Source: Tenacibaculum sp. MAR_2009_124 (GTDB lineage: Bacteria; Bacteroidota; Bacteroidia; Flavobacteriales; Flavobacteriaceae). Taken from it: a stretch of 64,000 bases of DNA. Shown in pieces: positions 1 through 64,000 of the stretch. The translations under genes were made by a program, and so were the position numbers. Below the pieces are notes generated by a model. That model was not told the DNA's origin and ran no database searches. It saw nothing but the letters and a program-made list of their open reading frames with translations. The stretch spans positions 749,001 to 813,000 of the forward strand of contig NZ_FNSF01000001.1 of the NCBI RefSeq assembly GCF_900105455.1, written 5' to 3'. Position 1 is the stretch's first letter, and each line of letters opens with the position of its first letter.

Positions 1-551
1 CAAATCATTTCTAAAAGGATACCTCTTTCTGCAACTAGATCTTTATTGATTAGTAAAAAGTATAGTATTTTCGATTCCATATTGGTAAGTTGAATAAATT
101 TGGTTAAGCCGAAAAAAGTGAGTGTTTGATTGTTGTAATCGAATTGATATTTACCAATATGATAAAGTTTTGTTTGATGATTTAAGGAGTTTCTTTTTAA
201 TAGGTTATTAATTCTTAGCTCCAACTCTTCAAAAACAAATGGTTTAGTAACATAATCGTCAGCTCCATGTTTAAGCCCGTATATAATATCACTTTTTAAT
301 TTACGAGCGGTAAGCATGATTATAGGAGTGTGAATGTTTAATTTTCTAATTTTTTTTAGCAAATCGAACCCGCTTAAATTTGGTAACATTACATCTAAAA
401 CGCAAAGATTGGGAGATTCACTTAAAAACAAATCTATTCCCTTTTCACCATTATGAGCTTTTAAAACTTCATAGCGTTTATTCTCGAGTAATTCAGATAA
501 TAATCGAAGGAGGTTTTGTTCATCTTCAACTAATAAAATTTTAGTTTTCAT
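1..551 (-). CDS. OmpR-family response regulator, C-terminus cut by window edge
   Basis: DNA-binding response regulator that would be phosphorylated by the adjacent kinase. The start is the ATG at 549-551; about 183 codons are visible before the window ends. The receiver domain is clear: acidic residues near D10/E11, phospho-acceptor D53 in VLDVMLP, T81 and K103 (VTKPF). A winged-helix (Trans_reg_C) domain begins after about residue 125 and is truncated. The start overlaps the last 11 bases of the kinase gene, which indicates translational coupling with the kinase transcribed first. Family call is firm; the target genes cannot be told. Confidence 0.93.
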   Translation of the reverse strand, partial: MKTKILLVEDEQNLLRLLSELLENKRYEVLKAHNGEKGIDLFLSESPNLCVLDVMLPNLSGFDLLKKIRKLNIHTPIIMLTARKLKSDIIYGLKHGADDYVTKPFVFEELELRINNLLKRNSLNHQTKLYHIGKYQFDYNNQTLTFFGLTKFIQLTNMESKILYFLLINKDLVAERGILLEMI

Positions 552-1830
552 AAGGGCACTTAATTAAGAATTCAACTCCAGTATCAATACCATCTAAAAT
601 GGTAATACTTCCTTTCGCTTTTTTTACAATTTCATGAACATAGCTTAGCCCAATTCCATGATTTTTGAAATTATTGTTGTTTCCAGGAACTTTAAAAAAG
701 GGTTCAAAAACTTTTGTTCTGAATTCTTTCGCTATACCAACACCATTATCTTTAATAGAAACTGTTATATATAAATTTGAAATTGATGTTTTAATTACTA
801 TTTTTCTTGGTGCACAAGAGTTCTTTATTGCATTATTTAACAGGTTATCAATTAGGTCAAAGAACAATTCCTGTGGTAATTTAATTTTAGGTGAAGGTTT
901 ATATAGATCTACTTTTAAAATATCTGTATGTTCTATAAAAGAGTTATAATTAGAGATTACCTGTTCAATGGTTTCGTTTATATTCGTTAAATTCAAAGTG
1001 GGAGGTTGATTCTGTATTTCGGCTAAATTTAAAATTCTATCTGTTAGTTTATTTAGTTTTGTTATTTCATCTCTACCTATGGTTAAATATTCTTCTATTT
1101 TTTCGGGAGATCGAATATGAAGTTGTATTTTTTTTAAGACCAAGGAAGATATGGTTATAGGTGTTTGGAGTTGGTGGGTTAGATTGTTTATGAAGTTGTT
1201 TTTGTGATTTAACAACATTTTCTCGGTCCAAAGGTTTTTGATAAGAATAAAACAACTGAACATTAAAATTATCACATAAAAAAAGGACGAGAATATTGCA
1301 AATTTCAGATTATCAAATAGAATATTCTTTACATCAAAATTAATTCCGACCATCGTGGAAGAAAAAACTAGAATTAAATTATGATCATTTTTTAAAAGAG
1401 AGAAATCTTTATGATCGTAGCCATTTACAAAGGTTATATTTCGTTTTAGGTTAGATTTATCGACATTTTTGGAAATAATTGTTTTAATAGTTTCCTTATC
1501 AATTTTTTTTAAGATACTTAGTTCTTCGGAAGGGAGAGAGTCTGTAGGGTTAATATTATCTTCAAGAAACAAATCTACATCGTGTTCAATAAGCTTATCT
1601 CTTGAACTTTTTAATACAATGAAATCAGGGCCTGTATATATTTTATTATTCTTTAATAAAGAAAGACTAACGTTCATTAAAAACAATTCTTCTACTCTCT
1701 CCAATTCTTGTTGATAACTCTTTTGTATAAACGAAAATTGAAAGTATAAAGTAAAGACATTCGCTAATATCAGTAGAGCGATTAAACCAATAAATGAATA
1801 ACGTTTTTTATTTATTACAGAAACAATCAT
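541..1830 (-). CDS. Membrane sensor histidine kinase, HisKA/HATPase_c
   Basis: Sensor kinase of a two-component system, 429 aa. Transmembrane segments lie at about residues 12-33 and 176-199 and enclose a roughly 140-residue periplasmic sensor region with no recognised fold. The H-box is NLTHQLQTPI with phospho-acceptor H219. The ATPase domain has the N-box near N329-N333, a G1 motif DNGVGIA at 361-367 and a G2 motif HGIGLSY at 391-397. The residue after the histidine is Gln (HQLQT) where most HisKA proteins have Glu or Asp. The gene precedes and overlaps the response regulator by 11 bases, so the two form one transcription unit. Confidence 0.93.
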   Translation of the reverse strand: MIVSVINKKRYSFIGLIALLILANVFTLYFQFSFIQKSYQQELERVEELFLMNVSLSLLKNNKIYTGPDFIVLKSSRDKLIEHDVDLFLEDNINPTDSLPSEELSILKKIDKETIKTIISKNVDKSNLKRNITFVNGYDHKDFSLLKNDHNLILVFSSTMVGINFDVKNILFDNLKFAIFSSFFYVIILMFSCFILIKNLWTEKMLLNHKNNFINNLTHQLQTPITISSLVLKKIQLHIRSPEKIEEYLTIGRDEITKLNKLTDRILNLAEIQNQPPTLNLTNINETIEQVISNYNSFIEHTDILKVDLYKPSPKIKLPQELFFDLIDNLLNNAIKNSCAPRKIVIKTSISNLYITVSIKDNGVGIAKEFRTKVFEPFFKVPGNNNNFKNHGIGLSYVHEIVKKAKGSITILDGIDTGVEFLIKCPYEN

Positions 1831-2000
1831 TGTATACTACAAAGTTTAGAGAAACTACATTTAGCACTAATCAAATGTAGTTTTTTTTATTGGCTTTACT
1901 TGTCATATAATCAACAGTTTACAAAACTTTACATAGCTTAACAATAATACATATAGGACTTCATTTAATTTGTTCATGTAATGTTCAAACCCAATTTTGC

Positions 2001-2435
2001 ATGTATTTAAATTTAAAAATGACATCTATTTTAATGGTTATCACTTTTTGTTATTCCTGTTCCTTACAAAATAAATTTCTACCTATTCATGTAGAAAAAA
2101 AAGAATGTCTTTATGGTTGTCAGGCATATTCTGTAAGAATATCAAATGATAAAAAACTTGAGTTTGAAGGAAAGAAAAACACGGTTCTTATCGGGAAGTT
2201 CTCTGTTGTATTGAGTAAGAGTGAACATATGAGTTTACTTGCCCAGTACGAAAAGATAGATTATTCAAAAAAGAACACATCTGAAGAGAGGTATATCTAT
2301 GATTTACAAGTAACAGAAATACGTGACAATCGGAATTTTTATTCTTTTCAAAAAAAAGATATAGATAATATGGAGGTCGCTAAGTTCATCGTATTACTAG
2401 AAGAAATTTTAAAAAACAAAAAGGTGATTAATTAA
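2001..2435 (+). CDS. Small DUF6438-like lipoprotein
   Basis: Probable lipoprotein of 144 aa with unknown role. The first 20 residues form a short signal peptide ending at a lipobox-like FCYSC (Cys20). The segment KECLYGCQAYSVRI (C36, C40), followed by a LEFEGKKN-like turn, resembles the cysteine-containing DUF6438 domain of Bacteroidota lipoproteins; this is family recall, not a search. An in-frame ATG at 2019 is possible, but the first ATG keeps the basic residue of the signal peptide. Only 12 bases separate it from the downstream metallopeptidase gene, so the two are probably co-transcribed. Confidence 0.72.
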   Translation: MYLNLKMTSILMVITFCYSCSLQNKFLPIHVEKKECLYGCQAYSVRISNDKKLEFEGKKNTVLIGKFSVVLSKSEHMSLLAQYEKIDYSKKNTSEERYIYDLQVTEIRDNRNFYSFQKKDIDNMEVAKFIVLLEEILKNKKVIN

Positions 2436-2447
2436 ATTATAAAAAAA

Positions 2448-3815
2448 ATGAAACAGTTATTTAATGTACGAGGAAGTGTTAGAAAACAATTAACTTGGGG
2501 AGTGTTGTTACTAATACCTCTTTTGTTTTCAAAATGTAATAAAGATGAACCGATAAAACCAACGGAACCTCAGAATTTGGAATCGGAGTTAAGAGTTGAG
2601 GCTCCAAGTGTTACTGGGGAAGAAGGCGGATATGTGATTTTAGATTTAATTTTAGAATCTAAATTGTCAAAAGACTTAATATTAAAAGGTGAATTTGATA
2701 AAACAGGATTGGTAAATCCATTAGATGACTCGGAATATGGAAATGATTTTGAGTATAGTAATGATGGAGTCAATTGGAGTAAAGAAGCAAGTGCTGATGA
2801 AATTCGATTCAAAAAAAACAATCATTTATTAAAAGTACGCATTAAAATAAACGAAGATGCTACGCCAGAGGCAGTGGAAGAGTTAAATTTGAAGTTAACT
2901 ATTAAAAACAATAGTGAGTTTACCATTACCAATAAATTACCTTCTGAGATCAAGCTGGAAGTATTATATAATGATGCGGATGAGTATTTAGATTCGGGTT
3001 TAATTGATGTGGCATTTGAAAATAATTACAGTACATATAAATTGGCAATTGTTAAAAGAGTTACACAGAAAACTAAAAAATATATCAATCCAGACATATA
3101 TACCCCAGCTATTGAAGCGGCAAAGAAAGCTTATGAACTTCTACCATCAACCATTAAAGTAGGAAAATTGATATTTGATGCAAATGGTCAGGGAGGTGTT
3201 GTTTATCCTACAGATGGACCTAAAAATGAAATTTGGAATATGGGTATTAGCCTCGATTTGGCATATATAAATGATCAAGGGCAATCAACGGATAACTTTA
3301 ACGAAATTGGACTCTATGGTTATATTTTTACGCATGAAATGGGACATTTATTTACTTTACATAGAGGGGAAATAGATGAGACAAGCACAAATTGTGCAAA
3401 TTATAGTAATCAAGAGGGATGTACGAAAGTAAACTCTGCAATTAATGAATTCAATGAAGGTTATTATAAAGATGATCCTACATTAAATGAGCCTACACAC
3501 GTAAGTGATTATGCAAAAGGTAGGTTAGAGGAGGATATAGCCGAGTGTTTTGCTCATGGAATTGCTCAAGCAACAATTCCAACAGCTACTAATATAAGCT
3601 CAGGAGCTTTACAAAAATTAAATTTTATTAAAGGAAGAGACTTTTTTCAATACAAATCAAAGTTAAAAGAAATATTTGGAAAAATTATTTTTCCTCCTGG
3701 TCAAAACGATGTAATGTCTAGATATAGTTATAAAAATGAAAAAGGAGAAATAATACCATGTACAGATTATATTGAAATAAAAAAAGCGCAAAAAAGAATG
3801 AATTCTAAAAGGTAA
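2448..3815 (+). CDS. Lipoprotein with Calx-beta-like region and HExxH zincin domain
   Basis: Predicted zinc metallopeptidase anchored as a lipoprotein, 455 aa. A signal peptide ends at a lipobox near LLFSKC (Cys30). Residues about 50-175 are beta-rich and resemble a Calx-beta/Ig-like region. The C-terminal half has the zinc motif HEMGH (296-300) and, about 60 residues later, EEDIAE (361-366), a plausible glutamate third ligand as in gluzincins. I cannot place it in a named peptidase family. It follows the DUF6438-like lipoprotein gene by 12 bases. The peptidase call rests on the HExxH motif and its spacing; substrate unknown. Confidence 0.72.
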   Translation: MKQLFNVRGSVRKQLTWGVLLLIPLLFSKCNKDEPIKPTEPQNLESELRVEAPSVTGEEGGYVILDLILESKLSKDLILKGEFDKTGLVNPLDDSEYGNDFEYSNDGVNWSKEASADEIRFKKNNHLLKVRIKINEDATPEAVEELNLKLTIKNNSEFTITNKLPSEIKLEVLYNDADEYLDSGLIDVAFENNYSTYKLAIVKRVTQKTKKYINPDIYTPAIEAAKKAYELLPSTIKVGKLIFDANGQGGVVYPTDGPKNEIWNMGISLDLAYINDQGQSTDNFNEIGLYGYIFTHEMGHLFTLHRGEIDETSTNCANYSNQEGCTKVNSAINEFNEGYYKDDPTLNEPTHVSDYAKGRLEEDIAECFAHGIAQATIPTATNISSGALQKLNFIKGRDFFQYKSKLKEIFGKIIFPPGQNDVMSRYSYKNEKGEIIPCTDYIEIKKAQKRMNSKR

Positions 3816-3999
3816 AGGTTAAGTAGCTCTTATTTTTAATAGAGAAATAGGGGTCTGAAGGGGGTAGTTTTAAATTATCTCCTTTCTTTTTTTATGAGAA
3901 ATAATGTTTATAGTTTGTATTCATTGTAAATAATAAAAAGAATTCTTTGTTATTTTGAAAGAAATATAATATTCGTATTTTTAGAGAAAATGGAAATAC

Positions 4000-4842
4000 A
4001 TGGAAGCGATTATTAATTATTTTGAGAACATTCCTCCTGCGCATAGGAGTATGATTTTGATAGGAGGTATTACTTTTTTTTGGCTTTTAGAGAGTGCTCT
4101 ACCTTTGTTTAGTTTTAAGTATAATAAATGGAAACATGCATTTCCGAATCTGTTTTTTACGGGAACAACTATTATCATTAATTTTCTTTTGGCTTTTCTT
4201 CTATTGAAAACGTCTGATTGGGTTGTTGCTAGTGATTTCGGATTGATTAATTGGTTACCAGAAATGCCTTTGTGGTTATATGTTATTTTAGGAGTGCTTT
4301 TTTTAGACTTTTTTGGAGCTTATTTGGCGCATTTAGTGGAACACAAGGTAATTCTCTTATGGATGGTACATTTGGTGCATCATACTGATCATAAGGTTGA
4401 TACTACTACGGCCAACAGACATCACCCAATTGAAAGCATCATTCGTTTTTCTTTTACTTTACTAGGAGTGTTTTTAGTAGGAACTCCTATTGGAATTGTA
4501 ATGTTATATCAGTCAATGTCGTTGATTTTTACTCAATTGACTCATGCCAATATAAAAATACCAAAAAAAATAGATAAAGTGATGAGCTATGTTATTGTGT
4601 CGCCCGATATGCACAAAGTACATCATCATAACTTATTGCCTTATACTGATAGTAATTATGGAAATATTTTTTCTATTTGGGATCGACTTTTTGGTACTTA
4701 TATGGAATTAGATAGAGAAAAGATAGTGTATGGTGTTGATACTTTTCCAGATGAAGTGAAAAATTCCAGTTTGCTTGCACTATTGCAACAACCTTTTCAA
4801 GGATATAGAAAACCTACGAACTTAGAAGAAATAAAGAAATAA
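4000..4842 (+). CDS. Sterol desaturase / fatty acid hydroxylase family protein
   Basis: Integral-membrane di-iron oxygenase, 280 aa, of the fatty-acid-hydroxylase superfamily, which hydroxylates or desaturates lipids. Transmembrane segments occur near 18-35, 50-70, 92-115 and 150-172. The conserved histidine boxes are complete: H111xxxH115, H124xxxH128 (HLVHH), RHHP at 140-143, and H205xxHHH near 205-210. It lies alone on the plus strand, convergent with the next gene. The lipid substrate cannot be inferred; Flavobacteriaceae homologues are mostly uncharacterised. Confidence 0.88.
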   Translation: MEAIINYFENIPPAHRSMILIGGITFFWLLESALPLFSFKYNKWKHAFPNLFFTGTTIIINFLLAFLLLKTSDWVVASDFGLINWLPEMPLWLYVILGVLFLDFFGAYLAHLVEHKVILLWMVHLVHHTDHKVDTTTANRHHPIESIIRFSFTLLGVFLVGTPIGIVMLYQSMSLIFTQLTHANIKIPKKIDKVMSYVIVSPDMHKVHHHNLLPYTDSNYGNIFSIWDRLFGTYMELDREKIVYGVDTFPDEVKNSSLLALLQQPFQGYRKPTNLEEIKK

Positions 4843-4845
4843 TAG

Positions 4846-5433
4846 CTACACAGCTTTAGAGTTCAACTTGTCAATTAAATATAAAATTTGTGTACCTCTA
4901 GCCTTCGTTCCTTTACTTTCATGAATAATTTTAGAAGTAATCAGATGTTTTAATTCTGGATGTACCCAATCTTTTTCTTTACCGAATAAAAACAGGGCAT
5001 TCATCGTGTAAGCTCTTACCGCTATTTTTTGGTCGCTAATAAGCCAATCAAACCCTGTTTCAATAATCAAGTTAATATGACTTTCTTTTAAAGAAGTTTT
5101 AGTGTTATTGTCGTTTTTTGAATCATAAGCCATTGCCAATCTTTCACATACTTTTGCACAAGGCCTAATCGCACTATCAAATTTTAATGTACTAATGCTT
5201 TTAGTGAAGATGTCAAGGTGAGGAAGAATATAATCGATGCCATGATGTGTACATATCCATTCTAAAATCCATGCGGCTTTTATAGATAATTTATTCTCTA
5301 CCTGAAAAACAAAATTTACTAATTCTTTGAATAAAGTTTCATCATTTAATACAATATTTGCGGCTTTCGTACGATTAACTTTTGAAGCATTTACTACATC
5401 ATTTAATATAGAAATTAAAGAATCCGATTTCAT
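4846..5433 (-). CDS. Conserved HEAT-like helical protein
   Basis: Conserved alpha-helical protein of 195 aa, function unknown. Regularly spaced helices with SIKAAWILEWIC, DSAIRPCAKVCERLA and DQKIAVRAYTMNALF segments look like degenerate HEAT/ARM repeats. From memory, homologues in Flavobacteriaceae are often labelled adenylosuccinate lyase, probably because they sit near purB, but the protein is less than half the length of PurB and lacks its SSxMPxKxN signature, so that label should not be used. It is convergent with the hydroxylase gene (3 bases between stops) and divergent from the MORN-repeat gene. Confidence 0.8.
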   Translation of the reverse strand: MKSDSLISILNDVVNASKVNRTKAANIVLNDETLFKELVNFVFQVENKLSIKAAWILEWICTHHGIDYILPHLDIFTKSISTLKFDSAIRPCAKVCERLAMAYDSKNDNNTKTSLKESHINLIIETGFDWLISDQKIAVRAYTMNALFLFGKEKDWVHPELKHLITSKIIHESKGTKARGTQILYLIDKLNSKAV

Positions 5434-5479
5434 ATTGGTATAGTTTATGTAACTTTGAATATGTTTAAAGAATAACAGG

Positions 5480-6175
5480 ATGATAAAGATAAACAGGATA
5501 TTTTCAATATCACTTTTATTACTACTATTTTTAGGGAATTTTACTTTTGGACAAAAAAATAATCAGTTTGACAAAAACGGTAAAAGGACTGGTATATGGA
5601 AAAAGAATTATGAAAATGGTAATATCAGATACCAGGGGCAATTTGTAGGAGGGAAGGAAATAGGTGTTTTTAAGTTCTATGAAGTAACATCACCAACTCA
5701 GCCAACTATTATTAAAGAGTTTTCAAGGTCTAATGACACGGCAAGAGTGAAGTTTTATACTCCTAGTAGTACATTAAAATCTAAAGGGAAAATGCTTAGG
5801 AGGCATAGGATAGGGAAGTGGTTGTATTATTTTCCAAATGGAGACATAATGTCGGAGGAAAACTACACCAATGGAGAACTTCATGGAGCGCTTAAAAATT
5901 ATTATCCTAATGGAAAACTTACTGAGGAAACACATTACAGTAATGGTAAGAAGCATGGTACATCTAAAGTTTTTACGGAGTCTGGTATTCTTTTAGAAGA
6001 AGTGAGTTATGAAAATGGAAAACTCAATGGTGAAGGAAAGTACTATGATTTAAAAGGAGCTTTAAAGGAAAAAGGGATGTATAAGGATGGAAAACGCCAT
6101 GGTAAATGGGAGTTTTATATTGATGGACAGGTTTCAAAAAAGAAAAAAGAGAAATTGTCTGAATTTAAAGAATAG
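5480..6175 (+). CDS. Exported MORN-repeat protein
   Basis: Secreted repeat protein, 231 aa. The N-terminal signal peptide ends around NFTFGQ (residue 25). The rest is a series of MORN_2-type repeats of about 23 residues, each with a YxNGxxxxxxxYxxGKxxGxxxxY pattern (for example NYTNGELHG, HYSNGKKHG, SYENGKLNG). In databases such proteins are often called YwqK-like antitoxins, but the signal peptide and lack of a toxin gene nearby argue against that role here. It sits upstream of mnmA, separated by about 80 bases that contain a promoter-like element. Confidence 0.85.
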   Translation: MIKINRIFSISLLLLLFLGNFTFGQKNNQFDKNGKRTGIWKKNYENGNIRYQGQFVGGKEIGVFKFYEVTSPTQPTIIKEFSRSNDTARVKFYTPSSTLKSKGKMLRRHRIGKWLYYFPNGDIMSEENYTNGELHGALKNYYPNGKLTEETHYSNGKKHGTSKVFTESGILLEEVSYENGKLNGEGKYYDLKGALKEKGMYKDGKRHGKWEFYIDGQVSKKKKEKLSEFKE

Positions 6176-6230
6176 GATTTACTTATTAAACCATTGCTAT
6201 TTACAATACTTTAAAACGAAAACAAATTCG

Positions 6231-6238
6231 TAAATTTG
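6231..6238 (+). promoter_or_regulatory. Putative -7 element upstream of mnmA
   Basis: TAAATTTG matches the Bacteroidota -7 consensus TAnnTTTG and lies about 20 bases before the mnmA start codon. No convincing TTG -33 element is seen at the usual distance, so this is a motif match only. Confidence 0.4.
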
Positions 6239-6257
6239 TCGCCTTAAAACGAAACTA

Positions 6258-7445
6258 ATGAAAAGAGTAGTCGTAGGACTTTCAGGTGGAGTAGACAGTA
6301 GTGTAACAGCTCATCTTCTAAAGGAACAAGGATATGAAGTTATTGGGTTATTCATGAAAAATTGGCATGACGATGCAGTAACTATTTCAGATGAATGCCC
6401 ATGGTTAGAAGATAGCAATGATGCTATGATTGTGGCAGATAAATTAGGTATTCCGTTTCAAACAGTAGATTTAAGCGAGCAATATAAGGAACGTATTGTG
6501 GATTATATGTTTGCTGAATATGAAAAAGGGCGTACTCCTAATCCTGATGTGTTATGTAATCGTGAAATAAAGTTTGATGTTTTTATGGATATAGCTTTAA
6601 GTTTAGGAGCTGATTATGTGGCTACCGGACACTATTGCAGGAAAGACGAAGACATAATAGAAGGAAAACCAGTTTATAAATTATTGGCTGGAAAAGATAG
6701 CAATAAAGACCAGTCGTATTTTTTATGTCAACTATCTCAAAAACAATTAGCGAAAGCGTTGTTCCCAATAGGTGAATTAACAAAGCCTGAAGTGAGAGAG
6801 ATTGCGAAAGAAGCAGATTTAATAACGGCCGATAAAAAGGATTCTCAAGGATTATGTTTTATAGGAAAAGTAAGGTTACCTGATTTTTTGCAGCAAAAGT
6901 TACAGCCAAAAGATGGCGAAATCGTTCAGATACCTGATACTTTTAGTCAATTTAATCGTGTGACTCCTGATTTTGCTAGTAAAGAGGAGGAATTGGCTTA
7001 CTTTTCGGAAAAGTATAAGTATGTAAAGGAAAATGGAAAAGTTGTAGGAAAACATCAAGGCGCTCATTATTTTACGAAAGGACAGAGAAAAGGTTTAGCT
7101 GTAGGAGGAACTAAAGAGCCTTTATTTGTAATAGAAACCGATGTTGAAGAAAATATAATTTATACAGGAGAGGGGAAAAAGCATAAAGGATTATACCGAA
7201 ATGTACTATTCGTGTCTAATGATGAACTACACTGGATTCGTGAAGATTTAGCCTTAAATATTGAAGAAACAATGGAGGTAGAGGCTCGTATTAGATATAG
7301 ACAACAATTGGAAAGAGCAATACTTCATAAAGTTGATAATGGTTTATATGTAGAGTTTGATAATGCACAATCCGCTATTCAAGAAGGTCAATTCGTTGCT
7401 TGGTATAAAAATGAAGAGTTATTAGGTTCTGGAGTAATTAGTTAG
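6258..7445 (+). CDS. mnmA: tRNA-specific 2-thiouridylase MnmA
   Basis: ATP-dependent enzyme that thiolates U34 of tRNA-Lys, -Glu and -Gln in the cytoplasm. The 395-aa protein starts with the PP-loop SGGVDSS at 9-15. Catalytic cysteines are present: C100 in [11 protein letters not shown] and C200 in [10 protein letters not shown]. The GHYCR segment and the C-terminal beta-barrel ([22 protein letters not shown]) are typical. A region near 225-260 is somewhat extended compared with proteobacterial MnmA, as is common in Bacteroidota. The subtilase gene follows after 44 bases. Confidence 0.97.
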
Positions 7446-7489
7446 TTAATTATTTAAAAATAAAATAGAAAAGTAGTAATTTAGTTGGC

Positions 7490-9106
7490 ATGAGAAAATT
7501 ACTACTTTTTTTAACTATTTCCCTTCTGAGTAATTATACATTCTCTCAGACAGAAGATGCTTGGGTATTTTTCAAAGATAAGCCCGAAGCAAGCACATAT
7601 TTGTCCAATCCTACTTCAATGTTAACTCAGCGTTCTATTGATAGAAGAACTCGCTTAAACATTGCTTTAGATACAAAAGATGTTCCTATTCATTCCAGTT
7701 ATTACGATCAAGTCAAAAATACTTCAGGTATTACAGTTATGGCGAAATCGAAATGGTTAAATGCTATTCATGTTAGGGGAACTCAAACTATAATCGATGG
7801 TTTATCAACATCGTTTAGTTTTATAGAAAAGATTGAATTTGCGAACAAATCGTTAAACAGATCTGCTAATGTTTCTAGTGAAACTAAAGAAAGTAACCAC
7901 GTAAACAAGTTTGAAGGATTACATACTGATTTTGATTACGGCGTTGCAAATACACAAGTAACAATGATAAAAGCGGATTATTTACATCAACAAGGTTTTA
8001 CAGGTGAAGGAATCCATATGGCAGTTATTGATGCTGGTTTTCCCAATGTTCAATCGTTAAGCGCTTTTCAAAGATTAAGAGATAATAATAAAATATTAGG
8101 CGGATATGATTTTGTAAATAGAAGCTCTAATTTTTATACAGGACATAATCATGGAACGCATGTGCTATCTGACATTGCAGGATATATAGAAAATCAATTC
8201 GTAGGAACTGCTCCTGATGCTTCATTTTATTTATTTGTTACAGAAGATACAGCTAATGAAACACCTTTAGAAGAAAGTTTATGGGTGGAAGCAGCAGAAA
8301 GAGCGGATAGTTTAGGAGTAGACGTAGTGAATACTTCATTAGGATATACCACATTCGATAATTCAAGTTATAATTATAACTATAATGATATGGATGGAGA
8401 AACGGCATTTATATCAAGAGGAGCGGAAATAGGAGCTTCTAGAGGTGTTATATTTGTTACATCAGCAGGAAATAGTGGAGCCCAGTCTTGGAGGTATGTT
8501 TCAGCTCCTGCAGATGCGGCTTCTGTTTTTACTATTGGTGCAGTAAATGCTGCTGAAAACATAGCTTCGTTTAGTTCTTACGGGCCCACGGCTGATGGTA
8601 GAGTTAAACCAGATGTATTAGCTCATGGTCAAAGTGTTTATGTAATAAACTATATTTCTGGATCTCCTTCAACAAGTAACGGAACTTCCTTTTCATCACC
8701 AGTTATGGCAGGGGCAGTGGCTTGTTTTTGGCAGGCTTTTCCTGACTTAACTCATATAGAAATCATGCAAAAGATTAGAGAATCTGCCGATCGATATACC
8801 AACCCTACAGATCAGCATGGTTATGGAGTGCCAGATTTTGAACAAGCTTATAGAACGCTATCTACCGAAAAGTTACCAAACGAAAATGAAATAACCGTTT
8901 ATCCTAATCCAGTTGAAAACACGGTGTTTATTGACAGTCAGTATGATAAGGTTAATGTTTCTATTATAAATCTATTAGGTGAATTTGTAAAGAAAGAAGA
9001 AGGTGTTTCAGAAGGTGTTAACGTGTCTAATTTATCGCAAGGAATGTATATATTGCAGATTGAAAAAGATGGTCTTTTTCAAAAGATTAAATTTCTTAAA
9101 CAATAA
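7490..9106 (+). CDS. Secreted S8 subtilase with T9SS C-terminal sorting domain
   Basis: Extracellular serine protease, 538 aa. Signal peptide 1-19 (ending NYTFSQ), then a prodomain-like region to about 160. The subtilisin triad is complete: D181 (MAVIDAG), H221 (HNHGTHV) and S400 (NGTSFSSP), with oxyanion N328 in SAGNSG. Residues about 465-538 form a type A T9SS sorting domain (ITVYPNPVENTVFI ... GMYILQI ... IKFLKQ). It should therefore be exported by Sec, passed through the T9SS and released or surface-attached. It resembles a gene family common in Flavobacteriaceae and is distinct from the lipoprotein subtilase at 12403. Confidence 0.94.
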   Translation: MRKLLLFLTISLLSNYTFSQTEDAWVFFKDKPEASTYLSNPTSMLTQRSIDRRTRLNIALDTKDVPIHSSYYDQVKNTSGITVMAKSKWLNAIHVRGTQTIIDGLSTSFSFIEKIEFANKSLNRSANVSSETKESNHVNKFEGLHTDFDYGVANTQVTMIKADYLHQQGFTGEGIHMAVIDAGFPNVQSLSAFQRLRDNNKILGGYDFVNRSSNFYTGHNHGTHVLSDIAGYIENQFVGTAPDASFYLFVTEDTANETPLEESLWVEAAERADSLGVDVVNTSLGYTTFDNSSYNYNYNDMDGETAFISRGAEIGASRGVIFVTSAGNSGAQSWRYVSAPADAASVFTIGAVNAAENIASFSSYGPTADGRVKPDVLAHGQSVYVINYISGSPSTSNGTSFSSPVMAGAVACFWQAFPDLTHIEIMQKIRESADRYTNPTDQHGYGVPDFEQAYRTLSTEKLPNENEITVYPNPVENTVFIDSQYDKVNVSIINLLGEFVKKEEGVSEGVNVSNLSQGMYILQIEKDGLFQKIKFLKQ

Positions 9107-9199
9107 CTCGTTAAATATATTTTGATTAAGACGAATAATTAAGCGTAAACTTTATGAAATTGGATAGGCTTTAATTCGTCGTATCTACTATTGAATATA

Positions 9200-10138
9200 A
9201 TGAATAAAATCACAGACCTTTTTAATATTAAATACCCAATTGTTCAAGGAGGAATGATTTGGGTTTCTGGATGGAAATTAGCTTCAGCAGTTTCAAATGC
9301 TGGTGGATTGGGATTAATAGGCGCAGGATCGATGTATCCTGATGTATTAAGACAGCATATTCAGAAATGTAAAAAAGCAACCAATAAGCCATTCGGAGTT
9401 AATGTTCCTATGTTGTATCCAGACATTCAAGAAATAATGAATATTATCGTTGAAGAAGAAGTGAAGATAGTATTCACGTCCGCTGGAAACCCTAAAACAT
9501 GGACCAGTTTTTTAAAGGAGAAGGGAATAACCGTTGTTCATGTGGTTAGCTCAGTAAAATTTGCTCTGAAATCCGAGGCAGCAGGTGTTGATGCAGTGGT
9601 TTGTGAAGGTTTTGAAGCAGGAGGTCATAATGGCCGGGAAGAAACAACGACATTTACGTTAATTCCAATGGTAAAAGAACAATTAAAAATACCTGTAATT
9701 GCTGCAGGAGGCATCGGAACAGGAAGAGGAATGTTAGCTGCGATGGTATTGGGCGCAAATGGTGTTCAAATAGGAAGTAGGTTTGCTGCAACGGTTGAAT
9801 CATCAGCTCATGATAATTTTAAAAAAACAATTGTTGAAGTAAAAGATGGAGACACACATTTAACATTGAAAGAATTGGCTCCTGTAAGATTAGTTAAGAA
9901 TCTGTTTTATCAAAAAGTTCAAGAACTTTACCAGAATAATCCAAGTATTGAAGATATTAAAGATTTATTAGGGAGAGCTAGAGCAAAAAAAGGAATGTTT
10001 GAAGGAGATTTAGATGAAGGAGAACTAGAAATTGGTCAGATAGCGGGGTTAATTCATGAAATAAAACCAGCTAAAGATGTTTTAGAGGATATAATGGAAG
10101 AGTTCAACCAAGTAAAAGCAGAATTAAACTCTTTGTAA
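9200..10138 (+). CDS. Nitronate monooxygenase / FabK-like flavoprotein
   Basis: FMN-dependent TIM-barrel enzyme of the 2-nitropropane dioxygenase family, 312 aa. Motifs include the N-terminal YPIVQGGMIWVSG, the VCEGFEAGGHNGR segment with the catalytic-type histidine, and the phosphate-binding AAGGIGTGRGM. Members are either nitronate monooxygenases or FabK-type enoyl-ACP reductases; sequence alone does not decide, although the AGGH segment is shared by both. A TTG at 9191 in the same frame is possible, but the ATG at 9200 gives the usual N-terminus (MNKITDLFNIKYPI). The next gene starts 1 base after the stop, implying coupled translation. Confidence 0.87.
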   Translation: MNKITDLFNIKYPIVQGGMIWVSGWKLASAVSNAGGLGLIGAGSMYPDVLRQHIQKCKKATNKPFGVNVPMLYPDIQEIMNIIVEEEVKIVFTSAGNPKTWTSFLKEKGITVVHVVSSVKFALKSEAAGVDAVVCEGFEAGGHNGREETTTFTLIPMVKEQLKIPVIAAGGIGTGRGMLAAMVLGANGVQIGSRFAATVESSAHDNFKKTIVEVKDGDTHLTLKELAPVRLVKNLFYQKVQELYQNNPSIEDIKDLLGRARAKKGMFEGDLDEGELEIGQIAGLIHEIKPAKDVLEDIMEEFNQVKAELNSL

Positions 10139-10139
10139 A

Positions 10140-10850
10140 ATGGATGAAAAAGAAGGTGTTAAGTTTTTAAAACTACCATTTAAGTTTCATGCAGAAAAAC
10201 TTTCAAAAGATTTAGATAAAATAGAAGAACTGAACTGGAGTAACCATTTTAATAAAAATGGTTATTCTGGTATTTGGAGTTCGGTGGCTCTATTTTCAGT
10301 TGATGGCGAGTTAAACAATATCTCCGTTCCTTTAGATGGACAAAAGTTATTGGAAACAAAGGCTTTAAATGTAAGTAATTATTTTAGTGAAGTTCTCGCA
10401 GTATTTAAAGCACCTATTTTGTCAGCTAGGTTATTGAAATTAAAAAGTGGCTCAGAAATAAAACCGCATGAGGATCACAATTTAGGGTATGAGGATGGTT
10501 GTTTTCGAATTCATATACCCATAATTACTGATGAAAAAGTGAATTTTTTTATTGAAGACAAAAGAATAAACATGCTACCTGGTGAATGTTGGTATACCAA
10601 TGTAAATTACACGCATTCAGTATCTAATTTCAGTAAAATTGATAGAGTACATATAGTCATTGATCTTGAGAGAAATGAATGGTCTGATAGTGTTTTCTTT
10701 TCTCTTTGTAAAAAAGAGCAATTATTATTAAAACCAACTATTAATTACAATCTCGAGACAATTAAGAAAATGATTTCTGAGTTGAAGTTACAGAATACTG
10801 AAACATCAAAACAATTAATAGAATCACTTAAAAAGCAATACCAATTATAA
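10140..10850 (+). CDS. Aspartyl/asparaginyl beta-hydroxylase-like protein
   Basis: Probable Fe(II)/2-oxoglutarate-dependent oxygenase, 236 aa, of the aspartyl/asparaginyl hydroxylase family. The cupin core shows an HxD iron-binding motif at H110-E-D112 (IKPHEDHN), FRIHIPI at 122-128, a distal histidine H159 in NYTHSVSN and an arginine before HIVIDLE (R169) that would bind 2-oxoglutarate. The C-terminal 60 residues are helical and unassigned. The start codon lies 1 base after the flavoprotein stop, so the pair is co-translated. Substrate may be a protein or a small molecule; none is evident. Confidence 0.8.
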   Translation: MDEKEGVKFLKLPFKFHAEKLSKDLDKIEELNWSNHFNKNGYSGIWSSVALFSVDGELNNISVPLDGQKLLETKALNVSNYFSEVLAVFKAPILSARLLKLKSGSEIKPHEDHNLGYEDGCFRIHIPIITDEKVNFFIEDKRINMLPGECWYTNVNYTHSVSNFSKIDRVHIVIDLERNEWSDSVFFSLCKKEQLLLKPTINYNLETIKKMISELKLQNTETSKQLIESLKKQYQL

Positions 10851-10932
10851 GTTCTTATACCAGTGATGATTTGGGATTACTGTAAAAGAGAAATGGGTGT
10901 TTTATTACGGTAATTTCAATTGGTAAATGGTA

Positions 10933-11715
10933 TTATTCCATTTTTGTATGTATTTCTTTAGCCTTATTGTAATTGTAGTTGTTTTTATCCTTTAAAATTA
11001 AGATTAAAAGCTTTTTAGCCTCTTCTTTTTTGTTTTCTTTAAGTAGAAGTAAGAGTTTATACCAATAGCCTCTAGTGCTTTCTAAACTATCATTATTTAC
11101 CAATAAATCGAAAACCCTGTTGGCATTATTAATATCATTTAACTGAGCATAAGCAACACCTTTGTATATTAAAAAATAAGCGTCGTTTGAGTGCTCATTA
11201 TCTAGTTTAACAATAGTTTCATACTCTTTGTTTTTATAAAGTACTTCTATCGTGTTTAACCAATTTTCATTGGTTCCTTTTTCAACTAATGAAGGTAAAT
11301 TATTCCAATCTGCATATTCACGGTAAAAGTCGGTATTATCTGAAAGAACAGAATTTTTCACAAAAAAAGATAATAGAATCATTGCAGCTATTGAAGCGGC
11401 GTATTTGTAAAAATTAAATCGCTTTTTTCGATTTTTATAAGTCGACGTATTTTTTCTTATGTAGTCTGAGGTCTTACTTAATTCTTCTGATTTTAGAAGA
11501 TCCTTAATGGCATTTTTTTCTTCATTCAAGTTAAAAATGGAATCTTTATGGAAGTCCTTATTATTGCTCAATATTCGATGCATATTTAATTGAAGAATAA
11601 CATCTTCTTTCAATTCACTATCCAATTTCATTTCATTTTCAAATGTACTGCGCTCTTCACCACTCATTTTATTATGAATGTATTTTTCTATATTTTCTTG
11701 TTTCTTTGCTTCCAT
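10933..11715 (-). CDS. Membrane TPR-type anti-sigma factor
   Basis: Likely anti-sigma partner of the upstream ECF sigma gene, 260 aa. The N-terminus (IEKYIHNKMSGEERSTFE, from residue 9) matches the short helical sigma-binding segment seen in Bacteroidota anti-sigma proteins. A single transmembrane helix lies at about 104-121 after a basic NRKKRFNFYK stretch, so the N-terminus is cytoplasmic. Residues about 145-255 are TPR-like helices in the periplasm. The start ATG overlaps the sigma stop codon by one base (TAATG), showing translational coupling. No zinc-binding anti-sigma motif is present. The role is inferred from architecture and position. Confidence 0.75.
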   Translation of the reverse strand: MEAKKQENIEKYIHNKMSGEERSTFENEMKLDSELKEDVILQLNMHRILSNNKDFHKDSIFNLNEEKNAIKDLLKSEELSKTSDYIRKNTSTYKNRKKRFNFYKYAASIAAMILLSFFVKNSVLSDNTDFYREYADWNNLPSLVEKGTNENWLNTIEVLYKNKEYETIVKLDNEHSNDAYFLIYKGVAYAQLNDINNANRVFDLLVNNDSLESTRGYWYKLLLLLKENKKEEAKKLLILILKDKNNYNYNKAKEIHTKME

Positions 11716-12269
11716 TATTTTAAACTATTATAACGACGATCTTTTTTTATAATTGAAACTAATTTTGCTTTACACTTAAAAACTCGCTGTCTAACGGTGT
11801 TTACTGAAGCATAAGAAAGTTCTTTTACCAGTTCTTCGTAACTCATTCCATTAAAATAATTACTCAATATTTCTCGGCAATTATCGGAAAGCTTTTGAAA
11901 AGCATCAGTATAAAGTTCTCTTCTTTGTTGTTCAACTATAAACGTGCTTAAAGTGTCTTCTTTTATATGTAGTGGTAGAATGTCTTTATTCATTACCTTA
12001 CTTTTTCTGTTTTTTAACGAAGTTTTCCAAATATTCTTACAAATGGTAAAAAAATAAGCTTCGAAAGAGTTAATACTTAGTTGTTTCTTTCGATGAGTAA
12101 CAATTAAGTACATTAGAGCATCATGAAAAACATCTTCGACATCTTCCTCTTTTCCTTTATTTCTTAGTATAAAAGAGCTGATTTTAGGATAAAATTTAGA
12201 ATATATTTCTGAAGTTACCTTTTCATTTCCGTTCAATAAGGCATTCAAATATCGATCGCTTTCTGTCAT
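11715..12269 (-). CDS. ECF-type sigma-70 factor
   Basis: Alternative RNA polymerase sigma factor, 184 aa. Region 2 is visible at about 20-90 (YPKISSFILRNKGKEEDVEDVFHD, split across the helix, then EAYFFTICKNIWKTSLKN). Region 4 lies at about 118-178 with a helix-turn-helix (SYEELVKELSYASVNTVRQRVFKCK). It overlaps its putative anti-sigma by one base and is divergently arranged from the lipoprotein subtilase at 12403, with 133 bases between the starts. That context suggests that it may control the neighbouring protease-CHAT-lipoprotein genes, which is inference. Confidence 0.92.
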   Translation of the reverse strand: MTESDRYLNALLNGNEKVTSEIYSKFYPKISSFILRNKGKEEDVEDVFHDALMYLIVTHRKKQLSINSFEAYFFTICKNIWKTSLKNRKSKVMNKDILPLHIKEDTLSTFIVEQQRRELYTDAFQKLSDNCREILSNYFNGMSYEELVKELSYASVNTVRQRVFKCKAKLVSIIKKDRRYNSLK

Positions 12270-12402
12270 AAATTACTAATGAGAATTTAAAAATAAACTA
12301 ATTCTATATAAAAAATGGGTAATAAAATTCTTAATTTTAGACTATATGATACAAAAGTATGGTCTTTTGTGAATGGGGGAATTATAATTAAAAATTTAAA
12401 GA
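12270..12402. promoter_or_regulatory. Divergent intergenic region of the sigma/protease locus
   Basis: 133 bases between the divergent starts of the ECF sigma gene and the lipoprotein subtilase gene. It must hold promoters in both directions. It is AT-rich and has no convincing TAnnTTTG housekeeping -7 element toward the protease, which would fit an ECF-dependent promoter but does not prove it. Confidence 0.4.
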
Positions 12403-13668
12403 GTGATGAAGTTTATAAAATTACTATTGGTTTTGTTGGTTGTTTGTATAAATTATCAATGTAGTGAAAATAAGGATACTATAGAATTACAACAACAAAA
12501 AAAAATTACAAAACCCAAAGTAAGGCAAAACGTTCCTAGATATTCTAGAAACGAACTTATAATTAAATACAAACCTAATTTAAGTAGGAGAGATAAGCAG
12601 AATTTAAGAAATCAATATGGAGTAGAAACCTACGAACAATGCGATTTATGTGATGATGACCTTATTGAAAAATGGAATTTTGGAAGTGGTTTAAATAGTA
12701 ATATAAATATTGAAGATAAAAAGTTATCCATTCAAGGGGGAAGTGGAGGACCAGAGGGAGATATAACTGATGTTGATTATGAATTTTCCTTTAGGTTAGA
12801 GGGAGAATATGATTCTTATAGCTCAGGTGAAGGTTATGGATCATATTCAGATCAAATAGTCGGATCAAATGAAGGGGTAACAATTGCAGTTCTCGATACG
12901 GGTATCGATGCAAATTATCCTTTGTTTCCAGATGCTTTTCTATTTAACTCATCAGGAATTGATGTTGAAGGAGAAACTTCGGGATGGAACTTTGTTGGAC
13001 ATAATAGTAATTTCTTTGACGATTATAACTTAATTCATGGAACAAAAGTTAGTTATATAATAAATAAAAAATTACGTGAAGAGGGAATTCCTCATCAAAT
13101 TTTACCAGTAAAAGTTTGTGATGAAAATGGTGTCGCTACTTACTTTAATATTTTATGTGGTTTAAAATATGCATTGCCTAGAGCTAATATTGTACAAATT
13201 AGTTTAGGCTGGTACGAAACGAATACCGAAGTTAATACAATTTTTAGTTCTTTGGTTGCCCATTATCAGAAAAAGGTTTTAGTGGTAACTTCAGCTGGAA
13301 ATAGTGCAAAAAATACTGATGATATCGTACATTATCCATCATGTTATCCTCAGAGAAACATATTATCGATCGCTTCGTCGAATGCGGATAATTCAAACAT
13401 AGCAAGCTTTTCAAATTTTGGATTAAATACGGTTGATTTTTATGCTCCAGGTGAGGATATTGCTTTTTATGATATTTCAATGATTTTCGTACCTATATCA
13501 GGAACCTCATATTCAGCGCCGTTGGTTTCAGCACTTTCAGCGAAAATATTATATAACTCAGGAATGTTATATTCACCTAATGATATAATATCTCAGTTAA
13601 CTGTAGATGGAATTACCATTTCTTATGATGTTTCAAAGCCTGTAAAATATAATAAATTATTAAATTAG
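12403..13668 (+). CDS. Lipoprotein S8 subtilase of the CHAT locus
   Basis: Membrane-anchored serine protease, 421 aa. Signal peptide with lipobox near INYQC (Cys20). Residues about 45-95 form a compact prodomain-like unit (NELIIKYKPNLSRRDKQNL, then C80xxC83). A linker at 104-118 reads EDKKLSIQGGSGGPE. The catalytic domain starts near 155 with a complete triad: D165 (AVLDTG), H212 (IHGTKV), S369 (SGTSYSAP), oxyanion N300 (SAGNS). There is no T9SS tail, unlike the subtilase at 7490. The CHAT gene follows after 25 bases. The linker motif recurs at the C-terminus of the small lipoprotein at 16263, which suggests a processing or recognition site. Confidence 0.9.
   Translation: MMKFIKLLLVLLVVCINYQCSENKDTIELQQQKKITKPKVRQNVPRYSRNELIIKYKPNLSRRDKQNLRNQYGVETYEQCDLCDDDLIEKWNFGSGLNSNINIEDKKLSIQGGSGGPEGDITDVDYEFSFRLEGEYDSYSSGEGYGSYSDQIVGSNEGVTIAVLDTGIDANYPLFPDAFLFNSSGIDVEGETSGWNFVGHNSNFFDDYNLIHGTKVSYIINKKLREEGIPHQILPVKVCDENGVATYFNILCGLKYALPRANIVQISLGWYETNTEVNTIFSSLVAHYQKKVLVVTSAGNSAKNTDDIVHYPSCYPQRNILSIASSNADNSNIASFSNFGLNTVDFYAPGEDIAFYDISMIFVPISGTSYSAPLVSALSAKILYNSGMLYSPNDIISQLTVDGITISYDVSKPVKYNKLLN
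12712..12756 (+). other. GSGGPE motif in subtilase linker
   Basis: Codons for residues 104-118 of the lipoprotein subtilase, between prodomain and catalytic domain. The peptide is EDKKLSIQGGSGGPE; 12 of 15 residues equal the last 15 residues of the lipoprotein encoded at 16263-16460. Four of the 12 shared codons differ synonymously, so the match is not a very recent DNA copy. Confidence 0.75.
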
Positions 13669-13693
13669 TGGTGAAACTAAAACGAACCACTTT

Positions 13694-16183
13694 ATGAATC
13701 GATTTTTCGTGTTTTTTCTGTTAATCAGCGTAAATTTAAATGCACAGAGTTCTGATAAAATAAGAAGTATCGATACTGTTTTTTATTCTAATTTAAGCGG
13801 AGAAATCAAAATAAAACAAGTTTTAGATATCCTTAGCAATGAGGGAATATCAAGCTCACCAAAACAAGCGAATATATATCATAAATTAGGGTTGCTAGCG
13901 AATAGCATTGGGCGTTACGAAAAAGCTATTGAGTATACCCGAAAATCAGTTGATTTAAGGAAGCAAAGCACTAACATTGATTATTATAAGTTATTAAATA
14001 GCTTGTATAATCTCAGTTATTATTTTGGTAGACTAAATAGAATTGATAAAAAGAAAGCTATTATAAAGGAAATTTTGGGTTACTCGGTGGAGAACAAATT
14101 CCGGTATAAAGCAACTATAGATTTGGCTTACTTAATATCAGAAGAAGGGGATTATTTTCGAACGCTTGAAAAGTTCGATAATGTCATAAATAATTATGAT
14201 AAATATGAAGATCCAAAAACGCTTTTAAAAGCTCATGAGGGAGCTATTTATGCGTACAGTGAAATTGATAAATCAGAAAGGTATTTTGATAAAATATCTA
14301 ATCATATTGATGGGATTAATTATCTTTTAAAGACTTATAAGCATTTAAGTACTAGTATTGGTCATGATAATAACTTAGCAAATATATACGAAGGTCAAAA
14401 GGATTACCAAAGAGCCATAGAATTTTACAAAAAATCTGAAGACATAAGTTTAAAATATCAAGACAGTGTCAAACTTGGAGATATATACAATAATCTAGGT
14501 AGAATTTATAATATAGTAGGCAAACAAAAACTAGCGAATGAATTCTTTGTTAAATCATTAAAGTTTTCGTCTGGTTTAAGATCAAAGGCTGCGGTGTATA
14601 ATAATCAAGGAGATTTACTAGATGAATCAATTCAATTACTAAATAATAAAAAGGCAATAGAAACTCTTTTAGGTACTTCTTATGAAGAGTTACCCTTATT
14701 TCAGGAAATAAAAGAATCTGAATATATAATTGATATCGTAGATTATTTAATTCAAAGTGTCGATGCAGGAACGAAATTTTACACTAAAAAATCGGACACA
14801 AATGGGGTAAATAAAATTATTGATATGACGATGTTAGTAGATAAATTAATATCATTACTAAGACGAGAAAGTCTTGTTGACATGTCAAAACTTTTATGGA
14901 TTGAAAGAGCGAGTGAGTTTTATATGAATGGTGTTACTTTGGCGTATCATATGAAGAACTCTCCATTAGCATTTTATTTTATGGAGAAAAATAAGGGCTT
15001 ACTTCTTTTAGAAGGTTTACATAAGTCTAATAATGAATATTATAAAGAGCCTAAATTAGAAGCATTAACAGAGAATGTTAACGATTTCGTCAATGATGGA
15101 ACTTCTTTTGTTGAGTATATTATGAATGAAAATGAAGGCTATGGACTGTTTTATGGCAATGAATCTCATGAGTTTTTTAAATTATCAAATGTACCTCAAT
15201 TGCTTGCTAATGTTAAAAAGTTGAAACGAAGAGTACGAGAGTATTTTAAAAACGAACAAGAAAAAGAAGAATATAAAGAGTTGGCAAATAGTATTTTTAA
15301 GACCTTATTTCCATTTGAAAATTCTTTTGATAAAATAAAAAATAAAGAACTAATTATAGTTCCCGACTATGAGTTACAATATATAAACTTTGAAACATTA
15401 GTGCCGAAATCTTCAGATGGGTACCTCGTTGAAACTACTGAAGTAAGGTATCTATTATCGCTGTCGATAGCCGATCATTTAAAAAGGCAAGACAAAATTT
15501 CAAAACTTGGCGTTTTTGGAATTGCTCCAATCCATTTCAAAGAAAGTAGTTTGCCTTCTCTCGAACGAAGTAGTGCTATTATGAATGAAGTTTCTAATTC
15601 ATTTATAAGTAGGATGTTGATCGGTGAAACAGCTACGAAACGAAAGTTTATAACAGATTTAGAGAATTATAAAATAGTTCATTTGAACACTCACGCAGGA
15701 ATAGATGAAATTGAAAATGAACCATGGCTTATGTTTTATGATGGAAGTTTAAGTTTTTATGAAATATCACAGTTAAGGAATAATGCAGATTTAGTTGTGT
15801 TGGATGTATGCAATGGAGCCATAGGTGAACATGAAGTAGGGGAGGGAGTTATGAGTTTAGCGAGAGGTTTCTTTAAAGGGGGAGCTAAAAGTGTCGTAAC
15901 AAGTCAATGGGAAGCGAATGAAAAGGCCGTTACAGAGATTTTAACTCATTTTTATAAAGGACTAAGTAAAGGCCAAACCAAATCAAAAGCATTGCAATTA
16001 GCAAAGAAAAAATACCTAGAAAATCACCAATTGAGTGAAGTATCACCATATTATTGGGGAGCTTTGGTTTTAACAGGAAATACAGATGCAATAATTCCTC
16101 AAGTAGACTATTTTAGATTAATATGGGTGGTAGTAGTGATGCTTTTAATCTTTGCTACGAGTAAATTGTTAATTAGCTATTAA
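13694..16183 (+). CDS. Exported TPR-CHAT (caspase-like) protein with C-terminal membrane anchor
   Basis: Predicted cysteine peptidase of clan CD, 829 aa. Signal peptide 1-17 (ending NLNAQ). TPR-like helices cover about 55-300 (for example IYHKLGLLANSIGRYEKAIEY and YNNLGRIYNIVGKQKLANEF split across two units), then a helical connector. The CHAT domain spans about 530-800 with catalytic H667 (VHLNTHAG) and C706 (VVLDVCNGAIGE), plus a conserved SQWEANEKA segment. A transmembrane helix lies at about 808-826 near the C-terminus. The signal peptide plus anchor place the protease in the periplasm. It sits 25 bases after the subtilase gene. Most described CHAT proteases are cytoplasmic, so the location is notable. 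Confidence 0.88.
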   Translation: MNRFFVFFLLISVNLNAQSSDKIRSIDTVFYSNLSGEIKIKQVLDILSNEGISSSPKQANIYHKLGLLANSIGRYEKAIEYTRKSVDLRKQSTNIDYYKLLNSLYNLSYYFGRLNRIDKKKAIIKEILGYSVENKFRYKATIDLAYLISEEGDYFRTLEKFDNVINNYDKYEDPKTLLKAHEGAIYAYSEIDKSERYFDKISNHIDGINYLLKTYKHLSTSIGHDNNLANIYEGQKDYQRAIEFYKKSEDISLKYQDSVKLGDIYNNLGRIYNIVGKQKLANEFFVKSLKFSSGLRSKAAVYNNQGDLLDESIQLLNNKKAIETLLGTSYEELPLFQEIKESEYIIDIVDYLIQSVDAGTKFYTKKSDTNGVNKIIDMTMLVDKLISLLRRESLVDMSKLLWIERASEFYMNGVTLAYHMKNSPLAFYFMEKNKGLLLLEGLHKSNNEYYKEPKLEALTENVNDFVNDGTSFVEYIMNENEGYGLFYGNESHEFFKLSNVPQLLANVKKLKRRVREYFKNEQEKEEYKELANSIFKTLFPFENSFDKIKNKELIIVPDYELQYINFETLVPKSSDGYLVETTEVRYLLSLSIADHLKRQDKISKLGVFGIAPIHFKESSLPSLERSSAIMNEVSNSFISRMLIGETATKRKFITDLENYKIVHLNTHAGIDEIENEPWLMFYDGSLSFYEISQLRNNADLVVLDVCNGAIGEHEVGEGVMSLARGFFKGGAKSVVTSQWEANEKAVTEILTHFYKGLSKGQTKSKALQLAKKKYLENHQLSEVSPYYWGALVLTGNTDAIIPQVDYFRLIWVVVVMLLIFATSKLLISY

Positions 16184-16262
16184 TCAGATCCTAACAAGTG
16201 AATTTTATTTTCATTAAGTTGATGTTTTTATTATATTTACGTGAATTATAACTTATATAACT

Positions 16263-16460
16263 ATGAAAATAATTAAACTATTGTTAATTGCTGTGGTCAG
16301 TTTAACATTTTTACAATGTACAGATTCGGAAGATAACTTCAATACGAGCAGTCAAACTCCGAATTCCGAACAAGAATCTATTCATGATTTGAATAATTAT
16401 CAGTCTACTACCGAAGATAAAAAATTAACGATTGATGCGGGTAGTGGCGGTCCAGAGTAG
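16263..16460 (+). CDS. 65-aa lipoprotein ending in GSGGPE
   Basis: Very small lipoprotein. The signal peptide has a lipobox at TFLQC (Cys19), leaving a 47-residue acylated peptide rich in Ser, Asn, Asp and Glu. Its C-terminal 15 residues, EDKKLTIDAGSGGPE, match 12 of 15 residues of the linker of the subtilase encoded 3.7 kb upstream, and the signal peptides also look alike (MK-x-IKLLL). It has no folded domain. It lies 79 bases after the CHAT gene and just before a strong terminator, so it closes the locus. Substrate, decoy, inhibitor or remnant of a duplicated subtilase N-terminus are all possible; real coding status is supported by the lipobox and the motif. Confidence 0.78.
   Translation: MKIIKLLLIAVVSLTFLQCTDSEDNFNTSSQTPNSEQESIHDLNNYQSTTEDKKLTIDAGSGGPE
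16413..16457 (+). other. GSGGPE motif at C-terminus of small lipoprotein
   Basis: Codons for residues 51-65, EDKKLTIDAGSGGPE, immediately before the stop codon. This is the counterpart of the linker motif at 12712-12756. Confidence 0.75.
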
Positions 16461-16475
16461 CTATCAGAAAAATAC

Positions 16476-16506
16476 AAAAGGCGCAAATTAATTGTTGCGC
16501 CTTTTA
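16476..16506. terminator. Bidirectional rho-independent terminator
   Basis: Perfect 11-bp stem AAAAGGCGCAA / TTGCGCCTTTT with an 8-base loop. It lies between the small lipoprotein stop and the convergent ribB stop and has A/T tracts on both sides, so it can serve both. Confidence 0.85.
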
Positions 16507-16527
16507 AAATATTTTTACTCTTTCAAT

Positions 16528-17670
16528 TTAATAGCCAACGTAATCTACAATTTCAAGACCATATCCAATCATACCAACACGCTTCTTTTGTTGTGTATTA
16601 GATACCAAACGTAATTTATGAATGTGTAAGTCATGTAATATTTGAGCTCCAATACCAAAGTCTTTGTTATCCATTACTACACTAGGAGCTTTCATTTCAC
16701 CTTTAGTTTGATTTTCTTTTAAACCACGCAGTCTGTTTAAAAGATTTAGTGATTGCGGTTGTTGATTGATAAAAACAATAGCACCTTTACCTTCTTCATT
16801 AATAACTTTAAACATCTGGTCTAACTTTTTATCAGCATTATTTGTTAAAGTACCTAAGATGTCGTTATTTACTAAAGTAGAGTTTATTCTTGTCAAAATA
16901 GGCTCCTCTTTGGTCCAACTTCCTTTGGTTAAGGCAATATGAATCTGATGATTTGTAGTTTGCTTATAAGCTCTCAATCGGAAATCACCAAAACGTGTTT
17001 GTATATTAAAATCTTCTTTCTTTTCAATTAGCGAGTCGTGCTCCATACGGTATGCGACTAAATCTTCGATAGAAACAATTTTAAGGTCGAACTTTTTAGC
17101 AACTTTAATTAGCTGAGGTAACCTAGCCATAGTTCCATCTTCATTCATTATTTCAACGATTACACCCGATGGTTTTAAGCCAGCAAGACGAGCAAAGTCA
17201 ATTGCAGCTTCGGTATGCCCAGTTCTTCTAAGAACACCACCATTTTTCGCTTTTAATGGAAAAATATGCCCTGGCCTTGCCAAATCAAAAGGTTTTGTAT
17301 TCTTGTCAACTAAAGCTTGAATTGTTTTGGCTCTGTCTGAAGCAGAGATTCCAGTAGTAACACCATTTCCTCTTAGGTCAACGGATACTGTAAAAGCAGT
17401 TTCCATAGGATCGGTGTTATTACTCACCATCATTCCTAACTCTAACTCTTTACAACGATCCTCGGTCATTGGAGTACAAATCAAACCTCTACCATGAGTT
17501 GCCATAAAGTTTACCATTTCAGGAGTTATTAATTCTGCCGCGGCAAGAAAGTCTCCTTCATTTTCTCTGTCTTCATCATCGACAACGATGATTACTTTAC
17601 CATTTTTTATGTCTTCAATTGCTTCTTCAATTGAATTTAATTGAATTTTAGTTGAGGTTTGTGTTGCCAT
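16528..17670 (-). CDS. ribB: 3,4-dihydroxy-2-butanone 4-phosphate synthase with degenerate GTP cyclohydrolase II domain
   Basis: Riboflavin biosynthesis enzyme converting ribulose 5-phosphate to DHBP, 380 aa. The RibB domain (about 10-210) has the acidic signature DDEDRENEGD (31-40), TTGISASDRA and RRTGHTEAA. Residues about 222-378 align with the RibA fold, but the zinc-binding cysteine cluster of GTP cyclohydrolase II is absent: the equivalent stretch near 260-280 (TRINSTLVNNDILGTLTNN) has no cysteine. The second half is therefore unlikely to be an active cyclohydrolase, so another ribA should exist elsewhere. The start overlaps the upstream lptG-like gene by 23 bases. Confidence 0.93.
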   Translation of the reverse strand: MATQTSTKIQLNSIEEAIEDIKNGKVIIVVDDEDRENEGDFLAAAELITPEMVNFMATHGRGLICTPMTEDRCKELELGMMVSNNTDPMETAFTVSVDLRGNGVTTGISASDRAKTIQALVDKNTKPFDLARPGHIFPLKAKNGGVLRRTGHTEAAIDFARLAGLKPSGVIVEIMNEDGTMARLPQLIKVAKKFDLKIVSIEDLVAYRMEHDSLIEKKEDFNIQTRFGDFRLRAYKQTTNHQIHIALTKGSWTKEEPILTRINSTLVNNDILGTLTNNADKKLDQMFKVINEEGKGAIVFINQQPQSLNLLNRLRGLKENQTKGEMKAPSVVMDNKDFGIGAQILHDLHIHKLRLVSNTQQKKRVGMIGYGLEIVDYVGY

Positions 17671-19120
17671 TGTCTATTGTTTCTCTTTTTTTCGAGAAAA
17701 TATTTTTAAAAAAGGTTATAATTGAATTAAAGAATCCGCTAATATCAAACAGTCCTTTATCTTTCGTTGCTCGTATTGTTAGTATTAACGCAAAAGGGGT
17801 CATTAATGCTATAGCAAGCCATGATCCTGTAATAGCAGATACCGTACTTTCTTCTGCCATATTCCGTCCAAACGTATTCGTAAAGAAATAAAGAACGTAT
17901 ACAGCAATAGCGAGAATCATTGGAAGACCCATACCTCCCTTTCTTATGATTGATCCAAGAGGGGCGCCAATGAAAAATAGTAGTAAACAAGATAAAGAAA
18001 ATGCCACTCTATTATAATATTCAATATCATGAAGATTTAGCCATTTTCTTCTATCTTTTAAATTGTTTTTGTAAGACTTTTGATTGTTGAGTGTTCTTTC
18101 TAATTTAGAGTTTGCTGTACTCATAATTTCATCTTGCTGATCCAATTCAAAATTTGAAAGTATATCTTGAGATAGCTCATTGTTTTTTAGCGAATCAGGA
18201 TATTCATGTAAATCGCTAATGTCTAAAGTCAAAAATAAGTTTTTAGCCCTATTACTTATATAAGTATCATAATTTTTCTTTAACGTAGGAATGGTATCCT
18301 TAAGCTGCTTTAAACTAAGCATATTAAAGTTTTTCGTGTACTTTAAATCGTCTAAGTCCGTTCCATCGAGAGATGATACATCAATATTGATAGTATATTC
18401 ATCAAAATCGGCATGAGATGCGGGCATTTTTAGTCGCTCTTTATAATTTGCTCCTTTTTTTTGATGATCTTCAAAGTAGTATCCATTATAGAGTTCCAAA
18501 GTCATGTATCGACTTCCTTCTTCTGATAAAATTTTTCCTTCTTTGGCTGTTATTATTTTATTATTTCCTTTTCTTGAAGATAAGTCATAAATGAGAACTT
18601 TCTTTAAAAGGTTCTTTTCCTCTCCATATTTTTCTTCAAACTTAATTTGATAGTTCGGAATTTCGGTATTAAAGCTTCCAGGAACTAATGCTAAGGCAGG
18701 TTGTTTTTTTCTAATGTTATGACGCAAGTTTAGCTGTTTTAATACAGCATAAGGATATACGTAGTTTAAGAAGAGAAAATTAATAGAGCTTAAAAAAAGA
18801 GCCAAGAACACGAGCGATCTTACCATTCTGGGTAATGAGATACCAGCGGATTTAGCTGCGGCAAATTCGTAATTTTCTGACAAACTACCTAAAGTCATAA
18901 TTGACGATAGTAGAACACCAATAGGCAGTGCCTGAGGAGCGGCCATTAGAGCAGAATACCACAAGAATTTTAAAATAATAACAACACCAATTCCTTTACC
19001 AGCAAAACTATCAAAGGCCAACCACAGCATTTGCATTATCAATACAAATAGTATGATTAAGAAGGTTGTGAGGAAAGGAATTAAAAAACTTTTAAGTATG
19101 TATCTGTCTAATGTCTTCAC
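17648..19120 (-). CDS. LptF/LptG-family permease
   Basis: Inner-membrane component of the lipopolysaccharide export machine (YjgP/YjgQ family), 490 aa. Three N-terminal transmembrane helices (about 12-35, 48-75, 95-125) and three C-terminal ones (about 370-450) flank a large periplasmic domain, the usual LptF/G layout. The LDRYILKSFLIPF start and the LSxNYEFAAAKSAGIS segment near 80-95 are typical of the family. The insert at about 280-355 is long and charged. Upstream lies the lolA-like gene, downstream ribB with a 23-base overlap. Whether it acts as LptF or LptG cannot be told. Confidence 0.9.
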   Translation of the reverse strand: MKTLDRYILKSFLIPFLTTFLIILFVLIMQMLWLAFDSFAGKGIGVVIILKFLWYSALMAAPQALPIGVLLSSIMTLGSLSENYEFAAAKSAGISLPRMVRSLVFLALFLSSINFLFLNYVYPYAVLKQLNLRHNIRKKQPALALVPGSFNTEIPNYQIKFEEKYGEEKNLLKKVLIYDLSSRKGNNKIITAKEGKILSEEGSRYMTLELYNGYYFEDHQKKGANYKERLKMPASHADFDEYTINIDVSSLDGTDLDDLKYTKNFNMLSLKQLKDTIPTLKKNYDTYISNRAKNLFLTLDISDLHEYPDSLKNNELSQDILSNFELDQQDEIMSTANSKLERTLNNQKSYKNNLKDRRKWLNLHDIEYYNRVAFSLSCLLLFFIGAPLGSIIRKGGMGLPMILAIAVYVLYFFTNTFGRNMAEESTVSAITGSWLAIALMTPFALILTIRATKDKGLFDISGFFNSIITFFKNIFSKKRETIDNGNTNLN

Positions 19121-19203
19121 AGACGCAAAGGTAGTGTGTTAGTATTATATAAAACTATAAAACTTTTGTTAATAAGTATTAATTATAACAAAAGTTTTAC
19201 AAA

Positions 19204-19857
19204 TTAATCTATCAGGTATCCGAGATTAGAGTATTTATCACGATTTAGTGAAAATGATTTCTCAGAAATTGGTTGATCTTTTTTGAACTTAGTGATCGTA
19301 AAAGTGGTTTCAGCGCCATTTGATCCAATTTGAATCAACTCGTATATATGCTTGGTTTTCGCATCAACTCCCAATTTAACTTTAACAATATCAGAATTAC
19401 TATCGATAGGGGTTAAATCTACATATTGAATTTTTCGACCTTTATTATTCTCTAATTTACCAATAGTGTAATTATATCCATCTTTATAAAAGGTTAATAA
19501 TTTTGAGGGATAGATAAAACCATCTTCTTCCTCCAAATCACCTCTTGATATGCTAATTTCTTTATCTTCATGATTTATTACTGCCAGTTCTTTTCCATCA
19601 AAAAGGAAACTGTTTCCTAAGTACTCTAAGCTATATTTATCAGCAGAAATAACAATATTACCTCTTATAGGAGGATCATTGGTAATACCTGCTTCTCGAT
19701 TAACTAAAGTTGAATTAAATCCAATAACCATATTTTTGTAGGCTCCCATTTTAGATGAAACTTCATCAAGTAGTTCTTTTGCTTCGTTCGAAGAATTCTG
19801 AGCTAATGTGTTAAAGCTTATAAGAATTCCCATTAAAAATAAACTGATATACTTCAT
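19204..19857 (-). CDS. LolA-like outer-membrane lipoprotein carrier
   Basis: Periplasmic carrier protein of the LolA family, 217 aa from the chosen start. The preferred ATG at 19857 gives a clean signal peptide (MKYISLFLMGILISFNTLAQ); a longer frame back to 19932 would overlap ftsK and bury the signal peptide. The mature part has the LolA pattern of amphipathic beta strands (KDGYNYTIG, IQYVDLTPID, TFTITKFKKDQPI). It lies 34 bases downstream of ftsK and upstream of the LptF/G gene, giving an envelope-biogenesis cluster. Confidence 0.85.
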   Translation of the reverse strand: MKYISLFLMGILISFNTLAQNSSNEAKELLDEVSSKMGAYKNMVIGFNSTLVNREAGITNDPPIRGNIVISADKYSLEYLGNSFLFDGKELAVINHEDKEISISRGDLEEEDGFIYPSKLLTFYKDGYNYTIGKLENNKGRKIQYVDLTPIDSNSDIVKVKLGVDAKTKHIYELIQIGSNGAETTFTITKFKKDQPISEKSFSLNRDKYSNLGYLID

Positions 19858-19891
19858 TCGTCCTATATTTTCTGTTTGCATGTATTTTATT

Positions 19892-22354
19892 CTAATTATT
19901 TTTTTCATTATCCAATAATTGTTCCAAAGCAATGAAATCTGGTACTAAAACTTGACGAGCTTTACTTCCTTCAAAAGGACCAACAATTCCAGCAGCTTCA
20001 AGTTGATCAATTAAACGTCCCGCTCTGTTATATCCAAGTTTTAATTTTCTTTGTAATAAAGAGGCTGAACCTTGTTGTGCTGTAACAATAACTTCAGCAG
20101 CTTCTTTGAACAATTTATCTCGATTTGCAATATCTATATCAACATTTGTGCCACCTTCTTCACCTACATATTCTGGAAGCAAGTGAGCTTCGGCGTAAGC
20201 TCTCTGAGAACCAATAAAATCTGTTATTTTTTCTACTTCGGGAGTGTCTACAAAAGCACACTGAATACGTGTTAAATCATTTCCTCCAGAATACAACATA
20301 TCTCCACGACCAATTAATTGGTCAGCACCAGGAGCATCTAAAATTGTTCTACTGTCTATCTTAGAAGTAACTCTAAAGGCTATTCTTGACGGGAAATTTG
20401 CCTTAATAATACCGGTAATAACGTTCACAGAAGGTCGTTGAGTGGCTACAATTAGGTGAATTCCAATTGCACGTGCTAATTGAGCTAAACGAGCAATAGG
20501 TGTTTCTACTTCTTTTCCTGCAGTCATAATCAAATCAGCAAATTCATCAATAACCAATACAATGTAGGGTAAAAACTGATGCCCGTTTTCAGGATTTAAT
20601 TTACGAGCTTTGAATTTGGCGTTGTATTCTTTAATGTTACGAACCATCGCATCTTTTAGCAAGTCGTAACGAGCATCCATTTCAATACAAAGAGAGTTTA
20701 GTGTATTAACAACCTTTGTTGTATCGGTAATAATGGCTTCTCCATCGTCGGGAAGTTTGGCTAAGTAATGACGCTCAATTTTATTGAATAAAGTCAATTC
20801 TACTTTTTTAGGATCTACCAGCACGAACTTAACTTCTGCGGGATGTTTTTTATATAATAACGAAGTCAAAATAGTATTTAATCCAACCGATTTACCTTGT
20901 CCAGTAGCTCCTGCCATAAGTAAGTGCGGCATTTTAGCTAAATCAGTTACAAAAGTTTCGTTGGATATGGTTTTACCCATTGCAATTGGCAATTCCATAG
21001 GAGATTCCTGAAATTTCTTTGATGAAATTACCGAATGCATAGAAACTATGGTTGCCTTTTTATTAGGTACTTCAATACCAATGGTTCCTTTACCAGGAAT
21101 AGGGGCAATAATACGAATGCCTAAAGCAGCTAAAGATAAAGCGATATCATCTTCTAAGTTTTTAATTTTAGAGATTCTAACACCTGCTTCTGGAACTATT
21201 TCATACAATGTAATAGTAGGTCCAACGGTTGCTTTAATTTGGGCAATACCAATTTTATAGTTTTTTAAAGTTTCTACAATTTGATTTTTATTCGCTTCTA
21301 GTTCCGTAGGATCAACAGAAATACTTTCGTTATATTCTTTTAAAAGATTGAAGGTTGGAAAACGATAATTACTCAACTCTAGCTTAGGGTCAAATTCTCC
21401 AAAATCTTTTAATAATTTGTCTGATAAATTTTCAGTGACACTTTTTTCTTCCGCAATTTTTTCGATGGCTACTTCTACTTCCTTAATGGTGTCCTCTGAA
21501 ACTTTGAGTTCTGGTTCATTTTGAGAAGAAGTGGTATCCAGATTAACTTCAGTGGAATCATTATTTTGCTCGTCATCCTTTTGAACTACTTCGGAATGAT
21601 TTTTTATAGTTGGAGTCAAGTTTTCAACAGATAATTCAAAATCTGATTTTGAATCATTCTCAATGTTTATGTTTTTAGACTCGGGTGTTATGGTAGGGGT
21701 GTCAGAAGTTTGAAGATCTTCCTCATTATTTATACGTTCTTGTTCTTTCTCTTTTTTCTTCGCTTCTAAATTTTCAACAATAGCATCTGGATCGATACTA
21801 AAACGAATAATTAAATAGGAAATGAAAAAGAATAACAGTAAAATGATAAGGCCAGTTTTACCAATAAAAGTTTGTAAATATTCATTGAGTTCGAAACCAA
21901 TAATACCTGATAATATCGCGTATTTAGTGTTAACAAATCCTAAAGAAATTGAAGCCCATAGCATTCCGAGTAATCCCCAGTTCCATGAAGTAATAATTTT
22001 TTTTAAGTTCGATTGTAATAAAATCCTCGCTCCTGTAAAGAACAATACTATGTTCAAAATGAATGTACCTAATCCAAAACCTTTAAAAACTAATACATTG
22101 CTGAGTTTTGCTCCAATTTTCCCTAATAAATTACCCGTCGGAATACTTCTATCGGAGAATTGATTTAGGGCACTTTGGTCTTGTTGCCAAGTGTAAAAAA
22201 AAGAAACAAAGGCAACTGTCATAAAGATAGAAAACAGTATTAGAAAAGCTCCAAAAATGGTTTTATTTTGTCTATTTTCCACAAAAGACTTTACTTTTGA
22301 AATAGTCGAAATGGATTTTTGATCTTTCTTAACAGATGTTTTCTTTTTTGCCAT
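19892..22354 (-). CDS. ftsK: FtsK/SpoIIIE DNA translocase
   Basis: Septal DNA pump that moves chromosome termini during division, 820 aa. The N-terminus has about four transmembrane helices (35-55, 88-112, 125-150, 165-187), followed by an acidic, low-complexity linker (about 195-310). The motor has Walker A GATGQGKS at 482-489 and a Walker B VLVIDEFADL near 600. The C-terminal gamma winged helix (LLQRKLKLGYNRAGRLIDQL) is complete, and would recognise KOPS-type DNA motifs. It is preceded by dgkA (28-base gap) and followed by the lolA-like gene. Confidence 0.96.
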   Translation of the reverse strand: MAKKKTSVKKDQKSISTISKVKSFVENRQNKTIFGAFLILFSIFMTVAFVSFFYTWQQDQSALNQFSDRSIPTGNLLGKIGAKLSNVLVFKGFGLGTFILNIVLFFTGARILLQSNLKKIITSWNWGLLGMLWASISLGFVNTKYAILSGIIGFELNEYLQTFIGKTGLIILLLFFFISYLIIRFSIDPDAIVENLEAKKKEKEQERINNEEDLQTSDTPTITPESKNINIENDSKSDFELSVENLTPTIKNHSEVVQKDDEQNNDSTEVNLDTTSSQNEPELKVSEDTIKEVEVAIEKIAEEKSVTENLSDKLLKDFGEFDPKLELSNYRFPTFNLLKEYNESISVDPTELEANKNQIVETLKNYKIGIAQIKATVGPTITLYEIVPEAGVRISKIKNLEDDIALSLAALGIRIIAPIPGKGTIGIEVPNKKATIVSMHSVISSKKFQESPMELPIAMGKTISNETFVTDLAKMPHLLMAGATGQGKSVGLNTILTSLLYKKHPAEVKFVLVDPKKVELTLFNKIERHYLAKLPDDGEAIITDTTKVVNTLNSLCIEMDARYDLLKDAMVRNIKEYNAKFKARKLNPENGHQFLPYIVLVIDEFADLIMTAGKEVETPIARLAQLARAIGIHLIVATQRPSVNVITGIIKANFPSRIAFRVTSKIDSRTILDAPGADQLIGRGDMLYSGGNDLTRIQCAFVDTPEVEKITDFIGSQRAYAEAHLLPEYVGEEGGTNVDIDIANRDKLFKEAAEVIVTAQQGSASLLQRKLKLGYNRAGRLIDQLEAAGIVGPFEGSKARQVLVPDFIALEQLLDNEKNN

Positions 22355-22382
22355 AAATAAAAATTAACCAGTATTTAAAACG

Positions 22383-22763
22383 CTAAAATATAGCGATAAT
22401 TTTAGGGATGTAAATAATACCTGCAATAATCAAAGAGAAGAAAGCTGCAAAAGCCGGAGCTCCGGCAGCTATATCTTTAATAAAACCTATTTTTTTGTCA
22501 TAATTTGGATGTATGAAGTCGGCTACTTTTTCAATGGCTGTATTTAGTGCCTCAGCAACTAATACCAATGCAATAACTACTATTTGAGCCATCCATTCGT
22601 TTGCTGAAATGGAAAAATAAAACCCCATTATAGTAACGAGAATAGCGAAAAAAGCTTGTACTTTAATGCTATCTTCTGTTGTAAGAAGCAACCACATGCC
22701 TTTTACGGCAAATTTTACACTGCGTAGTCGACCTCTAACAAATCCTAGTTTATGATCTTTCAT
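22383..22763 (-). CDS. dgkA: Diacylglycerol kinase, DgkA-like
   Basis: Small integral-membrane lipid kinase, 126 aa, that phosphorylates diacylglycerol or undecaprenol. Three transmembrane helices are predicted (about 33-52, 56-75, 103-122). The signature EALNTAIEKVADF with its conserved acidic residues and Asn is present at about 70-83. Six bases separate it from the tpx stop, so they share an mRNA. DAG versus undecaprenol specificity cannot be decided. Confidence 0.92.
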   Translation of the reverse strand: MKDHKLGFVRGRLRSVKFAVKGMWLLLTTEDSIKVQAFFAILVTIMGFYFSISANEWMAQIVVIALVLVAEALNTAIEKVADFIHPNYDKKIGFIKDIAAGAPAFAAFFSLIIAGIIYIPKIIAIF

Positions 22764-22769
22764 AAAAGA

Positions 22770-23267
22770 TTAAAGAGCATTCAAAGCTTTTACATAATTA
22801 GGCTCGTCAACTATTTCATCAACTTGTTCAGTATATACTACATTTCCTTTTTCATCGATTACAACGATGCAACGAGAATGAAGACCTTTTAAAGGCCCAG
22901 TAGTAATTTCTAAACCATATTCTTTACCGAAGTTACCATCTCTGAAGTCAGATAACATAATCACGTTTTCAATGCCTTCAGCCCCGCAAAATCTGCCTTG
23001 AGCAAAAGGTAAATCTTTTGATATACAAACAACTTTGGTGTTATTAAGTTCTGAAGCTTTTTTATTAAATTCTCTTACTGATGCAGCACAAGTTCCTGTG
23101 TCTACACTAGGAAAGATATTTAATACAAGTTTAGTGCCTGTAAAATCACTTAACTTCTTGTCCGAAAGGTCAGAAGCAGTTAGTGTAAATTCAGGTGCTT
23201 TTTCGTTTAAATTTGGTAGGTTTCCAACAGTTTCAATTGGGTTTCCTTTTAAGTTAATAGTTGCCAT
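22770..23267 (-). CDS. tpx: Thiol peroxidase
   Basis: Thioredoxin-dependent peroxiredoxin of the Tpx class, 165 aa. The peroxidatic cysteine is C60 in SVDTGTCAASVREFN and the resolving cysteine C94 in GRFCGAEGIENV; both positions and the length fit bacterial Tpx. It is the first gene of the minus-strand run tpx-dgkA-ftsK-lolA-lptG-ribB. A TACCTTTG promoter-like element lies just upstream. Confidence 0.96.
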   Translation of the reverse strand: MATINLKGNPIETVGNLPNLNEKAPEFTLTASDLSDKKLSDFTGTKLVLNIFPSVDTGTCAASVREFNKKASELNNTKVVCISKDLPFAQGRFCGAEGIENVIMLSDFRDGNFGKEYGLEITTGPLKGLHSRCIVVIDEKGNVVYTEQVDEIVDEPNYVKALNAL

Positions 23268-23288
23268 TTTTTCATTTTAAATAGAATT

Positions 23289-23296
23289 CAAAGGTA
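23289..23296 (-). promoter_or_regulatory. Putative -7 element of tpx
   Basis: On the minus strand TACCTTTG matches TAnnTTTG, 21 bases before the tpx start. The nearest TTTG upstream is 29 bases away, longer than the usual spacing, so the -33 element is doubtful. Confidence 0.45.
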
Positions 23297-23384
23297 GTTA
23301 AATAATTTAAAAAAATGAATCGAATCAAACATTATCAGATGTAAAAAGAAGTATCTTCGTAGTCAGAAAATTAAGGATATTAAG

Positions 23385-24773
23385 TTGAGTTTAGGGGAGT
23401 ATACTAGGGAGTTTAAATACAATTGGAAATTGGCGGCTCCTGTAATGTTAGGAATGCTTGGGCATACGTTTGTAAGTTTTATTGACAATATAATGGTTGG
23501 GCAGTTGGGGACTGCTGAATTAGCGGCAGTTTCTTTGGGAAATAGTTTTATTTTCATAGCAATGTCTTTAGGAATTGGGTTTTCAACGGCGATTACGCCA
23601 TTAACGGCAGAAGCTGATTCTTCTAATAATTTAAAAGATGTTAAATCGACGTTTAAACATGGAGTTGTTTTATGTTTTGGAATGGGGTTAATAATGTTTT
23701 TAGGAGTTTATTTTGCAAAACCATTATTGTATTATATGGATCAACCAGAAGAGGTTGTTACCTTGTCATTACCATACTTGGATTTGGTCGCATTTTCTTT
23801 AATTCCAATGATTACTTTTCAGGGATTAAAACAATTTAGTGATGGTATGTCTATGACTAAATATCCGATGTATGCAACTTTATTGGCGAATATTTTAAAT
23901 GTAATTTTTAACTACTTACTTATTTTTGGGAAGTTTGGGTTTCCTGCTATGGGTATTGTAGGTGCGGCTTATGGTACCTTATTGTCGAGAGCTGTTATGG
24001 TAGTTTTTTTATGGTGGGTTTTAACTAGAAAAGAACGAACAAAGCAGCTTGTTACTAAAATTAAGTATTTTGTTTTGGAAACGAGTATGATTAAAAAGAT
24101 TATTAGCTTAGGAGCTCCGAGTGCAATGCAAATGTTGTTTGAAGTAGCCATTTTTACAGCGGCAATTTGGTTAAGCGGTCTGTTAGGTAAAAACCCACAA
24201 GCAGCAAATCAAATAGCACTTAACTTATCATCAATGACGTTTATGGTAGCTACAGGACTTGGAGTAACTTCAATGATTAGAGTAGGGAACCAAAAAGGAC
24301 TAAGAAACTATAAAGAACTGAGAAGAATCGCCTTTTCAATATTTTTAATGGGAACCATGTTAGCGGTTCTTTTTTGTGGTTTGTTTTTTATTTTTCATAA
24401 GTATTTACCGCATTTATATATAGATTTAAGCGATGCAGATAATTATGCCGATAATATGGAAGTGTTAAAAATAGCTTCTCAGTTGTTAATAGCGGCTGCA
24501 TTTTTCCAAATTAGTGATAGCATTCAGGTCATGGTTTTGGGAGCACTTAGAGGGTTGCAGGATGTAGTAATTCCTACAATTATAACACTTATTTCTTATT
24601 GGGTTATTGGTTTTCCAATTAGCTTTTATTTCGGAAGTAAGGAAATGTATGGTAGTTTTGGAATTTGGCTAGGATTACTTGCCGGGCTAACATCAGCTTC
24701 AATTCTACTATATTTGCGCTTTAATTATTTAACATTAAAATTGATTAAAACAAAACATAATGAATTTACCTAA
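23385..24773 (+). CDS. MATE-family efflux transporter
   Basis: Cation-coupled multidrug exporter, 462 aa with about 12 transmembrane helices. It begins with the NorM-like segment KLAAPVMLGMLGHTFVSFIDNIMVGQLGTAELAA (shown in part here as a conserved helix 1-2 region). The start codon is TTG at 23385; the next ATG would remove the first helix, and the resulting N-terminus (SLGEYTREFKYNWKLA) fits the family. The stop overlaps the next small gene by 14 bases. Divergent from tpx. Confidence 0.93.
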   Translation: MSLGEYTREFKYNWKLAAPVMLGMLGHTFVSFIDNIMVGQLGTAELAAVSLGNSFIFIAMSLGIGFSTAITPLTAEADSSNNLKDVKSTFKHGVVLCFGMGLIMFLGVYFAKPLLYYMDQPEEVVTLSLPYLDLVAFSLIPMITFQGLKQFSDGMSMTKYPMYATLLANILNVIFNYLLIFGKFGFPAMGIVGAAYGTLLSRAVMVVFLWWVLTRKERTKQLVTKIKYFVLETSMIKKIISLGAPSAMQMLFEVAIFTAAIWLSGLLGKNPQAANQIALNLSSMTFMVATGLGVTSMIRVGNQKGLRNYKELRRIAFSIFLMGTMLAVLFCGLFFIFHKYLPHLYIDLSDADNYADNMEVLKIASQLLIAAAFFQISDSIQVMVLGALRGLQDVVIPTIITLISYWVIGFPISFYFGSKEMYGSFGIWLGLLAGLTSASILLYLRFNYLTLKLIKTKHNEFT

Positions 24774-24984
24774 GTTTTTATTAGCAGATAATAGTAATCA
24801 TCCTGACGATATATTTGTATTGCATACTGAGTATCCAAGATTTTTAATCAATTTAAAAGATGATGAAGTAGAATGGTTTGAAGATGTATCGAGTGAAAAT
24901 GAGCAAGATTTGGCCAATGAGTTGGAAAACTTAATAGAGTTGGCTGGAGTGTTTTACGACGAAGAAATGAAAGAATACGAATAA
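24760..24984 (+). CDS. Small acidic conserved protein
   Basis: Unrecognised acidic protein of 74 aa, apparently cytoplasmic. It has no signal peptide, and a run of Asp/Glu (DDEVEWFEDVSSENEQD) in the middle. The start ATG lies within the last 14 bases of the MATE gene, implying coupled translation. It appears to be a widespread Flavobacteriaceae small protein, as far as I recall; function unknown. Confidence 0.8.
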   Translation: MNLPKFLLADNSNHPDDIFVLHTEYPRFLINLKDDEVEWFEDVSSENEQDLANELENLIELAGVFYDEEMKEYE

Positions 24985-25018
24985 AAAAAAGTGCTGGTTT
25001 TAACCAGCATTTTTTTTA
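24983..25018. terminator. Bidirectional terminator
   Basis: Hairpin GTGCTGGTT / AACCAGCAT flanked by an A-run on the left and a T-run on the right, between two convergent stop codons. Confidence 0.85.
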
Positions 25019-25498
25019 TTATTCTTTTTTTTGTAAAAGCTGTGTCGCCTGACCTTTCCAATTGTCTCTTGCAATTCTACCAGGGAAAAATTGAATCAAA
25101 TCTGTTACTGTTTCAATTTCATCTTTTGATAATTTACTAATTTGTTTGTAATTGTAAATGCCAATACTGTTTAGTTTTTTCTCGATAAAACTTCCTATTC
25201 CATTTATTTTTGTAAGATCATCCTTATTGTTTTCGTCGGCTGTACCAATATTATCAAATTTAAGTTTTTTAGGGTGTTTGATTTCGATACCACCTCGTTC
25301 AACGGTTTTTTTCGCCCGTATTGTAGATTGCATTTCTGTCCGTAATTCAGTAATGGTTTCTTTACTTTCTTCAATTTGGTGTTCATACTTGTTTTTGTAA
25401 TAGTACCAAGAAAATAAATAGCCGATTAAAAACGAGCCAAACATCCAGAAAAAGAGTCCGAGAAGGTGATAGGATTTTTCTGCTAAAAAGAGTGCCAT
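25019..25498 (-). CDS. Membrane-anchored helix-hairpin-helix protein
   Basis: 159-aa protein with one N-terminal transmembrane helix (about residues 12-32), a coiled-coil-like basic/acidic stretch, and a C-terminal helix-hairpin-helix region (DLTKINGIGSFIEKKLNSIG, about 108-127, then YKQISKLSKDEIETV). Homologous segments are sometimes described as predicted flap-endonuclease-like or as ribosomal L21-like fusions; a DNA role is not shown. The frame is open back to a TTG at 25504, but ATG at 25498 is preferred. Confidence 0.8.
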   Translation of the reverse strand: MALFLAEKSYHLLGLFFWMFGSFLIGYLFSWYYYKNKYEHQIEESKETITELRTEMQSTIRAKKTVERGGIEIKHPKKLKFDNIGTADENNKDDLTKINGIGSFIEKKLNSIGIYNYKQISKLSKDEIETVTDLIQFFPGRIARDNWKGQATQLLQKKE

Positions 25499-25514
25499 AT
25501 TCAAGGGATTAATG

Positions 25515-26474
25515 TTAGTTGATTAGTATTTCAATTCTTTTATTTTTTATATTATTTGATTTATATCCTTCTAAAGGCGAGGTGTCTCCTTTAGAACTTG
25601 TTTTTAGTTTTGATTTCGGAATTCCATTTTTAATAAGGTAATCAGCTAATTGGGTGGCTAATTTTAGTCCAATTGCCTTACTAGTCTCCTCATTTCTTGT
25701 TTTATTTGAATGGCCAATAATATTGACCATTTTATTTGGGTTGTTTGCTAAGTAATTTTTTAATTCAAATGCATAGGATAATAGGTTTTTGTCAGGTCTT
25801 AAAGTATTTCTACTAAAAGTGTTTTGAATTGTTTTTGTTTGAATATACTTATCAAGTGTTTTCCTTTTCTCAGCGGAAATTTCTGAATAGAAAACAGTTA
25901 TTCCTTCTGCATAGAAGCCATCATTATCATAACTGTAAGTAACTAGTGAATCTTTTATATTAAGTCTGTTTGGATTTATTCCATATTTTGTGAGTCTGTT
26001 CTTTATATATATTGCTCTAGACTCTCCAAAAGACGTTTTATTGGATAAGAATTCATTTGGTAAGTAATGACCAACAATAATTATTTCTTTTGAAGGATTA
26101 TTATTTAAGAAATTAAAAATGGAATCTTTGAAATATGAGAAGTTTTGAGGAAATAAAACTCGGGTATGTGCAGCGTTGGTAATAAATTTATGTTTGAATT
26201 TAAGATGTGTTGCCTTCCGTTGTCCTTTGCTGGATTTAACTTCTTTTTCAATACGTTCCTCTGAAATGGTAGGTTTCGAAGTTACTTCTTCTGGTTGTTT
26301 TAAAGGCTCAGAAGATTTTGCAGGTTCTTCATTTTTCTTTTTTGAAATGCTTTTTGTTACAATTTCATCAGTTGGCGTAGTGGTGTCTTCATAACGAAAA
26401 TTATGACTCTGAACAAGAAGAGCTACGGTTGCCCAACACAAAAAAACGAGAAAAGCTTTTAAAAAGTTTCTCAT
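25515..26474 (-). CDS. Protein with two OmpA-like domains
   Basis: Envelope protein, 319 aa. A signal anchor lies at about 7-22, followed by a charged Pro/Ser/Lys linker (30-90). Two OmpA_C-like units follow: one at about 105-195 (IIIVGHY, GESRAIYIKNRLTKYGINP) and one at about 215-317 (VNIIGHSN, KAIGLKLATQLADYLIKNGI, NKRIEILIN). Each has the beta-alpha-beta pattern that binds peptidoglycan. In the second unit the usual Arg of the LSxxRA motif is Lys, and the first lacks the NRRVEI end, so binding may be split or lost. It precedes the HhH gene by 16 bases. Confidence 0.8.
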   Translation of the reverse strand: MRNFLKAFLVFLCWATVALLVQSHNFRYEDTTTPTDEIVTKSISKKKNEEPAKSSEPLKQPEEVTSKPTISEERIEKEVKSSKGQRKATHLKFKHKFITNAAHTRVLFPQNFSYFKDSIFNFLNNNPSKEIIIVGHYLPNEFLSNKTSFGESRAIYIKNRLTKYGINPNRLNIKDSLVTYSYDNDGFYAEGITVFYSEISAEKRKTLDKYIQTKTIQNTFSRNTLRPDKNLLSYAFELKNYLANNPNKMVNIIGHSNKTRNEETSKAIGLKLATQLADYLIKNGIPKSKLKTSSKGDTSPLEGYKSNNIKNKRIEILIN

Positions 26475-26565
26475 AGGTAAGGGGTAATTGATTTTGTTTC
26501 TGCATTAAAAGTATAAAAATCTTTTTATTAATCAAATTATGTAGTATGATAAGCGCCATAAAATG

Positions 26566-26597
26566 AAAAAGCTTACCCCAATATGAGGTAAGCTTTT
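26566..26597 (-). terminator. Terminator of htpG
   Basis: Hairpin AAAAGCTTACC / GGTAAGCTTTT with a 9-base loop, located after the htpG stop; on the minus strand it ends in a T-run. Confidence 0.82.
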
Positions 26598-26619
26598 AAA
26601 TTATAAAGTTTTATAAGTT

Positions 26620-28530
26620 TTATTTTATCAAATCATAACTTCTCTTAATGAAGTTGGTTAACTCTTCACCGTGTAACAAGTTTTGAGATAATTTTGCTAA
26701 ATCAAAAGCTTGAGAAATTAGTTCTTTCTGCTTGTCTTCAGCTGCGTTTAAAATATCAGTAACTAATTGGTGATTTGTATTGACTACTAAATTATACATT
26801 TCAGGTAAATTACCCATTCCCATCATACCACCACCAGTAGCACTCATTTCTTTCATTCTTCTCATAAATTCAGGAACAGTAATTAAGAAAGGAGAAGCAC
26901 TCGAATCCATCGATTCTAATTGAACGGTATATGATTCTTTTGGTACAGAACCTTCAATAATTGGCTTTAGTTTATCCTTTTCTTCGTCAGATAATTTAGA
27001 TATAACAGTATCGTCTGTCTTAATTAAATTATCAACGTGATCTGAGTCAACACGAGTAAACTGAACCTTAGTATCTCCCCCTGAAGTTTCAAGTTTTTGC
27101 ATTAAATGAGAAACAATAGGAGAGTCTAATATCACTACTTCATACCCTTTAGCCTTTGCAGACTCAATATAGGCATGTTGAGCATCTTTATTTGAAGCAT
27201 AAAGAATAATGTGATTTCCGTCTTTATCTGTTTGAGTATCTTTCGTTTTTTCAACTAATTCATCAAAAGTAAAGTACTCATTATTTACGGTTGGATATAA
27301 GGCGAATTTTTTCGCTTTATCGAAAAACTTGTCTTCAGATAACATACCATACTCAATGATAACCTTTATATCATTCCATTTCTTTTCGAAATCTTCTCGA
27401 TCCTTTTTGAATAAAGAACTTAATTTATCAGCAACTTTCTTTGTAATGTATCCTGATATTTTCTTAACGGCTCCATCGGCTTGCAAGTATGAACGCGATA
27501 CATTTAAAGGAATATCTGGCGAATCAATAACACCTTTAAGCATTTGTAAAAAGTCAGGAACAATTCCTTCCACATTATCAGTTACAAAAACTTGATTTTG
27601 ATACAACTGAATTTTATCTTTCTGCATATCTAAGTTCTGACTTAGTTTAGGGAAGAATAAAATACCTGTTAAATTAAATGGATAATCAACATTTAAGTGA
27701 ATATGGAAAAGAGATTCCTCAAACTGCGTTGGATATAATTCACGATAGAAGTTGGTATAATCATCAGCTTCTAAATCCGCAGGTTTTTTAGTCCAAGCAG
27801 GATCTGTATTGTTAATAATATCGTCAACTTCAATTTGCTTATGTGGCTCCGTTGTTTCTTTTCCTTCCTCATCAGTAATTGTTTGAGGAGTAAAGTCTGG
27901 GTCATTAACTTTCTTAGTACCAAATTTGATAGGTACTTGGTTGAATCTGTTATATTTAGTTAGGAGTCCTCTTATTTTGCCTTCCTCTAAAAACTCTACA
28001 GAATCTTCAGCGATGTGTAAAATAATTTCTGTTCCACGATCAGATTTATCATGCTCTACTAAAGTATATTCAGGAGAACCATCACAAGTCCAATGAGCAG
28101 CTGTTTCTTCCTTAAATGATTTGGTAATGATTTCAACTTTATCCGCAACCATAAAGGCAGAATAAAATCCTAATCCGAAGTGACCAATTACACCAGTTTC
28201 ATTTTTATCGTCTTTATATTTTTCTAAGAACTCTTCAGCACCTGAAAAAGCAATTTGATTGATATATTTTTCAACCTCTTCGGCAGACATACCCAAGCCT
28301 TGGTCAACAATACGTAAGGTTTTGTTTTCCTTGTCTATGTTAATTTCAATCTTAGGCGCCCCATAGTCAACTTGCGCTTCCCCAATAGAAATTAAATGTT
28401 TTAGCTTTGTAGTAGCATCTGTAGCATTAGAAATAAGTTCGCGTAAAAAGATTTCATGATCAGAATACAAGAACTTTTTAATCAGAGGAAAAATGTTTTC
28501 TACCGATACATTAATATTTCCTTTACTCAT
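26620..28530 (-). CDS. htpG: Chaperone protein HtpG (Hsp90)
   Basis: ATP-dependent cytosolic chaperone, 636 aa, usual bacterial Hsp90 length. GHKL ATPase motifs are intact: LRELISNATDATTKL with the Mg-binding Asn, VDQGLGMSAEEVEKYI, and the lid-region GHFGLGFYSAFMV. The middle-domain catalytic-loop region (NVSRSYLQADGAVKKI) is present. Monocistronic, with its own terminator. No obvious heat-shock operator was seen upstream. Confidence 0.97.
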   Translation of the reverse strand: MSKGNINVSVENIFPLIKKFLYSDHEIFLRELISNATDATTKLKHLISIGEAQVDYGAPKIEINIDKENKTLRIVDQGLGMSAEEVEKYINQIAFSGAEEFLEKYKDDKNETGVIGHFGLGFYSAFMVADKVEIITKSFKEETAAHWTCDGSPEYTLVEHDKSDRGTEIILHIAEDSVEFLEEGKIRGLLTKYNRFNQVPIKFGTKKVNDPDFTPQTITDEEGKETTEPHKQIEVDDIINNTDPAWTKKPADLEADDYTNFYRELYPTQFEESLFHIHLNVDYPFNLTGILFFPKLSQNLDMQKDKIQLYQNQVFVTDNVEGIVPDFLQMLKGVIDSPDIPLNVSRSYLQADGAVKKISGYITKKVADKLSSLFKKDREDFEKKWNDIKVIIEYGMLSEDKFFDKAKKFALYPTVNNEYFTFDELVEKTKDTQTDKDGNHIILYASNKDAQHAYIESAKAKGYEVVILDSPIVSHLMQKLETSGGDTKVQFTRVDSDHVDNLIKTDDTVISKLSDEEKDKLKPIIEGSVPKESYTVQLESMDSSASPFLITVPEFMRRMKEMSATGGGMMGMGNLPEMYNLVVNTNHQLVTDILNAAEDKQKELISQAFDLAKLSQNLLHGEELTNFIKRSYDLIK

Positions 28531-28641
28531 AATTTATATATTTTATTTGATATTATTTTCTCACACAATGATTGTCAAAAAAAGTACCAAAACTAAATAA
28601 ATGACAATATGACATGTAATTAAGTCAAAAGGTTTCTTAAA

Positions 28642-28672
28642 TTGTTTTAAAAATTATAAATTGCTATTTTTG
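28642..28672 (+). promoter_or_regulatory. Promoter of the fabH homologue
   Basis: TTG at 28642-28644, a 20-base spacer and TATTTTTG at 28665-28672 match the Bacteroidota TTG-N(17-23)-TAnnTTTG promoter. The start codon is 45 bases further on. Confidence 0.65.
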
Positions 28673-28717
28673 ATAGTCAAAAATTTGCATACAAGTAAAA
28701 AAATAACATAAAAAATT

Positions 28718-29725
28718 ATGTATAGTTCAAAAATTACAGGATTGGGGTATTATGTACCCGACAACGTGGTAACCAATGATGATTTAACTCAGTGGATGGA
28801 GACAAGTGATGAATGGATTCAAGAGCGAACTGGAATTAAAGAACGTCGTTGGATTGATCCCAAAACTGGGGAGAATACTTCTTCAATGGGGGCTAAGGCC
28901 GCCGAAATAGCCATTGAAAGAGCTGGTTTAACAAAAGATGATATTGACTTTATAGTATTTGCGACTTTAAGCCCCGATATGTACTTTCCTGGAGGAGGAG
29001 TGCGCGTTCAAGATATGTTAGGAATGCCAACTATTGGAGCTTTGGATGTAAGAAATCAATGTTCTGGCTTTATTTACTCTTTATCAGTAGCGGATCAATT
29101 TATTAAGACAGGAATGTATAAGAATATTTTGGTTATTGGTTCTGAAAATCATTCTGGAGGGTTGGAAAGATCCACTAGAGGAAGAGGTGTAACTGTAATT
29201 TTTGGCGATGGGGCAGGAGCTGCTGTTTTATCTCGATGTGAGGAGGAAGGAAAGGGAATTTTATCATCTCATTTACATTCTGAAGGAAAGCATGCAAAAG
29301 AGTTAGCTTTAGAAGGGCCATCTACAGGTAGATGGGTTCCTGAAATTATGGAAAGTAATGATCCTGAAGATGTTTCTTATTATCCTTATATGAATGGTCA
29401 GTTTGTTTTTAAACATGCCGTTGTTAGATTTTCTGAAGCTATTGTTGAAGGACTTCAAGCGAATAATTTACAGAAAGAAGACATTGATATGTTGATTCCG
29501 CATCAGGCAAATTTACGCATAGCGCAATTTATACAGAAAAAATTCCAGTTATCTGATGATAAGGTGTTTAATAATATTCAAAAGTATGGAAATACTACTG
29601 CAGCTTCGGTTATTATTGCTCTTACTGAAGCTTGGGAAAATGGAAAGGTGAATGATGGAGATTTAGTAGTACTAGCCGCTTTTGGTAGTGGATTCACTTG
29701 GGGATCTGTAGTGATACGTTGGTAA
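28718..29725 (+). CDS. 3-oxoacyl-ACP synthase III family protein
   Basis: Thiolase-fold condensing enzyme of the KAS III/FabH family, 335 aa. The catalytic triad is visible: C115 (DVRNQCSGF), H262 (IPHQANLRI) and N292 (KYGNTTAAS). It could start fatty-acid synthesis or a related ketide pathway. The protein is somewhat different from housekeeping FabH at the N-terminus (MYSSKITGLGYYVPDNVVTN), and many Flavobacteriaceae have two copies, so a symbol is not assigned. Monocistronic between a strong promoter and a terminator. Confidence 0.9.
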   Translation: MYSSKITGLGYYVPDNVVTNDDLTQWMETSDEWIQERTGIKERRWIDPKTGENTSSMGAKAAEIAIERAGLTKDDIDFIVFATLSPDMYFPGGGVRVQDMLGMPTIGALDVRNQCSGFIYSLSVADQFIKTGMYKNILVIGSENHSGGLERSTRGRGVTVIFGDGAGAAVLSRCEEEGKGILSSHLHSEGKHAKELALEGPSTGRWVPEIMESNDPEDVSYYPYMNGQFVFKHAVVRFSEAIVEGLQANNLQKEDIDMLIPHQANLRIAQFIQKKFQLSDDKVFNNIQKYGNTTAASVIIALTEAWENGKVNDGDLVVLAAFGSGFTWGSVVIRW

Positions 29726-29751
29726 GAAAATATAAAAAAACTAATAAAAAA

Positions 29752-29788
29752 CAACCCGAAGAAAACTATTTCTTCGGGTTGTTTTTTT
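29752..29788. terminator. Bidirectional terminator
   Basis: 13-bp stem CAACCCGAAGAAA / TTTCTTCGGGTTG with a 4-base loop, then a T-run. It terminates the fabH homologue; on the other strand it follows the barrel receptor gene. Confidence 0.9.
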
Positions 29789-32177
29789 AGAAGAGACCTC
29801 CCTGAGACTCACTATCATCTCGTTCTTTTCTCGATCTTGTTTTTCCTTTTGAACTTCCAAAAGCATAACTAAAACCTAGATAAACGCTGTCATTTTCTAG
29901 ATCGTAACTACCATTTTGAGGAAATGGATTACCTGAAAAATATTGAAAATTCATACCATTGAAGATATCCGATCCTCGTAAGGAAATTTTACCTTTATCA
30001 TCTAAAATACTTAAGCTTGCTCCAATATCAACTGTTGTATAAGGCTGTATTTCGAATTGAATATTTCTTTTTCTTCCTCTATGATTAATAATTAACTGAG
30101 CATTGAAATTATTATTTACTTTGAAGTTGTTTCTTAACACTGTTTTAAAATAAGTGTTTTTAACAGATTCCATTGAACCATTAATGATTCCCTCAGATTG
30201 CTGAATATAGGTTTCTATTGAAGGGAAAACATTCCACCATTTATAAATCTTATAGCTAGCAGAGAGTTCAGCTCCGTAATTATCTGCAAAATCATAATTG
30301 TCAAAAGACAAAATTTGGATGTCAGGGTTTACATCACTTTCTTGAACGGTTCTTCCAATTCGATTGGAAAGTCTTCTATAAAAAGTTCCGATTGTAATGT
30401 ATCCTTTCGAAATTGTTTTTGTATAATTTATCTCAAGAGAATTGGTAAACTGTAGATTTAAATTTTGATTTCCTTGTGAGGTAGTTAATGGGGATACCCA
30501 TTCTTGAATTGGTGTTACTTGAGAAAACGCAGGTCGTTCTACACGTCTACTATATGCAAGTTGAATATTATCCTTGTCTGATATAGAATATGATGCAAAT
30601 ATGGACGGATAGATATTAAATTCTTTATCGGAATAAGGAACATTCATTACTTGTTGTGTATTGGAGAATGATCCATGAACATTGTATTGTTCGAAACGCA
30701 AGCCAGCTTGTACTGATAGATTTTTAAATTCTTTATTTAAATTAAAATAAGCCGAATATATAAAACGATCATAATTAAAGTCAGTATTCCCTCTAGGGAC
30801 AATAGTAATAGGAGAACCAACTTCTATTTCTTGATTAGTGTTTATACTATTATGCATTAATTGACTCCTATATTCAAGTCCTGTTTCAAGTTTTATGCTG
30901 TCAAAAATGTTTTTTTCAAAATCTAAATTAATAAGCCATGATCTTCGAGTATCATCTATATCATTGGAGTAGTCATAGAGTCTATTATTTGAGTCTTGTG
31001 GAAATCTATTTATTGATTCTTCAGGATTTTTATTAACGCTATAATTGGTCTCTAATTCAATACTTCCACCTTTTTCCAACTGATGTTTATAATCGATATT
31101 GTAAATTCTTTCGGAAGCGTTATAATTAGAAAGGTTGGGAGTATATAAGGTTTCATTATCAGACTTAAAAATGGCATCATTACTCAATGAGTTATCACTA
31201 AACGTTTGATAAGTATATATAGAAAAAGTATTTTTTTTATTCAAAAATATATCAGCACCCAATCTAAATGTATGATCATCATAATCATATAGAAAGTCGA
31301 AATCTTGTGTTAAAAATTTATCGACCCTTTCTAGACGCTGCACGGTTTTATATTTTCCAAAATAACTACTGTAATTTCCAAAGAAATTAATGGATCCAGT
31401 ATTGTAATTTAAATCAATAGTACTATTTGGTCTAGTATATTTACTGTGTTCCAGTCCAACCATTATGGAGCCATTAAATCCAGAATTGGTGTTTTTTTTC
31501 AAGACAAAATTTATAATACCACTCATTCCTTCGGGATTATATTTAGCAGAAGGAGTCGTAATGATTTCAATTTGCTTTAATAGAGCAGAAGGAGTTTGCC
31601 TTAAAAGTTGAGTAGGGTTCATATTAGAGGGTTTCCCATTAATTAAAATTCTTACATTTTCATTCCCTCTTAAGCTAATGCTGCCAGATTGTACATCAAC
31701 ATCTACTGATGGAGCGTTTTGTAAAACCTGCAAGGCATTGGCTCCTGTTGCGGCAATATCTTTACCAACATTAATAATTTTTCGATCTATTTTTTGAACG
31801 ATATAAGTTTCGTCATTTTTAACTGTAATACCATCAAGTACAATATTACTTTCTTTTAAATATAACTTTTTTAGTAATAGTTTAGGGGTTGCTTTTGATA
31901 AGCTAACGTTTTTAATTAACGGATCATATCCCATAAATTGAACATCCAATATATAGGTTCCAAGAGGAATTTTTTTCAAAGAAAATTTTCCAGCTTTATT
32001 TGATACCGATCCAGATATAATTTTTCCCTCTTCAGACTTAAGCGTTACACTTGCGAAGGGAATAGCGATTTGTTTTGATTGTTCATATACATAACCATGG
32101 ATTTCGCCAAAGTTTTTCTTTTGAGCAACAAGTTTAAATACACAAAGACATAGAAATAGTAGTAATAGTCTTTTCAT
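29787..32177 (-). CDS. Outer-membrane beta-barrel receptor, TonB-dependent-like (copy 1)
   Basis: Outer-membrane protein, 796 aa. Signal peptide 1-18, CarboxypepD_reg domain at about 25-105 (YVYEQSKQIAIPFASVTL), then a plug (about 120-230; ISLRGNENVRILINGKPS, EIITTPSAKYNPEGMSGIINF as parts) and a C-terminal OMP_b-brl_3 barrel. It lacks a SusD partner, so nutrient import through a Sus pair is unlikely; metal or siderophore traffic, or T9SS-linked export, is possible. It shares architecture and motifs with the adjacent 797-aa gene at 32360-34753, so the two are a tandem pair. Confidence 0.88.
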   Translation of the reverse strand: MKRLLLLFLCLCVFKLVAQKKNFGEIHGYVYEQSKQIAIPFASVTLKSEEGKIISGSVSNKAGKFSLKKIPLGTYILDVQFMGYDPLIKNVSLSKATPKLLLKKLYLKESNIVLDGITVKNDETYIVQKIDRKIINVGKDIAATGANALQVLQNAPSVDVDVQSGSISLRGNENVRILINGKPSNMNPTQLLRQTPSALLKQIEIITTPSAKYNPEGMSGIINFVLKKNTNSGFNGSIMVGLEHSKYTRPNSTIDLNYNTGSINFFGNYSSYFGKYKTVQRLERVDKFLTQDFDFLYDYDDHTFRLGADIFLNKKNTFSIYTYQTFSDNSLSNDAIFKSDNETLYTPNLSNYNASERIYNIDYKHQLEKGGSIELETNYSVNKNPEESINRFPQDSNNRLYDYSNDIDDTRRSWLINLDFEKNIFDSIKLETGLEYRSQLMHNSINTNQEIEVGSPITIVPRGNTDFNYDRFIYSAYFNLNKEFKNLSVQAGLRFEQYNVHGSFSNTQQVMNVPYSDKEFNIYPSIFASYSISDKDNIQLAYSRRVERPAFSQVTPIQEWVSPLTTSQGNQNLNLQFTNSLEINYTKTISKGYITIGTFYRRLSNRIGRTVQESDVNPDIQILSFDNYDFADNYGAELSASYKIYKWWNVFPSIETYIQQSEGIINGSMESVKNTYFKTVLRNNFKVNNNFNAQLIINHRGRKRNIQFEIQPYTTVDIGASLSILDDKGKISLRGSDIFNGMNFQYFSGNPFPQNGSYDLENDSVYLGFSYAFGSSKGKTRSRKERDDSESQGGLF

Positions 32178-32304
32178 TTTAGGATAGCTAGTAAATAGTA
32201 CACTTATTATAAATAGTATAGGAGATATTATTAATATCTTTTGTAGTATATAGCCGAATGATACATTCCTTTTTAATTAACAGAATGTAGTACAATAATA
32301 AAAA

Positions 32305-32338
32305 AAAAACTCCAGATAAATAAATATCTGGAGTTTTT
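32305..32338 (-). terminator. Terminator of barrel receptor copy 2
   Basis: 14-bp stem AAAAACTCCAGATA / TATCTGGAGTTTTT with a 6-base loop. On the minus strand it follows the stop of the gene at 32360 and ends in a long T-run. Confidence 0.85.
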
Positions 32339-32359
32339 CTGTACGAGTGTTACGTTTTA

Positions 32360-34753
32360 CTACATAAAACCACCACCGCCTTGTTTTTCATTATCATCTC
32401 TTTTTCTTCTAGCTTTAGCACGGTTTTTACCTCCACCAAATCTATAGTTAAATCCAATATATGAAGTTCTACTTTCCCATTTAAATCTACCATTTTGGGT
32501 AAATGGATTTTCTGATTGAAATTGGAATCTCATCGTATTGAATATGTCATTGACTCTAAAAGTAATATTCCCTTTTCCTTTTAATACTGCATAACTAGCT
32601 CCTATATTAATCATTCTCATTGGAGCTACTTTCCATTGAATATCTTCAACTTCGCCTCTATACATGGCAAATAATTGGAAACGTAGGTTTTTCGTAGCTG
32701 TAAAGCTATTGCTAATTCTAGCGTTAAAAACTTCGTTTTGTACTTCTAGCCTTGGAGCATTTGGAATACTTAAGTCGGCGGTACCAAATTGCTTCTGAGA
32801 ATAAAAATCCATACTAGCATTAGCTCTCCACCATTTGGCAATTTTATAACTAGCAGAAAGCTCAAGTCCGTAAGCATCTGTATCGTCAAAGTTTTGGAAT
32901 GATAAGATTTGACGAACATCACTTGGGTCACTTGGATCTTTATAAGTAACTCTTGAAATTACATCGTTAACATTTCTATAAAAACTACCAAAAGTAATAG
33001 ATCCTCCTTTTATTTTTCGGGTATAGTTAAACTCAATTGAATTCGTGAATTGAGGTAGCAAATCTGGATTACCAATGGAAGTAATAAGAGGAGTACTGAA
33101 TTCTCTAATAGGGTTTACTTGTTGTATGTTAGGTCTATCAACTCTTTTACTATAGCTCAATTGAAATTGATTTTTTTCAGAAGGGTTATAAGTAAAGAAG
33201 GCAGATGGATATATAGTAAAAATGTCATCTGTCACTGTTTCACTAGGCAACGTTTCTTGATTAAAAGCTCCATCGATATTGTATTGTTCTAATCTAGCAC
33301 CCAATTGCATGCTTAACTTACCAAATTGGTGTCCATAATTTACATATGCCGAATATATATTTCTGTCATATGAAAAAGATGAATTGTTAAACCCCGTTTG
33401 ATTGGTGATGTTGGTGTTATCCGCATTATTTTCACGATACTCTAAACCTATTTCTAATTTACCATTTTCAGAAACTGGGTTGGTATAATCAAGGTTAATT
33501 AGTGTGTTCGATCGATTATTAAAAATATCATTAAAATAATTTAAAGAACCATCACTAGGGTTAATTAAGTCGTTGTTAAATAAGTCTTGTGGAGTATCAT
33601 TTTTTGAGTAAGTAGCTTCAAACTCAATATTGTGACCTTTCTTTTCAAAATCACACTTATAGTTTATGTTATAGGTTTGATCTTTACTATCAGATAAATT
33701 TGAGTTAGGAGCGTGATTTATTATAACCCCATTATTATCGGTAACTTCAACTCGTCCATTAGCATTATTTTCGAACCAATTTTGAGTCGTATAAAATGAT
33801 AATGTATTCTTATCGTTTAGATAAATATCCGCTCCAAATTTTACTAAATGAGACTCGTTGTCATTAACAAAAATAAAATCTTGGTAGTTCGTTCCTGATC
33901 TGTTTACAAAACCAAAGTTATAACGATCTCCTCCGTTGAATCCGTAATTACCGAAAAAGTTTACTTTTCCTGTTTTATAGTTCATGTTTGTTGAAGCATT
34001 ATATCGAACGTAGTGTCCGGCTTCAATACCAGTATTTATAGAACCATTGAACCCCATATTCGCATTCTTATTCAAGATAATATTGATAATTCCACTCATC
34101 CCTTCTGGATTGTATTTAGCCGAAGGATTGGTAATTAACTCTACACTTTTAATAGATGAAGAAGGAAGTTGTTTTAATAGTTGAGATGCAGGTACATTTG
34201 TTGGTTTACCATCAACTAAAACTCTAACATTTTCATTTCCTCTTAAACTAATATCTCCAGTTTGACTATCAACACTAACAGATTGCACATTGTTTAATAA
34301 TTCTGATGCAGTTGCTCCGGCAGAAGTAAGGTCTTTACCTACATTAATAACTTTTCTGTCAATTTTTTGAGTAACTGTAGAAGTTTCTGCTCGTACTTCA
34401 ACTTCTTCTAGGGTTGTAGAATCTTCTTCTAGCTGTATAGTTTCTAGTTGAATGTTTTTATTTTTTTTACTAACAGTAATGGATTTAGTATACGTTTTAT
34501 AGCCAATAAATTGAACTTCTAATATACTGTTTCCATTGGGAATGTTTTTTATAAGAAAGGCACCGTTTTCGTTTGTTATACCACCAGTTATTAATTTTTT
34601 GGCAGCATCTTTGATAATAATGTTTACATAAGGTAAAGGTTCTTTGGTCATTTTGTCAATAACCTTTCCCGAGAGAACTCCTGGTTTTGGTAAATCATTT
34701 CCGTAGGAGAATAAAGTCATAAAGGTTAAAAAAAATAGTAATAATTTTCTCAT
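32360..34753 (-). CDS. Outer-membrane beta-barrel receptor, TonB-dependent-like (copy 2)
   Basis: 797-aa paralogue of the gene at 29787. It has a signal peptide, a CarboxypepD_reg domain (about 22-110; GKVIDKMTKEPLPYVNI), a plug with QKIDRKVINVGKDLTSAGA, ISLRGNENVRVLVDGKPT and KSVELITNPSAKYNPEGMSG, and an outer-membrane barrel ending in a basic/Gly tail (RKRDDNEKQGGGGFM). The barrel is divergent from copy 1 while the plug is strongly conserved, which fits paralogues with different ligands. Its own terminator separates it from copy 1. No SusD gene is nearby. Confidence 0.88.
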   Translation of the reverse strand: MRKLLLFFLTFMTLFSYGNDLPKPGVLSGKVIDKMTKEPLPYVNIIIKDAAKKLITGGITNENGAFLIKNIPNGNSILEVQFIGYKTYTKSITVSKKNKNIQLETIQLEEDSTTLEEVEVRAETSTVTQKIDRKVINVGKDLTSAGATASELLNNVQSVSVDSQTGDISLRGNENVRVLVDGKPTNVPASQLLKQLPSSSIKSVELITNPSAKYNPEGMSGIINIILNKNANMGFNGSINTGIEAGHYVRYNASTNMNYKTGKVNFFGNYGFNGGDRYNFGFVNRSGTNYQDFIFVNDNESHLVKFGADIYLNDKNTLSFYTTQNWFENNANGRVEVTDNNGVIINHAPNSNLSDSKDQTYNINYKCDFEKKGHNIEFEATYSKNDTPQDLFNNDLINPSDGSLNYFNDIFNNRSNTLINLDYTNPVSENGKLEIGLEYRENNADNTNITNQTGFNNSSFSYDRNIYSAYVNYGHQFGKLSMQLGARLEQYNIDGAFNQETLPSETVTDDIFTIYPSAFFTYNPSEKNQFQLSYSKRVDRPNIQQVNPIREFSTPLITSIGNPDLLPQFTNSIEFNYTRKIKGGSITFGSFYRNVNDVISRVTYKDPSDPSDVRQILSFQNFDDTDAYGLELSASYKIAKWWRANASMDFYSQKQFGTADLSIPNAPRLEVQNEVFNARISNSFTATKNLRFQLFAMYRGEVEDIQWKVAPMRMINIGASYAVLKGKGNITFRVNDIFNTMRFQFQSENPFTQNGRFKWESRTSYIGFNYRFGGGKNRAKARRKRDDNEKQGGGGFM

Positions 34754-34801
34754 TTCGTAAGTTTTTGAATTGTCTTAATAATTAATAGACATTGGAAGCT
34801 G

Positions 34802-34809
34802 TACTTTTG
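34802..34809 (+). promoter_or_regulatory. Putative -7 element for CoA-binding protein
   Basis: TACTTTTG matches TAnnTTTG, 37 bases before the ATG at 34847. No well-spaced TTG -33 element was found. Confidence 0.35.
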
Positions 34810-34846
34810 TTACTAGAATACATTACTTTAACGTATAATTAACAAT

Positions 34847-35212
34847 ATGAAAAAAACGACACTAGTGATAGGTGCATCTTTAAATGAATCGAGATATTCG
34901 AACAAAGCGATTAGATTACTTGTTGAAAATGAAATCAATACCTTGGCTATCGGAATCAAGGAAGGAGAAGTTTCTGACGTTCATATTTGTGTAGAAAAAG
35001 AATTGTTTGAAAATATTGATACAGTAACTTTATACATTAATCCTATTATACAAAAAGGTTATTACGATTATATTTTGAGTTTAAAACCTGTTAGAGTTAT
35101 TTTTAATCCAGGAACAGAGAATAATGAATTCATAGAGATTTTGAAATCAAATAATATCCTTGTGGAAGAAGCTTGTACTTTGGTGTTGTTATCCACTAAT
35201 CAATATAATTAA
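34847..35212 (+). CDS. CoA-binding domain protein
   Basis: Single Rossmann-like CoA_binding domain, 121 aa, of the YccU type. The characteristic start KTTLVIGASLNESRYSNKA holds the glycine-rich loop and the RYS motif, and the end has FNPGTEN. Function is not established; homologues bind CoA and are often free-standing. The next gene follows after 4 bases if the ATG at 35217 is used. Confidence 0.86.
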   Translation: MKKTTLVIGASLNESRYSNKAIRLLVENEINTLAIGIKEGEVSDVHICVEKELFENIDTVTLYINPIIQKGYYDYILSLKPVRVIFNPGTENNEFIEILKSNNILVEEACTLVLLSTNQYN

Positions 35213-35216
35213 GCTT

Positions 35217-35552
35217 ATGTTAGATAGGAAGAACCTTAACTTAGGGTGTGTGGTGTACTCTTTAACTACGGATGGGGTAAAAGCTGAGTGGTTGTTTAGC
35301 GAGAATAATGAAATAGAACGAGGAGTAGGAAGCGCAAAAAGAGTAACTAAATTAATAAAGGAAAGAAAATTTGAAGGGGAATTCGATATAGTTTATATCG
35401 ATTCAAATGGAGATAAATCCCCAAAACTTAGACTAAGCATCTCTTTTAAATCGGGATATTACTATGTAACGTGGAAGCATAAAGAATTAGTAACCGATAT
35501 AGGTATAGGAATTGAAAGTGATAATAAGCTACTGGTAAGTTATAAAAAGTAA
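35217..35552 (+). CDS. Unrecognised small protein
   Basis: 111-aa protein with alternating short beta strands (GCVVYSLTTDGVKAEWLFS, RLSISFKSGYYYVTWKH), no signal peptide and no cysteine motif except one Cys near the start. A longer frame starting at 35160 would run 53 bases into the CoA-binding gene, so the ATG at 35217 is preferred. The beta-rich pattern hints at a small barrel, but I do not recognise the family. Probably co-transcribed with the CoA-binding gene. Confidence 0.7.
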   Translation: MLDRKNLNLGCVVYSLTTDGVKAEWLFSENNEIERGVGSAKRVTKLIKERKFEGEFDIVYIDSNGDKSPKLRLSISFKSGYYYVTWKHKELVTDIGIGIESDNKLLVSYKK

Positions 35553-35599
35553 AAAAGGTGTCTTTTAGTTTAAGTGAATCTAGGTTTTATCCTAAAAAT

Positions 35600-36541
35600 T
35601 TAATTTAGGATTTCAAAAGGGAAGGAGTCTATAGAATAACGTTTTCCGGCTTCAGCAAGTTCTACTTTACTAAATATTGTTTCGGCTTCCTTTTTAAACT
35701 CTGAAATATCTTTATATCTACTAGAATAATGGCCAATGATAAGTTTTCCGACATTTGCCTGATCAGCAATAGAAGCTGCTTGTTCGGCAGTGGAATGCTT
35801 TGTTTTTTCACACAAGTCCTCTCTGTCCTTTAAAAACGTAGCTTCATGATACAAAACATCTACATCTTTTATAATCGGAATAATATCTGGTTTATAAGAA
35901 GTATCGCTACAAAAAGCAAAACTCTTTGGAGCTTCAGGCTCCAATGTTAATTGGTCATTAGAAATAATTTCACCAGTTGAAAGTTTAAAGTCTTTTCCCG
36001 ACTTTAAATTGTTATAGTCGCACTTTTCGATTTCATCATATTGTTTAATTTTTTCAATATGAAGTCGTTTAGGTTTTGGTTTTTCAGTAAATAAAAACCC
36101 GTTGGTATAAACTCTGTGATCTAAAGGTATTGTTTTAACAATAACCTTTTCATCTTCAAAAATAACTTCGCTTTCTTTAGAGTGTAATTCATGGAAAACA
36201 ACATCATATTTCGTCCATGATTTTGAAAGTTTTAATTGTAATACAGTAACTTCTTTAATTCCTTTTGGTCCGTAAATATGAAGAGGTTTTTCTCTGTTTA
36301 GAATACCAAAAGTAGATATGAGACCTATTAATCCAAAAAAATGATCACCGTGTAGGTGGGATATGAAAATGTGGTTTATTTTAGAAAAACCAACTTTATA
36401 TTTTCGCATTTGTCTTTGAGTGCCTTCTCCGCAATCAATTAAGAAATGTCGGTTATTAATTTCCAAATATTGAGAAGTTGGAAAGGCATTTGCACGAGGT
36501 GTAGCTGAATGGCACCCCAAAATAGTAAGGTTTAAATCCAT
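35600..36541 (-). CDS. rnz: Ribonuclease Z
   Basis: Metallo-beta-lactamase endonuclease that removes tRNA 3' trailers, 313 aa. Zinc ligands are visible in SHLHGDHFFG (H62, H64, D66, H67), FCSDTSYKPD and IGHYSSRY. The N-terminus (LTILGCHSATP) and the HSTAEQAA motif fit bacterial RNase Z. The start codon immediately abuts the stop of the T9SS miniprotein gene, so the two are translationally linked within the pyr-rnz run. Confidence 0.96.
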   Translation of the reverse strand: MDLNLTILGCHSATPRANAFPTSQYLEINNRHFLIDCGEGTQRQMRKYKVGFSKINHIFISHLHGDHFFGLIGLISTFGILNREKPLHIYGPKGIKEVTVLQLKLSKSWTKYDVVFHELHSKESEVIFEDEKVIVKTIPLDHRVYTNGFLFTEKPKPKRLHIEKIKQYDEIEKCDYNNLKSGKDFKLSTGEIISNDQLTLEPEAPKSFAFCSDTSYKPDIIPIIKDVDVLYHEATFLKDREDLCEKTKHSTAEQAASIADQANVGKLIIGHYSSRYKDISEFKKEAETIFSKVELAEAGKRYSIDSFPFEILN

Positions 36542-36865
36542 TTATTTAATAACGAATCTTTTTGATACTATTTCTTTACTTGTTTGAATCGAGTAAATGT
36601 ACATTCCTGAATTTAAATCATTACGTCTAAAAGGAATACTGTTTTTCCCTTTTTCAGCTTTTATTTCTTTCGCCAAAATTGTTTTTCCTAAAATATTTTT
36701 GACTGTTAAAATAACGGGTTGATATTTGTCAGATTGAAAAGAAATTTTTGTTTCAAAATTAAATGGGTTTGGGTGAGTTCCCAAACTTTTAAGAGATCGA
36801 GTTTCCTGAGCGTATATAATCGCTGAAAAGGAAAATAATATAAAGAACAGTAATTTTTTTATCAT
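36542..36865 (-). CDS. Free-standing T9SS sorting-domain miniprotein
   Basis: 107-aa exported protein made of a signal peptide (1-20, ending IYAQE) and little else than a type A T9SS C-terminal domain: HPNPFNFETKISF, then VKNILGKTILAKEI, SGMYIYSI and KRFVIK. Normally this domain is the tail of a larger cargo. Here there is almost no cargo (about 10 residues). It lies between the STAS-like gene (37-base gap) and rnz (zero gap). It may be a decoy, a surface peptide or a decayed cargo gene. Confidence 0.8.
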   Translation of the reverse strand: MIKKLLFFILFSFSAIIYAQETRSLKSLGTHPNPFNFETKISFQSDKYQPVILTVKNILGKTILAKEIKAEKGKNSIPFRRNDLNSGMYIYSIQTSKEIVSKRFVIK

Positions 36866-36902
36866 ATGTAATTCATTAGGGGGTGATGAATAAATTAATA
36901 GG

Positions 36903-37235
36903 TTAAAAACCTAAATCTCGTTGAATATCCTCCATCTCAATTACATCTTCTGCTTCAATTAAGGTTGGAACTATATTAAAGTTCTCAGGAAAATTATCAA
37001 CTTCCACACCCTTATTAATAACTACAAAAGACATGCCATTTTCTTTTTGGATATCAGCATATTTCAAAAATAGCAAAATATTTTGTTCAGTGAAATTATT
37101 TTTAGAAGAAATTTCTAAAACAATATGAGAATCTTTGAGGTTTTCATATTTCTTCTCGAAATTGTTTAAGAATATTTCAAAAGAAGTTTCTTCTGAGCTA
37201 AGGAATTTATACTGATCCTTTTGAATTACTTTCAT
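36903..37235 (-). CDS. Conserved STAS-like protein of the pyr-rnz run
   Basis: 110-aa cytoplasmic protein. The pattern of a short N-terminal strand pair, a VLEIS strand, helix, FVVINKG strand and a terminal helix resembles an anti-sigma-antagonist (STAS) fold, though the phospho-acceptor serine region is not clear. It ends EMEDIQRDLGF. From memory, orthologues keep this position beside rnz in Flavobacteriaceae and are sometimes mislabelled ribonuclease Z; that label has no support here. The start lies 2 bases after the pyrB stop. Confidence 0.72.
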   Translation of the reverse strand: MKVIQKDQYKFLSSEETSFEIFLNNFEKKYENLKDSHIVLEISSKNNFTEQNILLFLKYADIQKENGMSFVVINKGVEVDNFPENFNIVPTLIEAEDVIEMEDIQRDLGF

Positions 37236-37237
37236 GC

Positions 37238-38170
37238 CTATCTCTTAATTTGTTGAGCTAACAAATATATTACAGCCATTCTAACTGCAACCCCATTTTC
37301 TACTTGATTCAATATAATAGATTGATCACTGTCGGCAACATCGCTGGTCAATTCTACGCCTCTATTTATCGGACCAGGGTGCATAATAACAATGTCTTTA
37401 CCAATATTATCTAACAGTTGCTTGTTAATCCCAAACAGCTGAGTATATTCTCTTGTTGAAGGAAAATATTTAATAGCCATTCTTTCATGCTGAACACGCA
37501 ATACGTTGGCAACATCACACCACTCTAATGCTTTTTTGAGATTCGTTTCAACTTCTACGCCTAAACTAGTAATATATTTAGGAATTAAAGTAGTAGGTCC
37601 ACAAACTTTCACCTTTGCACCTTGTAATTGAAGCGCAAAAATATTCGAAAGAGCTACACGTGAATGTAATACATCTCCTACTATAAGTATTTTCTTTCCT
37701 TTCAAGTTACTATTAAGGGCTTCGCGCATTGAAAAACTATCGAGTAATGCCTGTGTCGGATGCTCATGTGTTCCATCTCCGGCATTTACTATTTTGGCAT
37801 CAACATGTTTTGAAAGGAAAATTCCAGCACCAACATTTGAGTGACGCATTACAACAATATCAACTTTCATTGAAAGTATATTGTTTACTGTATCAATTAA
37901 TGTTTCTCCTTTTTTTACAGAGGATTGCCCAGCGGAAAAATTAATAACATCTGCCGATAACCTCTTTTCTGCAAGTTCAAAAGATAGTTTTGTACGTGTA
38001 CTATTTTCAAAAAATAAATTCGCAATAGTAATATCACGTAACGAAGGAACCTTTTTAATAGGTCTATTAATAACTTCTTTAAAATGAGAGGCAGTTTCAA
38101 AAATAAGTTCTAAATCTGTTTGATTCAAATACTTAATGCCTAATAAATGTTCTACACTTAACTGCTTCAT
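37238..38170 (-). CDS. pyrB: Aspartate carbamoyltransferase catalytic subunit
   Basis: Second step of pyrimidine synthesis: carbamoyl phosphate plus aspartate to carbamoyl aspartate, 310 aa. Carbamoyl-phosphate loop STRTK at 57-61, RHSNVGA, HPTQALLDSF and HPGPINRGVE are all present. The preceding pyrR gene is 27 bases upstream, giving the regulator-enzyme pair. No pyrI regulatory subunit is adjacent. Confidence 0.97.
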   Translation of the reverse strand: MKQLSVEHLLGIKYLNQTDLELIFETASHFKEVINRPIKKVPSLRDITIANLFFENSTRTKLSFELAEKRLSADVINFSAGQSSVKKGETLIDTVNNILSMKVDIVVMRHSNVGAGIFLSKHVDAKIVNAGDGTHEHPTQALLDSFSMREALNSNLKGKKILIVGDVLHSRVALSNIFALQLQGAKVKVCGPTTLIPKYITSLGVEVETNLKKALEWCDVANVLRVQHERMAIKYFPSTREYTQLFGINKQLLDNIGKDIVIMHPGPINRGVELTSDVADSDQSIILNQVENGVAVRMAVIYLLAQQIKR

Positions 38171-38197
38171 TCTTAAGGTAATTTTTTAATCATCATG

Positions 38198-38749
38198 TTA
38201 ATCAAGCTTTTGCTTGGTTTCAATATAAATAGCGTCTTTTTCGTGGGTTTCTTTCCAATGAACAGCAACTTTCTCTTCATTAATGGCATCTACCTGTCTA
38301 CCTCTGTAATTAGGTTGTATTGGTAAATGACGACTAAACCTTCTATCTATTAGAACCAAAAGTTCAATACTTTCAGGTCTTCCATAAGATTGAATTGCGG
38401 TTAAAGCCGAACGAACGCTTCTACCTGAATATAAAACATCATCAATAAATACAACATTTTTACCTTCAATAAGAAAGTCTATTTGAGTTGATGTTGCCTC
38501 TAAAGGTTCGTCTCTTCTTCTAAAATCATCTCTATAAAAGGTTATATCCAATAACCCCAATTGTAAATCGGTAATTGAATAATCATTCTTTAATAATTCA
38601 GCCAAACGCTTTGCTAAAAATGTACCTCTCGGTTGTAAACCGATAAGAACGGTATTAGAAAAATCGTTGTGGTTTTCGATTAACTGACACGCTAATCGAT
38701 GCAGAATGATTTCAATTTCTTTTGAAGTAAGTAGTGTTTTTCTGCTCAT
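38198..38749 (-). CDS. pyrR: Pyr operon regulator / uracil phosphoribosyltransferase PyrR
   Basis: PRPP-binding phosphoribosyltransferase, 183 aa from ATG 38749 (a TTG in frame at 38761 is less likely). The PRPP motif VVFIDDVLYSGRSVRSAL is intact, as are the NTVLIGLQPRGTFLAKRL helix and VDRR-like segments. In Firmicutes PyrR controls attenuation; in Bacteroidota RNA control is uncertain and salvage activity is safer. It leads the pyrB run and has a consensus promoter. Confidence 0.94.
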   Translation of the reverse strand: MSRKTLLTSKEIEIILHRLACQLIENHNDFSNTVLIGLQPRGTFLAKRLAELLKNDYSITDLQLGLLDITFYRDDFRRRDEPLEATSTQIDFLIEGKNVVFIDDVLYSGRSVRSALTAIQSYGRPESIELLVLIDRRFSRHLPIQPNYRGRQVDAINEEKVAVHWKETHEKDAIYIETKQKLD

Positions 38750-38784
38750 TGTTGCTACCAAATTTGTTTGATAGTTTCAACGTT

Positions 38785-38816
38785 CAAAATTACTACAAAA
38801 AAATAGTGTAGCAAAA
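38785..38816 (-). promoter_or_regulatory. Promoter of pyrR operon
   Basis: On the minus strand, TTTTG at 38816-38812, a 19-base spacer, and TAATTTTG at 38792-38785, a full match to the Bacteroidota consensus. The predicted transcript leader is only about 30 bases, too short for a PyrR-binding attenuator. Confidence 0.7.
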
Positions 38817-38869
38817 TTAAAGTTAATTAAACATAAAAGTATATCAGTAAAATTATCTTTACATTTGCC

Positions 38870-38877
38870 AACTTTTA
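38870..38877 (+). promoter_or_regulatory. Putative -7 element of SulP gene
   Basis: TACATTTG, 18 bases before the first ATG of the transporter gene. No TTG is seen at the usual -33 position, so this is a single-element match. Confidence 0.4.
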
Positions 38878-38895
38878 GAAAAGCCTCGTAACATT

Positions 38896-40788
38896 ATGAT
38901 GAAATACATTAAAAATAAGAAGATTAAGATAAAGGATGACTCCTTAGCTGGGATTACAGTTTCTTTAGCAATGATCCCAGAAGTAGTTGCTTTTGCCTTT
39001 GTAGCACAAATCAGTCCAATAGTAGCACTATTTGGAGCTTTTGTTGTTGGGATAATTTCGGCAATTTTCGGTGGAAGACCTGGTCTTATTTCAGGAGCGG
39101 CTGGTGCAGTTGCAGTTATTTTCGTGCATATGATTCAAGAAGGTCATGCAAAAGGGCTTCTATTTGATAACCCTGTTGAAAATATGGGATATTTTTATTT
39201 ACTGGCTGCTGTTGTATTAATGGGGATAATTCAGGTGTTAGCAGGAGTCTTTAAATTAGGAAAGTTTGTTCGTTTAATTCCTCATCCTGTTATGATGGGA
39301 TTTGTTAATGGATTAGCGATCGTAATTTTTATGGCCCAATTAGGAATGTTTAAAGAGAATTCTAAAGATATTTTTGGGCAAAATCAAAGAAAAACAACGA
39401 ACAAAGAATTGGTGTATAAGGTAGAAGGAACAGCGGTAAAAGACATCGCTTCTGACAATACTATTTTCACAATAAAAGACAAGTCCGTTTTTAATAATAC
39501 TACAAATAAAGAGACGTTTTTGGTGTCGGAAGGCCAAGTTTTTGATATAAACACAAAAAAAGTTGTATTTAATGTAGGTGATGAAGGGTTTTATTCAGTA
39601 AAAGATGAAGGTGTTGTTAAATCGGCCATGACAGGAACGAAGCTGTATATAATGATCGGATTGGTATTATTAACAATGTTAATTGTATGGGGTTTACCAA
39701 AATTAACAACCAAAGTACCTGCGGCGTTAACAGCAATTTTAATCATTACATTTATTGTTATTTTTGGAGGAATCGAATCAATTAATGTAGGTGACTTTAT
39801 CCGTGATGGAGGAGGTGCAGGATTAAATGGTTTTGATGAGTTATCTAAAAAATTGAATTTGGGGGATTTATGGGGTAATTTACCTTTCAACTTAGATACG
39901 TTGAAGTTTATTGCGCCATATTCATTTTTAGCAGCTTCTGTTGGATTAATAGAGACTTTAATGACAATGAATTTAGTTGATGAGTTAACTGATTCTCGTG
40001 GTAACGGAAATAAAGAATGTGTTGCACAAGGAGCTGGAAATATTGTAAGCGGTTTGTTTGGAGGAACAGGAGGTTGTGGTATGATTGGACAAACTGTTAT
40101 TAATATTAACGCAGGAGGTAGAGGTCGTTTATCTGGAGCAATGATGGCGGTAACACTCTTAATTTTTATTTTGTTTGCAGATAAGTATATTGAGCAAGTT
40201 CCTATTGCTGCTTTAGTCGGAGTAATGTTTATGATGGTAATCGAAACTTTTGCATGGTCTAGTTTTAGAATTATGAATAAAATACCCGTGTCTGATGCGG
40301 TGGTGTTAATAATTGTATCAGCGGTAACTGTTGTTTTTGATTTAGCAATTGCCGTATTCGTTGGAGTGATTATCTCTGCTTTAGTATTTGCATGGGAAAA
40401 TGCAAAAAAGATTAGAGCAAGAAAGAGAATGAAAGCTGATGGTACTAAGGTTTACGAAATATGGGGACCTCTATTCTTCGGAAGCATTACTGCTTTTAAC
40501 GAAAAGTTCGATATTAAAAACGATCCAGAAAATGTAGAAATTGATTTTGTAGAGTCTAGAGTTTCTGATCATTCAGCAATAGAAGCTATTTTTAATTTGG
40601 TTGAAAAATATGAAACTGTAGGAAAAAAGGTTACTCTTAAACACCTGAGTGAAGATTGTAAAGTGTTAATGTATAAGGCAAGTGAAAAGTTTCATACTAT
40701 TATTGAAGAAGATATCGATGATCCTAGATATCACTTAGCTGAAAATCCAGAAAAATTCCCGAAAGCTTTATCGGAATATGAATTTTAA
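38896..40788 (+). CDS. SulP-family anion transporter with STAS domain and large hydrophilic insert
   Basis: Inner-membrane anion transporter (sulfate, bicarbonate or similar), 630 aa. The core has the SulP signatures LAMIPEVVAFAFVAQI and LISGAAGAVAVIF and about 10-12 transmembrane helices; a STAS domain lies at about 515-600. Between helices near residues 152 and 248 is a roughly 95-residue hydrophilic segment with short beta-rich near-repeats (KDKSVFNNTTNKETF, FDINTKKVVFNVGDEG). Most SulP proteins have only a short loop there. Two ATGs occur at the start (38896 and 38899); either is possible. Ion specificity unknown. Confidence 0.9.
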   Translation: MMKYIKNKKIKIKDDSLAGITVSLAMIPEVVAFAFVAQISPIVALFGAFVVGIISAIFGGRPGLISGAAGAVAVIFVHMIQEGHAKGLLFDNPVENMGYFYLLAAVVLMGIIQVLAGVFKLGKFVRLIPHPVMMGFVNGLAIVIFMAQLGMFKENSKDIFGQNQRKTTNKELVYKVEGTAVKDIASDNTIFTIKDKSVFNNTTNKETFLVSEGQVFDINTKKVVFNVGDEGFYSVKDEGVVKSAMTGTKLYIMIGLVLLTMLIVWGLPKLTTKVPAALTAILIITFIVIFGGIESINVGDFIRDGGGAGLNGFDELSKKLNLGDLWGNLPFNLDTLKFIAPYSFLAASVGLIETLMTMNLVDELTDSRGNGNKECVAQGAGNIVSGLFGGTGGCGMIGQTVININAGGRGRLSGAMMAVTLLIFILFADKYIEQVPIAALVGVMFMMVIETFAWSSFRIMNKIPVSDAVVLIIVSAVTVVFDLAIAVFVGVIISALVFAWENAKKIRARKRMKADGTKVYEIWGPLFFGSITAFNEKFDIKNDPENVEIDFVESRVSDHSAIEAIFNLVEKYETVGKKVTLKHLSEDCKVLMYKASEKFHTIIEEDIDDPRYHLAENPEKFPKALSEYEF

Positions 40789-40861
40789 TCGTAGTATTAT
40801 ACTTAAGGATTCAACTCTTGATTTTGAATACTTGGAAGGTTTTACTCTAAGATAGATAAAT

Positions 40862-40889
40862 AAAAAATCCCGCCATAGCGGGATTTTTT
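40862..40889. terminator. Bidirectional terminator
   Basis: 12-bp stem AAAAAATCCCGC / GCGGGATTTTTT with a CATA loop, between the convergent SulP and oxyR stops. Confidence 0.9.
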
Positions 40890-40892
40890 ATT

Positions 40893-41834
40893 TTATGCTT
40901 TATTTAATGGACTAACAATTTCAACATCGCTAAAGGCTATAGCACCTCTTACAACACTATCAATAGTACTTTTTAGAGCTTCTATAAGTTGCATTTTAAG
41001 TTGCGATTTATGATAGATCAAACTAACTTCTCTTGCTGGAGGAGGTGTTTCAAATTCTCTTAAATGTGCCTGATCTTTCTCGTTTAAATCTAAGGTATTT
41101 AAATAAGGAAGAAGAGTCATTCCTAATCCATCTTTAGAGAGTTTAATTAAGGTGTCAAAACTACCACTTTCTAGTTGAAAATGAATATTCTTACCCGTTT
41201 TAGGTGATCTACATATATTAAGAATACTATCCTTAAAGCAATGACCATCTTCTAGTAACAAAATATCTTCAACATTTAATTCATCTACCGTTATTTTATT
41301 TTTTTGATATAATTTGTGTTCCTCAGGAATCAATCCAACAAATGGTTCATAATACAAAACACGCTCTTTAATAGCTTCATTTTCTAAAGGAGTCGCTGCA
41401 ATAGCGGCGTCAATATAACCATCGGTTAATTTTCTAACGATTTCTTCGGTAGTAAGCTCTTCAATAATTAATTGCACTTTTGGATAGTTTTTATTGAAGG
41501 TCTTTAAAAACATAGGTAAAAGTGTAGGCATAATAGTTGGTATAATACCTAACTTAAACTCACCTCCAATGTATCCTTTTTGTTGGTGAACAATATCAAC
41601 AATTCTGTTGCTTTCATCAACAATTACTTTGGCTTGTTCCACAATACGTTTTCCTACTTCCGTAAGTTCTATTGGTTTTTTTGATCTATTAAAAATTTTG
41701 GCATCTAATTCTTCTTCAAGTTTTTGTATCTGCATACTCAACGTAGGTTGTGTAACAAAACAATTTTCAGCTGCCACAGTGAAGTTTTTATACTCTGCAA
41801 CAGCTAAGGTATATTTCAATTGAGTAATAGTCAT
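40893..41834 (-). CDS. oxyR: Hydrogen peroxide-sensing regulator OxyR
   Basis: LysR-type activator of peroxide defence, 313 aa. The HTH is at about 18-45 (FTVAAENCFVTQPTLSMQIQ). The redox cysteines are C199 and C208 in EDGHCFKDSILNICRS, the same numbering and spacing as E. coli OxyR. The ATG at 41834 is preferred over the in-frame TTG at 41873 because it gives the standard MTITQLKYTLAV start. Divergent from dps, with 116 bases between starts, which fits direct control of dps. Confidence 0.95.
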   Translation of the reverse strand: MTITQLKYTLAVAEYKNFTVAAENCFVTQPTLSMQIQKLEEELDAKIFNRSKKPIELTEVGKRIVEQAKVIVDESNRIVDIVHQQKGYIGGEFKLGIIPTIMPTLLPMFLKTFNKNYPKVQLIIEELTTEEIVRKLTDGYIDAAIAATPLENEAIKERVLYYEPFVGLIPEEHKLYQKNKITVDELNVEDILLLEDGHCFKDSILNICRSPKTGKNIHFQLESGSFDTLIKLSKDGLGMTLLPYLNTLDLNEKDQAHLREFETPPPAREVSLIYHKSQLKMQLIEALKSTIDSVVRGAIAFSDVEIVSPLNKA

Positions 41835-41871
41835 TTCTATAATATTTTTTGATAAAGATATTAAAACAATC

Positions 41872-41886
41872 AATATAATTTATATT
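41872..41886. promoter_or_regulatory. Candidate operator between oxyR and dps
   Basis: Perfect AATATAA-T-TTATATT palindrome, about 20 bases upstream of the dps -7 element. It could be an OxyR or other operator, but it is AT-only and such palindromes arise easily in this AT-rich DNA. Confidence 0.3.
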
Positions 41887-41906
41887 AAAAACATGTTAAT
41901 TTGGGG

Positions 41907-41914
41907 TACTTTTG
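41907..41914 (+). promoter_or_regulatory. Putative -7 element of dps
   Basis: TACTTTTG, 36 bases before the dps ATG. No good TTG -33 element, consistent with a promoter that needs an activator such as OxyR. Confidence 0.5.
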
Positions 41915-41950
41915 GTATAGAAAAACTAGTAAGCATAAAATCAATAGAAT

Positions 41951-42421
41951 ATGGCAATTTCAATTTTAGGATTAGATAAAAATAAAACGGAAGTATTAGT
42001 AAAAGAGTTAAATATTTTACTTGCAAATTTTCAAGTATACTATCAAAATGCAAGAGGTCTTCATTGGAATATTAAAGGGAAAAACTTCTTTGAATTACAT
42101 TTAAAATTTGAAGAATTTTATACAGATGCGCAGGAAAAAGTAGATTTGATTGCAGAAAGAATTTTAACCTTACAAGGTACTCCTTTGCATACTTTTAAAG
42201 AGTACGAGGCGTTAGCTTCAGTTCCTGTAGGTAAAGATATCTCTAATGATGAGCAGGCTGTTAAATTGATCGTAGATTCTTTAGCAGAATTATTAAAAAT
42301 AGAACGCGTAATTCTAGAGTTATCAGGTGAAGCAGACGATGAAGGAACAAATTCAATGATGAGCGACTTTATTTCTGAACAAGAGAAAACATTATGGATG
42401 ATGAATGCTTGGTTAGGTTAA
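41951..42421 (+). CDS. dps: DNA-protection ferritin-like protein Dps
   Basis: Iron-storing, peroxide-consuming dodecamer subunit, 156 aa. The ferroxidase region is visible in NARGLHWNIKGKNFFELH and FEEFYTDAQEKVDLIAERI, with the usual His, Asp and Glu ligands at the dimer interface. Divergent from oxyR and followed by its own terminator. Induction by peroxide through OxyR is inferred. Confidence 0.95.
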   Translation: MAISILGLDKNKTEVLVKELNILLANFQVYYQNARGLHWNIKGKNFFELHLKFEEFYTDAQEKVDLIAERILTLQGTPLHTFKEYEALASVPVGKDISNDEQAVKLIVDSLAELLKIERVILELSGEADDEGTNSMMSDFISEQEKTLWMMNAWLG

Positions 42422-42449
42422 GCTCAAATCCATATTTTTAGGGGGAAGC

Positions 42450-42486
42450 AAAGAGGTAACATATATTCGTTGCCTCTTTTTGTTTT
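42450..42486 (+). terminator. Terminator of dps
   Basis: 11-bp stem AAAGAGGTAAC / GTTGCCTCTTT with one G-T pair and an 8-base loop, then a T-run that reaches the stop of the convergent gene. Confidence 0.8.
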
Positions 42487-44579
42487 TATAAGTTATACGA
42501 TTTATGATTAATCATTTTTATAGCCTTTTCAACTGAGGTGACAGGAAGCTTACAAAATCCTTTTTCACAAACATAAATATAGGTTGCTCCTTCAACATAT
42601 TTATGTTTAAAAAGGGGTAACTCATCTGGTAAGTTTTCCTTGTTAAAATAGATCAAAGTATTTGGTAAATAAGTATTTTGAAACTTCCAAGATTTATTTT
42701 CTGCTTCAATTCCGACAACAACAATTTCTTTAATAGGAAACAATTCCTGCAAGTGAAGGTTTCCCCATTTTAAATAATTAGAGAAATTTTCTTTTAAATA
42801 GGGAGATATAGTCATTATCATTCTAGTAAATCTATCGTTATATGCTTTATTTCCATATATAATACTGAGTTGTTTTAGATTTTCGGCCATCACAGAATTA
42901 GGAGAAGGGAGCACTCCATCACTAAGTTTTACGATAGGAGATACTAAATCGGATTTTCGAGCATAAGTAAACATGTTATTTTTACCATCTCCAAAGTTTT
43001 CTACTACTATTTTAGTAAGATTGGAAGACCTCGTAGCATAAGTCGATTTACCTGTAATACTATAAAGCTTTAAATTGGCAGAAATATAGTAGGCATAATC
43101 GTCTAAAAAACCTTCTCTTTTTACAGCATTTTTATTAAATAAATGTTGTAATTTTCCGTTTGTAAAAGCTTCTGTATGTATAATCTCGGCTAAAGATTCT
43201 GCCATATTCAAGTAATTTTTGTCCCCTAATGCCTTATAAGCATCTAAAAAACCACTAATAAGTAGAGAATTCCAAGAAGTAATTTTTTTTATGTCTTTAT
43301 GTGGTTGAATTCTTTGTTTTCTTTTATTTAAAAGAAGATCGATAGATTTCATTTCTTCCCTAGAAAAGCTTGTTTCGATGGGGTTTTTGGATACGACATA
43401 GCTGCTATCATTATTTTCTTGAGGAATGAGTTTATAACTGCTAATAAACGAAGTGTACTTTTTACCAAGTGTTTTTTTAAGTTCATCTTTAGTCCAAACA
43501 TAATATGCCCCTTCTTTCCCTTCATTATCAGCATCAATTGAGGAAATATAACCTCCATTAGAGCTTTGCATATTTACTTCTAAGAATTGAATGGTTTTCT
43601 CTATAATATGTTTGTATTTCTGATCCTTGTATTTCATATAAGCATCGGCATAAGTACTTAAGATTTGTGCATTGGTATAGAGCATTTTTTCAAAATGAGG
43701 AAGTTGCCATTTATGATCAGTACTATACCTAAAAAAACCACCCTGTAAATGATCAAAAATACCGCCTTGATACATTTTATCAAGAGTCGTTTTAACTTGT
43801 TTAGAAACATCAGTGTCTTTCATTAAATACGCATAGTTCATTAAGAACTTTAAATTACCCGGTTTGATAAACTTTTCTTTGGTTATTTCTTGTCCATAAA
43901 TGGTGTCCCAAGAAGGTTTCCATAAAGTCATTTTATCAATAAAATCTTGTTTTGAAAACTTTGGGATATCAGTATTTATTTCGATTAAATTACTTGCTGT
44001 AAGTCCTTCTGATAACTTCTTTGCATAGGAAGTTAACTCTTCAGGTTTGTTTTTGTGTAGTTCTAAAATTTTTTGAAGAACTGAATTCCATTGTTTTTTG
44101 GTATGGTAAGTTCCTCCGTAAATAGGCTTACCGTTTGGTAGTAAAATAACATTTAAAGGCCATCCACCTTTTCCAGTCATGAGTTGCAAAGCACTCATGT
44201 ATAAATGATCAATATCAGGTCGTTCTTCTCTATCCACTTTTATGTTGACAAAATGATCATTCATAACGTTTGCCGTTTTTTGATCCTCAAATGTTTCCTT
44301 TTCCATCACATGACACCAGTGACAAGAGGAAAAACCAATACTTAAAACTATTAATTTGTTGTTTTCTTTGGCAAAATTTAAACTGCTATCATTCCAAGTG
44401 TTCCAAAAAACGGGATCGTCTGAGTGTTTTTTTAAATAAGGACTTAATTCATTGGTTAAAGTATTTTTGGTATTAGTGAAAGTACTAGTGTTTTTAGCTT
44501 TTTTTGAGCAGTTAACAATAAGTAAAACATTCATTAATAATAGAAATGAAAAGACTTTTGAAAAAGCGAAGTGCGTCAT
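42486..44579 (-). CDS. Thioredoxin-like DUF255 lipoprotein (YyaL/SPATA20 family)
   Basis: 697-aa protein with a thioredoxin-like N-terminal domain followed by an (alpha/alpha)6 glycosidase-like region. Signal peptide with lipobox at LLIVNC (Cys24). The CxxC site is C86-H-W-C89 in GFSSCHWCHVME. Conserved parts LNVILLPNGKPIYGGTYH and FRYSTDHKWQLPHFEKMLY fit the family. Many homologues are cytoplasmic; here a lipoprotein signal places it in the envelope. No enzymatic role is established. Confidence 0.9.
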   Translation of the reverse strand: MTHFAFSKVFSFLLLMNVLLIVNCSKKAKNTSTFTNTKNTLTNELSPYLKKHSDDPVFWNTWNDSSLNFAKENNKLIVLSIGFSSCHWCHVMEKETFEDQKTANVMNDHFVNIKVDREERPDIDHLYMSALQLMTGKGGWPLNVILLPNGKPIYGGTYHTKKQWNSVLQKILELHKNKPEELTSYAKKLSEGLTASNLIEINTDIPKFSKQDFIDKMTLWKPSWDTIYGQEITKEKFIKPGNLKFLMNYAYLMKDTDVSKQVKTTLDKMYQGGIFDHLQGGFFRYSTDHKWQLPHFEKMLYTNAQILSTYADAYMKYKDQKYKHIIEKTIQFLEVNMQSSNGGYISSIDADNEGKEGAYYVWTKDELKKTLGKKYTSFISSYKLIPQENNDSSYVVSKNPIETSFSREEMKSIDLLLNKRKQRIQPHKDIKKITSWNSLLISGFLDAYKALGDKNYLNMAESLAEIIHTEAFTNGKLQHLFNKNAVKREGFLDDYAYYISANLKLYSITGKSTYATRSSNLTKIVVENFGDGKNNMFTYARKSDLVSPIVKLSDGVLPSPNSVMAENLKQLSIIYGNKAYNDRFTRMIMTISPYLKENFSNYLKWGNLHLQELFPIKEIVVVGIEAENKSWKFQNTYLPNTLIYFNKENLPDELPLFKHKYVEGATYIYVCEKGFCKLPVTSVEKAIKMINHKSYNL

Positions 44580-44768
44580 AGTGAACGAAAATATAAAAAA
44601 TGATGTGATACTTAAAATGCTTAGTAGTTAAAAAGGGTTTTTGAATTAAATTAATCGTACAATTTGGTTTTTTGTCGAGTATTCTTTGTTTTTTAGGAAT
44701 TAGATTAAAAGAACATCCGGAATATTCTTAATTTAGTAAGCTTTATAATAAATAAACTGAAACTACAC

Positions 44769-47700
44769 ATGAAGGCATCTTTATCTTTATTAACACTTTT
44801 AATACTGATTTCAATTGGTTGTAAGAACAATCAGTCGATTGAAAAAGATAACATGTCAGTAAATTATCTTTTTGAAAAGTTGGATCAAGAAAAAACGAAT
44901 GTAGATTTTAAGAACACATTTAAAGAAACTCTATATTTTAATTTTCTGAATTACCCTTATGTGTATAATGGAGGTGGAGTAGCAGTGGGGGATATAAATA
45001 ATGACGGATTGGAAGATGTTTACTTTGGTTCTAATGAAGGTTCTAATAAATTATACATAAATAAGGGAAGTTTTGAATTTTTAGATGTTACAGTATCGGC
45101 AAAAGTAGAAGATGCCAAAGGTTGGACAACTGGGGTTTCAATGATAGATATAAATCAAGATGGTTGGTTGGATATTTATGTTTGTAAATCGGGTTCATTA
45201 CAAGATAATAACCTAAGAAGAAATAAACTTTTTATTAATAAACAAGATGGTACTTTTGAGGAAAGTGCTAAAGAATATGGATTAAATTCACCAGCATTTT
45301 CAACCCAAGGATATTATTTTGATTACGATAAAGATGGTGATATCGACATGTTTTTGGTGAATCATAGAGCAGACTTTAGAAACAATACAAGCATAGATGC
45401 TACTATAAAGAATAAAACTCACCCTTTAATGACTGATGAACTTTTTGAAAACGTTAATGGAAAATTTATAAATGTTACTCAAAAAGCAAACATAACTAAT
45501 AAAGCTTGGGGATTAAGTGCTGCTATAGGTGATTTTAATGATGATGGATGGGAGGATATTTTTGTTGCTAATGATTTTTTAGATGCCGATTACTTATACT
45601 TGAATAATGGTGATGGAACGTTTAAGAATACAGTGAATGCTACTTTTGATCATATTACAGCCAACAGTATGGGCTCTGATTTTGCTGATGTTAATAATGA
45701 TAATAAGTTAGATTTGGTGGTGGTAGATATGGTGTCTTCTGATCATAAAAGAAGCAAAGAGAATATGGCTACCATGAGTACCACAAATTTTCAGAAATTG
45801 GTAGATGAAGGGTATCATTATCAATATATGTCGAATATGCTTCAATTAAATTTAGGTGAAGGTGTGTTTGGTGAAATAGGACAATTAGCAGGGATTTCTA
45901 AAACCGATTGGAGTTGGTCTCCTTTATTGGCAGACTTTGATAATGATGGTTTTAAAGACTTACTTGTTACTAATGGAATTTACCATGATCTTTCAAATCA
46001 AGATTTTAGAAACCAAATGAGATCTAATATTATGAATCGAAAGAAGGTTACTCTAGAAGAAGCTATTGCCTTAATGCCTTCTACCAAAATTCCTAATCAA
46101 GTTTTTAAGAATACCAATGGTTATGTATTTAAATCGGCTAATGATACTTGGGGAATGAATGAAGCTATTAATTCCAATGGTGTTGCTTATGCCGACTTTG
46201 ATAATGATGGTGATTTGGATTTGGTGGTTAATAATCAAATGGAGGTGGCTAGTATTTATAAAAACACACAAACCAATAACTTTATAAACATTGATTTAGA
46301 GGGGAATAATAATAATAGAGGTGCTATTGGCACAAAAGTGAAGTTGTTTTCAAATGGAAATATTCAAAGTCAACAATTATACCCTAGTAGAGGTTTTCAA
46401 TCCTCTGTAAGTCATACGTTACATTTTGGAATCGGAAAAAATGAGTCAATCGATAGTTTGTTCGTTTACTGGCCGTCAGGAAATATATCGAATCTGAGAA
46501 ATGTGGGAAAAAATCAGTTCTTAGAATTAGCGGAGGAAGAATCTATAGCCCATTCAGAGAAAAAACGAAATACCTCTTTGTTTACACTTTTAGAGGGGAG
46601 TGATTTTGGCATTAATTTTAGACATGTAGATAAGCAGTTCAATGATTATAAGAAACAGTTGTTATTACCACAGAAACAGAGTGAAAAAGGAAAAGCTTTA
46701 TGTGTTGGTGATGTTAATGGGGATGAGTTAGACGACTTTTTTGTAGGAAATGGGAAAGGATATAGTGCGAAGCTGTACTTACAAACTGCAAAAGGTGTTT
46801 TTATTGAAAATAGTAATATTACTTTTGTAAAAGAAGCTAAATATGAGGACCGATCTGCAGCGTTTTTTGACATTGATTCTGATGGAGATCTAGACTTATT
46901 TGTTGCTAGTGGAAGCTACGAAGATGGTATGGATAGTGATGATTTAATAGATAGAGTTTATCTAAATGATGGTAAAGGAAATTTTGAGAAGTCAAAAAAG
47001 CATCACCCTCAAATAAAAATGCTTAGTTCTGTTGTAAAACCTTTCGATTTTGATAATGATGGAGATATGGATCTTTTCGTTGGAGGAGGAGTTATACCGG
47101 GAAAATATCCATCTGCCTTTCCTTCAAAATGGTTTAAAAATGAAAATGGAAAACTGATTGATGCAACTTCAGATTTAATAGATGATGCAGGTGATATTAA
47201 TATGGTAAATGATGCGGTATTTAACGATATTGATAATGATGGGCTTGCTGATTTAATTGTTGTAGGAGAATGGATGCCTGTTGTAGTTTTTAAAAATAAC
47301 AAAGGTAAATTTGAAAGAATTCCGAACGAAAGTTTAAATAGTATAGGATGGCATTATTCGGTGTACCCAAGCGATGTTGATTCTGATGGAAAGATGGATT
47401 TTATAATAGGGAATATTGGAAACAATAATAAATTTAAACCTTCAGTAGACAAGCCACTTCATATCTATGCTAATGATTTTGATAAAAATGAGAATATTGA
47501 TGTAGTTTTAAGTAAAGAAACAAAGGAGGGTGGGTTGTTGCCTGTTAGAGGGAAGGAGTGTTCTTCCGAGCAGCTTCCAGTTTTGAATTCAAAGTTTAAG
47601 ACGTATAAACAATTTGCAAATGCAAGTTTATCAGATATTTATGGAGAAATTGCATTAGAAAATTCAATTCATTTTAAAGCAACTAATTTTAGTTCTTTTG

Positions 47701-48041
47701 TATTGAGGAATAGAGGAGGTTTTACATTTGAGCTGGAAAAGTTACCTGTTCAATCGCAATTTGGACCAACAACAACTTTTGTTTCTATGAAAGATAAAAT
47801 AAACAATGACGAATTTATTTTAGGAGCTGGGGCGGTTTATGAGGCAGAGGTAGAAACCGTAAGGTATGATGGTAATAAAGGCTATTTGTTAAAGAAGAAT
47901 GGGAGTGATGTAGAGGCTGAGTTTTTAAATATTTTTGATAAATTACAAGTAAAAGCATTAAAGTCAATAACGATAGCAAATAAAAACTACATTCTTGTTT
48001 TATGTAAAAATGAAGGAGTTAAGTTGCTTGAAAAGAATTGA
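44769..48041 (+). CDS. Large VCBS/FG-GAP repeat lipoprotein with ASPIC/UnbV domain
   Basis: 1090-aa surface or periplasmic lipoprotein. Lipobox at ISIGC (Cys18). Many DxNxDGxxD calcium-binding FG-GAP/VCBS units (GDINNDGLEDVYFG, DINQDGWLDIYV, DFDNDGFKDLLV and others) make up a double beta-propeller. An ASPIC/UnbV domain lies at about 510-585 (AIGTKVKLFSNG, SRGFQSSVSHTLHFG, VYWPSG). Such genes are frequent in Bacteroidota polysaccharide loci, often with SusCD, but no SusCD pair adjoins this one. Substrate unknown. Confidence 0.9.
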   Translation: MKASLSLLTLLILISIGCKNNQSIEKDNMSVNYLFEKLDQEKTNVDFKNTFKETLYFNFLNYPYVYNGGGVAVGDINNDGLEDVYFGSNEGSNKLYINKGSFEFLDVTVSAKVEDAKGWTTGVSMIDINQDGWLDIYVCKSGSLQDNNLRRNKLFINKQDGTFEESAKEYGLNSPAFSTQGYYFDYDKDGDIDMFLVNHRADFRNNTSIDATIKNKTHPLMTDELFENVNGKFINVTQKANITNKAWGLSAAIGDFNDDGWEDIFVANDFLDADYLYLNNGDGTFKNTVNATFDHITANSMGSDFADVNNDNKLDLVVVDMVSSDHKRSKENMATMSTTNFQKLVDEGYHYQYMSNMLQLNLGEGVFGEIGQLAGISKTDWSWSPLLADFDNDGFKDLLVTNGIYHDLSNQDFRNQMRSNIMNRKKVTLEEAIALMPSTKIPNQVFKNTNGYVFKSANDTWGMNEAINSNGVAYADFDNDGDLDLVVNNQMEVASIYKNTQTNNFINIDLEGNNNNRGAIGTKVKLFSNGNIQSQQLYPSRGFQSSVSHTLHFGIGKNESIDSLFVYWPSGNISNLRNVGKNQFLELAEEESIAHSEKKRNTSLFTLLEGSDFGINFRHVDKQFNDYKKQLLLPQKQSEKGKALCVGDVNGDELDDFFVGNGKGYSAKLYLQTAKGVFIENSNITFVKEAKYEDRSAAFFDIDSDGDLDLFVASGSYEDGMDSDDLIDRVYLNDGKGNFEKSKKHHPQIKMLSSVVKPFDFDNDGDMDLFVGGGVIPGKYPSAFPSKWFKNENGKLIDATSDLIDDAGDINMVNDAVFNDIDNDGLADLIVVGEWMPVVVFKNNKGKFERIPNESLNSIGWHYSVYPSDVDSDGKMDFIIGNIGNNNKFKPSVDKPLHIYANDFDKNENIDVVLSKETKEGGLLPVRGKECSSEQLPVLNSKFKTYKQFANASLSDIYGEIALENSIHFKATNFSSFVLRNRGGFTFELEKLPVQSQFGPTTTFVSMKDKINNDEFILGAGAVYEAEVETVRYDGNKGYLLKKNGSDVEAEFLNIFDKLQVKALKSITIANKNYILVLCKNEGVKLLEKN

Positions 48042-48069
48042 TTTGGTTTGTTAGTCGTCTGTATTTGTT

Positions 48070-48810
48070 TTAGAACTGGTTTGAAGAATTAATTTTGAAT
48101 TCCATAGGGAAACTATAAGCGACGTTTACATTTTTGTTGTCGTTCTTTCCAGGAATAAATTGAGGTAACATTGATACAATTCGAACGGCTTCTTTCTTTA
48201 GTAATTCTGTGTTTTCAAACGAGATTGTTTCAATATTTGTAACATTTCCTTCTTTATTAATAACAAAGCTAACCTGAATAACACCTTCAATTTTGTAGTC
48301 TAAAGCTTCCTTTGGATATGTGAAATTATTATTGATATGTTCTTGCATTTTATCGTTAAAACAATTGTATTGATCTTCTGAGTTTTCGTTGCAGTTTGAA
48401 AAGATAGGAACACTATCTACTTCAGAAAAAGAAATGGTATTTTCTTTTGAAGTCTTTATTATAGAGGTGACTAAACTCGTAATATTTTTTTTGATATTTG
48501 CTAATTCAATACTTTTAACAGAGTTATGATTGTTAGTGTTGTCAGTGATTTCAGCCAATAAATTTCTATTCTTGCTATTTTTTCTTCTCTTTAAATACCT
48601 TGTGTTTAATGAAAAGACTTTACTAGTACTTTTATTATCCTCCACAGTTTTACATTTGTTTATTAAAGAAATTGAATTTAAATCTGTTTGCTCTTCGTTT
48701 TCCTCAGAACAATGTTGCGAGAAGTTCTGTTGAACTATAAAAGAAAACAGCAACGGCATTATTGTTCTTGAAATAAATCCTAATTCTTTTAATATTTTAT
48801 GAGAATACAT
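48070..48810 (-). CDS. Signal-peptide TonB-CTD protein, copy 1
   Basis: 246-aa exported protein with a C-terminal TonB domain (about 160-240; FTYPKEALDYKIEGVIQVSF, LPQFIPGK, YSFPMEF). A signal peptide with a long n-region precedes QQNFSQHC. The middle has a conserved NSISL-x-NKC, RYLKRRK and ELANIKKNI segment also found in the copies at 49419 and 60648. It lacks the N-terminal anchor and Pro-rich spacer of classical TonB, so energy transduction is doubtful. Four to five conserved cysteines suggest disulfides. Tandem with copy 2, with 608 bases of apparently non-coding DNA between. Confidence 0.8.
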   Translation of the reverse strand: MYSHKILKELGFISRTIMPLLFSFIVQQNFSQHCSEENEEQTDLNSISLINKCKTVEDNKSTSKVFSLNTRYLKRRKNSKNRNLLAEITDNTNNHNSVKSIELANIKKNITSLVTSIIKTSKENTISFSEVDSVPIFSNCNENSEDQYNCFNDKMQEHINNNFTYPKEALDYKIEGVIQVSFVINKEGNVTNIETISFENTELLKKEAVRIVSMLPQFIPGKNDNKNVNVAYSFPMEFKINSSNQF

Positions 48811-49418
48811 ACAATACAGATTTTGTAATTTATTTCAAATATAAAGGAGTATAAAAGTGTACACTTTCAGTTGTAGGTAGTTAAACAAGTACGGTCGATG
48901 AGTTGCTTGAAACTGAAGATGAAAAAAAGATGCAAAAACTATTTTAATGTATGTATTGTTGTTATTGGTGTGTAGATGGTTGTTTGTTAGTTGTTTTAGG
49001 TATGTTGAAAAAGATTGATAAAGGTGGAATTAACAATAGTATCCGAAAAAGGGTAAAACTTTAAACTAAGAATTTTTTGGATATCCATTTTTTGATTTAA
49101 AATTTTCGTTTTGAAAGAATTCAGTATTTATTTAAGCTAAATAGTAAGGTGATTATGACGAAGTAATTACCTGATGCCTACATTAAGACTTTTAAGAAGG
49201 TTTTAAATAGATTGCTAGTAAAATCTAATAGGAATACTTTGTTTTAGAAGTTGGTTTTGTTTAAAAGCAGTGGTTTCAATTGACAATAGAGATTATAATG
49301 TTTAGTATAAATACATTAAAACGGGAATCTTAAATATATACAGTTTTCTTATAATGCTATTGAGATCAAAGTTGTTGTTGGTTTAAATAGTGATGTTGCT
49401 TTTGTAGACCTTCCAGTT
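48811..49418. other. 608-base non-coding stretch between TonB-CTD copies
   Basis: No open reading frame of note, tRNA or hairpin terminator was recognised. The part near 48892-48980 resembles the DNA upstream of copy 2 (50252-50340). The remainder is AT-rich and unassigned; it may contain a leader or small RNA, but nothing supports one directly. Confidence 0.5.
48892..48980. repeat. Duplicated upstream block, copy 1
   Basis: About 89 bases upstream of TonB-CTD copy 1 that match the block at 50252-50340, sharing GATGAAAAA, a GTGAGTTGC/GATGAGTTGC core, TTATGTATG/TAATGTATG and GTGTAGATGG. Similarity by eye is about 70 percent with one or two gaps. It probably duplicated with the gene and could include the promoter. 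Confidence 0.55.
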
Positions 49419-50132
49419 CTAATATTGGTTTGTGGTATCAATTTTAAATTCCATTGGAAAACTATAGGTTACGGTTACCAATTTATTGTTGCTTTTTCCG
49501 GGTATAAACTTCGGTAATAGAGATACGATACGTACCGCTTCTTTTTTCAATATTTCAGTGTTTTGAGACGAAATCGTTTTAATGTTTGTAATATTTCCTT
49601 TCGTATTAATGTCAAAACTTACCAATACTACACCTTCCATCTTTCGATCTAAAGCTTCTTCTGGATACGTAAAATTATTACTGATATGCTCTTGCATTTT
49701 AATATTAAAACAATTGTATACATCATTTGAGTTTTCATCACATTCAACGAATAAGGGCACATTATCTACTTCTGCAAACGGAATTGTTTTTTCTTCTATA
49801 GTATTCGTTATTGAAGTGGCTAAACTATTTATATTCTTTTTGATATTTGCTAATTCAAGATTTTCAACAGAGTGATGCTCTTTTTTTTGATCAATTATAC
49901 TAGGATGTAAATCTCTAGTAGCGTTAAATTTTCTCTTCTTTAAGAATCTGTTGTTTAGTGAAAAATTAGTCGATACAATGCCTTCATTGTTTTCCGACTC
50001 TTCAAGTTTACATTTTTTTATTGAAGAAATTGAATTTGAATCGTCCTGTTTTTTATCATCTTCAGAACAGTGCTGGGAGAAATTTTGTTGGATTACAAAA
50101 CAAAATATTATTAATATTACTCTTTTCAACAT
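49419..50132 (-). CDS. Signal-peptide TonB-CTD protein, copy 2
   Basis: 237-aa paralogue of copy 1, about 60 percent identical by eye in the C-terminal domain. The ATG at 50132 gives a normal signal peptide (MLKRVILIIFCFVIQQNFSQ); the frame extends to 50216 but aligns there with sequence not used as a start in copy 1. It shares QHCSED, NSISS-x-KKC, RFLKKRK, ELANIKKNI, and the YPEEALDRKMEGVVLVSF and LPKFIPGK parts of the TonB domain. Function is unknown. Confidence 0.8.
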   Translation of the reverse strand: MLKRVILIIFCFVIQQNFSQHCSEDDKKQDDSNSISSIKKCKLEESENNEGIVSTNFSLNNRFLKKRKFNATRDLHPSIIDQKKEHHSVENLELANIKKNINSLATSITNTIEEKTIPFAEVDNVPLFVECDENSNDVYNCFNIKMQEHISNNFTYPEEALDRKMEGVVLVSFDINTKGNITNIKTISSQNTEILKKEAVRIVSLLPKFIPGKSNNKLVTVTYSFPMEFKIDTTNQY

Positions 50133-50251
50133 AAATCGTGCTTCTTTTAATTTTTTATGGTAATACTTACGGTGGGGGGTCTTGTAATTACTATCAAATA
50201 TAAAAGAGTTCTTCAATTTTTTGTTTTTTAATAGATAATTGGACTCATTTT

Positions 50252-50340
50252 ATCGGTGAGTTGCATTCAACTACAGATGAAAAACACATGTGAAAGCATT
50301 AATTTATGTATGTGTTGGTTGTTTTTTAGTGTAGATGGGT
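50252..50340. repeat. Duplicated upstream block, copy 2
   Basis: Counterpart of 48892-48980, lying 120-210 bases before the copy 2 start. See that entry for the shared words. Confidence 0.55.
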
Positions 50341-50409
50341 AGTATTTTTATGTATTTGGTCTATTTTGTGTAGGGGCAACAAGTGTCAATAACGCCCCAA
50401 AAGAGGTTT

Positions 50410-51189
50410 TTAAAGGAATGATTTCCATAATATTCGTAAACTAACGAAAGCAATTAGTATGGCTGTTGCCTTTTTCAATTGGATGGGGCTGAGTAGTTTA
50501 TTACTTAGTCTATTGCCTAACATACCACCTAAAAAAACGGTAGTAATTAAGATAGAAGTAAGGAACCATTCAATATGGAAATTAGGATTAGAAAATTGCC
50601 CCATTATACCGCTAATCGAATTTACCAAAATGAAAAAACTCGCCGTTGCTGCAATTTTTTTAGGAGTGTCCCAATTTATGAGATGTAAAAAAGGAGCTAG
50701 AAAAATACCACCTCCAATACCAACAATTCCAGAGATAAAGCCAATACTTCCTCCGTATAAAGCGTTTTTCGAAATCTTTGTTTTTTTGAGGGAATCTTCT
50801 TTTGCTACAATTTTTTGAGATTTCCACATAACAATTGCCGCTAAAAAGAGAGTAGAGCCTAGTAAAATAAAGAATGATGTTTCTTTAATTTTTAAATAAC
50901 CACCAATGAATGCCAAAGGAATGCTAAAAATAACCAAAGGAATAACTTTTTGCCAAGGGTACTTTTCATGCTTCAGATATATAAATATATTTCCCGAAAC
51001 AACAACAATATTACATAAAAGGGAAGTTGCTCTAATTTGAGAAAAAGTGATACTTGTTAAGGCCAATACGGCTAAATAACTTGAACCACCTCCAAAACCT
51101 ACAGAAGAGTAAAGAACTGCAATTATGAAGAATAAAATTATCAGATACCAATGATTAATTATAAGGTCAGTTACTAACGTTAGGGTCAT
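50410..51189 (-). CDS. TauE/SafE-family permease (DUF81)
   Basis: Membrane transporter of the sulfite exporter / TSUP family, 259 aa with about 8 transmembrane helices. Two conserved repeats are visible: SSVGFGGGSSYLAVLAL near 27-43 and GFISGIVGIGGGIFLAP near 145-161, each with the glycine-rich TSUP motif. It may export sulfite, sulfoacetate or other organosulfonates. It follows the AraC gene by 23 bases and may be co-transcribed with it, although the substrate link is not evident. Confidence 0.92.
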   Translation of the reverse strand: MTLTLVTDLIINHWYLIILFFIIAVLYSSVGFGGGSSYLAVLALTSITFSQIRATSLLCNIVVVSGNIFIYLKHEKYPWQKVIPLVIFSIPLAFIGGYLKIKETSFFILLGSTLFLAAIVMWKSQKIVAKEDSLKKTKISKNALYGGSIGFISGIVGIGGGIFLAPFLHLINWDTPKKIAATASFFILVNSISGIMGQFSNPNFHIEWFLTSILITTVFLGGMLGNRLSNKLLSPIQLKKATAILIAFVSLRILWKSFL

Positions 51190-51212
51190 ATATTCTTAAA
51201 AAGCTAAAAATA

Positions 51213-52130
51213 CTAAAGTAGAATCGATTTTTTAAATTGTTGAGGAGTCATTAATTCCATTTTTTTAAACTGACGATTAAAGTAGCTAGTACTGTTAAAG
51301 CCAGATTTGAAAGCAATTTCAGACATTCTGTAATTTTTAGATTCTCTCATTAGTTTTTTCGAAAACTTAATTTTTTCAGCATTTATGTAATCAATAGGAG
51401 AAATTCCTAGGGTGTTTTTAAACTGCTTGTGAAAGTGAGAAGCGCTCATATAGGCTTTCTTAGCCAATAATTCAACGGTGATATTCTTATTTGTTAAATT
51501 TTCTTTGATGAATTTAATCACAATACCAATTCGTGTGTCCGAAAAAGTTCGGTCTTTATCGTTCAAGATTAATGATTTGGCTTTTGTTTGAAGAAGTCTT
51601 ACAATAAGTTCCTGAATCATTAAATTTAAAAGTACATCTTTTGAAGAGTTGTTTTGAATAAAAGTATGAGTTAGCCTCAAAACTAAATGATTAATATCTT
51701 CATTGTGAAGTAAATGAGAACATTGATCACTCAAATTCCATTGGTTATTTTCGTTTTCAATAGCTACAGATTGATTGAAATTGTAAACGACTTCCTCAAT
51801 CTTATGAGTATCAATTCCTAAAGCTAAACATTGGGTAGGAGATTCTTTCGTAGCAATAGGAAAGTCAATAATCATTTCTTTATTGGAAGGCATTACTACA
51901 GACTCTCCAGGAACAAAATCGAAAGTAGGTGTATTAGGTAAGTACATTCTTTTTTTACCTGAAAGCATACTAGCAATAACAGGAAAATCAAAAGTTAATG
52001 AAACCTTTTCAGCATAGGCATGTGTTTCGAAAATATTCAACTCTGAAAACTCAGCGTTATAGGTCGTTTTATTTTCGATTAAAGTAGTAAGTTTTCTTTG
52101 TTGCTTATGCTGATTTAACAATGGATTCAT
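51213..52130 (-). CDS. AraC-family regulator divergent from aldehyde dehydrogenase
   Basis: 305-aa transcription regulator from the ATG at 52130; the open frame to 52274 encodes an unlikely hydrophobic N-terminus. An AraC_N-type sensor domain (about 20-150; YNAEFSELNIFETHAYAEK in part) precedes the double HTH, LLAKKAYMSASHFHKQFK and MSEIAFKSGFNSTSYFNRQFK (shown in part). Its divergent arrangement with the aldehyde dehydrogenase suggests that it controls that gene in response to an aldehyde or alcohol. This is inference from layout. Confidence 0.9.
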   Translation of the reverse strand: MNPLLNQHKQQRKLTTLIENKTTYNAEFSELNIFETHAYAEKVSLTFDFPVIASMLSGKKRMYLPNTPTFDFVPGESVVMPSNKEMIIDFPIATKESPTQCLALGIDTHKIEEVVYNFNQSVAIENENNQWNLSDQCSHLLHNEDINHLVLRLTHTFIQNNSSKDVLLNLMIQELIVRLLQTKAKSLILNDKDRTFSDTRIGIVIKFIKENLTNKNITVELLAKKAYMSASHFHKQFKNTLGISPIDYINAEKIKFSKKLMRESKNYRMSEIAFKSGFNSTSYFNRQFKKMELMTPQQFKKSILL

Positions 52131-52205
52131 ACACAATATTACGAAATATAAAGGATAAATAGAAAATATGATAGATATGTGCAATGAATTAATAAATATG
52201 TTCAT

Positions 52206-52234
52206 TTTGTTTTGTATTTGATAAAATACCTTTG
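52206..52234 (+). promoter_or_regulatory. Promoter of the aldehyde dehydrogenase gene
   Basis: TTTG at 52206-52209, a 17-base spacer and TACCTTTG at 52227-52234 fit the Bacteroidota consensus. About 67 bases remain to the start codon, within the divergent AraC region. Confidence 0.6.
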
Positions 52235-52301
52235 TAAATATTGTTTTATTCGTATTAATTCGGGGTGTAAACAATGGATTGTTAATTTAAACCATTAATC
52301 T

Positions 52302-53798
52302 ATGCAGTATTCAAAACCTACTTTTAAAGATAAATATGAGAATTTTATAAATGGAAAATTTGTACCACCAATTGGAGGAGAATACTTTGAAAATACTTCG
52401 CCAATTGATAGAAGTGTGATTGCTAAATATCCTAGATCTCAAAAGGAAGATATTGAGTTGGCGATTGATGCAGCAAATGTTGCGAAGAATTCTTGGGGTA
52501 AAACCTCGGCTACTGAACGAGCAACGTTATTGAATAAAGTAGCGGATATTATTGAAGCTAATTTGGAAGAGTTTGCATTGGTTGAAACATGTGATAATGG
52601 TAAACCTATTAGAGAAACTTTAAATGCTGATGCGCCCTTGTCCGCGGATCATTGGCGATATTTCGCGGCTTGCATTAGAGCTGAGGAAGGAACAGCAACA
52701 GAGTTAGACGCCAATACTGTATCAATGAATATAAAAGAACCGTTGGGAGTGGTCGGACAAATTATACCATGGAATTTCCCCTTATTAATGTTGTCATGGA
52801 AATTGCCTCCGGCTTTAGCAACAGGAAACTGTGTCGTGCTTAAGCCGGCAGAGCAAACACCATCTTCGGCAACGCTGCTTTTAGAAAAGATAGCTGATGT
52901 ATTTCCTCCTGGAGTTATAAACATTGTTCATGGATTTGGACCTGAAGCAGGAAAACCATTAGCTTCTAGTTCTAAAATAGATAAAGTTGCATTTACAGGA
53001 GAAACAACTACGGGGCAGTTAATAATGCAATATGCTTCAAAGAATCTTAATCCTGTAACAATGGAGTTAGGAGGAAAATCACCTAATATATTTTTCAATA
53101 GTGTTATGGATGAAGATGATGCTTTTTTAGACAAAGCTATTGAAGGAGCAGTGTTATTTGCATTTAATCAAGGTGAAGTGTGTACATGTCCCTCTCGTTT
53201 GTTAGTGCAGGAAGATATTTATGATGCATTTTTAGAGAGAGTTGTGGAGCGTACAAATGCAATTGTACAAGCTGATCCATATAATGTAAACACGATGCTG
53301 GGAGCACAAGCATCCAATGATCAATATGAAAAAATTCAGTCGTATATTAAAATTGGTATTGAAGAAGGAGCTAAAGTATTATGTGGAGGAGAGGCTAATA
53401 AAAGTGGACCTTTGGCAAAAGGATTTTACATTCAACCTACTATTTTAGAAGGTCATAATAAAATGAGAGTGTTTCAAGAGGAAATTTTTGGCCCAGTTGT
53501 ATGTGTAACCAAATTCAAAGATGAGGCAGAAGCTCTTGAAATTGCAAATGACACACTTTATGGACTAGGGGCTGGTGTATGGACACGTGATGCACATCAA
53601 TTATATCAAATTCCAAGAGATATAAAAGCGGGGCGCGTTTGGGTGAATTGTTATCATGCTTATCCAGCACACGCACCTTTTGGAGGGTATAAAAAGTCAG
53701 GTTTCGGAAGAGAAAATCATGTGATGATGATGGATCATTATCGCCAAACTAAAAACATGTTGATTTCCTACGATAAAAATAAATTGGGATTCTTTTAA
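52302..53798 (+). CDS. NAD-dependent aldehyde dehydrogenase
   Basis: 498-aa oxidoreductase converting an aldehyde, probably acetaldehyde, to the acid. Catalytic C294 lies in [12 protein letters not shown], general base E255 in [11 protein letters not shown] and N157 in IPWNFP. The sequence is most like the acetaldehyde dehydrogenase II / AldB branch (C294-x-C296). A downstream DUF779 gene is the usual partner of this branch. Divergent AraC regulator upstream; terminator downstream. Confidence 0.94.
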
Positions 53799-53888
53799 TA
53801 GAAAATAATCATTTTATTAAAAAGTATATAAAATTCGATTGCTTCAAATAGATAGTAATTCATATTAAAGTGTAAGAAGAATCTCATG

Positions 53889-53918
53889 AAGGTTGAATAC
53901 TAGTTATTCAACCTTTTT
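53889..53918 (+). terminator. Terminator of aldehyde dehydrogenase
   Basis: 11-bp stem AAGGTTGAATA / TATTCAACCTT with a 5-base loop, then a T-run. Confidence 0.85.
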
Positions 53919-53958
53919 AATTTTTTAAGGGCATTAAAAATAGAAAGTTTAAAACTTT

Positions 53959-54285
53959 ATGGAACGAGTAGCGATTACAGAAAAGGCACAAATAATAGTT
54001 CAAGAACTGAAAAAAAAACATGGAAATTTAATTTTTCATCAAAGCGGAGGATGTTGCGATGGGTCAGCCCCAATGCTTTTACCTAAAGAGGATTTTTATA
54101 TAGATGATAGCGATATTCTGCTTGGTGAACTATTAGAGGTTCCTTTTTATATGAATAAAGATCAGTTTGAATATTGGAAGCATACTCATTTAATTATTGA
54201 TGTAATCGAAGGAAGGGGAGCGAGTTTTTCATTAGAAATTCCGTTAGGTGTTCGTTTTATTGTTCATTCGAAATTATTAAGGTAA
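53959..54285 (+). CDS. DUF779 protein
   Basis: 108-aa small protein of the DUF779 family. It has the HQSGGCCDGSAPML motif (residues about 27-40) with paired cysteines, and VIEGRGASFSLE near the C-terminus. DUF779 genes commonly accompany acetaldehyde dehydrogenases, and here it follows that gene across a terminator. Function unknown; a metal or cofactor role has been suggested only from context. Confidence 0.88.
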   Translation: MERVAITEKAQIIVQELKKKHGNLIFHQSGGCCDGSAPMLLPKEDFYIDDSDILLGELLEVPFYMNKDQFEYWKHTHLIIDVIEGRGASFSLEIPLGVRFIVHSKLLR

Positions 54286-54410
54286 GATTGATGATGATTG
54301 TTGATTTATATATGTATTTAAATGCTAAAAACATGTTGTTAGTAGAAAAAATATGTCAAATCAATATATTAGATATAGTTTGGTTTCGAAAAATGTAAAC
54401 GGTTGAATTA

Positions 54411-56336
54411 ATGAGTAACTATCATATAAAGAATTTAGAGGAATATTATCAAGTTTATAGAAAATCAGTAAGAAACCCAGAGTTATTTTGGGAAGAAGTA
54501 GCAGAAGAACATTTCGTTTGGAAAAAACAATGGAATAAAGTTTTAAGCTATGACTTTTCAAAGCCTGAGGTAAAATGGTTTGAAGGAGCTGAATTAAATA
54601 TTACCGAAAACTGTATTGATCGTCATCTTACAACAAGAGGAGATAAAACCGCCATTTTATTTGAACCCAATAACCCTGATGAGGAAGCTGAAGCGATTAG
54701 TTATAATGAGCTTCATAAAAGAGTAAATCAGTTTGCAAACGTTTTAAAGGAGAATGGAATAAAGAAGGGAGATAGAGTTTGTATTTATTTACCAATGATT
54801 CCTGAATTGGCTATTTCTTTATTGGCTTGTGCGCGAATAGGAGCAATACACTCTGTGGTTTTTGCAGGGTTTTCATCTTCTGCATTAGAAACAAGAATAA
54901 ATGATTGTCAGGCCAAAATGGTGATTACATCTGACGGATCGTACAGAGGTGTAAAAACAATAGATTTAAAAGGAATTGTAGATGAAGCTTTAGAAGATTG
55001 CCCAACAGTGGAGACGGTGTTGGTAGCAAAAAGAATTCATACTGAGATTCCAATGAAAGAAGGAAGAGATCAGTGGTTGCAGCCATTGTTAGATGCGGCG
55101 TCTAACCATTGTGAAGCGGAAGTAATGAAAGCTGAAGATCCATTGTTTATCTTGTATACTTCAGGTTCTACAGGAAGCCCTAAAGGGATGCTTCATACCA
55201 CAGCGGGATACATGGTATATACGGCATATACTTTTAAAAATGTATTTAATTATAGAGAGGGAGATGTGTATTGGTGTACTGCCGATATTGGTTGGATTAC
55301 TGGACACAGTTATATAGTATACGGACCTTTAGCGAACGGAGCTACAACAGTAATGTTTGAAGGGGTACCTAGTTATCCTGATTTTGGGCGTTTTTGGCAA
55401 ATTATTGAAAAACATAAAGTGTCACAATTTTATACAGCTCCAACTGCAATTAGAGCCTTAGCTAAAGAGAATTTAGATTATGTAGATAAGTATGACTTAT
55501 CATCAATAAAAGTGCTAGGAACCGTTGGAGAGCCTATTAATGAGGAAGCATGGCACTGGTATAATGATAATGTAGGGAAAAAGAAGAACCCAATTGTTGA
55601 TACTTGGTGGCAAACAGAAACAGGAGGAATGATGATTTCGCCAATACCTTATGCAACTCCAACAAAACCAACATATGCTACCTTACCACTACCAGGAGTC
55701 CAATTAGCCTTAATGGATGAACAAGGAAGTGAAATTCACGGAAATCAAGTAGACGGTCGTTTGTGTGTTAAATTTCCATGGCCATCTATGGCAAGAAGTA
55801 TCTGGGGTAATCATCAACGATATAAGGATACTTATTTTTCTGCTTTTAAAGGCAAGTACTTTACAGGAGATGGAGCATTACGTGACGAGGTAGGGTATTA
55901 CAGAATTACAGGTAGAGTAGACGATGTAATCATCGTTTCTGGACATAACTTAGGTACAGCACCAATTGAAGATGCTATTAATGAGCATCCTGCAGTAGCA
56001 GAGAGCGCCATTGTAGGCTTTCCACACGATATTAAAGGAAATGCTTTATATGGATACGTAATTCTAAAGGAAACTGGTGAAGGAAGAGATCATAATAATT
56101 TACGAAAAGAAATAAATCAAATTATTACAGAGCATATTGGCCCAATAGCCAAATTAGATAAAATTCAATTTACCGAAGGGTTACCAAAAACTCGTTCAGG
56201 TAAAATTATGAGACGAATTTTGCGAAAAATAGCGCATAACGAGTTAGATAACTTAGGCGATGTTTCTACTTTGTTAAACCCTGAAGTAGTTCAGAGTATT
56301 ATTGACAAAAGAAAGAGCAACGAATTGGTTAGCTAA
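54411..56336 (+). CDS. acs: Acetyl-CoA synthetase
   Basis: AMP-forming acetate-CoA ligase, 641 aa. AMP-binding signature YTSGSTGSPKGMLHTT at about 249-264, WWQTETGG, the hinge near GRVDDVIIVSGHNLG, and the C-terminal catalytic Lys in KTRSGKIMRRILRK (acetylation target). Together with the aldehyde dehydrogenase and DUF779 genes just upstream, it would convert acetaldehyde to acetate and then acetyl-CoA. It has its own terminator. Confidence 0.96.
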   Translation: MSNYHIKNLEEYYQVYRKSVRNPELFWEEVAEEHFVWKKQWNKVLSYDFSKPEVKWFEGAELNITENCIDRHLTTRGDKTAILFEPNNPDEEAEAISYNELHKRVNQFANVLKENGIKKGDRVCIYLPMIPELAISLLACARIGAIHSVVFAGFSSSALETRINDCQAKMVITSDGSYRGVKTIDLKGIVDEALEDCPTVETVLVAKRIHTEIPMKEGRDQWLQPLLDAASNHCEAEVMKAEDPLFILYTSGSTGSPKGMLHTTAGYMVYTAYTFKNVFNYREGDVYWCTADIGWITGHSYIVYGPLANGATTVMFEGVPSYPDFGRFWQIIEKHKVSQFYTAPTAIRALAKENLDYVDKYDLSSIKVLGTVGEPINEEAWHWYNDNVGKKKNPIVDTWWQTETGGMMISPIPYATPTKPTYATLPLPGVQLALMDEQGSEIHGNQVDGRLCVKFPWPSMARSIWGNHQRYKDTYFSAFKGKYFTGDGALRDEVGYYRITGRVDDVIIVSGHNLGTAPIEDAINEHPAVAESAIVGFPHDIKGNALYGYVILKETGEGRDHNNLRKEINQIITEHIGPIAKLDKIQFTEGLPKTRSGKIMRRILRKIAHNELDNLGDVSTLLNPEVVQSIIDKRKSNELVS

Positions 56337-56372
56337 ATAAATAGGGAACTATTTACATTTTTGATTAAAATG

Positions 56373-56404
56373 CCCTCGAATCTTTACCAGTTCGAGGGTT
56401 TTTT
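56373..56404 (+). terminator. Terminator of acs
   Basis: Perfect 8-bp stem CCCTCGAA / TTCGAGGG with a 10-base loop, followed by six T residues. Confidence 0.85.
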
Positions 56405-56471
56405 ATGTTCAATGGTTTTATTTAACAGATTAAAAGTTTTCTTGAGAAAGAGAACAAATTAATACATAATA

Positions 56472-56749
56472 TTAGAGGATATTACGAGCAATTAGCTCGT
56501 CGTATATATCTTTTGTGCCATAACCAATAATGTTTAGTTGTTTATTATGGTTTAGAACTTTTGTATATAACCTAGCAATAGAATTTACTGTATTCATGTC
56601 AATATCATCAACATCGTTAATGTTTAAAGTAACATTAGACTGCTTTTTTAGAAAGTTATTGACTTTTTTTCAACTTTTTTAAAGCTTGAAATGTTTAAAT
56701 CTCCTTTTAAATGAAAAAAGTTGTCGCTTTTCTTTATTTTTAGGGGCAT
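56472..56749 (-). pseudogene. STAS-like gene split by a one-base frameshift (or -1 programmed site)
   Basis: From ATG 56749 the frame reads MPLKIKKSDNFFHLKGDL and on to VEKK, then meets a stop after 33 codons. A -1 shift at the A-run at 56664-56670 restores an open frame to the stop at 56472, giving a 92-aa product with VTLNINDVDDIDMNTVNSI and LNIIGYGTKDIYDEL segments typical of STAS domains. In the reading frame the run is A_AAA_AAG, the slippery heptamer used by dnaX. A deletion from an 8-A run, a sequencing error or programmed -1 frameshifting are all possible. Confidence 0.72.
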
Positions 56750-56853
56750 CGTATAAATATTTAAGGTTTCTTAAAATTATTTATAAACGATGATTCAGAA
56801 CTAATTTTTAGTTTATTACCCCCGTAAATTCGATAAAAATCAAAATATTGTAG

Positions 56854-57399
56854 TTAATCGGTTTTAATTTCGAAAAAACTAAATACACTTCCCCCGTATC
56901 GCTTCTCATAACTATATTTAGGGTGACCAGACAATGTGGTGTGTTTTGAATGTTCAATTATTAAAACACCATCTTCATTAAGTAGGTTTCTCTCAAATAT
57001 TATATCAGCAATTTTAATAAACTCTTCTTCTTTAAAGTTATAAGGAGGATCAGCAAATATTAAATCTGTTTGCAGTGGAGTCTTTTCTAAAAATTTATAT
57101 ACATCGCTTTTGTATGTAGAAATATTTAAATCGAGCTCTTTTGATATTTCATTAATAAACTTAATACAACCAAAGTGAGCATCAATAGCATAAACTTCTT
57201 GTGCCCCTCTTGATGCAAATTCTAAACTGATATTTCCAGTACCAGAAAATAAATCCATTACTGAGATACTATCGAAGTAGTATAAGTTGTTAATAATATT
57301 AAATAACGACTCTTTCGCCATATCAGTTGTAGGTCGAACTGGCAGCTTTTTCGGAGCTGAAAATCTTCTTCCTTTATGTTTTCCAGAAATAATACGCAT
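56854..57399 (-). CDS. rsmD: 16S rRNA (guanine966-N2)-methyltransferase RsmD
   Basis: 181-aa SAM-dependent methyltransferase that acts on 16S rRNA. Typical start MRIISGKHKGRRFSAPK, SAM loop MDLFSGTGNISLEFASRGA and catalytic motif DLIFADPPYNF are present. The start overlaps the upstream DUF3822 stop by one base (57399), so the two genes are coupled. Confidence 0.95.
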   Translation of the reverse strand: MRIISGKHKGRRFSAPKKLPVRPTTDMAKESLFNIINNLYYFDSISVMDLFSGTGNISLEFASRGAQEVYAIDAHFGCIKFINEISKELDLNISTYKSDVYKFLEKTPLQTDLIFADPPYNFKEEEFIKIADIIFERNLLNEDGVLIIEHSKHTTLSGHPKYSYEKRYGGSVFSFFEIKTD

Positions 57400-58223
57400 T
57401 ATAAAAGTAATAGATAAGTTGAGTGATTTGAAAGTTCGTCATTGCTATTAAAATAGACTGTTGAGCTTTCTATAAAATTAATATTTCTCACAAATTTGTA
57501 TGTGATTTGATATAGATCGGAGTTTTCTTCAATCTTTCCAAGTAAAGTAAGATTAAATTCTTCAGGATCGAGGTGAAGTTGTTCTGCAACAAACAGAATA
57601 TAATATATAAAATCCTCTTTTGTTTCGTACAAGAACGAATTATACAGAATTAATTGTTCGTCCTTCATAACCAGAATATCCATTTGAGAAACGCCAGCAT
57701 ATACAAACATTTCACTTTCTTTCGATGTTGAATACGAAAGTAATTTGTTTATTAAAAGAGAGGAATGATGTTTATATTCAAATTCACCAAAATTTTGAAA
57801 AATAAAGTTGTTAATATTTACATATGGAATATAAACATTGTGTGCTTCTATCGATTCGAGGTTATCATATGTTAAAAAATCCGTAGATAATGTCTTTACC
57901 GAAAAGTTTAAATAAGGCTTTAAATTATTTCGATCGAAGTATTCGTTGGGAACAATTGTAGCTAAATTATTCTGATGAATAGCAAAAACGCTGGTGAATT
58001 CCTGTTGCAATTCGCTATCGTTCCCAAAAATAAACATTATTTTCTCTAACAATAGTTCTGGAGAAGCCACAGTTTTATCGAAAGAGTATTCGGTATAATT
58101 TAATATTTCTTTCGATTCAGAGTTTCGAATACAAAAAGAAAATCCATCCAAACTGAATTGGATGGATAGACTTTTATGCGGCGCTATAGCGCTTATTTTT
58201 TTACTCTTTTTTTGCAAGTGCAT
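57399..58223 (-). CDS. DUF3822 family protein
   Basis: 274-aa protein of a Bacteroidota family with an actin/hexokinase-like duplicated fold. Segments KSLSIQFSLDGFSFCI and MFVYAGVSQMDILVMKDEQLIL look like the two beta-hairpin cores. A GTG at 58256 is in frame, but the ATG at 58223 is preferred and still overlaps the upstream gene by 23 bases. It precedes rsmD, the usual order in this phylum. Function unknown. Confidence 0.82.
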   Translation of the reverse strand: MHLQKKSKKISAIAPHKSLSIQFSLDGFSFCIRNSESKEILNYTEYSFDKTVASPELLLEKIMFIFGNDSELQQEFTSVFAIHQNNLATIVPNEYFDRNNLKPYLNFSVKTLSTDFLTYDNLESIEAHNVYIPYVNINNFIFQNFGEFEYKHHSSLLINKLLSYSTSKESEMFVYAGVSQMDILVMKDEQLILYNSFLYETKEDFIYYILFVAEQLHLDPEEFNLTLLGKIEENSDLYQITYKFVRNINFIESSTVYFNSNDELSNHSTYLLLL

Positions 58224-58932
58224 CAGCTTTGTCGTAATAAGGAGGCCAGTTACCACCTGTTGTTACTTCGCCTAATGATCCAACAGAAACGTGAGTTCCT
58301 TTAATTTGATCAGCTTCAACAGCTTCTAATTCTTGCTTTATTAAAGAACGAGATAACCCTGTTAAAATAGGCTCTTTACTAGCTTTAGCTTCAAAAACAG
58401 GTACGTTTAATCCTTGTACTTTTTCTACGGTTCCAGTTGCCAATTCAAATTCTGCATTGGTACCTGGTACTTTAAACATGTTTTTATAGTCCTTACCTTC
58501 AAAGTATTTACTTACTGGTTCAGTACCAATAGTATCAATAACTTTTTCAGAAATTTCTTTGGTAATTCCACCACCAACATCAATGGTTTTAGGTTGGTTT
58601 CTAGTTTTTGTTAAAACTAATTCTCCATTTTCAATAAAGTTGATTAGGGTATCTTTATTATTGGTGTATTTTCCGAAAGCCTCGCTGTATTTTATCTCAG
58701 CGTCGCGTATTAGTTTCAAATTCTTAATAACCTTAGCATAGCGAACCTTTTTCTCTTTGGCAAAATTAATTGGTTCCATAACCCCGTTATAAATCTTGAA
58801 AACCAAGAAAACAGCAATTGCTAATAATACAACAGATACTAACCATCTTAATTTTAGTGGTACAAACTTAACAATCACGACTGCTAGTAAGACAGCAACT
58901 ACAACCGCGGCTAAAATCAATAATATATTCAT
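58201..58932 (-). CDS. Two-TM conserved membrane protein
   Basis: 243-aa protein with two N-terminal transmembrane helices (about 4-24 and 29-50) followed by a soluble domain (NLKLIRDAEIKYSEAFGKYT and GTEPVSKYFEGK). The soluble part has no recognised fold; the NFAKEKKVRYAKVIKNLKLI stretch is helical. It overlaps the DUF3822 gene by 23 bases, so they are a conserved pair in this family as far as I know. Function unknown. Confidence 0.82.
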   Translation of the reverse strand: MNILLILAAVVVAVLLAVVIVKFVPLKLRWLVSVVLLAIAVFLVFKIYNGVMEPINFAKEKKVRYAKVIKNLKLIRDAEIKYSEAFGKYTNNKDTLINFIENGELVLTKTRNQPKTIDVGGGITKEISEKVIDTIGTEPVSKYFEGKDYKNMFKVPGTNAEFELATGTVEKVQGLNVPVFEAKASKEPILTGLSRSLIKQELEAVEADQIKGTHVSVGSLGEVTTGGNWPPYYDKADALAKKE

Positions 58933-59038
58933 TTTACTTCTAATTTTTAATATATGATATTCGCAAATCTACAATTTTTTTTTAATGATGAAAATTTTTA
59001 ACTATAAATAGATTTATCTTTGAAAATTATTTGAATTT

Positions 59039-60469
59039 ATGATAGCATCAGCACACAAATTTTATACTGAAATACTTAGAAAATTTCCATACGAGCCAAC
59101 TTACAAACAAAATGAGTTATTAAATGAGTTGACCAACTTTATTTTTGAAGACAATAACCGTGCCTTATTTGTATTGAAAGGATACGCAGGAACAGGAAAA
59201 ACAACTACAATAAGTACCGTAGTAAATAATTTGTGGAGAGCAGGGAAGAAGGCTGTGCTATTAGCTCCGACAGGAAGGGCTGCAAAAGTTATTTCGGGAT
59301 ATTCTGGAAAACAGGCATTTACAATTCATAAGAAAATATACTTTCCAAAGAAACAAGGTAGTGGAGGTGTAAGTTTTGTTATGCAACCAAATAAACATAC
59401 CGATACTATTTTTATAGTTGATGAAGCTTCCATGATATCTGATGAGAAGCAAAACTCTAAATTATTTGAAAACGGTTCTTTACTGGATGATTTAATTTCT
59501 TTTGTTTATTCTGGTAAGAATTGTAAAATTGTATTCATTGGTGATACAGCTCAATTACCACCAGTAAAATTAAATGTTAGTCCAGCGTTGGAAGCAGATA
59601 AACTGGCTTTTGAGTTTAATAAAGAAATTACAGAAATTGAATTAAACGAAGTTGTACGTCAACAGGGAGATTCAGGAATATTGTTCAATGCAACGGATTT
59701 AAGACTACTTATTCAGAATGACGCCGTTGATTTTAAGTTTGATACGGATTTTCCTGATATTGTTCGTTTAGTAGATGGATATGATATACAAGATGCCATA
59801 ACTTCGGCATATGATGGAGAAATAGGAGTGGAAGATACTGCTATCATTGTTCGTTCAAATAAAAGAGCAAATCAATACAATCAGCAAATAAGAACCAAAA
59901 TCAGAGACCAGGAAAGTGAAATTTCAACTGGAGATTATGTTATGGTTGTTAAAAATAATTATTTCTGGCTAAAAGATTCTTCGTCGGCTGGGTTTATTGC
60001 AAATGGTGATATTTGTGAGGTTTTACGAATTCGAAATACTAAAGAGTTATACGGATTTAAATTTGCTGAAGTTGAAATCAGAATGATTGATTATCCTGAT
60101 ATGAAACCTTTTGAAACAGTATTACTGTTAGATACACTAACTAGTGAAAGCCCTTCATTAAGTTATGAAGAATCGAATAAATTGTACGAAGCGGTTCGAG
60201 AAGATTTCGCTCATGAGAAATCAAAGTATAAACAATTTATGGGAGTGAAAAAAAATAAATACTTCAATGCTTTACAGGTGAAATTTTCATATGCTATGAC
60301 TTGCCATAAATCACAAGGTGGACAATGGAAGACTGTTTTTATTGAACAGCCTTACTTACCAGATGGGGCTAATGTAGAATATTTACGTTGGTTATATACA
60401 GCGGTTACTCGTGCGCAAGAAAAATTATATCTAATCGGTTTTAAAGACGAATATTTTCTGAACAATTAA
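59039..60469 (+). CDS. RecD-like ATP-dependent DNA helicase
   Basis: 476-aa superfamily 1B helicase. Walker A GYAGTGKTTT at 48-57, DEAS motif in VDEASMISDE, Q-rich IGDTAQLPPV motif III and, at the C-terminus, UvrD_C-type SYAMTCHKSQGGQW and WLYTAVTRAQEKLYLIG. It resembles AAA-type PIF1/RecD-like helicases; no RecB or RecC neighbour is present, so it is not the RecBCD subunit. Monocistronic. Confidence 0.92.
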   Translation: MIASAHKFYTEILRKFPYEPTYKQNELLNELTNFIFEDNNRALFVLKGYAGTGKTTTISTVVNNLWRAGKKAVLLAPTGRAAKVISGYSGKQAFTIHKKIYFPKKQGSGGVSFVMQPNKHTDTIFIVDEASMISDEKQNSKLFENGSLLDDLISFVYSGKNCKIVFIGDTAQLPPVKLNVSPALEADKLAFEFNKEITEIELNEVVRQQGDSGILFNATDLRLLIQNDAVDFKFDTDFPDIVRLVDGYDIQDAITSAYDGEIGVEDTAIIVRSNKRANQYNQQIRTKIRDQESEISTGDYVMVVKNNYFWLKDSSSAGFIANGDICEVLRIRNTKELYGFKFAEVEIRMIDYPDMKPFETVLLLDTLTSESPSLSYEESNKLYEAVREDFAHEKSKYKQFMGVKKNKYFNALQVKFSYAMTCHKSQGGQWKTVFIEQPYLPDGANVEYLRWLYTAVTRAQEKLYLIGFKDEYFLNN

Positions 60470-60647
60470 AGCATGTTGTTGGTGTTTAGGGTGTTGGTTT
60501 AAATTCAATACATTCTGCTAATAATTAAACTATTTTCAATTATTTAGTGATTTAATGTGACTTATTCATAAAAAATGCGTCATAATAGTAGAAAACCCTT
60601 TGAAACTATTAAGATAAAATAAAGTAAAAGAATTAGAACATTTTATC

Positions 60648-61328
60648 ATGAAAAAACTAACAATTTTAATCGCCCTTTTTGTTGCTCAGCAAATAATAGC
60701 TCAGGAACACTGTACATCCCCAAAAGAAGAGATCAATAATCCTAACTCAATTTCATTGAATAAGTGTGAAGTTGAAAATGAAGGTAATGATGCAATAGAA
60801 ACATCAAAAGAACTTCCTTTAAGAACTAGATATCTTAAAAGAAGGAAACGTTCAAGAAAAGTTGATTTCGTGGCAAGTATAATTGAAATTGAAAAGCCTG
60901 TTAAAAATTTAGAGTTGGCTAATATTAAAAAGAACATCAACAATGTAGTTAGTAATAAGGCTAACGAAAAAGTGGAAGTTTCATTTTCAGAAGTTGATAC
61001 TTTACCTGCTTTTAGTTCATGTAATGAAGGAAATATGGATGAAGAACTTTGTTTTAATTTCGGAATTCAACAACATATCAGCTCTAATTTTAACTATCCG
61101 AAAGAAGCATTAGAAAATAAAATAGAAGGTATTGTTTTAGTAAGTTTTGTGATAAACTCGGAAGGAAATGTAACGGAATTAGAAACAATAGCTCCTCAAA
61201 ACACTGAAATTTTGAAAAAAGAAGCAATTAGAATCGTTTCTTTATTACCAAAATTTGTCCCAGGAAAGCATAATGGTAAAGAAGTAAATGTAAGCTATAG
61301 CTTTCCAATGGAATTTAAAATAAACTAA
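60648..61328 (+). CDS. Signal-peptide TonB-CTD protein, copy 3
   Basis: 226-aa third paralogue of the family at 48070 and 49419. A signal peptide (1-18, ending IIAQ) is followed by EHCTSP, NSISLNKC, RTRYLKRRK, ELANIKKNI, CFNFGIQQHIS and the TonB domain (FNYPKEALENKIEGIVLVSF in part, LPKFVPGK, YSFPMEFKIN). It lies about 10 kb from the tandem pair and on the other strand, and its upstream DNA does not resemble theirs. Same open question about function. Confidence 0.82.
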   Translation: MKKLTILIALFVAQQIIAQEHCTSPKEEINNPNSISLNKCEVENEGNDAIETSKELPLRTRYLKRRKRSRKVDFVASIIEIEKPVKNLELANIKKNINNVVSNKANEKVEVSFSEVDTLPAFSSCNEGNMDEELCFNFGIQQHISSNFNYPKEALENKIEGIVLVSFVINSEGNVTELETIAPQNTEILKKEAIRIVSLLPKFVPGKHNGKEVNVSYSFPMEFKIN

Positions 61329-61375
61329 GAAGATATTTACAACGTAAATAAACCTTTTCCCTAAATAAACACATG

Positions 61376-61413
61376 ATAACTCCTTGTTTTACGACAAGGA
61401 GTTATTTATTTTA
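61376..61413 (+). terminator. Terminator after TonB-CTD copy 3
   Basis: 11-bp stem ATAACTCCTTG / CAAGGAGTTAT with an 8-base loop, then a T-rich tail. Confidence 0.82.
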
Positions 61414-61486
61414 ATAGCTTGTTTATTTTTTAAAAGAATGTGTGGAATTTATCTTCTATTCAATTTAAATGTTAGCATTTTGTTAA

Positions 61487-61521
61487 TTTGATGAATTGCC
61501 GAAACAAAAAACTTATTTTTG
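61487..61521 (+). promoter_or_regulatory. Promoter of the PIG-L gene
   Basis: TTTG at 61487-61490, a 23-base spacer, and TATTTTTG at 61514-61521, 21 bases before the ATG. The spacing is at the long end of the Bacteroidota consensus. Confidence 0.5.
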
Positions 61522-61542
61522 TTAACAATCAAAACGTTAAAA

Positions 61543-64000
61543 ATGAACAAAAAAGTAACCATTTTTCTTTCATTTTTATTGATGACCTCATCAATAATAG
61601 CTCAAAAACAACAAAAACTAACTTCGAACCAGATTTATGAAAAAATTCAAAAGCTTAATTTTTTAGGATCGGCTTTATATATAGCGGCGCATCCCGATGA
61701 TGAAAATACACGATTAATAGCCTATTTGGCAAATCATGATAAGGCAAGAACTGGATACTTGTCTTTAACAAGAGGTGACGGAGGTCAAAACCTAATAGGA
61801 CCAGAAATAAGAGAATTATTAGGAGTTATAAGAACACAGGAACTACTCGCTGCAAGAAATGTTGATGGTGGAGAGCAACGTTTTTCAAGAGCTAATGATT
61901 TTGGTTATTCGAAACATCCAGATGAAACCTTAAAAATTTGGGATAAGGATAAAGTTTTAGCTGATGTAGTTTGGACGATTAGAACTTTTAAACCAGATGT
62001 AATTATTAACAGGTTTGATCATAGAACTCCAGGGACTACCCACGGTCATCATACAACCTCAGCTATGCTAAGTGTTGAAGCTTTTGATTTAGCTAATGAT
62101 CCATCGAAATATTCAGATCAATTAAGTTATACGGAACCTTGGCAACCAAATCGATTATTTTTTAATACCTCATGGTGGTTTTATGGAAGTCGTGATAATT
62201 TTGCTAAAGCTGATAAATCAAAAATGTTAAAATTTGATATTGGAACATATTATCCACTAAAAGGCTTGTCTAATAATGAGCTGGCCTCAATGGCAAGTAG
62301 TCAACATCTATGTCAAGGATTTGGACGTTTAACAACAAGGGGAAGTCAAGAAGAATATGTAGAATTTTTAAAAGGAGGTTTCCCAGCCGATAAAGAAAAT
62401 ATCTTTTCAGGAATTAATACAACATGGAGTCGTGTTAAAAAAGGAAAAGAAATTGGAGATATTCTGCATAAAGTTGAAAAGGAATTTGATTTTATCGATC
62501 CATCAAAACATTTACCTGAATTGATGAAGGCTTACAAGTTAGTTCAAGGTTTAAAGAACGAACATTGGAAAGGAATAAAATCGAAAGAGCTTAAAGCGAT
62601 TATAAAAGCATGTGCAGGACTGTATTTAGAAGCTTCTGCGGTTAGTTCAAGTACTACACCGAATAGTAGTGTGAAAATAAATTTTGAAGCCTTAAATCGA
62701 AGTAATATCCCGATGGAGTTCGTTTCTATGGAAATTCAACCACAGGAAAGACTTTTATTGAAAAATTTAAAGCTTAGACCAAATTCCAAAGAAAATTTTT
62801 CAGAAACTATTAGCGTAGGAAATATGAAATACTCTGCTCCATATTGGTTAGAAAAATCATGGGATTTAGGAATGTATAAAGTGGCGGATCAAAGGGAAAT
62901 AGGAAACCCTGAAAGTAAAAGGCCTTTTAACATAAAATACAATCTTACTATTAATGGAGAAGATATTTCGTTCGTAAAACCTGTTGTTTACCGATATTCT
63001 CAAAGAGATAAAGGAGAGATATATGAACCTTTTGAAATTGTACCTCAGGTAACAACCAAATTGGCTGATAAAGTATTGATTTTCGCGAATGGCGATGCTC
63101 AGAAAGTGAATATAGAAGTAAAAGCAGGATCAGATAATACGAATGGAACGGTTAAAATTAAAGCACCTAAAGGGTGGAAGGTTACTCCGGAACAAATTTC
63201 TTTTTCAATTGAGCAAAAAGGAGATGTACAAATGGTAGACTTTATGATTGCTCCAACATCCAATGAATCGGAAGGTTATATCAATGCCATTGCTACTGTA
63301 AATGGTACTATTTACGATAAGGAGTTGGTTGAAATAAATTATGATCATATTCCAAAGCAGACAGTTTTACTCCAGTCAAAAGCAAAGGTGGTTAGATTGA
63401 ATATTAAAAAAGAGGGGTCTCATATTGGATATATTCAAGGTTCGGGAGATGCTGTTCCTGAAAGTTTAAAACAAATAGGTTATAAGGTAACGGAAATAAC
63501 ACCTACTGAAATAAATGAGAAAACTCTCTCAAAATTTGATGCAGTTGTTGTTGGAATTAGAGCATACAATACTAAAAAGGAATTGCAATTCAAGCAAAAA
63601 TACTTATTGGAATATGTTAAGAATGGAGGGAATATGATTGTTCAATACAATACAAACAGACGTGTTGATGTAAAAGCTCCTTATGAATTAAAATTGTCTA
63701 GAGATAGGGTTACCGATGAATATGCAAAAGTAACCATGTTAGCTAAAGATCATAAAGCTTTACAGTATCCTAATAAAATAAACGAGAAAGATTTTGAAGG
63801 TTGGGTGCAGGAACGTGGATTGTATTTTCCAAATTCTTGGAGTAAAGAATACGTGCCTATTTTATCAATGAATGACAAAGGAGAATCTCCAAAAAAAGGA
63901 AGTTTACTTATTGCAAAGTACGGTAAAGGAAACTATATATATACTGGAGTAAGTTTCTTTAGAGAACTTCCAGCTGGAGTTTCTGGAGCTTATAAATTGT
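61543..64000 (+). CDS. PIG-L/LmbE-type deacetylase with C-terminal GATase-like region, 3' end cut
   Basis: Exported N-acetylglucosamine-deacetylase-like enzyme; 819 codons visible, the stop lies beyond the window. Signal peptide 1-20 (MTSSIIAQ). The zinc site AAHPDDE is at H50-D52-D53 and a distal HGHH at 167-170. From about 430 on there are beta-rich regions (KAPKGWKVTPEQISF), and near 650-810 a ThuA-like/glutamine-amidotransferase fold (FDAVVVGIRAYNT, NGGNMIVQYNTNRR). It is likely a few dozen residues short of complete. Confidence 0.92.
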   Translation, partial: MNKKVTIFLSFLLMTSSIIAQKQQKLTSNQIYEKIQKLNFLGSALYIAAHPDDENTRLIAYLANHDKARTGYLSLTRGDGGQNLIGPEIRELLGVIRTQELLAARNVDGGEQRFSRANDFGYSKHPDETLKIWDKDKVLADVVWTIRTFKPDVIINRFDHRTPGTTHGHHTTSAMLSVEAFDLANDPSKYSDQLSYTEPWQPNRLFFNTSWWFYGSRDNFAKADKSKMLKFDIGTYYPLKGLSNNELASMASSQHLCQGFGRLTTRGSQEEYVEFLKGGFPADKENIFSGINTTWSRVKKGKEIGDILHKVEKEFDFIDPSKHLPELMKAYKLVQGLKNEHWKGIKSKELKAIIKACAGLYLEASAVSSSTTPNSSVKINFEALNRSNIPMEFVSMEIQPQERLLLKNLKLRPNSKENFSETISVGNMKYSAPYWLEKSWDLGMYKVADQREIGNPESKRPFNIKYNLTINGEDISFVKPVVYRYSQRDKGEIYEPFEIVPQVTTKLADKVLIFANGDAQKVNIEVKAGSDNTNGTVKIKAPKGWKVTPEQISFSIEQKGDVQMVDFMIAPTSNESEGYINAIATVNGTIYDKELVEINYDHIPKQTVLLQSKAKVVRLNIKKEGSHIGYIQGSGDAVPESLKQIGYKVTEITPTEINEKTLSKFDAVVVGIRAYNTKKELQFKQKYLLEYVKNGGNMIVQYNTNRRVDVKAPYELKLSRDRVTDEYAKVTMLAKDHKALQYPNKINEKDFEGWVQERGLYFPNSWSKEYVPILSMNDKGESPKKGSLLIAKYGKGNYIYTGVSFFRELPAGVSGAYKL

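What the first reader, a model, noticed from the sequence alone, without database searches (positions are those of the whole stretch)
10933..16460. ECF sigma / TPR anti-sigma / lipoprotein subtilase / periplasmic TPR-CHAT / short lipoprotein locus
Five genes bounded by a terminator form a coherent unit: a TAATG-coupled sigma/anti-sigma pair, and divergently a lipoprotein S8 protease, 25 bases later a TPR-CHAT caspase-like protein, and finally a 65-aa lipoprotein. Two proteases with intact catalytic residues plus a membrane anti-sigma suggest regulated proteolysis in the envelope. Sigma and anti-sigma near CHAT genes are known in Bacteroidota, and CHAT proteases in conflict systems (for example Craspase) are known; the full composition with a short lipoprotein is, to my knowledge, not characterised.
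Basis: partly seen in the sequence, partly recalled or inferred. Interest (0 to 1): 0.85.

Follow-up and report, generated by a model that had tools for sequence, protein, structure and literature searches.

The report
Two-protease envelope alarm with sigma switch
Some bacteria of the Tenacibaculum family carry a conserved four-gene set, a sigma factor and its predicted membrane brake facing two proteases, and the sigma factor likely switches on both the proteases and unlinked small-peptide genes once the brake is, as predicted, cut, which would make this an envelope alarm; a tiny extra lipoprotein-like protein copying a loop of one protease was found in only two genomes.

Summary
The five genes are real and placed as described. 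Four form a conserved unit. Of 49 distinct loci (window included) gathered by subtilase similarity, 49 have the TPR-CHAT gene downstream and 45 the divergent sigma/anti-sigma pair. The 65-aa lipoprotein is not core: 2 of 49 loci, 2 of 166 genus genomes. New evidence: 40 of 44 intergenic regions beside sigma carry TGGGTAAY facing the protease side, none on the other strand, with C and T at fixed spacing: a likely promoter of the co-encoded sigma factor. Genomes with the unit hold more such sites (mean 4.2 against 0.98), though two of five do not clearly exceed the control. A GG-leader peptide gene has GGGTAA before it in 4 of 5 unit genomes and 1 of 10 others. The CHAT model matches Craspase, separase and the anti-sigma factor DdvA. 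The anti-sigma factor has an invariant Pro-Ser just outside the membrane, the predicted cut region. The lipoprotein ends in a copy of helix 2 plus loop of the subtilase prodomain. Predicted: CHAT cuts the anti-sigma factor and frees sigma; the lipoprotein is a prodomain-loop decoy. No cleavage was shown.

The parts
10933..11715 (-). Membrane anti-sigma factor, 260 aa: cytoplasmic N-terminal part, one TM helix (by eye), periplasmic TPR-like part
   Evidence: ORF; relatives in the same place at 45 of 49 loci; no family above its cut-off and none at all in PADLOC, so the name rests on place, topology and alignment
11272..11307 (-). Juxtamembrane periplasmic segment W-x-x-L-P-S-x-x-x-K-G/S-D (anti-sigma residues 137-148), candidate cut region
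   Evidence: Pro141 and Ser142 in 26 of 26, Trp137 in 24 of 26, residue 146 Lys in 22 and Gln in 4 of 26
11715..12269 (-). ECF sigma factor, 184 aa
   Evidence: TIGR02937 sigma70-ECF 2e-18, over cut-off; Sigma70_r2 6e-6
12316..12344 (+). Candidate promoter of the co-encoded sigma factor, TGGGTAAY-R-N17-CT
   Evidence: TGGGTAAY-type site in 40 of 44 intergenic regions, 0 of 44 on the other strand, mononucleotide shuffles mean 0.4 and maximum 5 of 44; own-genome site G000:C8:761316
12403..13668 (+). S8 subtilase with I9-like prodomain and predicted lipid anchor, 421 aa
12712..12756 (+). S8 prodomain helix alpha2 plus alpha2-beta4 loop, EDKKLSIQGGSGGPE
   Evidence: Position in the model: helix 102-112, loop 113-119, strand 120-130; conservation
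13694..16183 (+). TPR-CHAT cysteine protease with signal peptide and C-terminal TM helix, 829 aa
16263..16460 (+). 65-aa lipoprotein-like protein, lineage-specific occupant of the slot after CHAT
   Evidence: 2 of 49 loci; 2 of 166 genomes of the genus at E 1e-30 or better; one relative in the protein collection
16413..16457 (+). C-terminal copy of the S8 prodomain segment, EDKKLTIDAGSGGPE then stop
   Evidence: ungapped score 65 here and 64 in L037, against at most 43 for non-paralogous best hits in the 25 loci scanned
16476..16506 (.). Hairpin with T-run (terminator) between the lipoprotein gene and ribBA (name by eye)
   Evidence: Read in the sequence

Best explanation
The locus is a conserved four-gene envelope-signalling unit in which the TPR-CHAT protease, predicted to face the periplasm, likely cuts the predicted membrane anti-sigma factor beside the membrane, which would free the ECF sigma factor to transcribe the two protease genes and, likely, unlinked small-peptide and secreted-protein genes from TGGGTAAY promoters. 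Shown: the gene set and its order, the motif and its spacing, the excess of that motif in genomes with the unit, intact His/Cys and Asp/His/Ser residues, and the invariant juxtamembrane Pro-Ser of the anti-sigma factor. Inferred: that the motif is this sigma factor's promoter; that CHAT is the site-1 protease, followed by the M50 site-2 protease that the genome encodes. Also inferred: that the S8 lipoprotein is a zymogen at the outer membrane or cell surface, activated when the exposed loop of its prodomain is cut, and is the effector. In two lineages a 65-aa lipoprotein-like protein displays a copy of that prodomain helix and loop ending in a free Pro-Glu; it would act as a decoy for whatever grips or cuts the S8 prodomain and so set the activation threshold.
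Against: No cleavage, expression or localisation data. Nothing links CHAT rather than S8 to the anti-sigma factor except topology and the Craspase and DdvA precedents. The motif is on the sigma side of the intergenic region in 0 of 44, so no autoregulation of sigma is seen. Of the five unit genomes, G301 and G408 do not clearly exceed the reversed-pattern control (3 against 3, 2 against 1), and the strict pattern misses the S8 promoters of both; in the 111 other genomes the reversed control exceeds the pattern (1.92 against 0.98) and one of them has 6 sites. Two of the seven own-genome sites lie inside ORFs. Other sigma factors may share the motif. The lipoprotein rests on two genomes only; its lipobox is weak and no TGGGTAAY lies before it. 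The acidic residues after the S8 lipid cysteine exceed neighbours only modestly (1.75 against 1.33, p 0.016).
Confidence: 0.45

Rival explanations
1. The S8 lipoprotein, not CHAT, cuts the anti-sigma factor, or S8 matures a factor that does; CHAT is the effector. The unit is still a protease-triggered sigma switch, with the roles reversed.
For: Both proteases are in every one of 49 loci. The S8 model is a zymogen with a prodomain and an exposed loop that varies in length between relatives, fit for a sensor.
Against: S8 is predicted to be lipid-anchored, with at least one acidic residue in +2 to +6 in 42 of the 44 S8 proteins that passed a lipobox screen (55 rows in all; the window S8 did not pass), which weakly points to the outer membrane or surface. 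CHAT has its own TM helix and the DdvA and Craspase precedents.
Confidence: 0.25
2. The unit is a surface-protein maturation system: S8 and CHAT process the T9SS-type and lipoprotein products encoded beside them, and the sigma pair adjusts supply.
For: 11 of the 45 loci with the sigma pair have T9SS-tail genes between sigma and S8; the first gene after CHAT is T9SS-tailed or lipoprotein-like in 15 of the 27 loci that have one (by a profile made from ten tails and a lipobox screen; the ten tails carry Pfam Por_Secre_tail).
Against: 22 of 49 loci have no such gene after CHAT, and the neighbours read differ from each other. In 25 loci scanned, a second copy of the S8 segment was found only in the short lipoproteins of the window and L037 and in tandem S8 copies.
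Confidence: 0.2
3. The short lipoprotein is a relic: a fused fragment of an S8 gene with no function, kept by chance in two related genomes.
For: Only 2 of 166 genomes of the genus have it. Its body lies in a recent recombination tract (dS 0.07 against 0.6-1.8 for the neighbours), which lowers the weight of its conservation.
Against: Compared with the other lineage's S8 copy, the tail peptide is unchanged while its synonymous sites are saturated; start, frame and stop are intact in both genomes.
Confidence: 0.35

Closest known systems
Craspase: type III-E CRISPR Cas7-11 with Csx29 (TPR-CHAT), Csx30 and CASP-sigma (PMC10028731, passages seen)
   Different: No ORF of Cas7-11 size in window 8500-19000; here CHAT has a predicted signal peptide and TM helix; the inhibitor is a predicted membrane protein; a subtilase is always present (49 of 49).
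DdvA, anti-sigma factor of DdvS in Myxococcus xanthus (PDB 8rot, 8rw5 titles; PMC4374960, passages seen)
   Different: In DdvA the fold belongs to the anti-sigma chain itself; here anti-sigma and TPR-CHAT are separate genes, with a subtilase. That the DdvA chain begins with a cytoplasmic sigma-binding part is recalled, not tested.
ECF54 group of Actinobacteria (PMC8999054, passages seen)
   Same: An ECF sigma gene with subtilase and CHAT genes in conserved context; proteolytic control proposed.
   Different: ECF54 is described without an anti-sigma factor and with a carboxypeptidase; here a predicted membrane anti-sigma factor, in Bacteroidota.
EACC2/caspase systems with ECF sigma and TPR genes (PMC8195603, passages seen)
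   Different: Those are built on EACC2 and caspase domains, some with TRADD-N proteins; none of these domains was sought here.

Membership tests
ECF sigma factor with membrane anti-sigma factor | ECF domain architecture in the sigma gene | tested here: met
   TIGR02937 2e-18, over cut-off
ECF sigma factor with membrane anti-sigma factor | Cognate anti-sigma factor binds and inhibits the sigma factor | not testable with these tools
   Only coupling (TAATG), topology and co-occurrence 45 of 49; no profile hit for an anti-sigma domain
TPR-CHAT caspase-like protease | TPR solenoid followed by CHAT with a His/Cys dyad | tested here: met
Craspase / type III-E system | Cas7-11 (gRAMP) gene beside the TPR-CHAT gene | tested here: not met
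   The largest ORF in window 8500-19000 is the 829-aa CHAT gene itself; size of Cas7-11 recalled; the other 48 loci were not examined for it
Craspase / type III-E system | Cytoplasmic protease | tested here: inconclusive
   Signal peptide and C-terminal TM helix read from sequence and model; no localisation test
DdvA-type anti-sigma factor | Anti-sigma part and TPR-CHAT fold in one chain | tested here: not met
   Separate divergent genes in the 45 loci that have both
ECF54-type context | ECF with subtilase and CHAT genes, no anti-sigma factor | tested here: not met
   Subtilase and CHAT present, but an anti-sigma gene is too, in 45 of 49 loci; sigma group membership itself not tested
I9/S8 pro-subtilase | Catalytic Asp/His/Ser and ferredoxin-like prodomain | tested here: met
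   (pro-subtilase chains aligned from about residue 43-50 to 420)
Surface lipoprotein (LES-bearing) | Acidic export signal just after the lipidated cysteine | tested here: inconclusive
   1.75 acidic residues in +2 to +6 in 44 S8 proteins against 1.33 in 55 neighbours, p 0.016; signal as described in PMC5080379, passages seen

The most novel reading that the evidence does not exclude
The short lipoprotein is a gene-encoded mimic of a protease's own prodomain: it shows, as a free C-terminus, the helix and loop by which the S8 zymogen is gripped or cut, so it gates a caspase-subtilase cascade that drives a sigma regulon of radical-SAM peptides. The two sequenced lineages carry opposite pairings of two peptide types (S8 SIQG with lipoprotein TIDA, and the reverse), which reads as swapped specificity.
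Probability: 0.25. Interest if true: 0.82.

Novelty: new variant of a known kind. Interest (0 to 1): 0.62.

Why it matters
It would place a caspase-like protease outside the cytoplasm as the trigger of an envelope sigma switch in Bacteroidota, next to Craspase inside the cell and DdvA in Myxococcus. It gives a testable promoter motif and a short list of targets, among them GG-leader peptides with radical-SAM genes, so the question what a periplasmic CHAT protease is for becomes a direct experiment. If the lipoprotein is a prodomain decoy, it would be an unusual way to tune a protease cascade.

Tried and rejected
S8 linker as the autoprocessing site: I first took the shared peptide for the junction between prodomain and catalytic domain. 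The model places it inside the prodomain, as helix 2 and the following loop, so that reading was dropped.

Shared peptide as a general substrate tag: scanned all frames of the window (5000-22000) and L037-L060 for a second copy of each locus's own S8 segment. Only the window (65) and L037 (64) stood out; the best non-paralogous hit elsewhere scored 43, while S8 copies in tandem modules scored 46 (L050) and 102 (L059). The other loci (L139, L141, L187-L211) were tested only with the short lipoprotein as query and with a tail pattern; nothing beyond the window and L037 turned up except S8 proteins.

Defence-system membership: the S8 gives a PADLOC subtilase hit (5.5e-8) and CHAT only a TPR hit. 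Defence context was not searched further.

DUF805b RNA as part of the window unit: no Rfam match in window 9000-18000, though DUF805b is present in other loci.

Short lipoprotein relatives in the genus: 14 of 166 genomes match at E 0.01 or better, two of them truly. The other 12 match at E 7.6e-5 or weaker, mostly over the N-terminal part; only one (L151) was read, an unrelated-looking Gly-rich small lipoprotein.

Literature: ten searches, nine on this topic and one on lipoprotein export; no description of this four-gene unit was seen in the listings. Passages of six papers were seen; none was read whole. Most subscription papers are missing from that library; no paper on the DdvA structure was seen.

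Limits of counts: from the 80 loci I took L037-L060 and L071 (S8 identity 33-80%, and 40% over a fragment in L071) and left out the other 55, which match at E 5e-22 or weaker, mostly over the catalytic domain; their neighbours were not examined. Neighbourhoods were fetched for 26 of the 27 S8 hits outside the own genome (G079:C225 not fetched). The 49 loci are after removing six regions already present and the partial S8 of L071, and at a profile score of 200 bits or more. Of 16 genomes with the peptide gene, G310 could not be read upstream. Names of flanking genes such as ribBA are by eye.

Full report
What is there. The window holds five ORFs as described: sigma and anti-sigma overlapping as TAATG on the minus strand; divergent S8, then TPR-CHAT 25 bases later; then, after a 79-base gap, a 65-aa lipoprotein-like ORF with a terminator behind it. 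Families are confirmed for sigma, S8 and CHAT. The anti-sigma factor has no family hit above its cut-off and is named by place, a TM helix seen by eye and its alignment. The window lies in a 5.5 Mb genome; the S8 relatives above 60% identity that bear a source name are from Tenacibaculum.

A conserved unit of four. I collected relatives by S8 similarity, fetched surroundings and scored ORFs with profiles of the four families. Of 49 distinct S8 loci, window included, 49 have CHAT downstream on the same strand and 45 have sigma and anti-sigma divergent upstream. The four others are a contig edge (L051), two tandem second copies (L059, L210) and one with an opposite gene (L205). From I used 25 of 80 loci; the other 55 match at E 5e-22 or weaker and were not examined. 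S8 is found at E 1e-40 in 16 of 397 genomes of the family and in 5 of 116 of the genus, so the unit is patchy. Stretches of about 7 kb on the 3' side of ribBA in six genus genomes without an S8 hit contain none of the genes.

A variable slot. In 13 of the 45 loci with the sigma pair, extra genes lie between sigma and S8, 11 of these with a T9SS tail; 27 of 49 loci have at least one further same-strand gene after CHAT, the first of which is T9SS-tailed or lipoprotein-like in 15 (by my own tail profile and lipobox screen; Pfam tail hits for a subset). The 65-aa lipoprotein is one occupant of this slot, in 2 of 49 loci and 2 of 166 genomes of the genus. It has one relative in the protein collection.

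Promoter and regulon. The sigma/S8 or sigma/cargo intergenic region carries NGGGTAAY facing away from sigma in 40 of 44 distinct regions and on the other strand in 0 of 44; mononucleotide shuffles give a mean of 0.4 and a maximum of 5. T precedes GGG in 84% of the 38 with full flanks, and a C (86%) and a T (73%) follow at fixed spacing. The misses are L141, L189, L201 and L204. In the own genome the stricter pattern hits seven places against two for the reversed pattern: the S8 promoter, four 100-170 bases upstream of genes (a 157-aa lipoprotein-like protein, a 315-aa secreted-looking protein, a papain-like protease, and a 73-aa GG-leader peptide followed by a radical-SAM gene) and two inside ORFs. 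The radical-SAM protein is nearest YhhB and FxsB, below both curated cut-offs. Across 116 genomes of the genus the five with the unit have 7, 3, 4, 5 and 2 sites, the 111 others 0.98 on average with a maximum of 6. In fairness, two of the five (G301, G408) do not clearly exceed their reversed control, the strict pattern misses their S8 promoters, and in the other genomes the reversed control (1.92) is higher than the pattern. The peptide gene is in 5 of 5 unit genomes and 11 of 111 others. GGGTAA lies before it in 4 of 5 unit genomes and in 1 of 10 readable others, and that one lacks CT at the fixed spacing. The radical-SAM gene next to it was seen in three unit genomes (L215, L221, L222; family scan for L215 only); the other two were not examined for it. 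G408, the miss, has a distant unit whose own S8 region also lacks the motif (L141). Further sites stand before another small GG peptide in G363 (L223) and a small ORF upstream of a C39-peptidase-like gene in G301 (L225), both read by eye. These results fit sigma control of the proteases and of unlinked peptide genes; transcription was not measured, and another sigma factor could share the motif.

The short lipoprotein. Its last 15 residues copy S8 residues 103-117, which the model places in helix 2 and the helix2-strand4 loop of the prodomain. In the window the S8 carries EDKKLSIQGGSGGPE and the lipoprotein EDKKLTIDAGSGGPE; in L037 it is the other way round. Across lineages equal peptides differ only at synonymous sites (8 and 0, 10 and 0 differences), which suggests selection on the peptide, though part of that constraint belongs to the S8 copies compared. 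The lipoprotein body and its upstream gap are 94-96% identical in DNA between the two genomes, while S8, CHAT and anti-sigma are 74-79% and sigma 89% in their best aligned stretches. dS is 0.07 in the body against 0.6 to 1.8 in the neighbours. A recent recombination tract from about 16110 to 16425, ending at the shared EDKK stretch, explains this best. With two genomes, the swap may be chance.

Reading. The most likely mechanism is a proteolytic sigma switch: CHAT as site-1 protease on the anti-sigma factor, the M50 protease (present in this genome and in 14 of 14 controls) as site 2, and S8 as a prodomain-gated effector. The known precedents are Craspase, where Csx29 cleaves Csx30, an inhibitor of a sigma factor (PMC10028731, passages), and DdvA. 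ECF54 is noted in print for subtilase and CHAT context without an anti-sigma factor (PMC8999054, passages). The unit differs from all three, so I call it a new variant of a known kind. Competition sensing, in which envelope damage releases peptides, would fit the regulon but is only a suggestion.

Noticed in passing
L215, L221, L222, L226-L241: A family of GG-leader peptides of about 73-78 aa; in L215, L221 and L222 a radical-SAM gene follows (family scan for L215 only). GGGTAA lies before the peptide in 4 of 5 genomes that have the sigma/S8/CHAT unit.
   Followed up: partly
L052, L058, L059, L203, L206; similar leaders by eye in L212, L213, L215: Rfam DUF805b RNA (RF02914) lies in several of these loci, in L052, L058 and L059 just before T9SS-tailed genes; similar leaders stand before other genes with the promoter motif.
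   Followed up: partly
window 16110-16425 against L037: A tract about 300 bases long is far more alike between two genomes than its neighbours, ending at the EDKK repeat: likely recent recombination.
   Followed up: partly
L050, L059, L210: Second copies of the module in tandem: with its own sigma pair in L050 (CHAT runs off the locus), S8 plus CHAT only in L059 and L210.
   Followed up: no
L001-L003 (G000:C4, G000:C7): Three further CHAT matches in the same genome; in the ORF lists of L001 and L002 no subtilase was seen by eye; L003 was not listed.
   Followed up: no
S8 residues 79 and 82 (P0001): A Cys-x-x-Cys in the prodomain is invariant in all 43 aligned S8 proteins; possible disulfide or metal site.
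   Followed up: no
L214: A papain-like protease (PF00112, 5e-7), secreted by the look of its N-terminus, with the same promoter motif: a third protease possibly in the regulon.
   Followed up: no
L151: A small lipoprotein with a Gly-rich tail in another genome of the genus, apparently unrelated.
   Followed up: no
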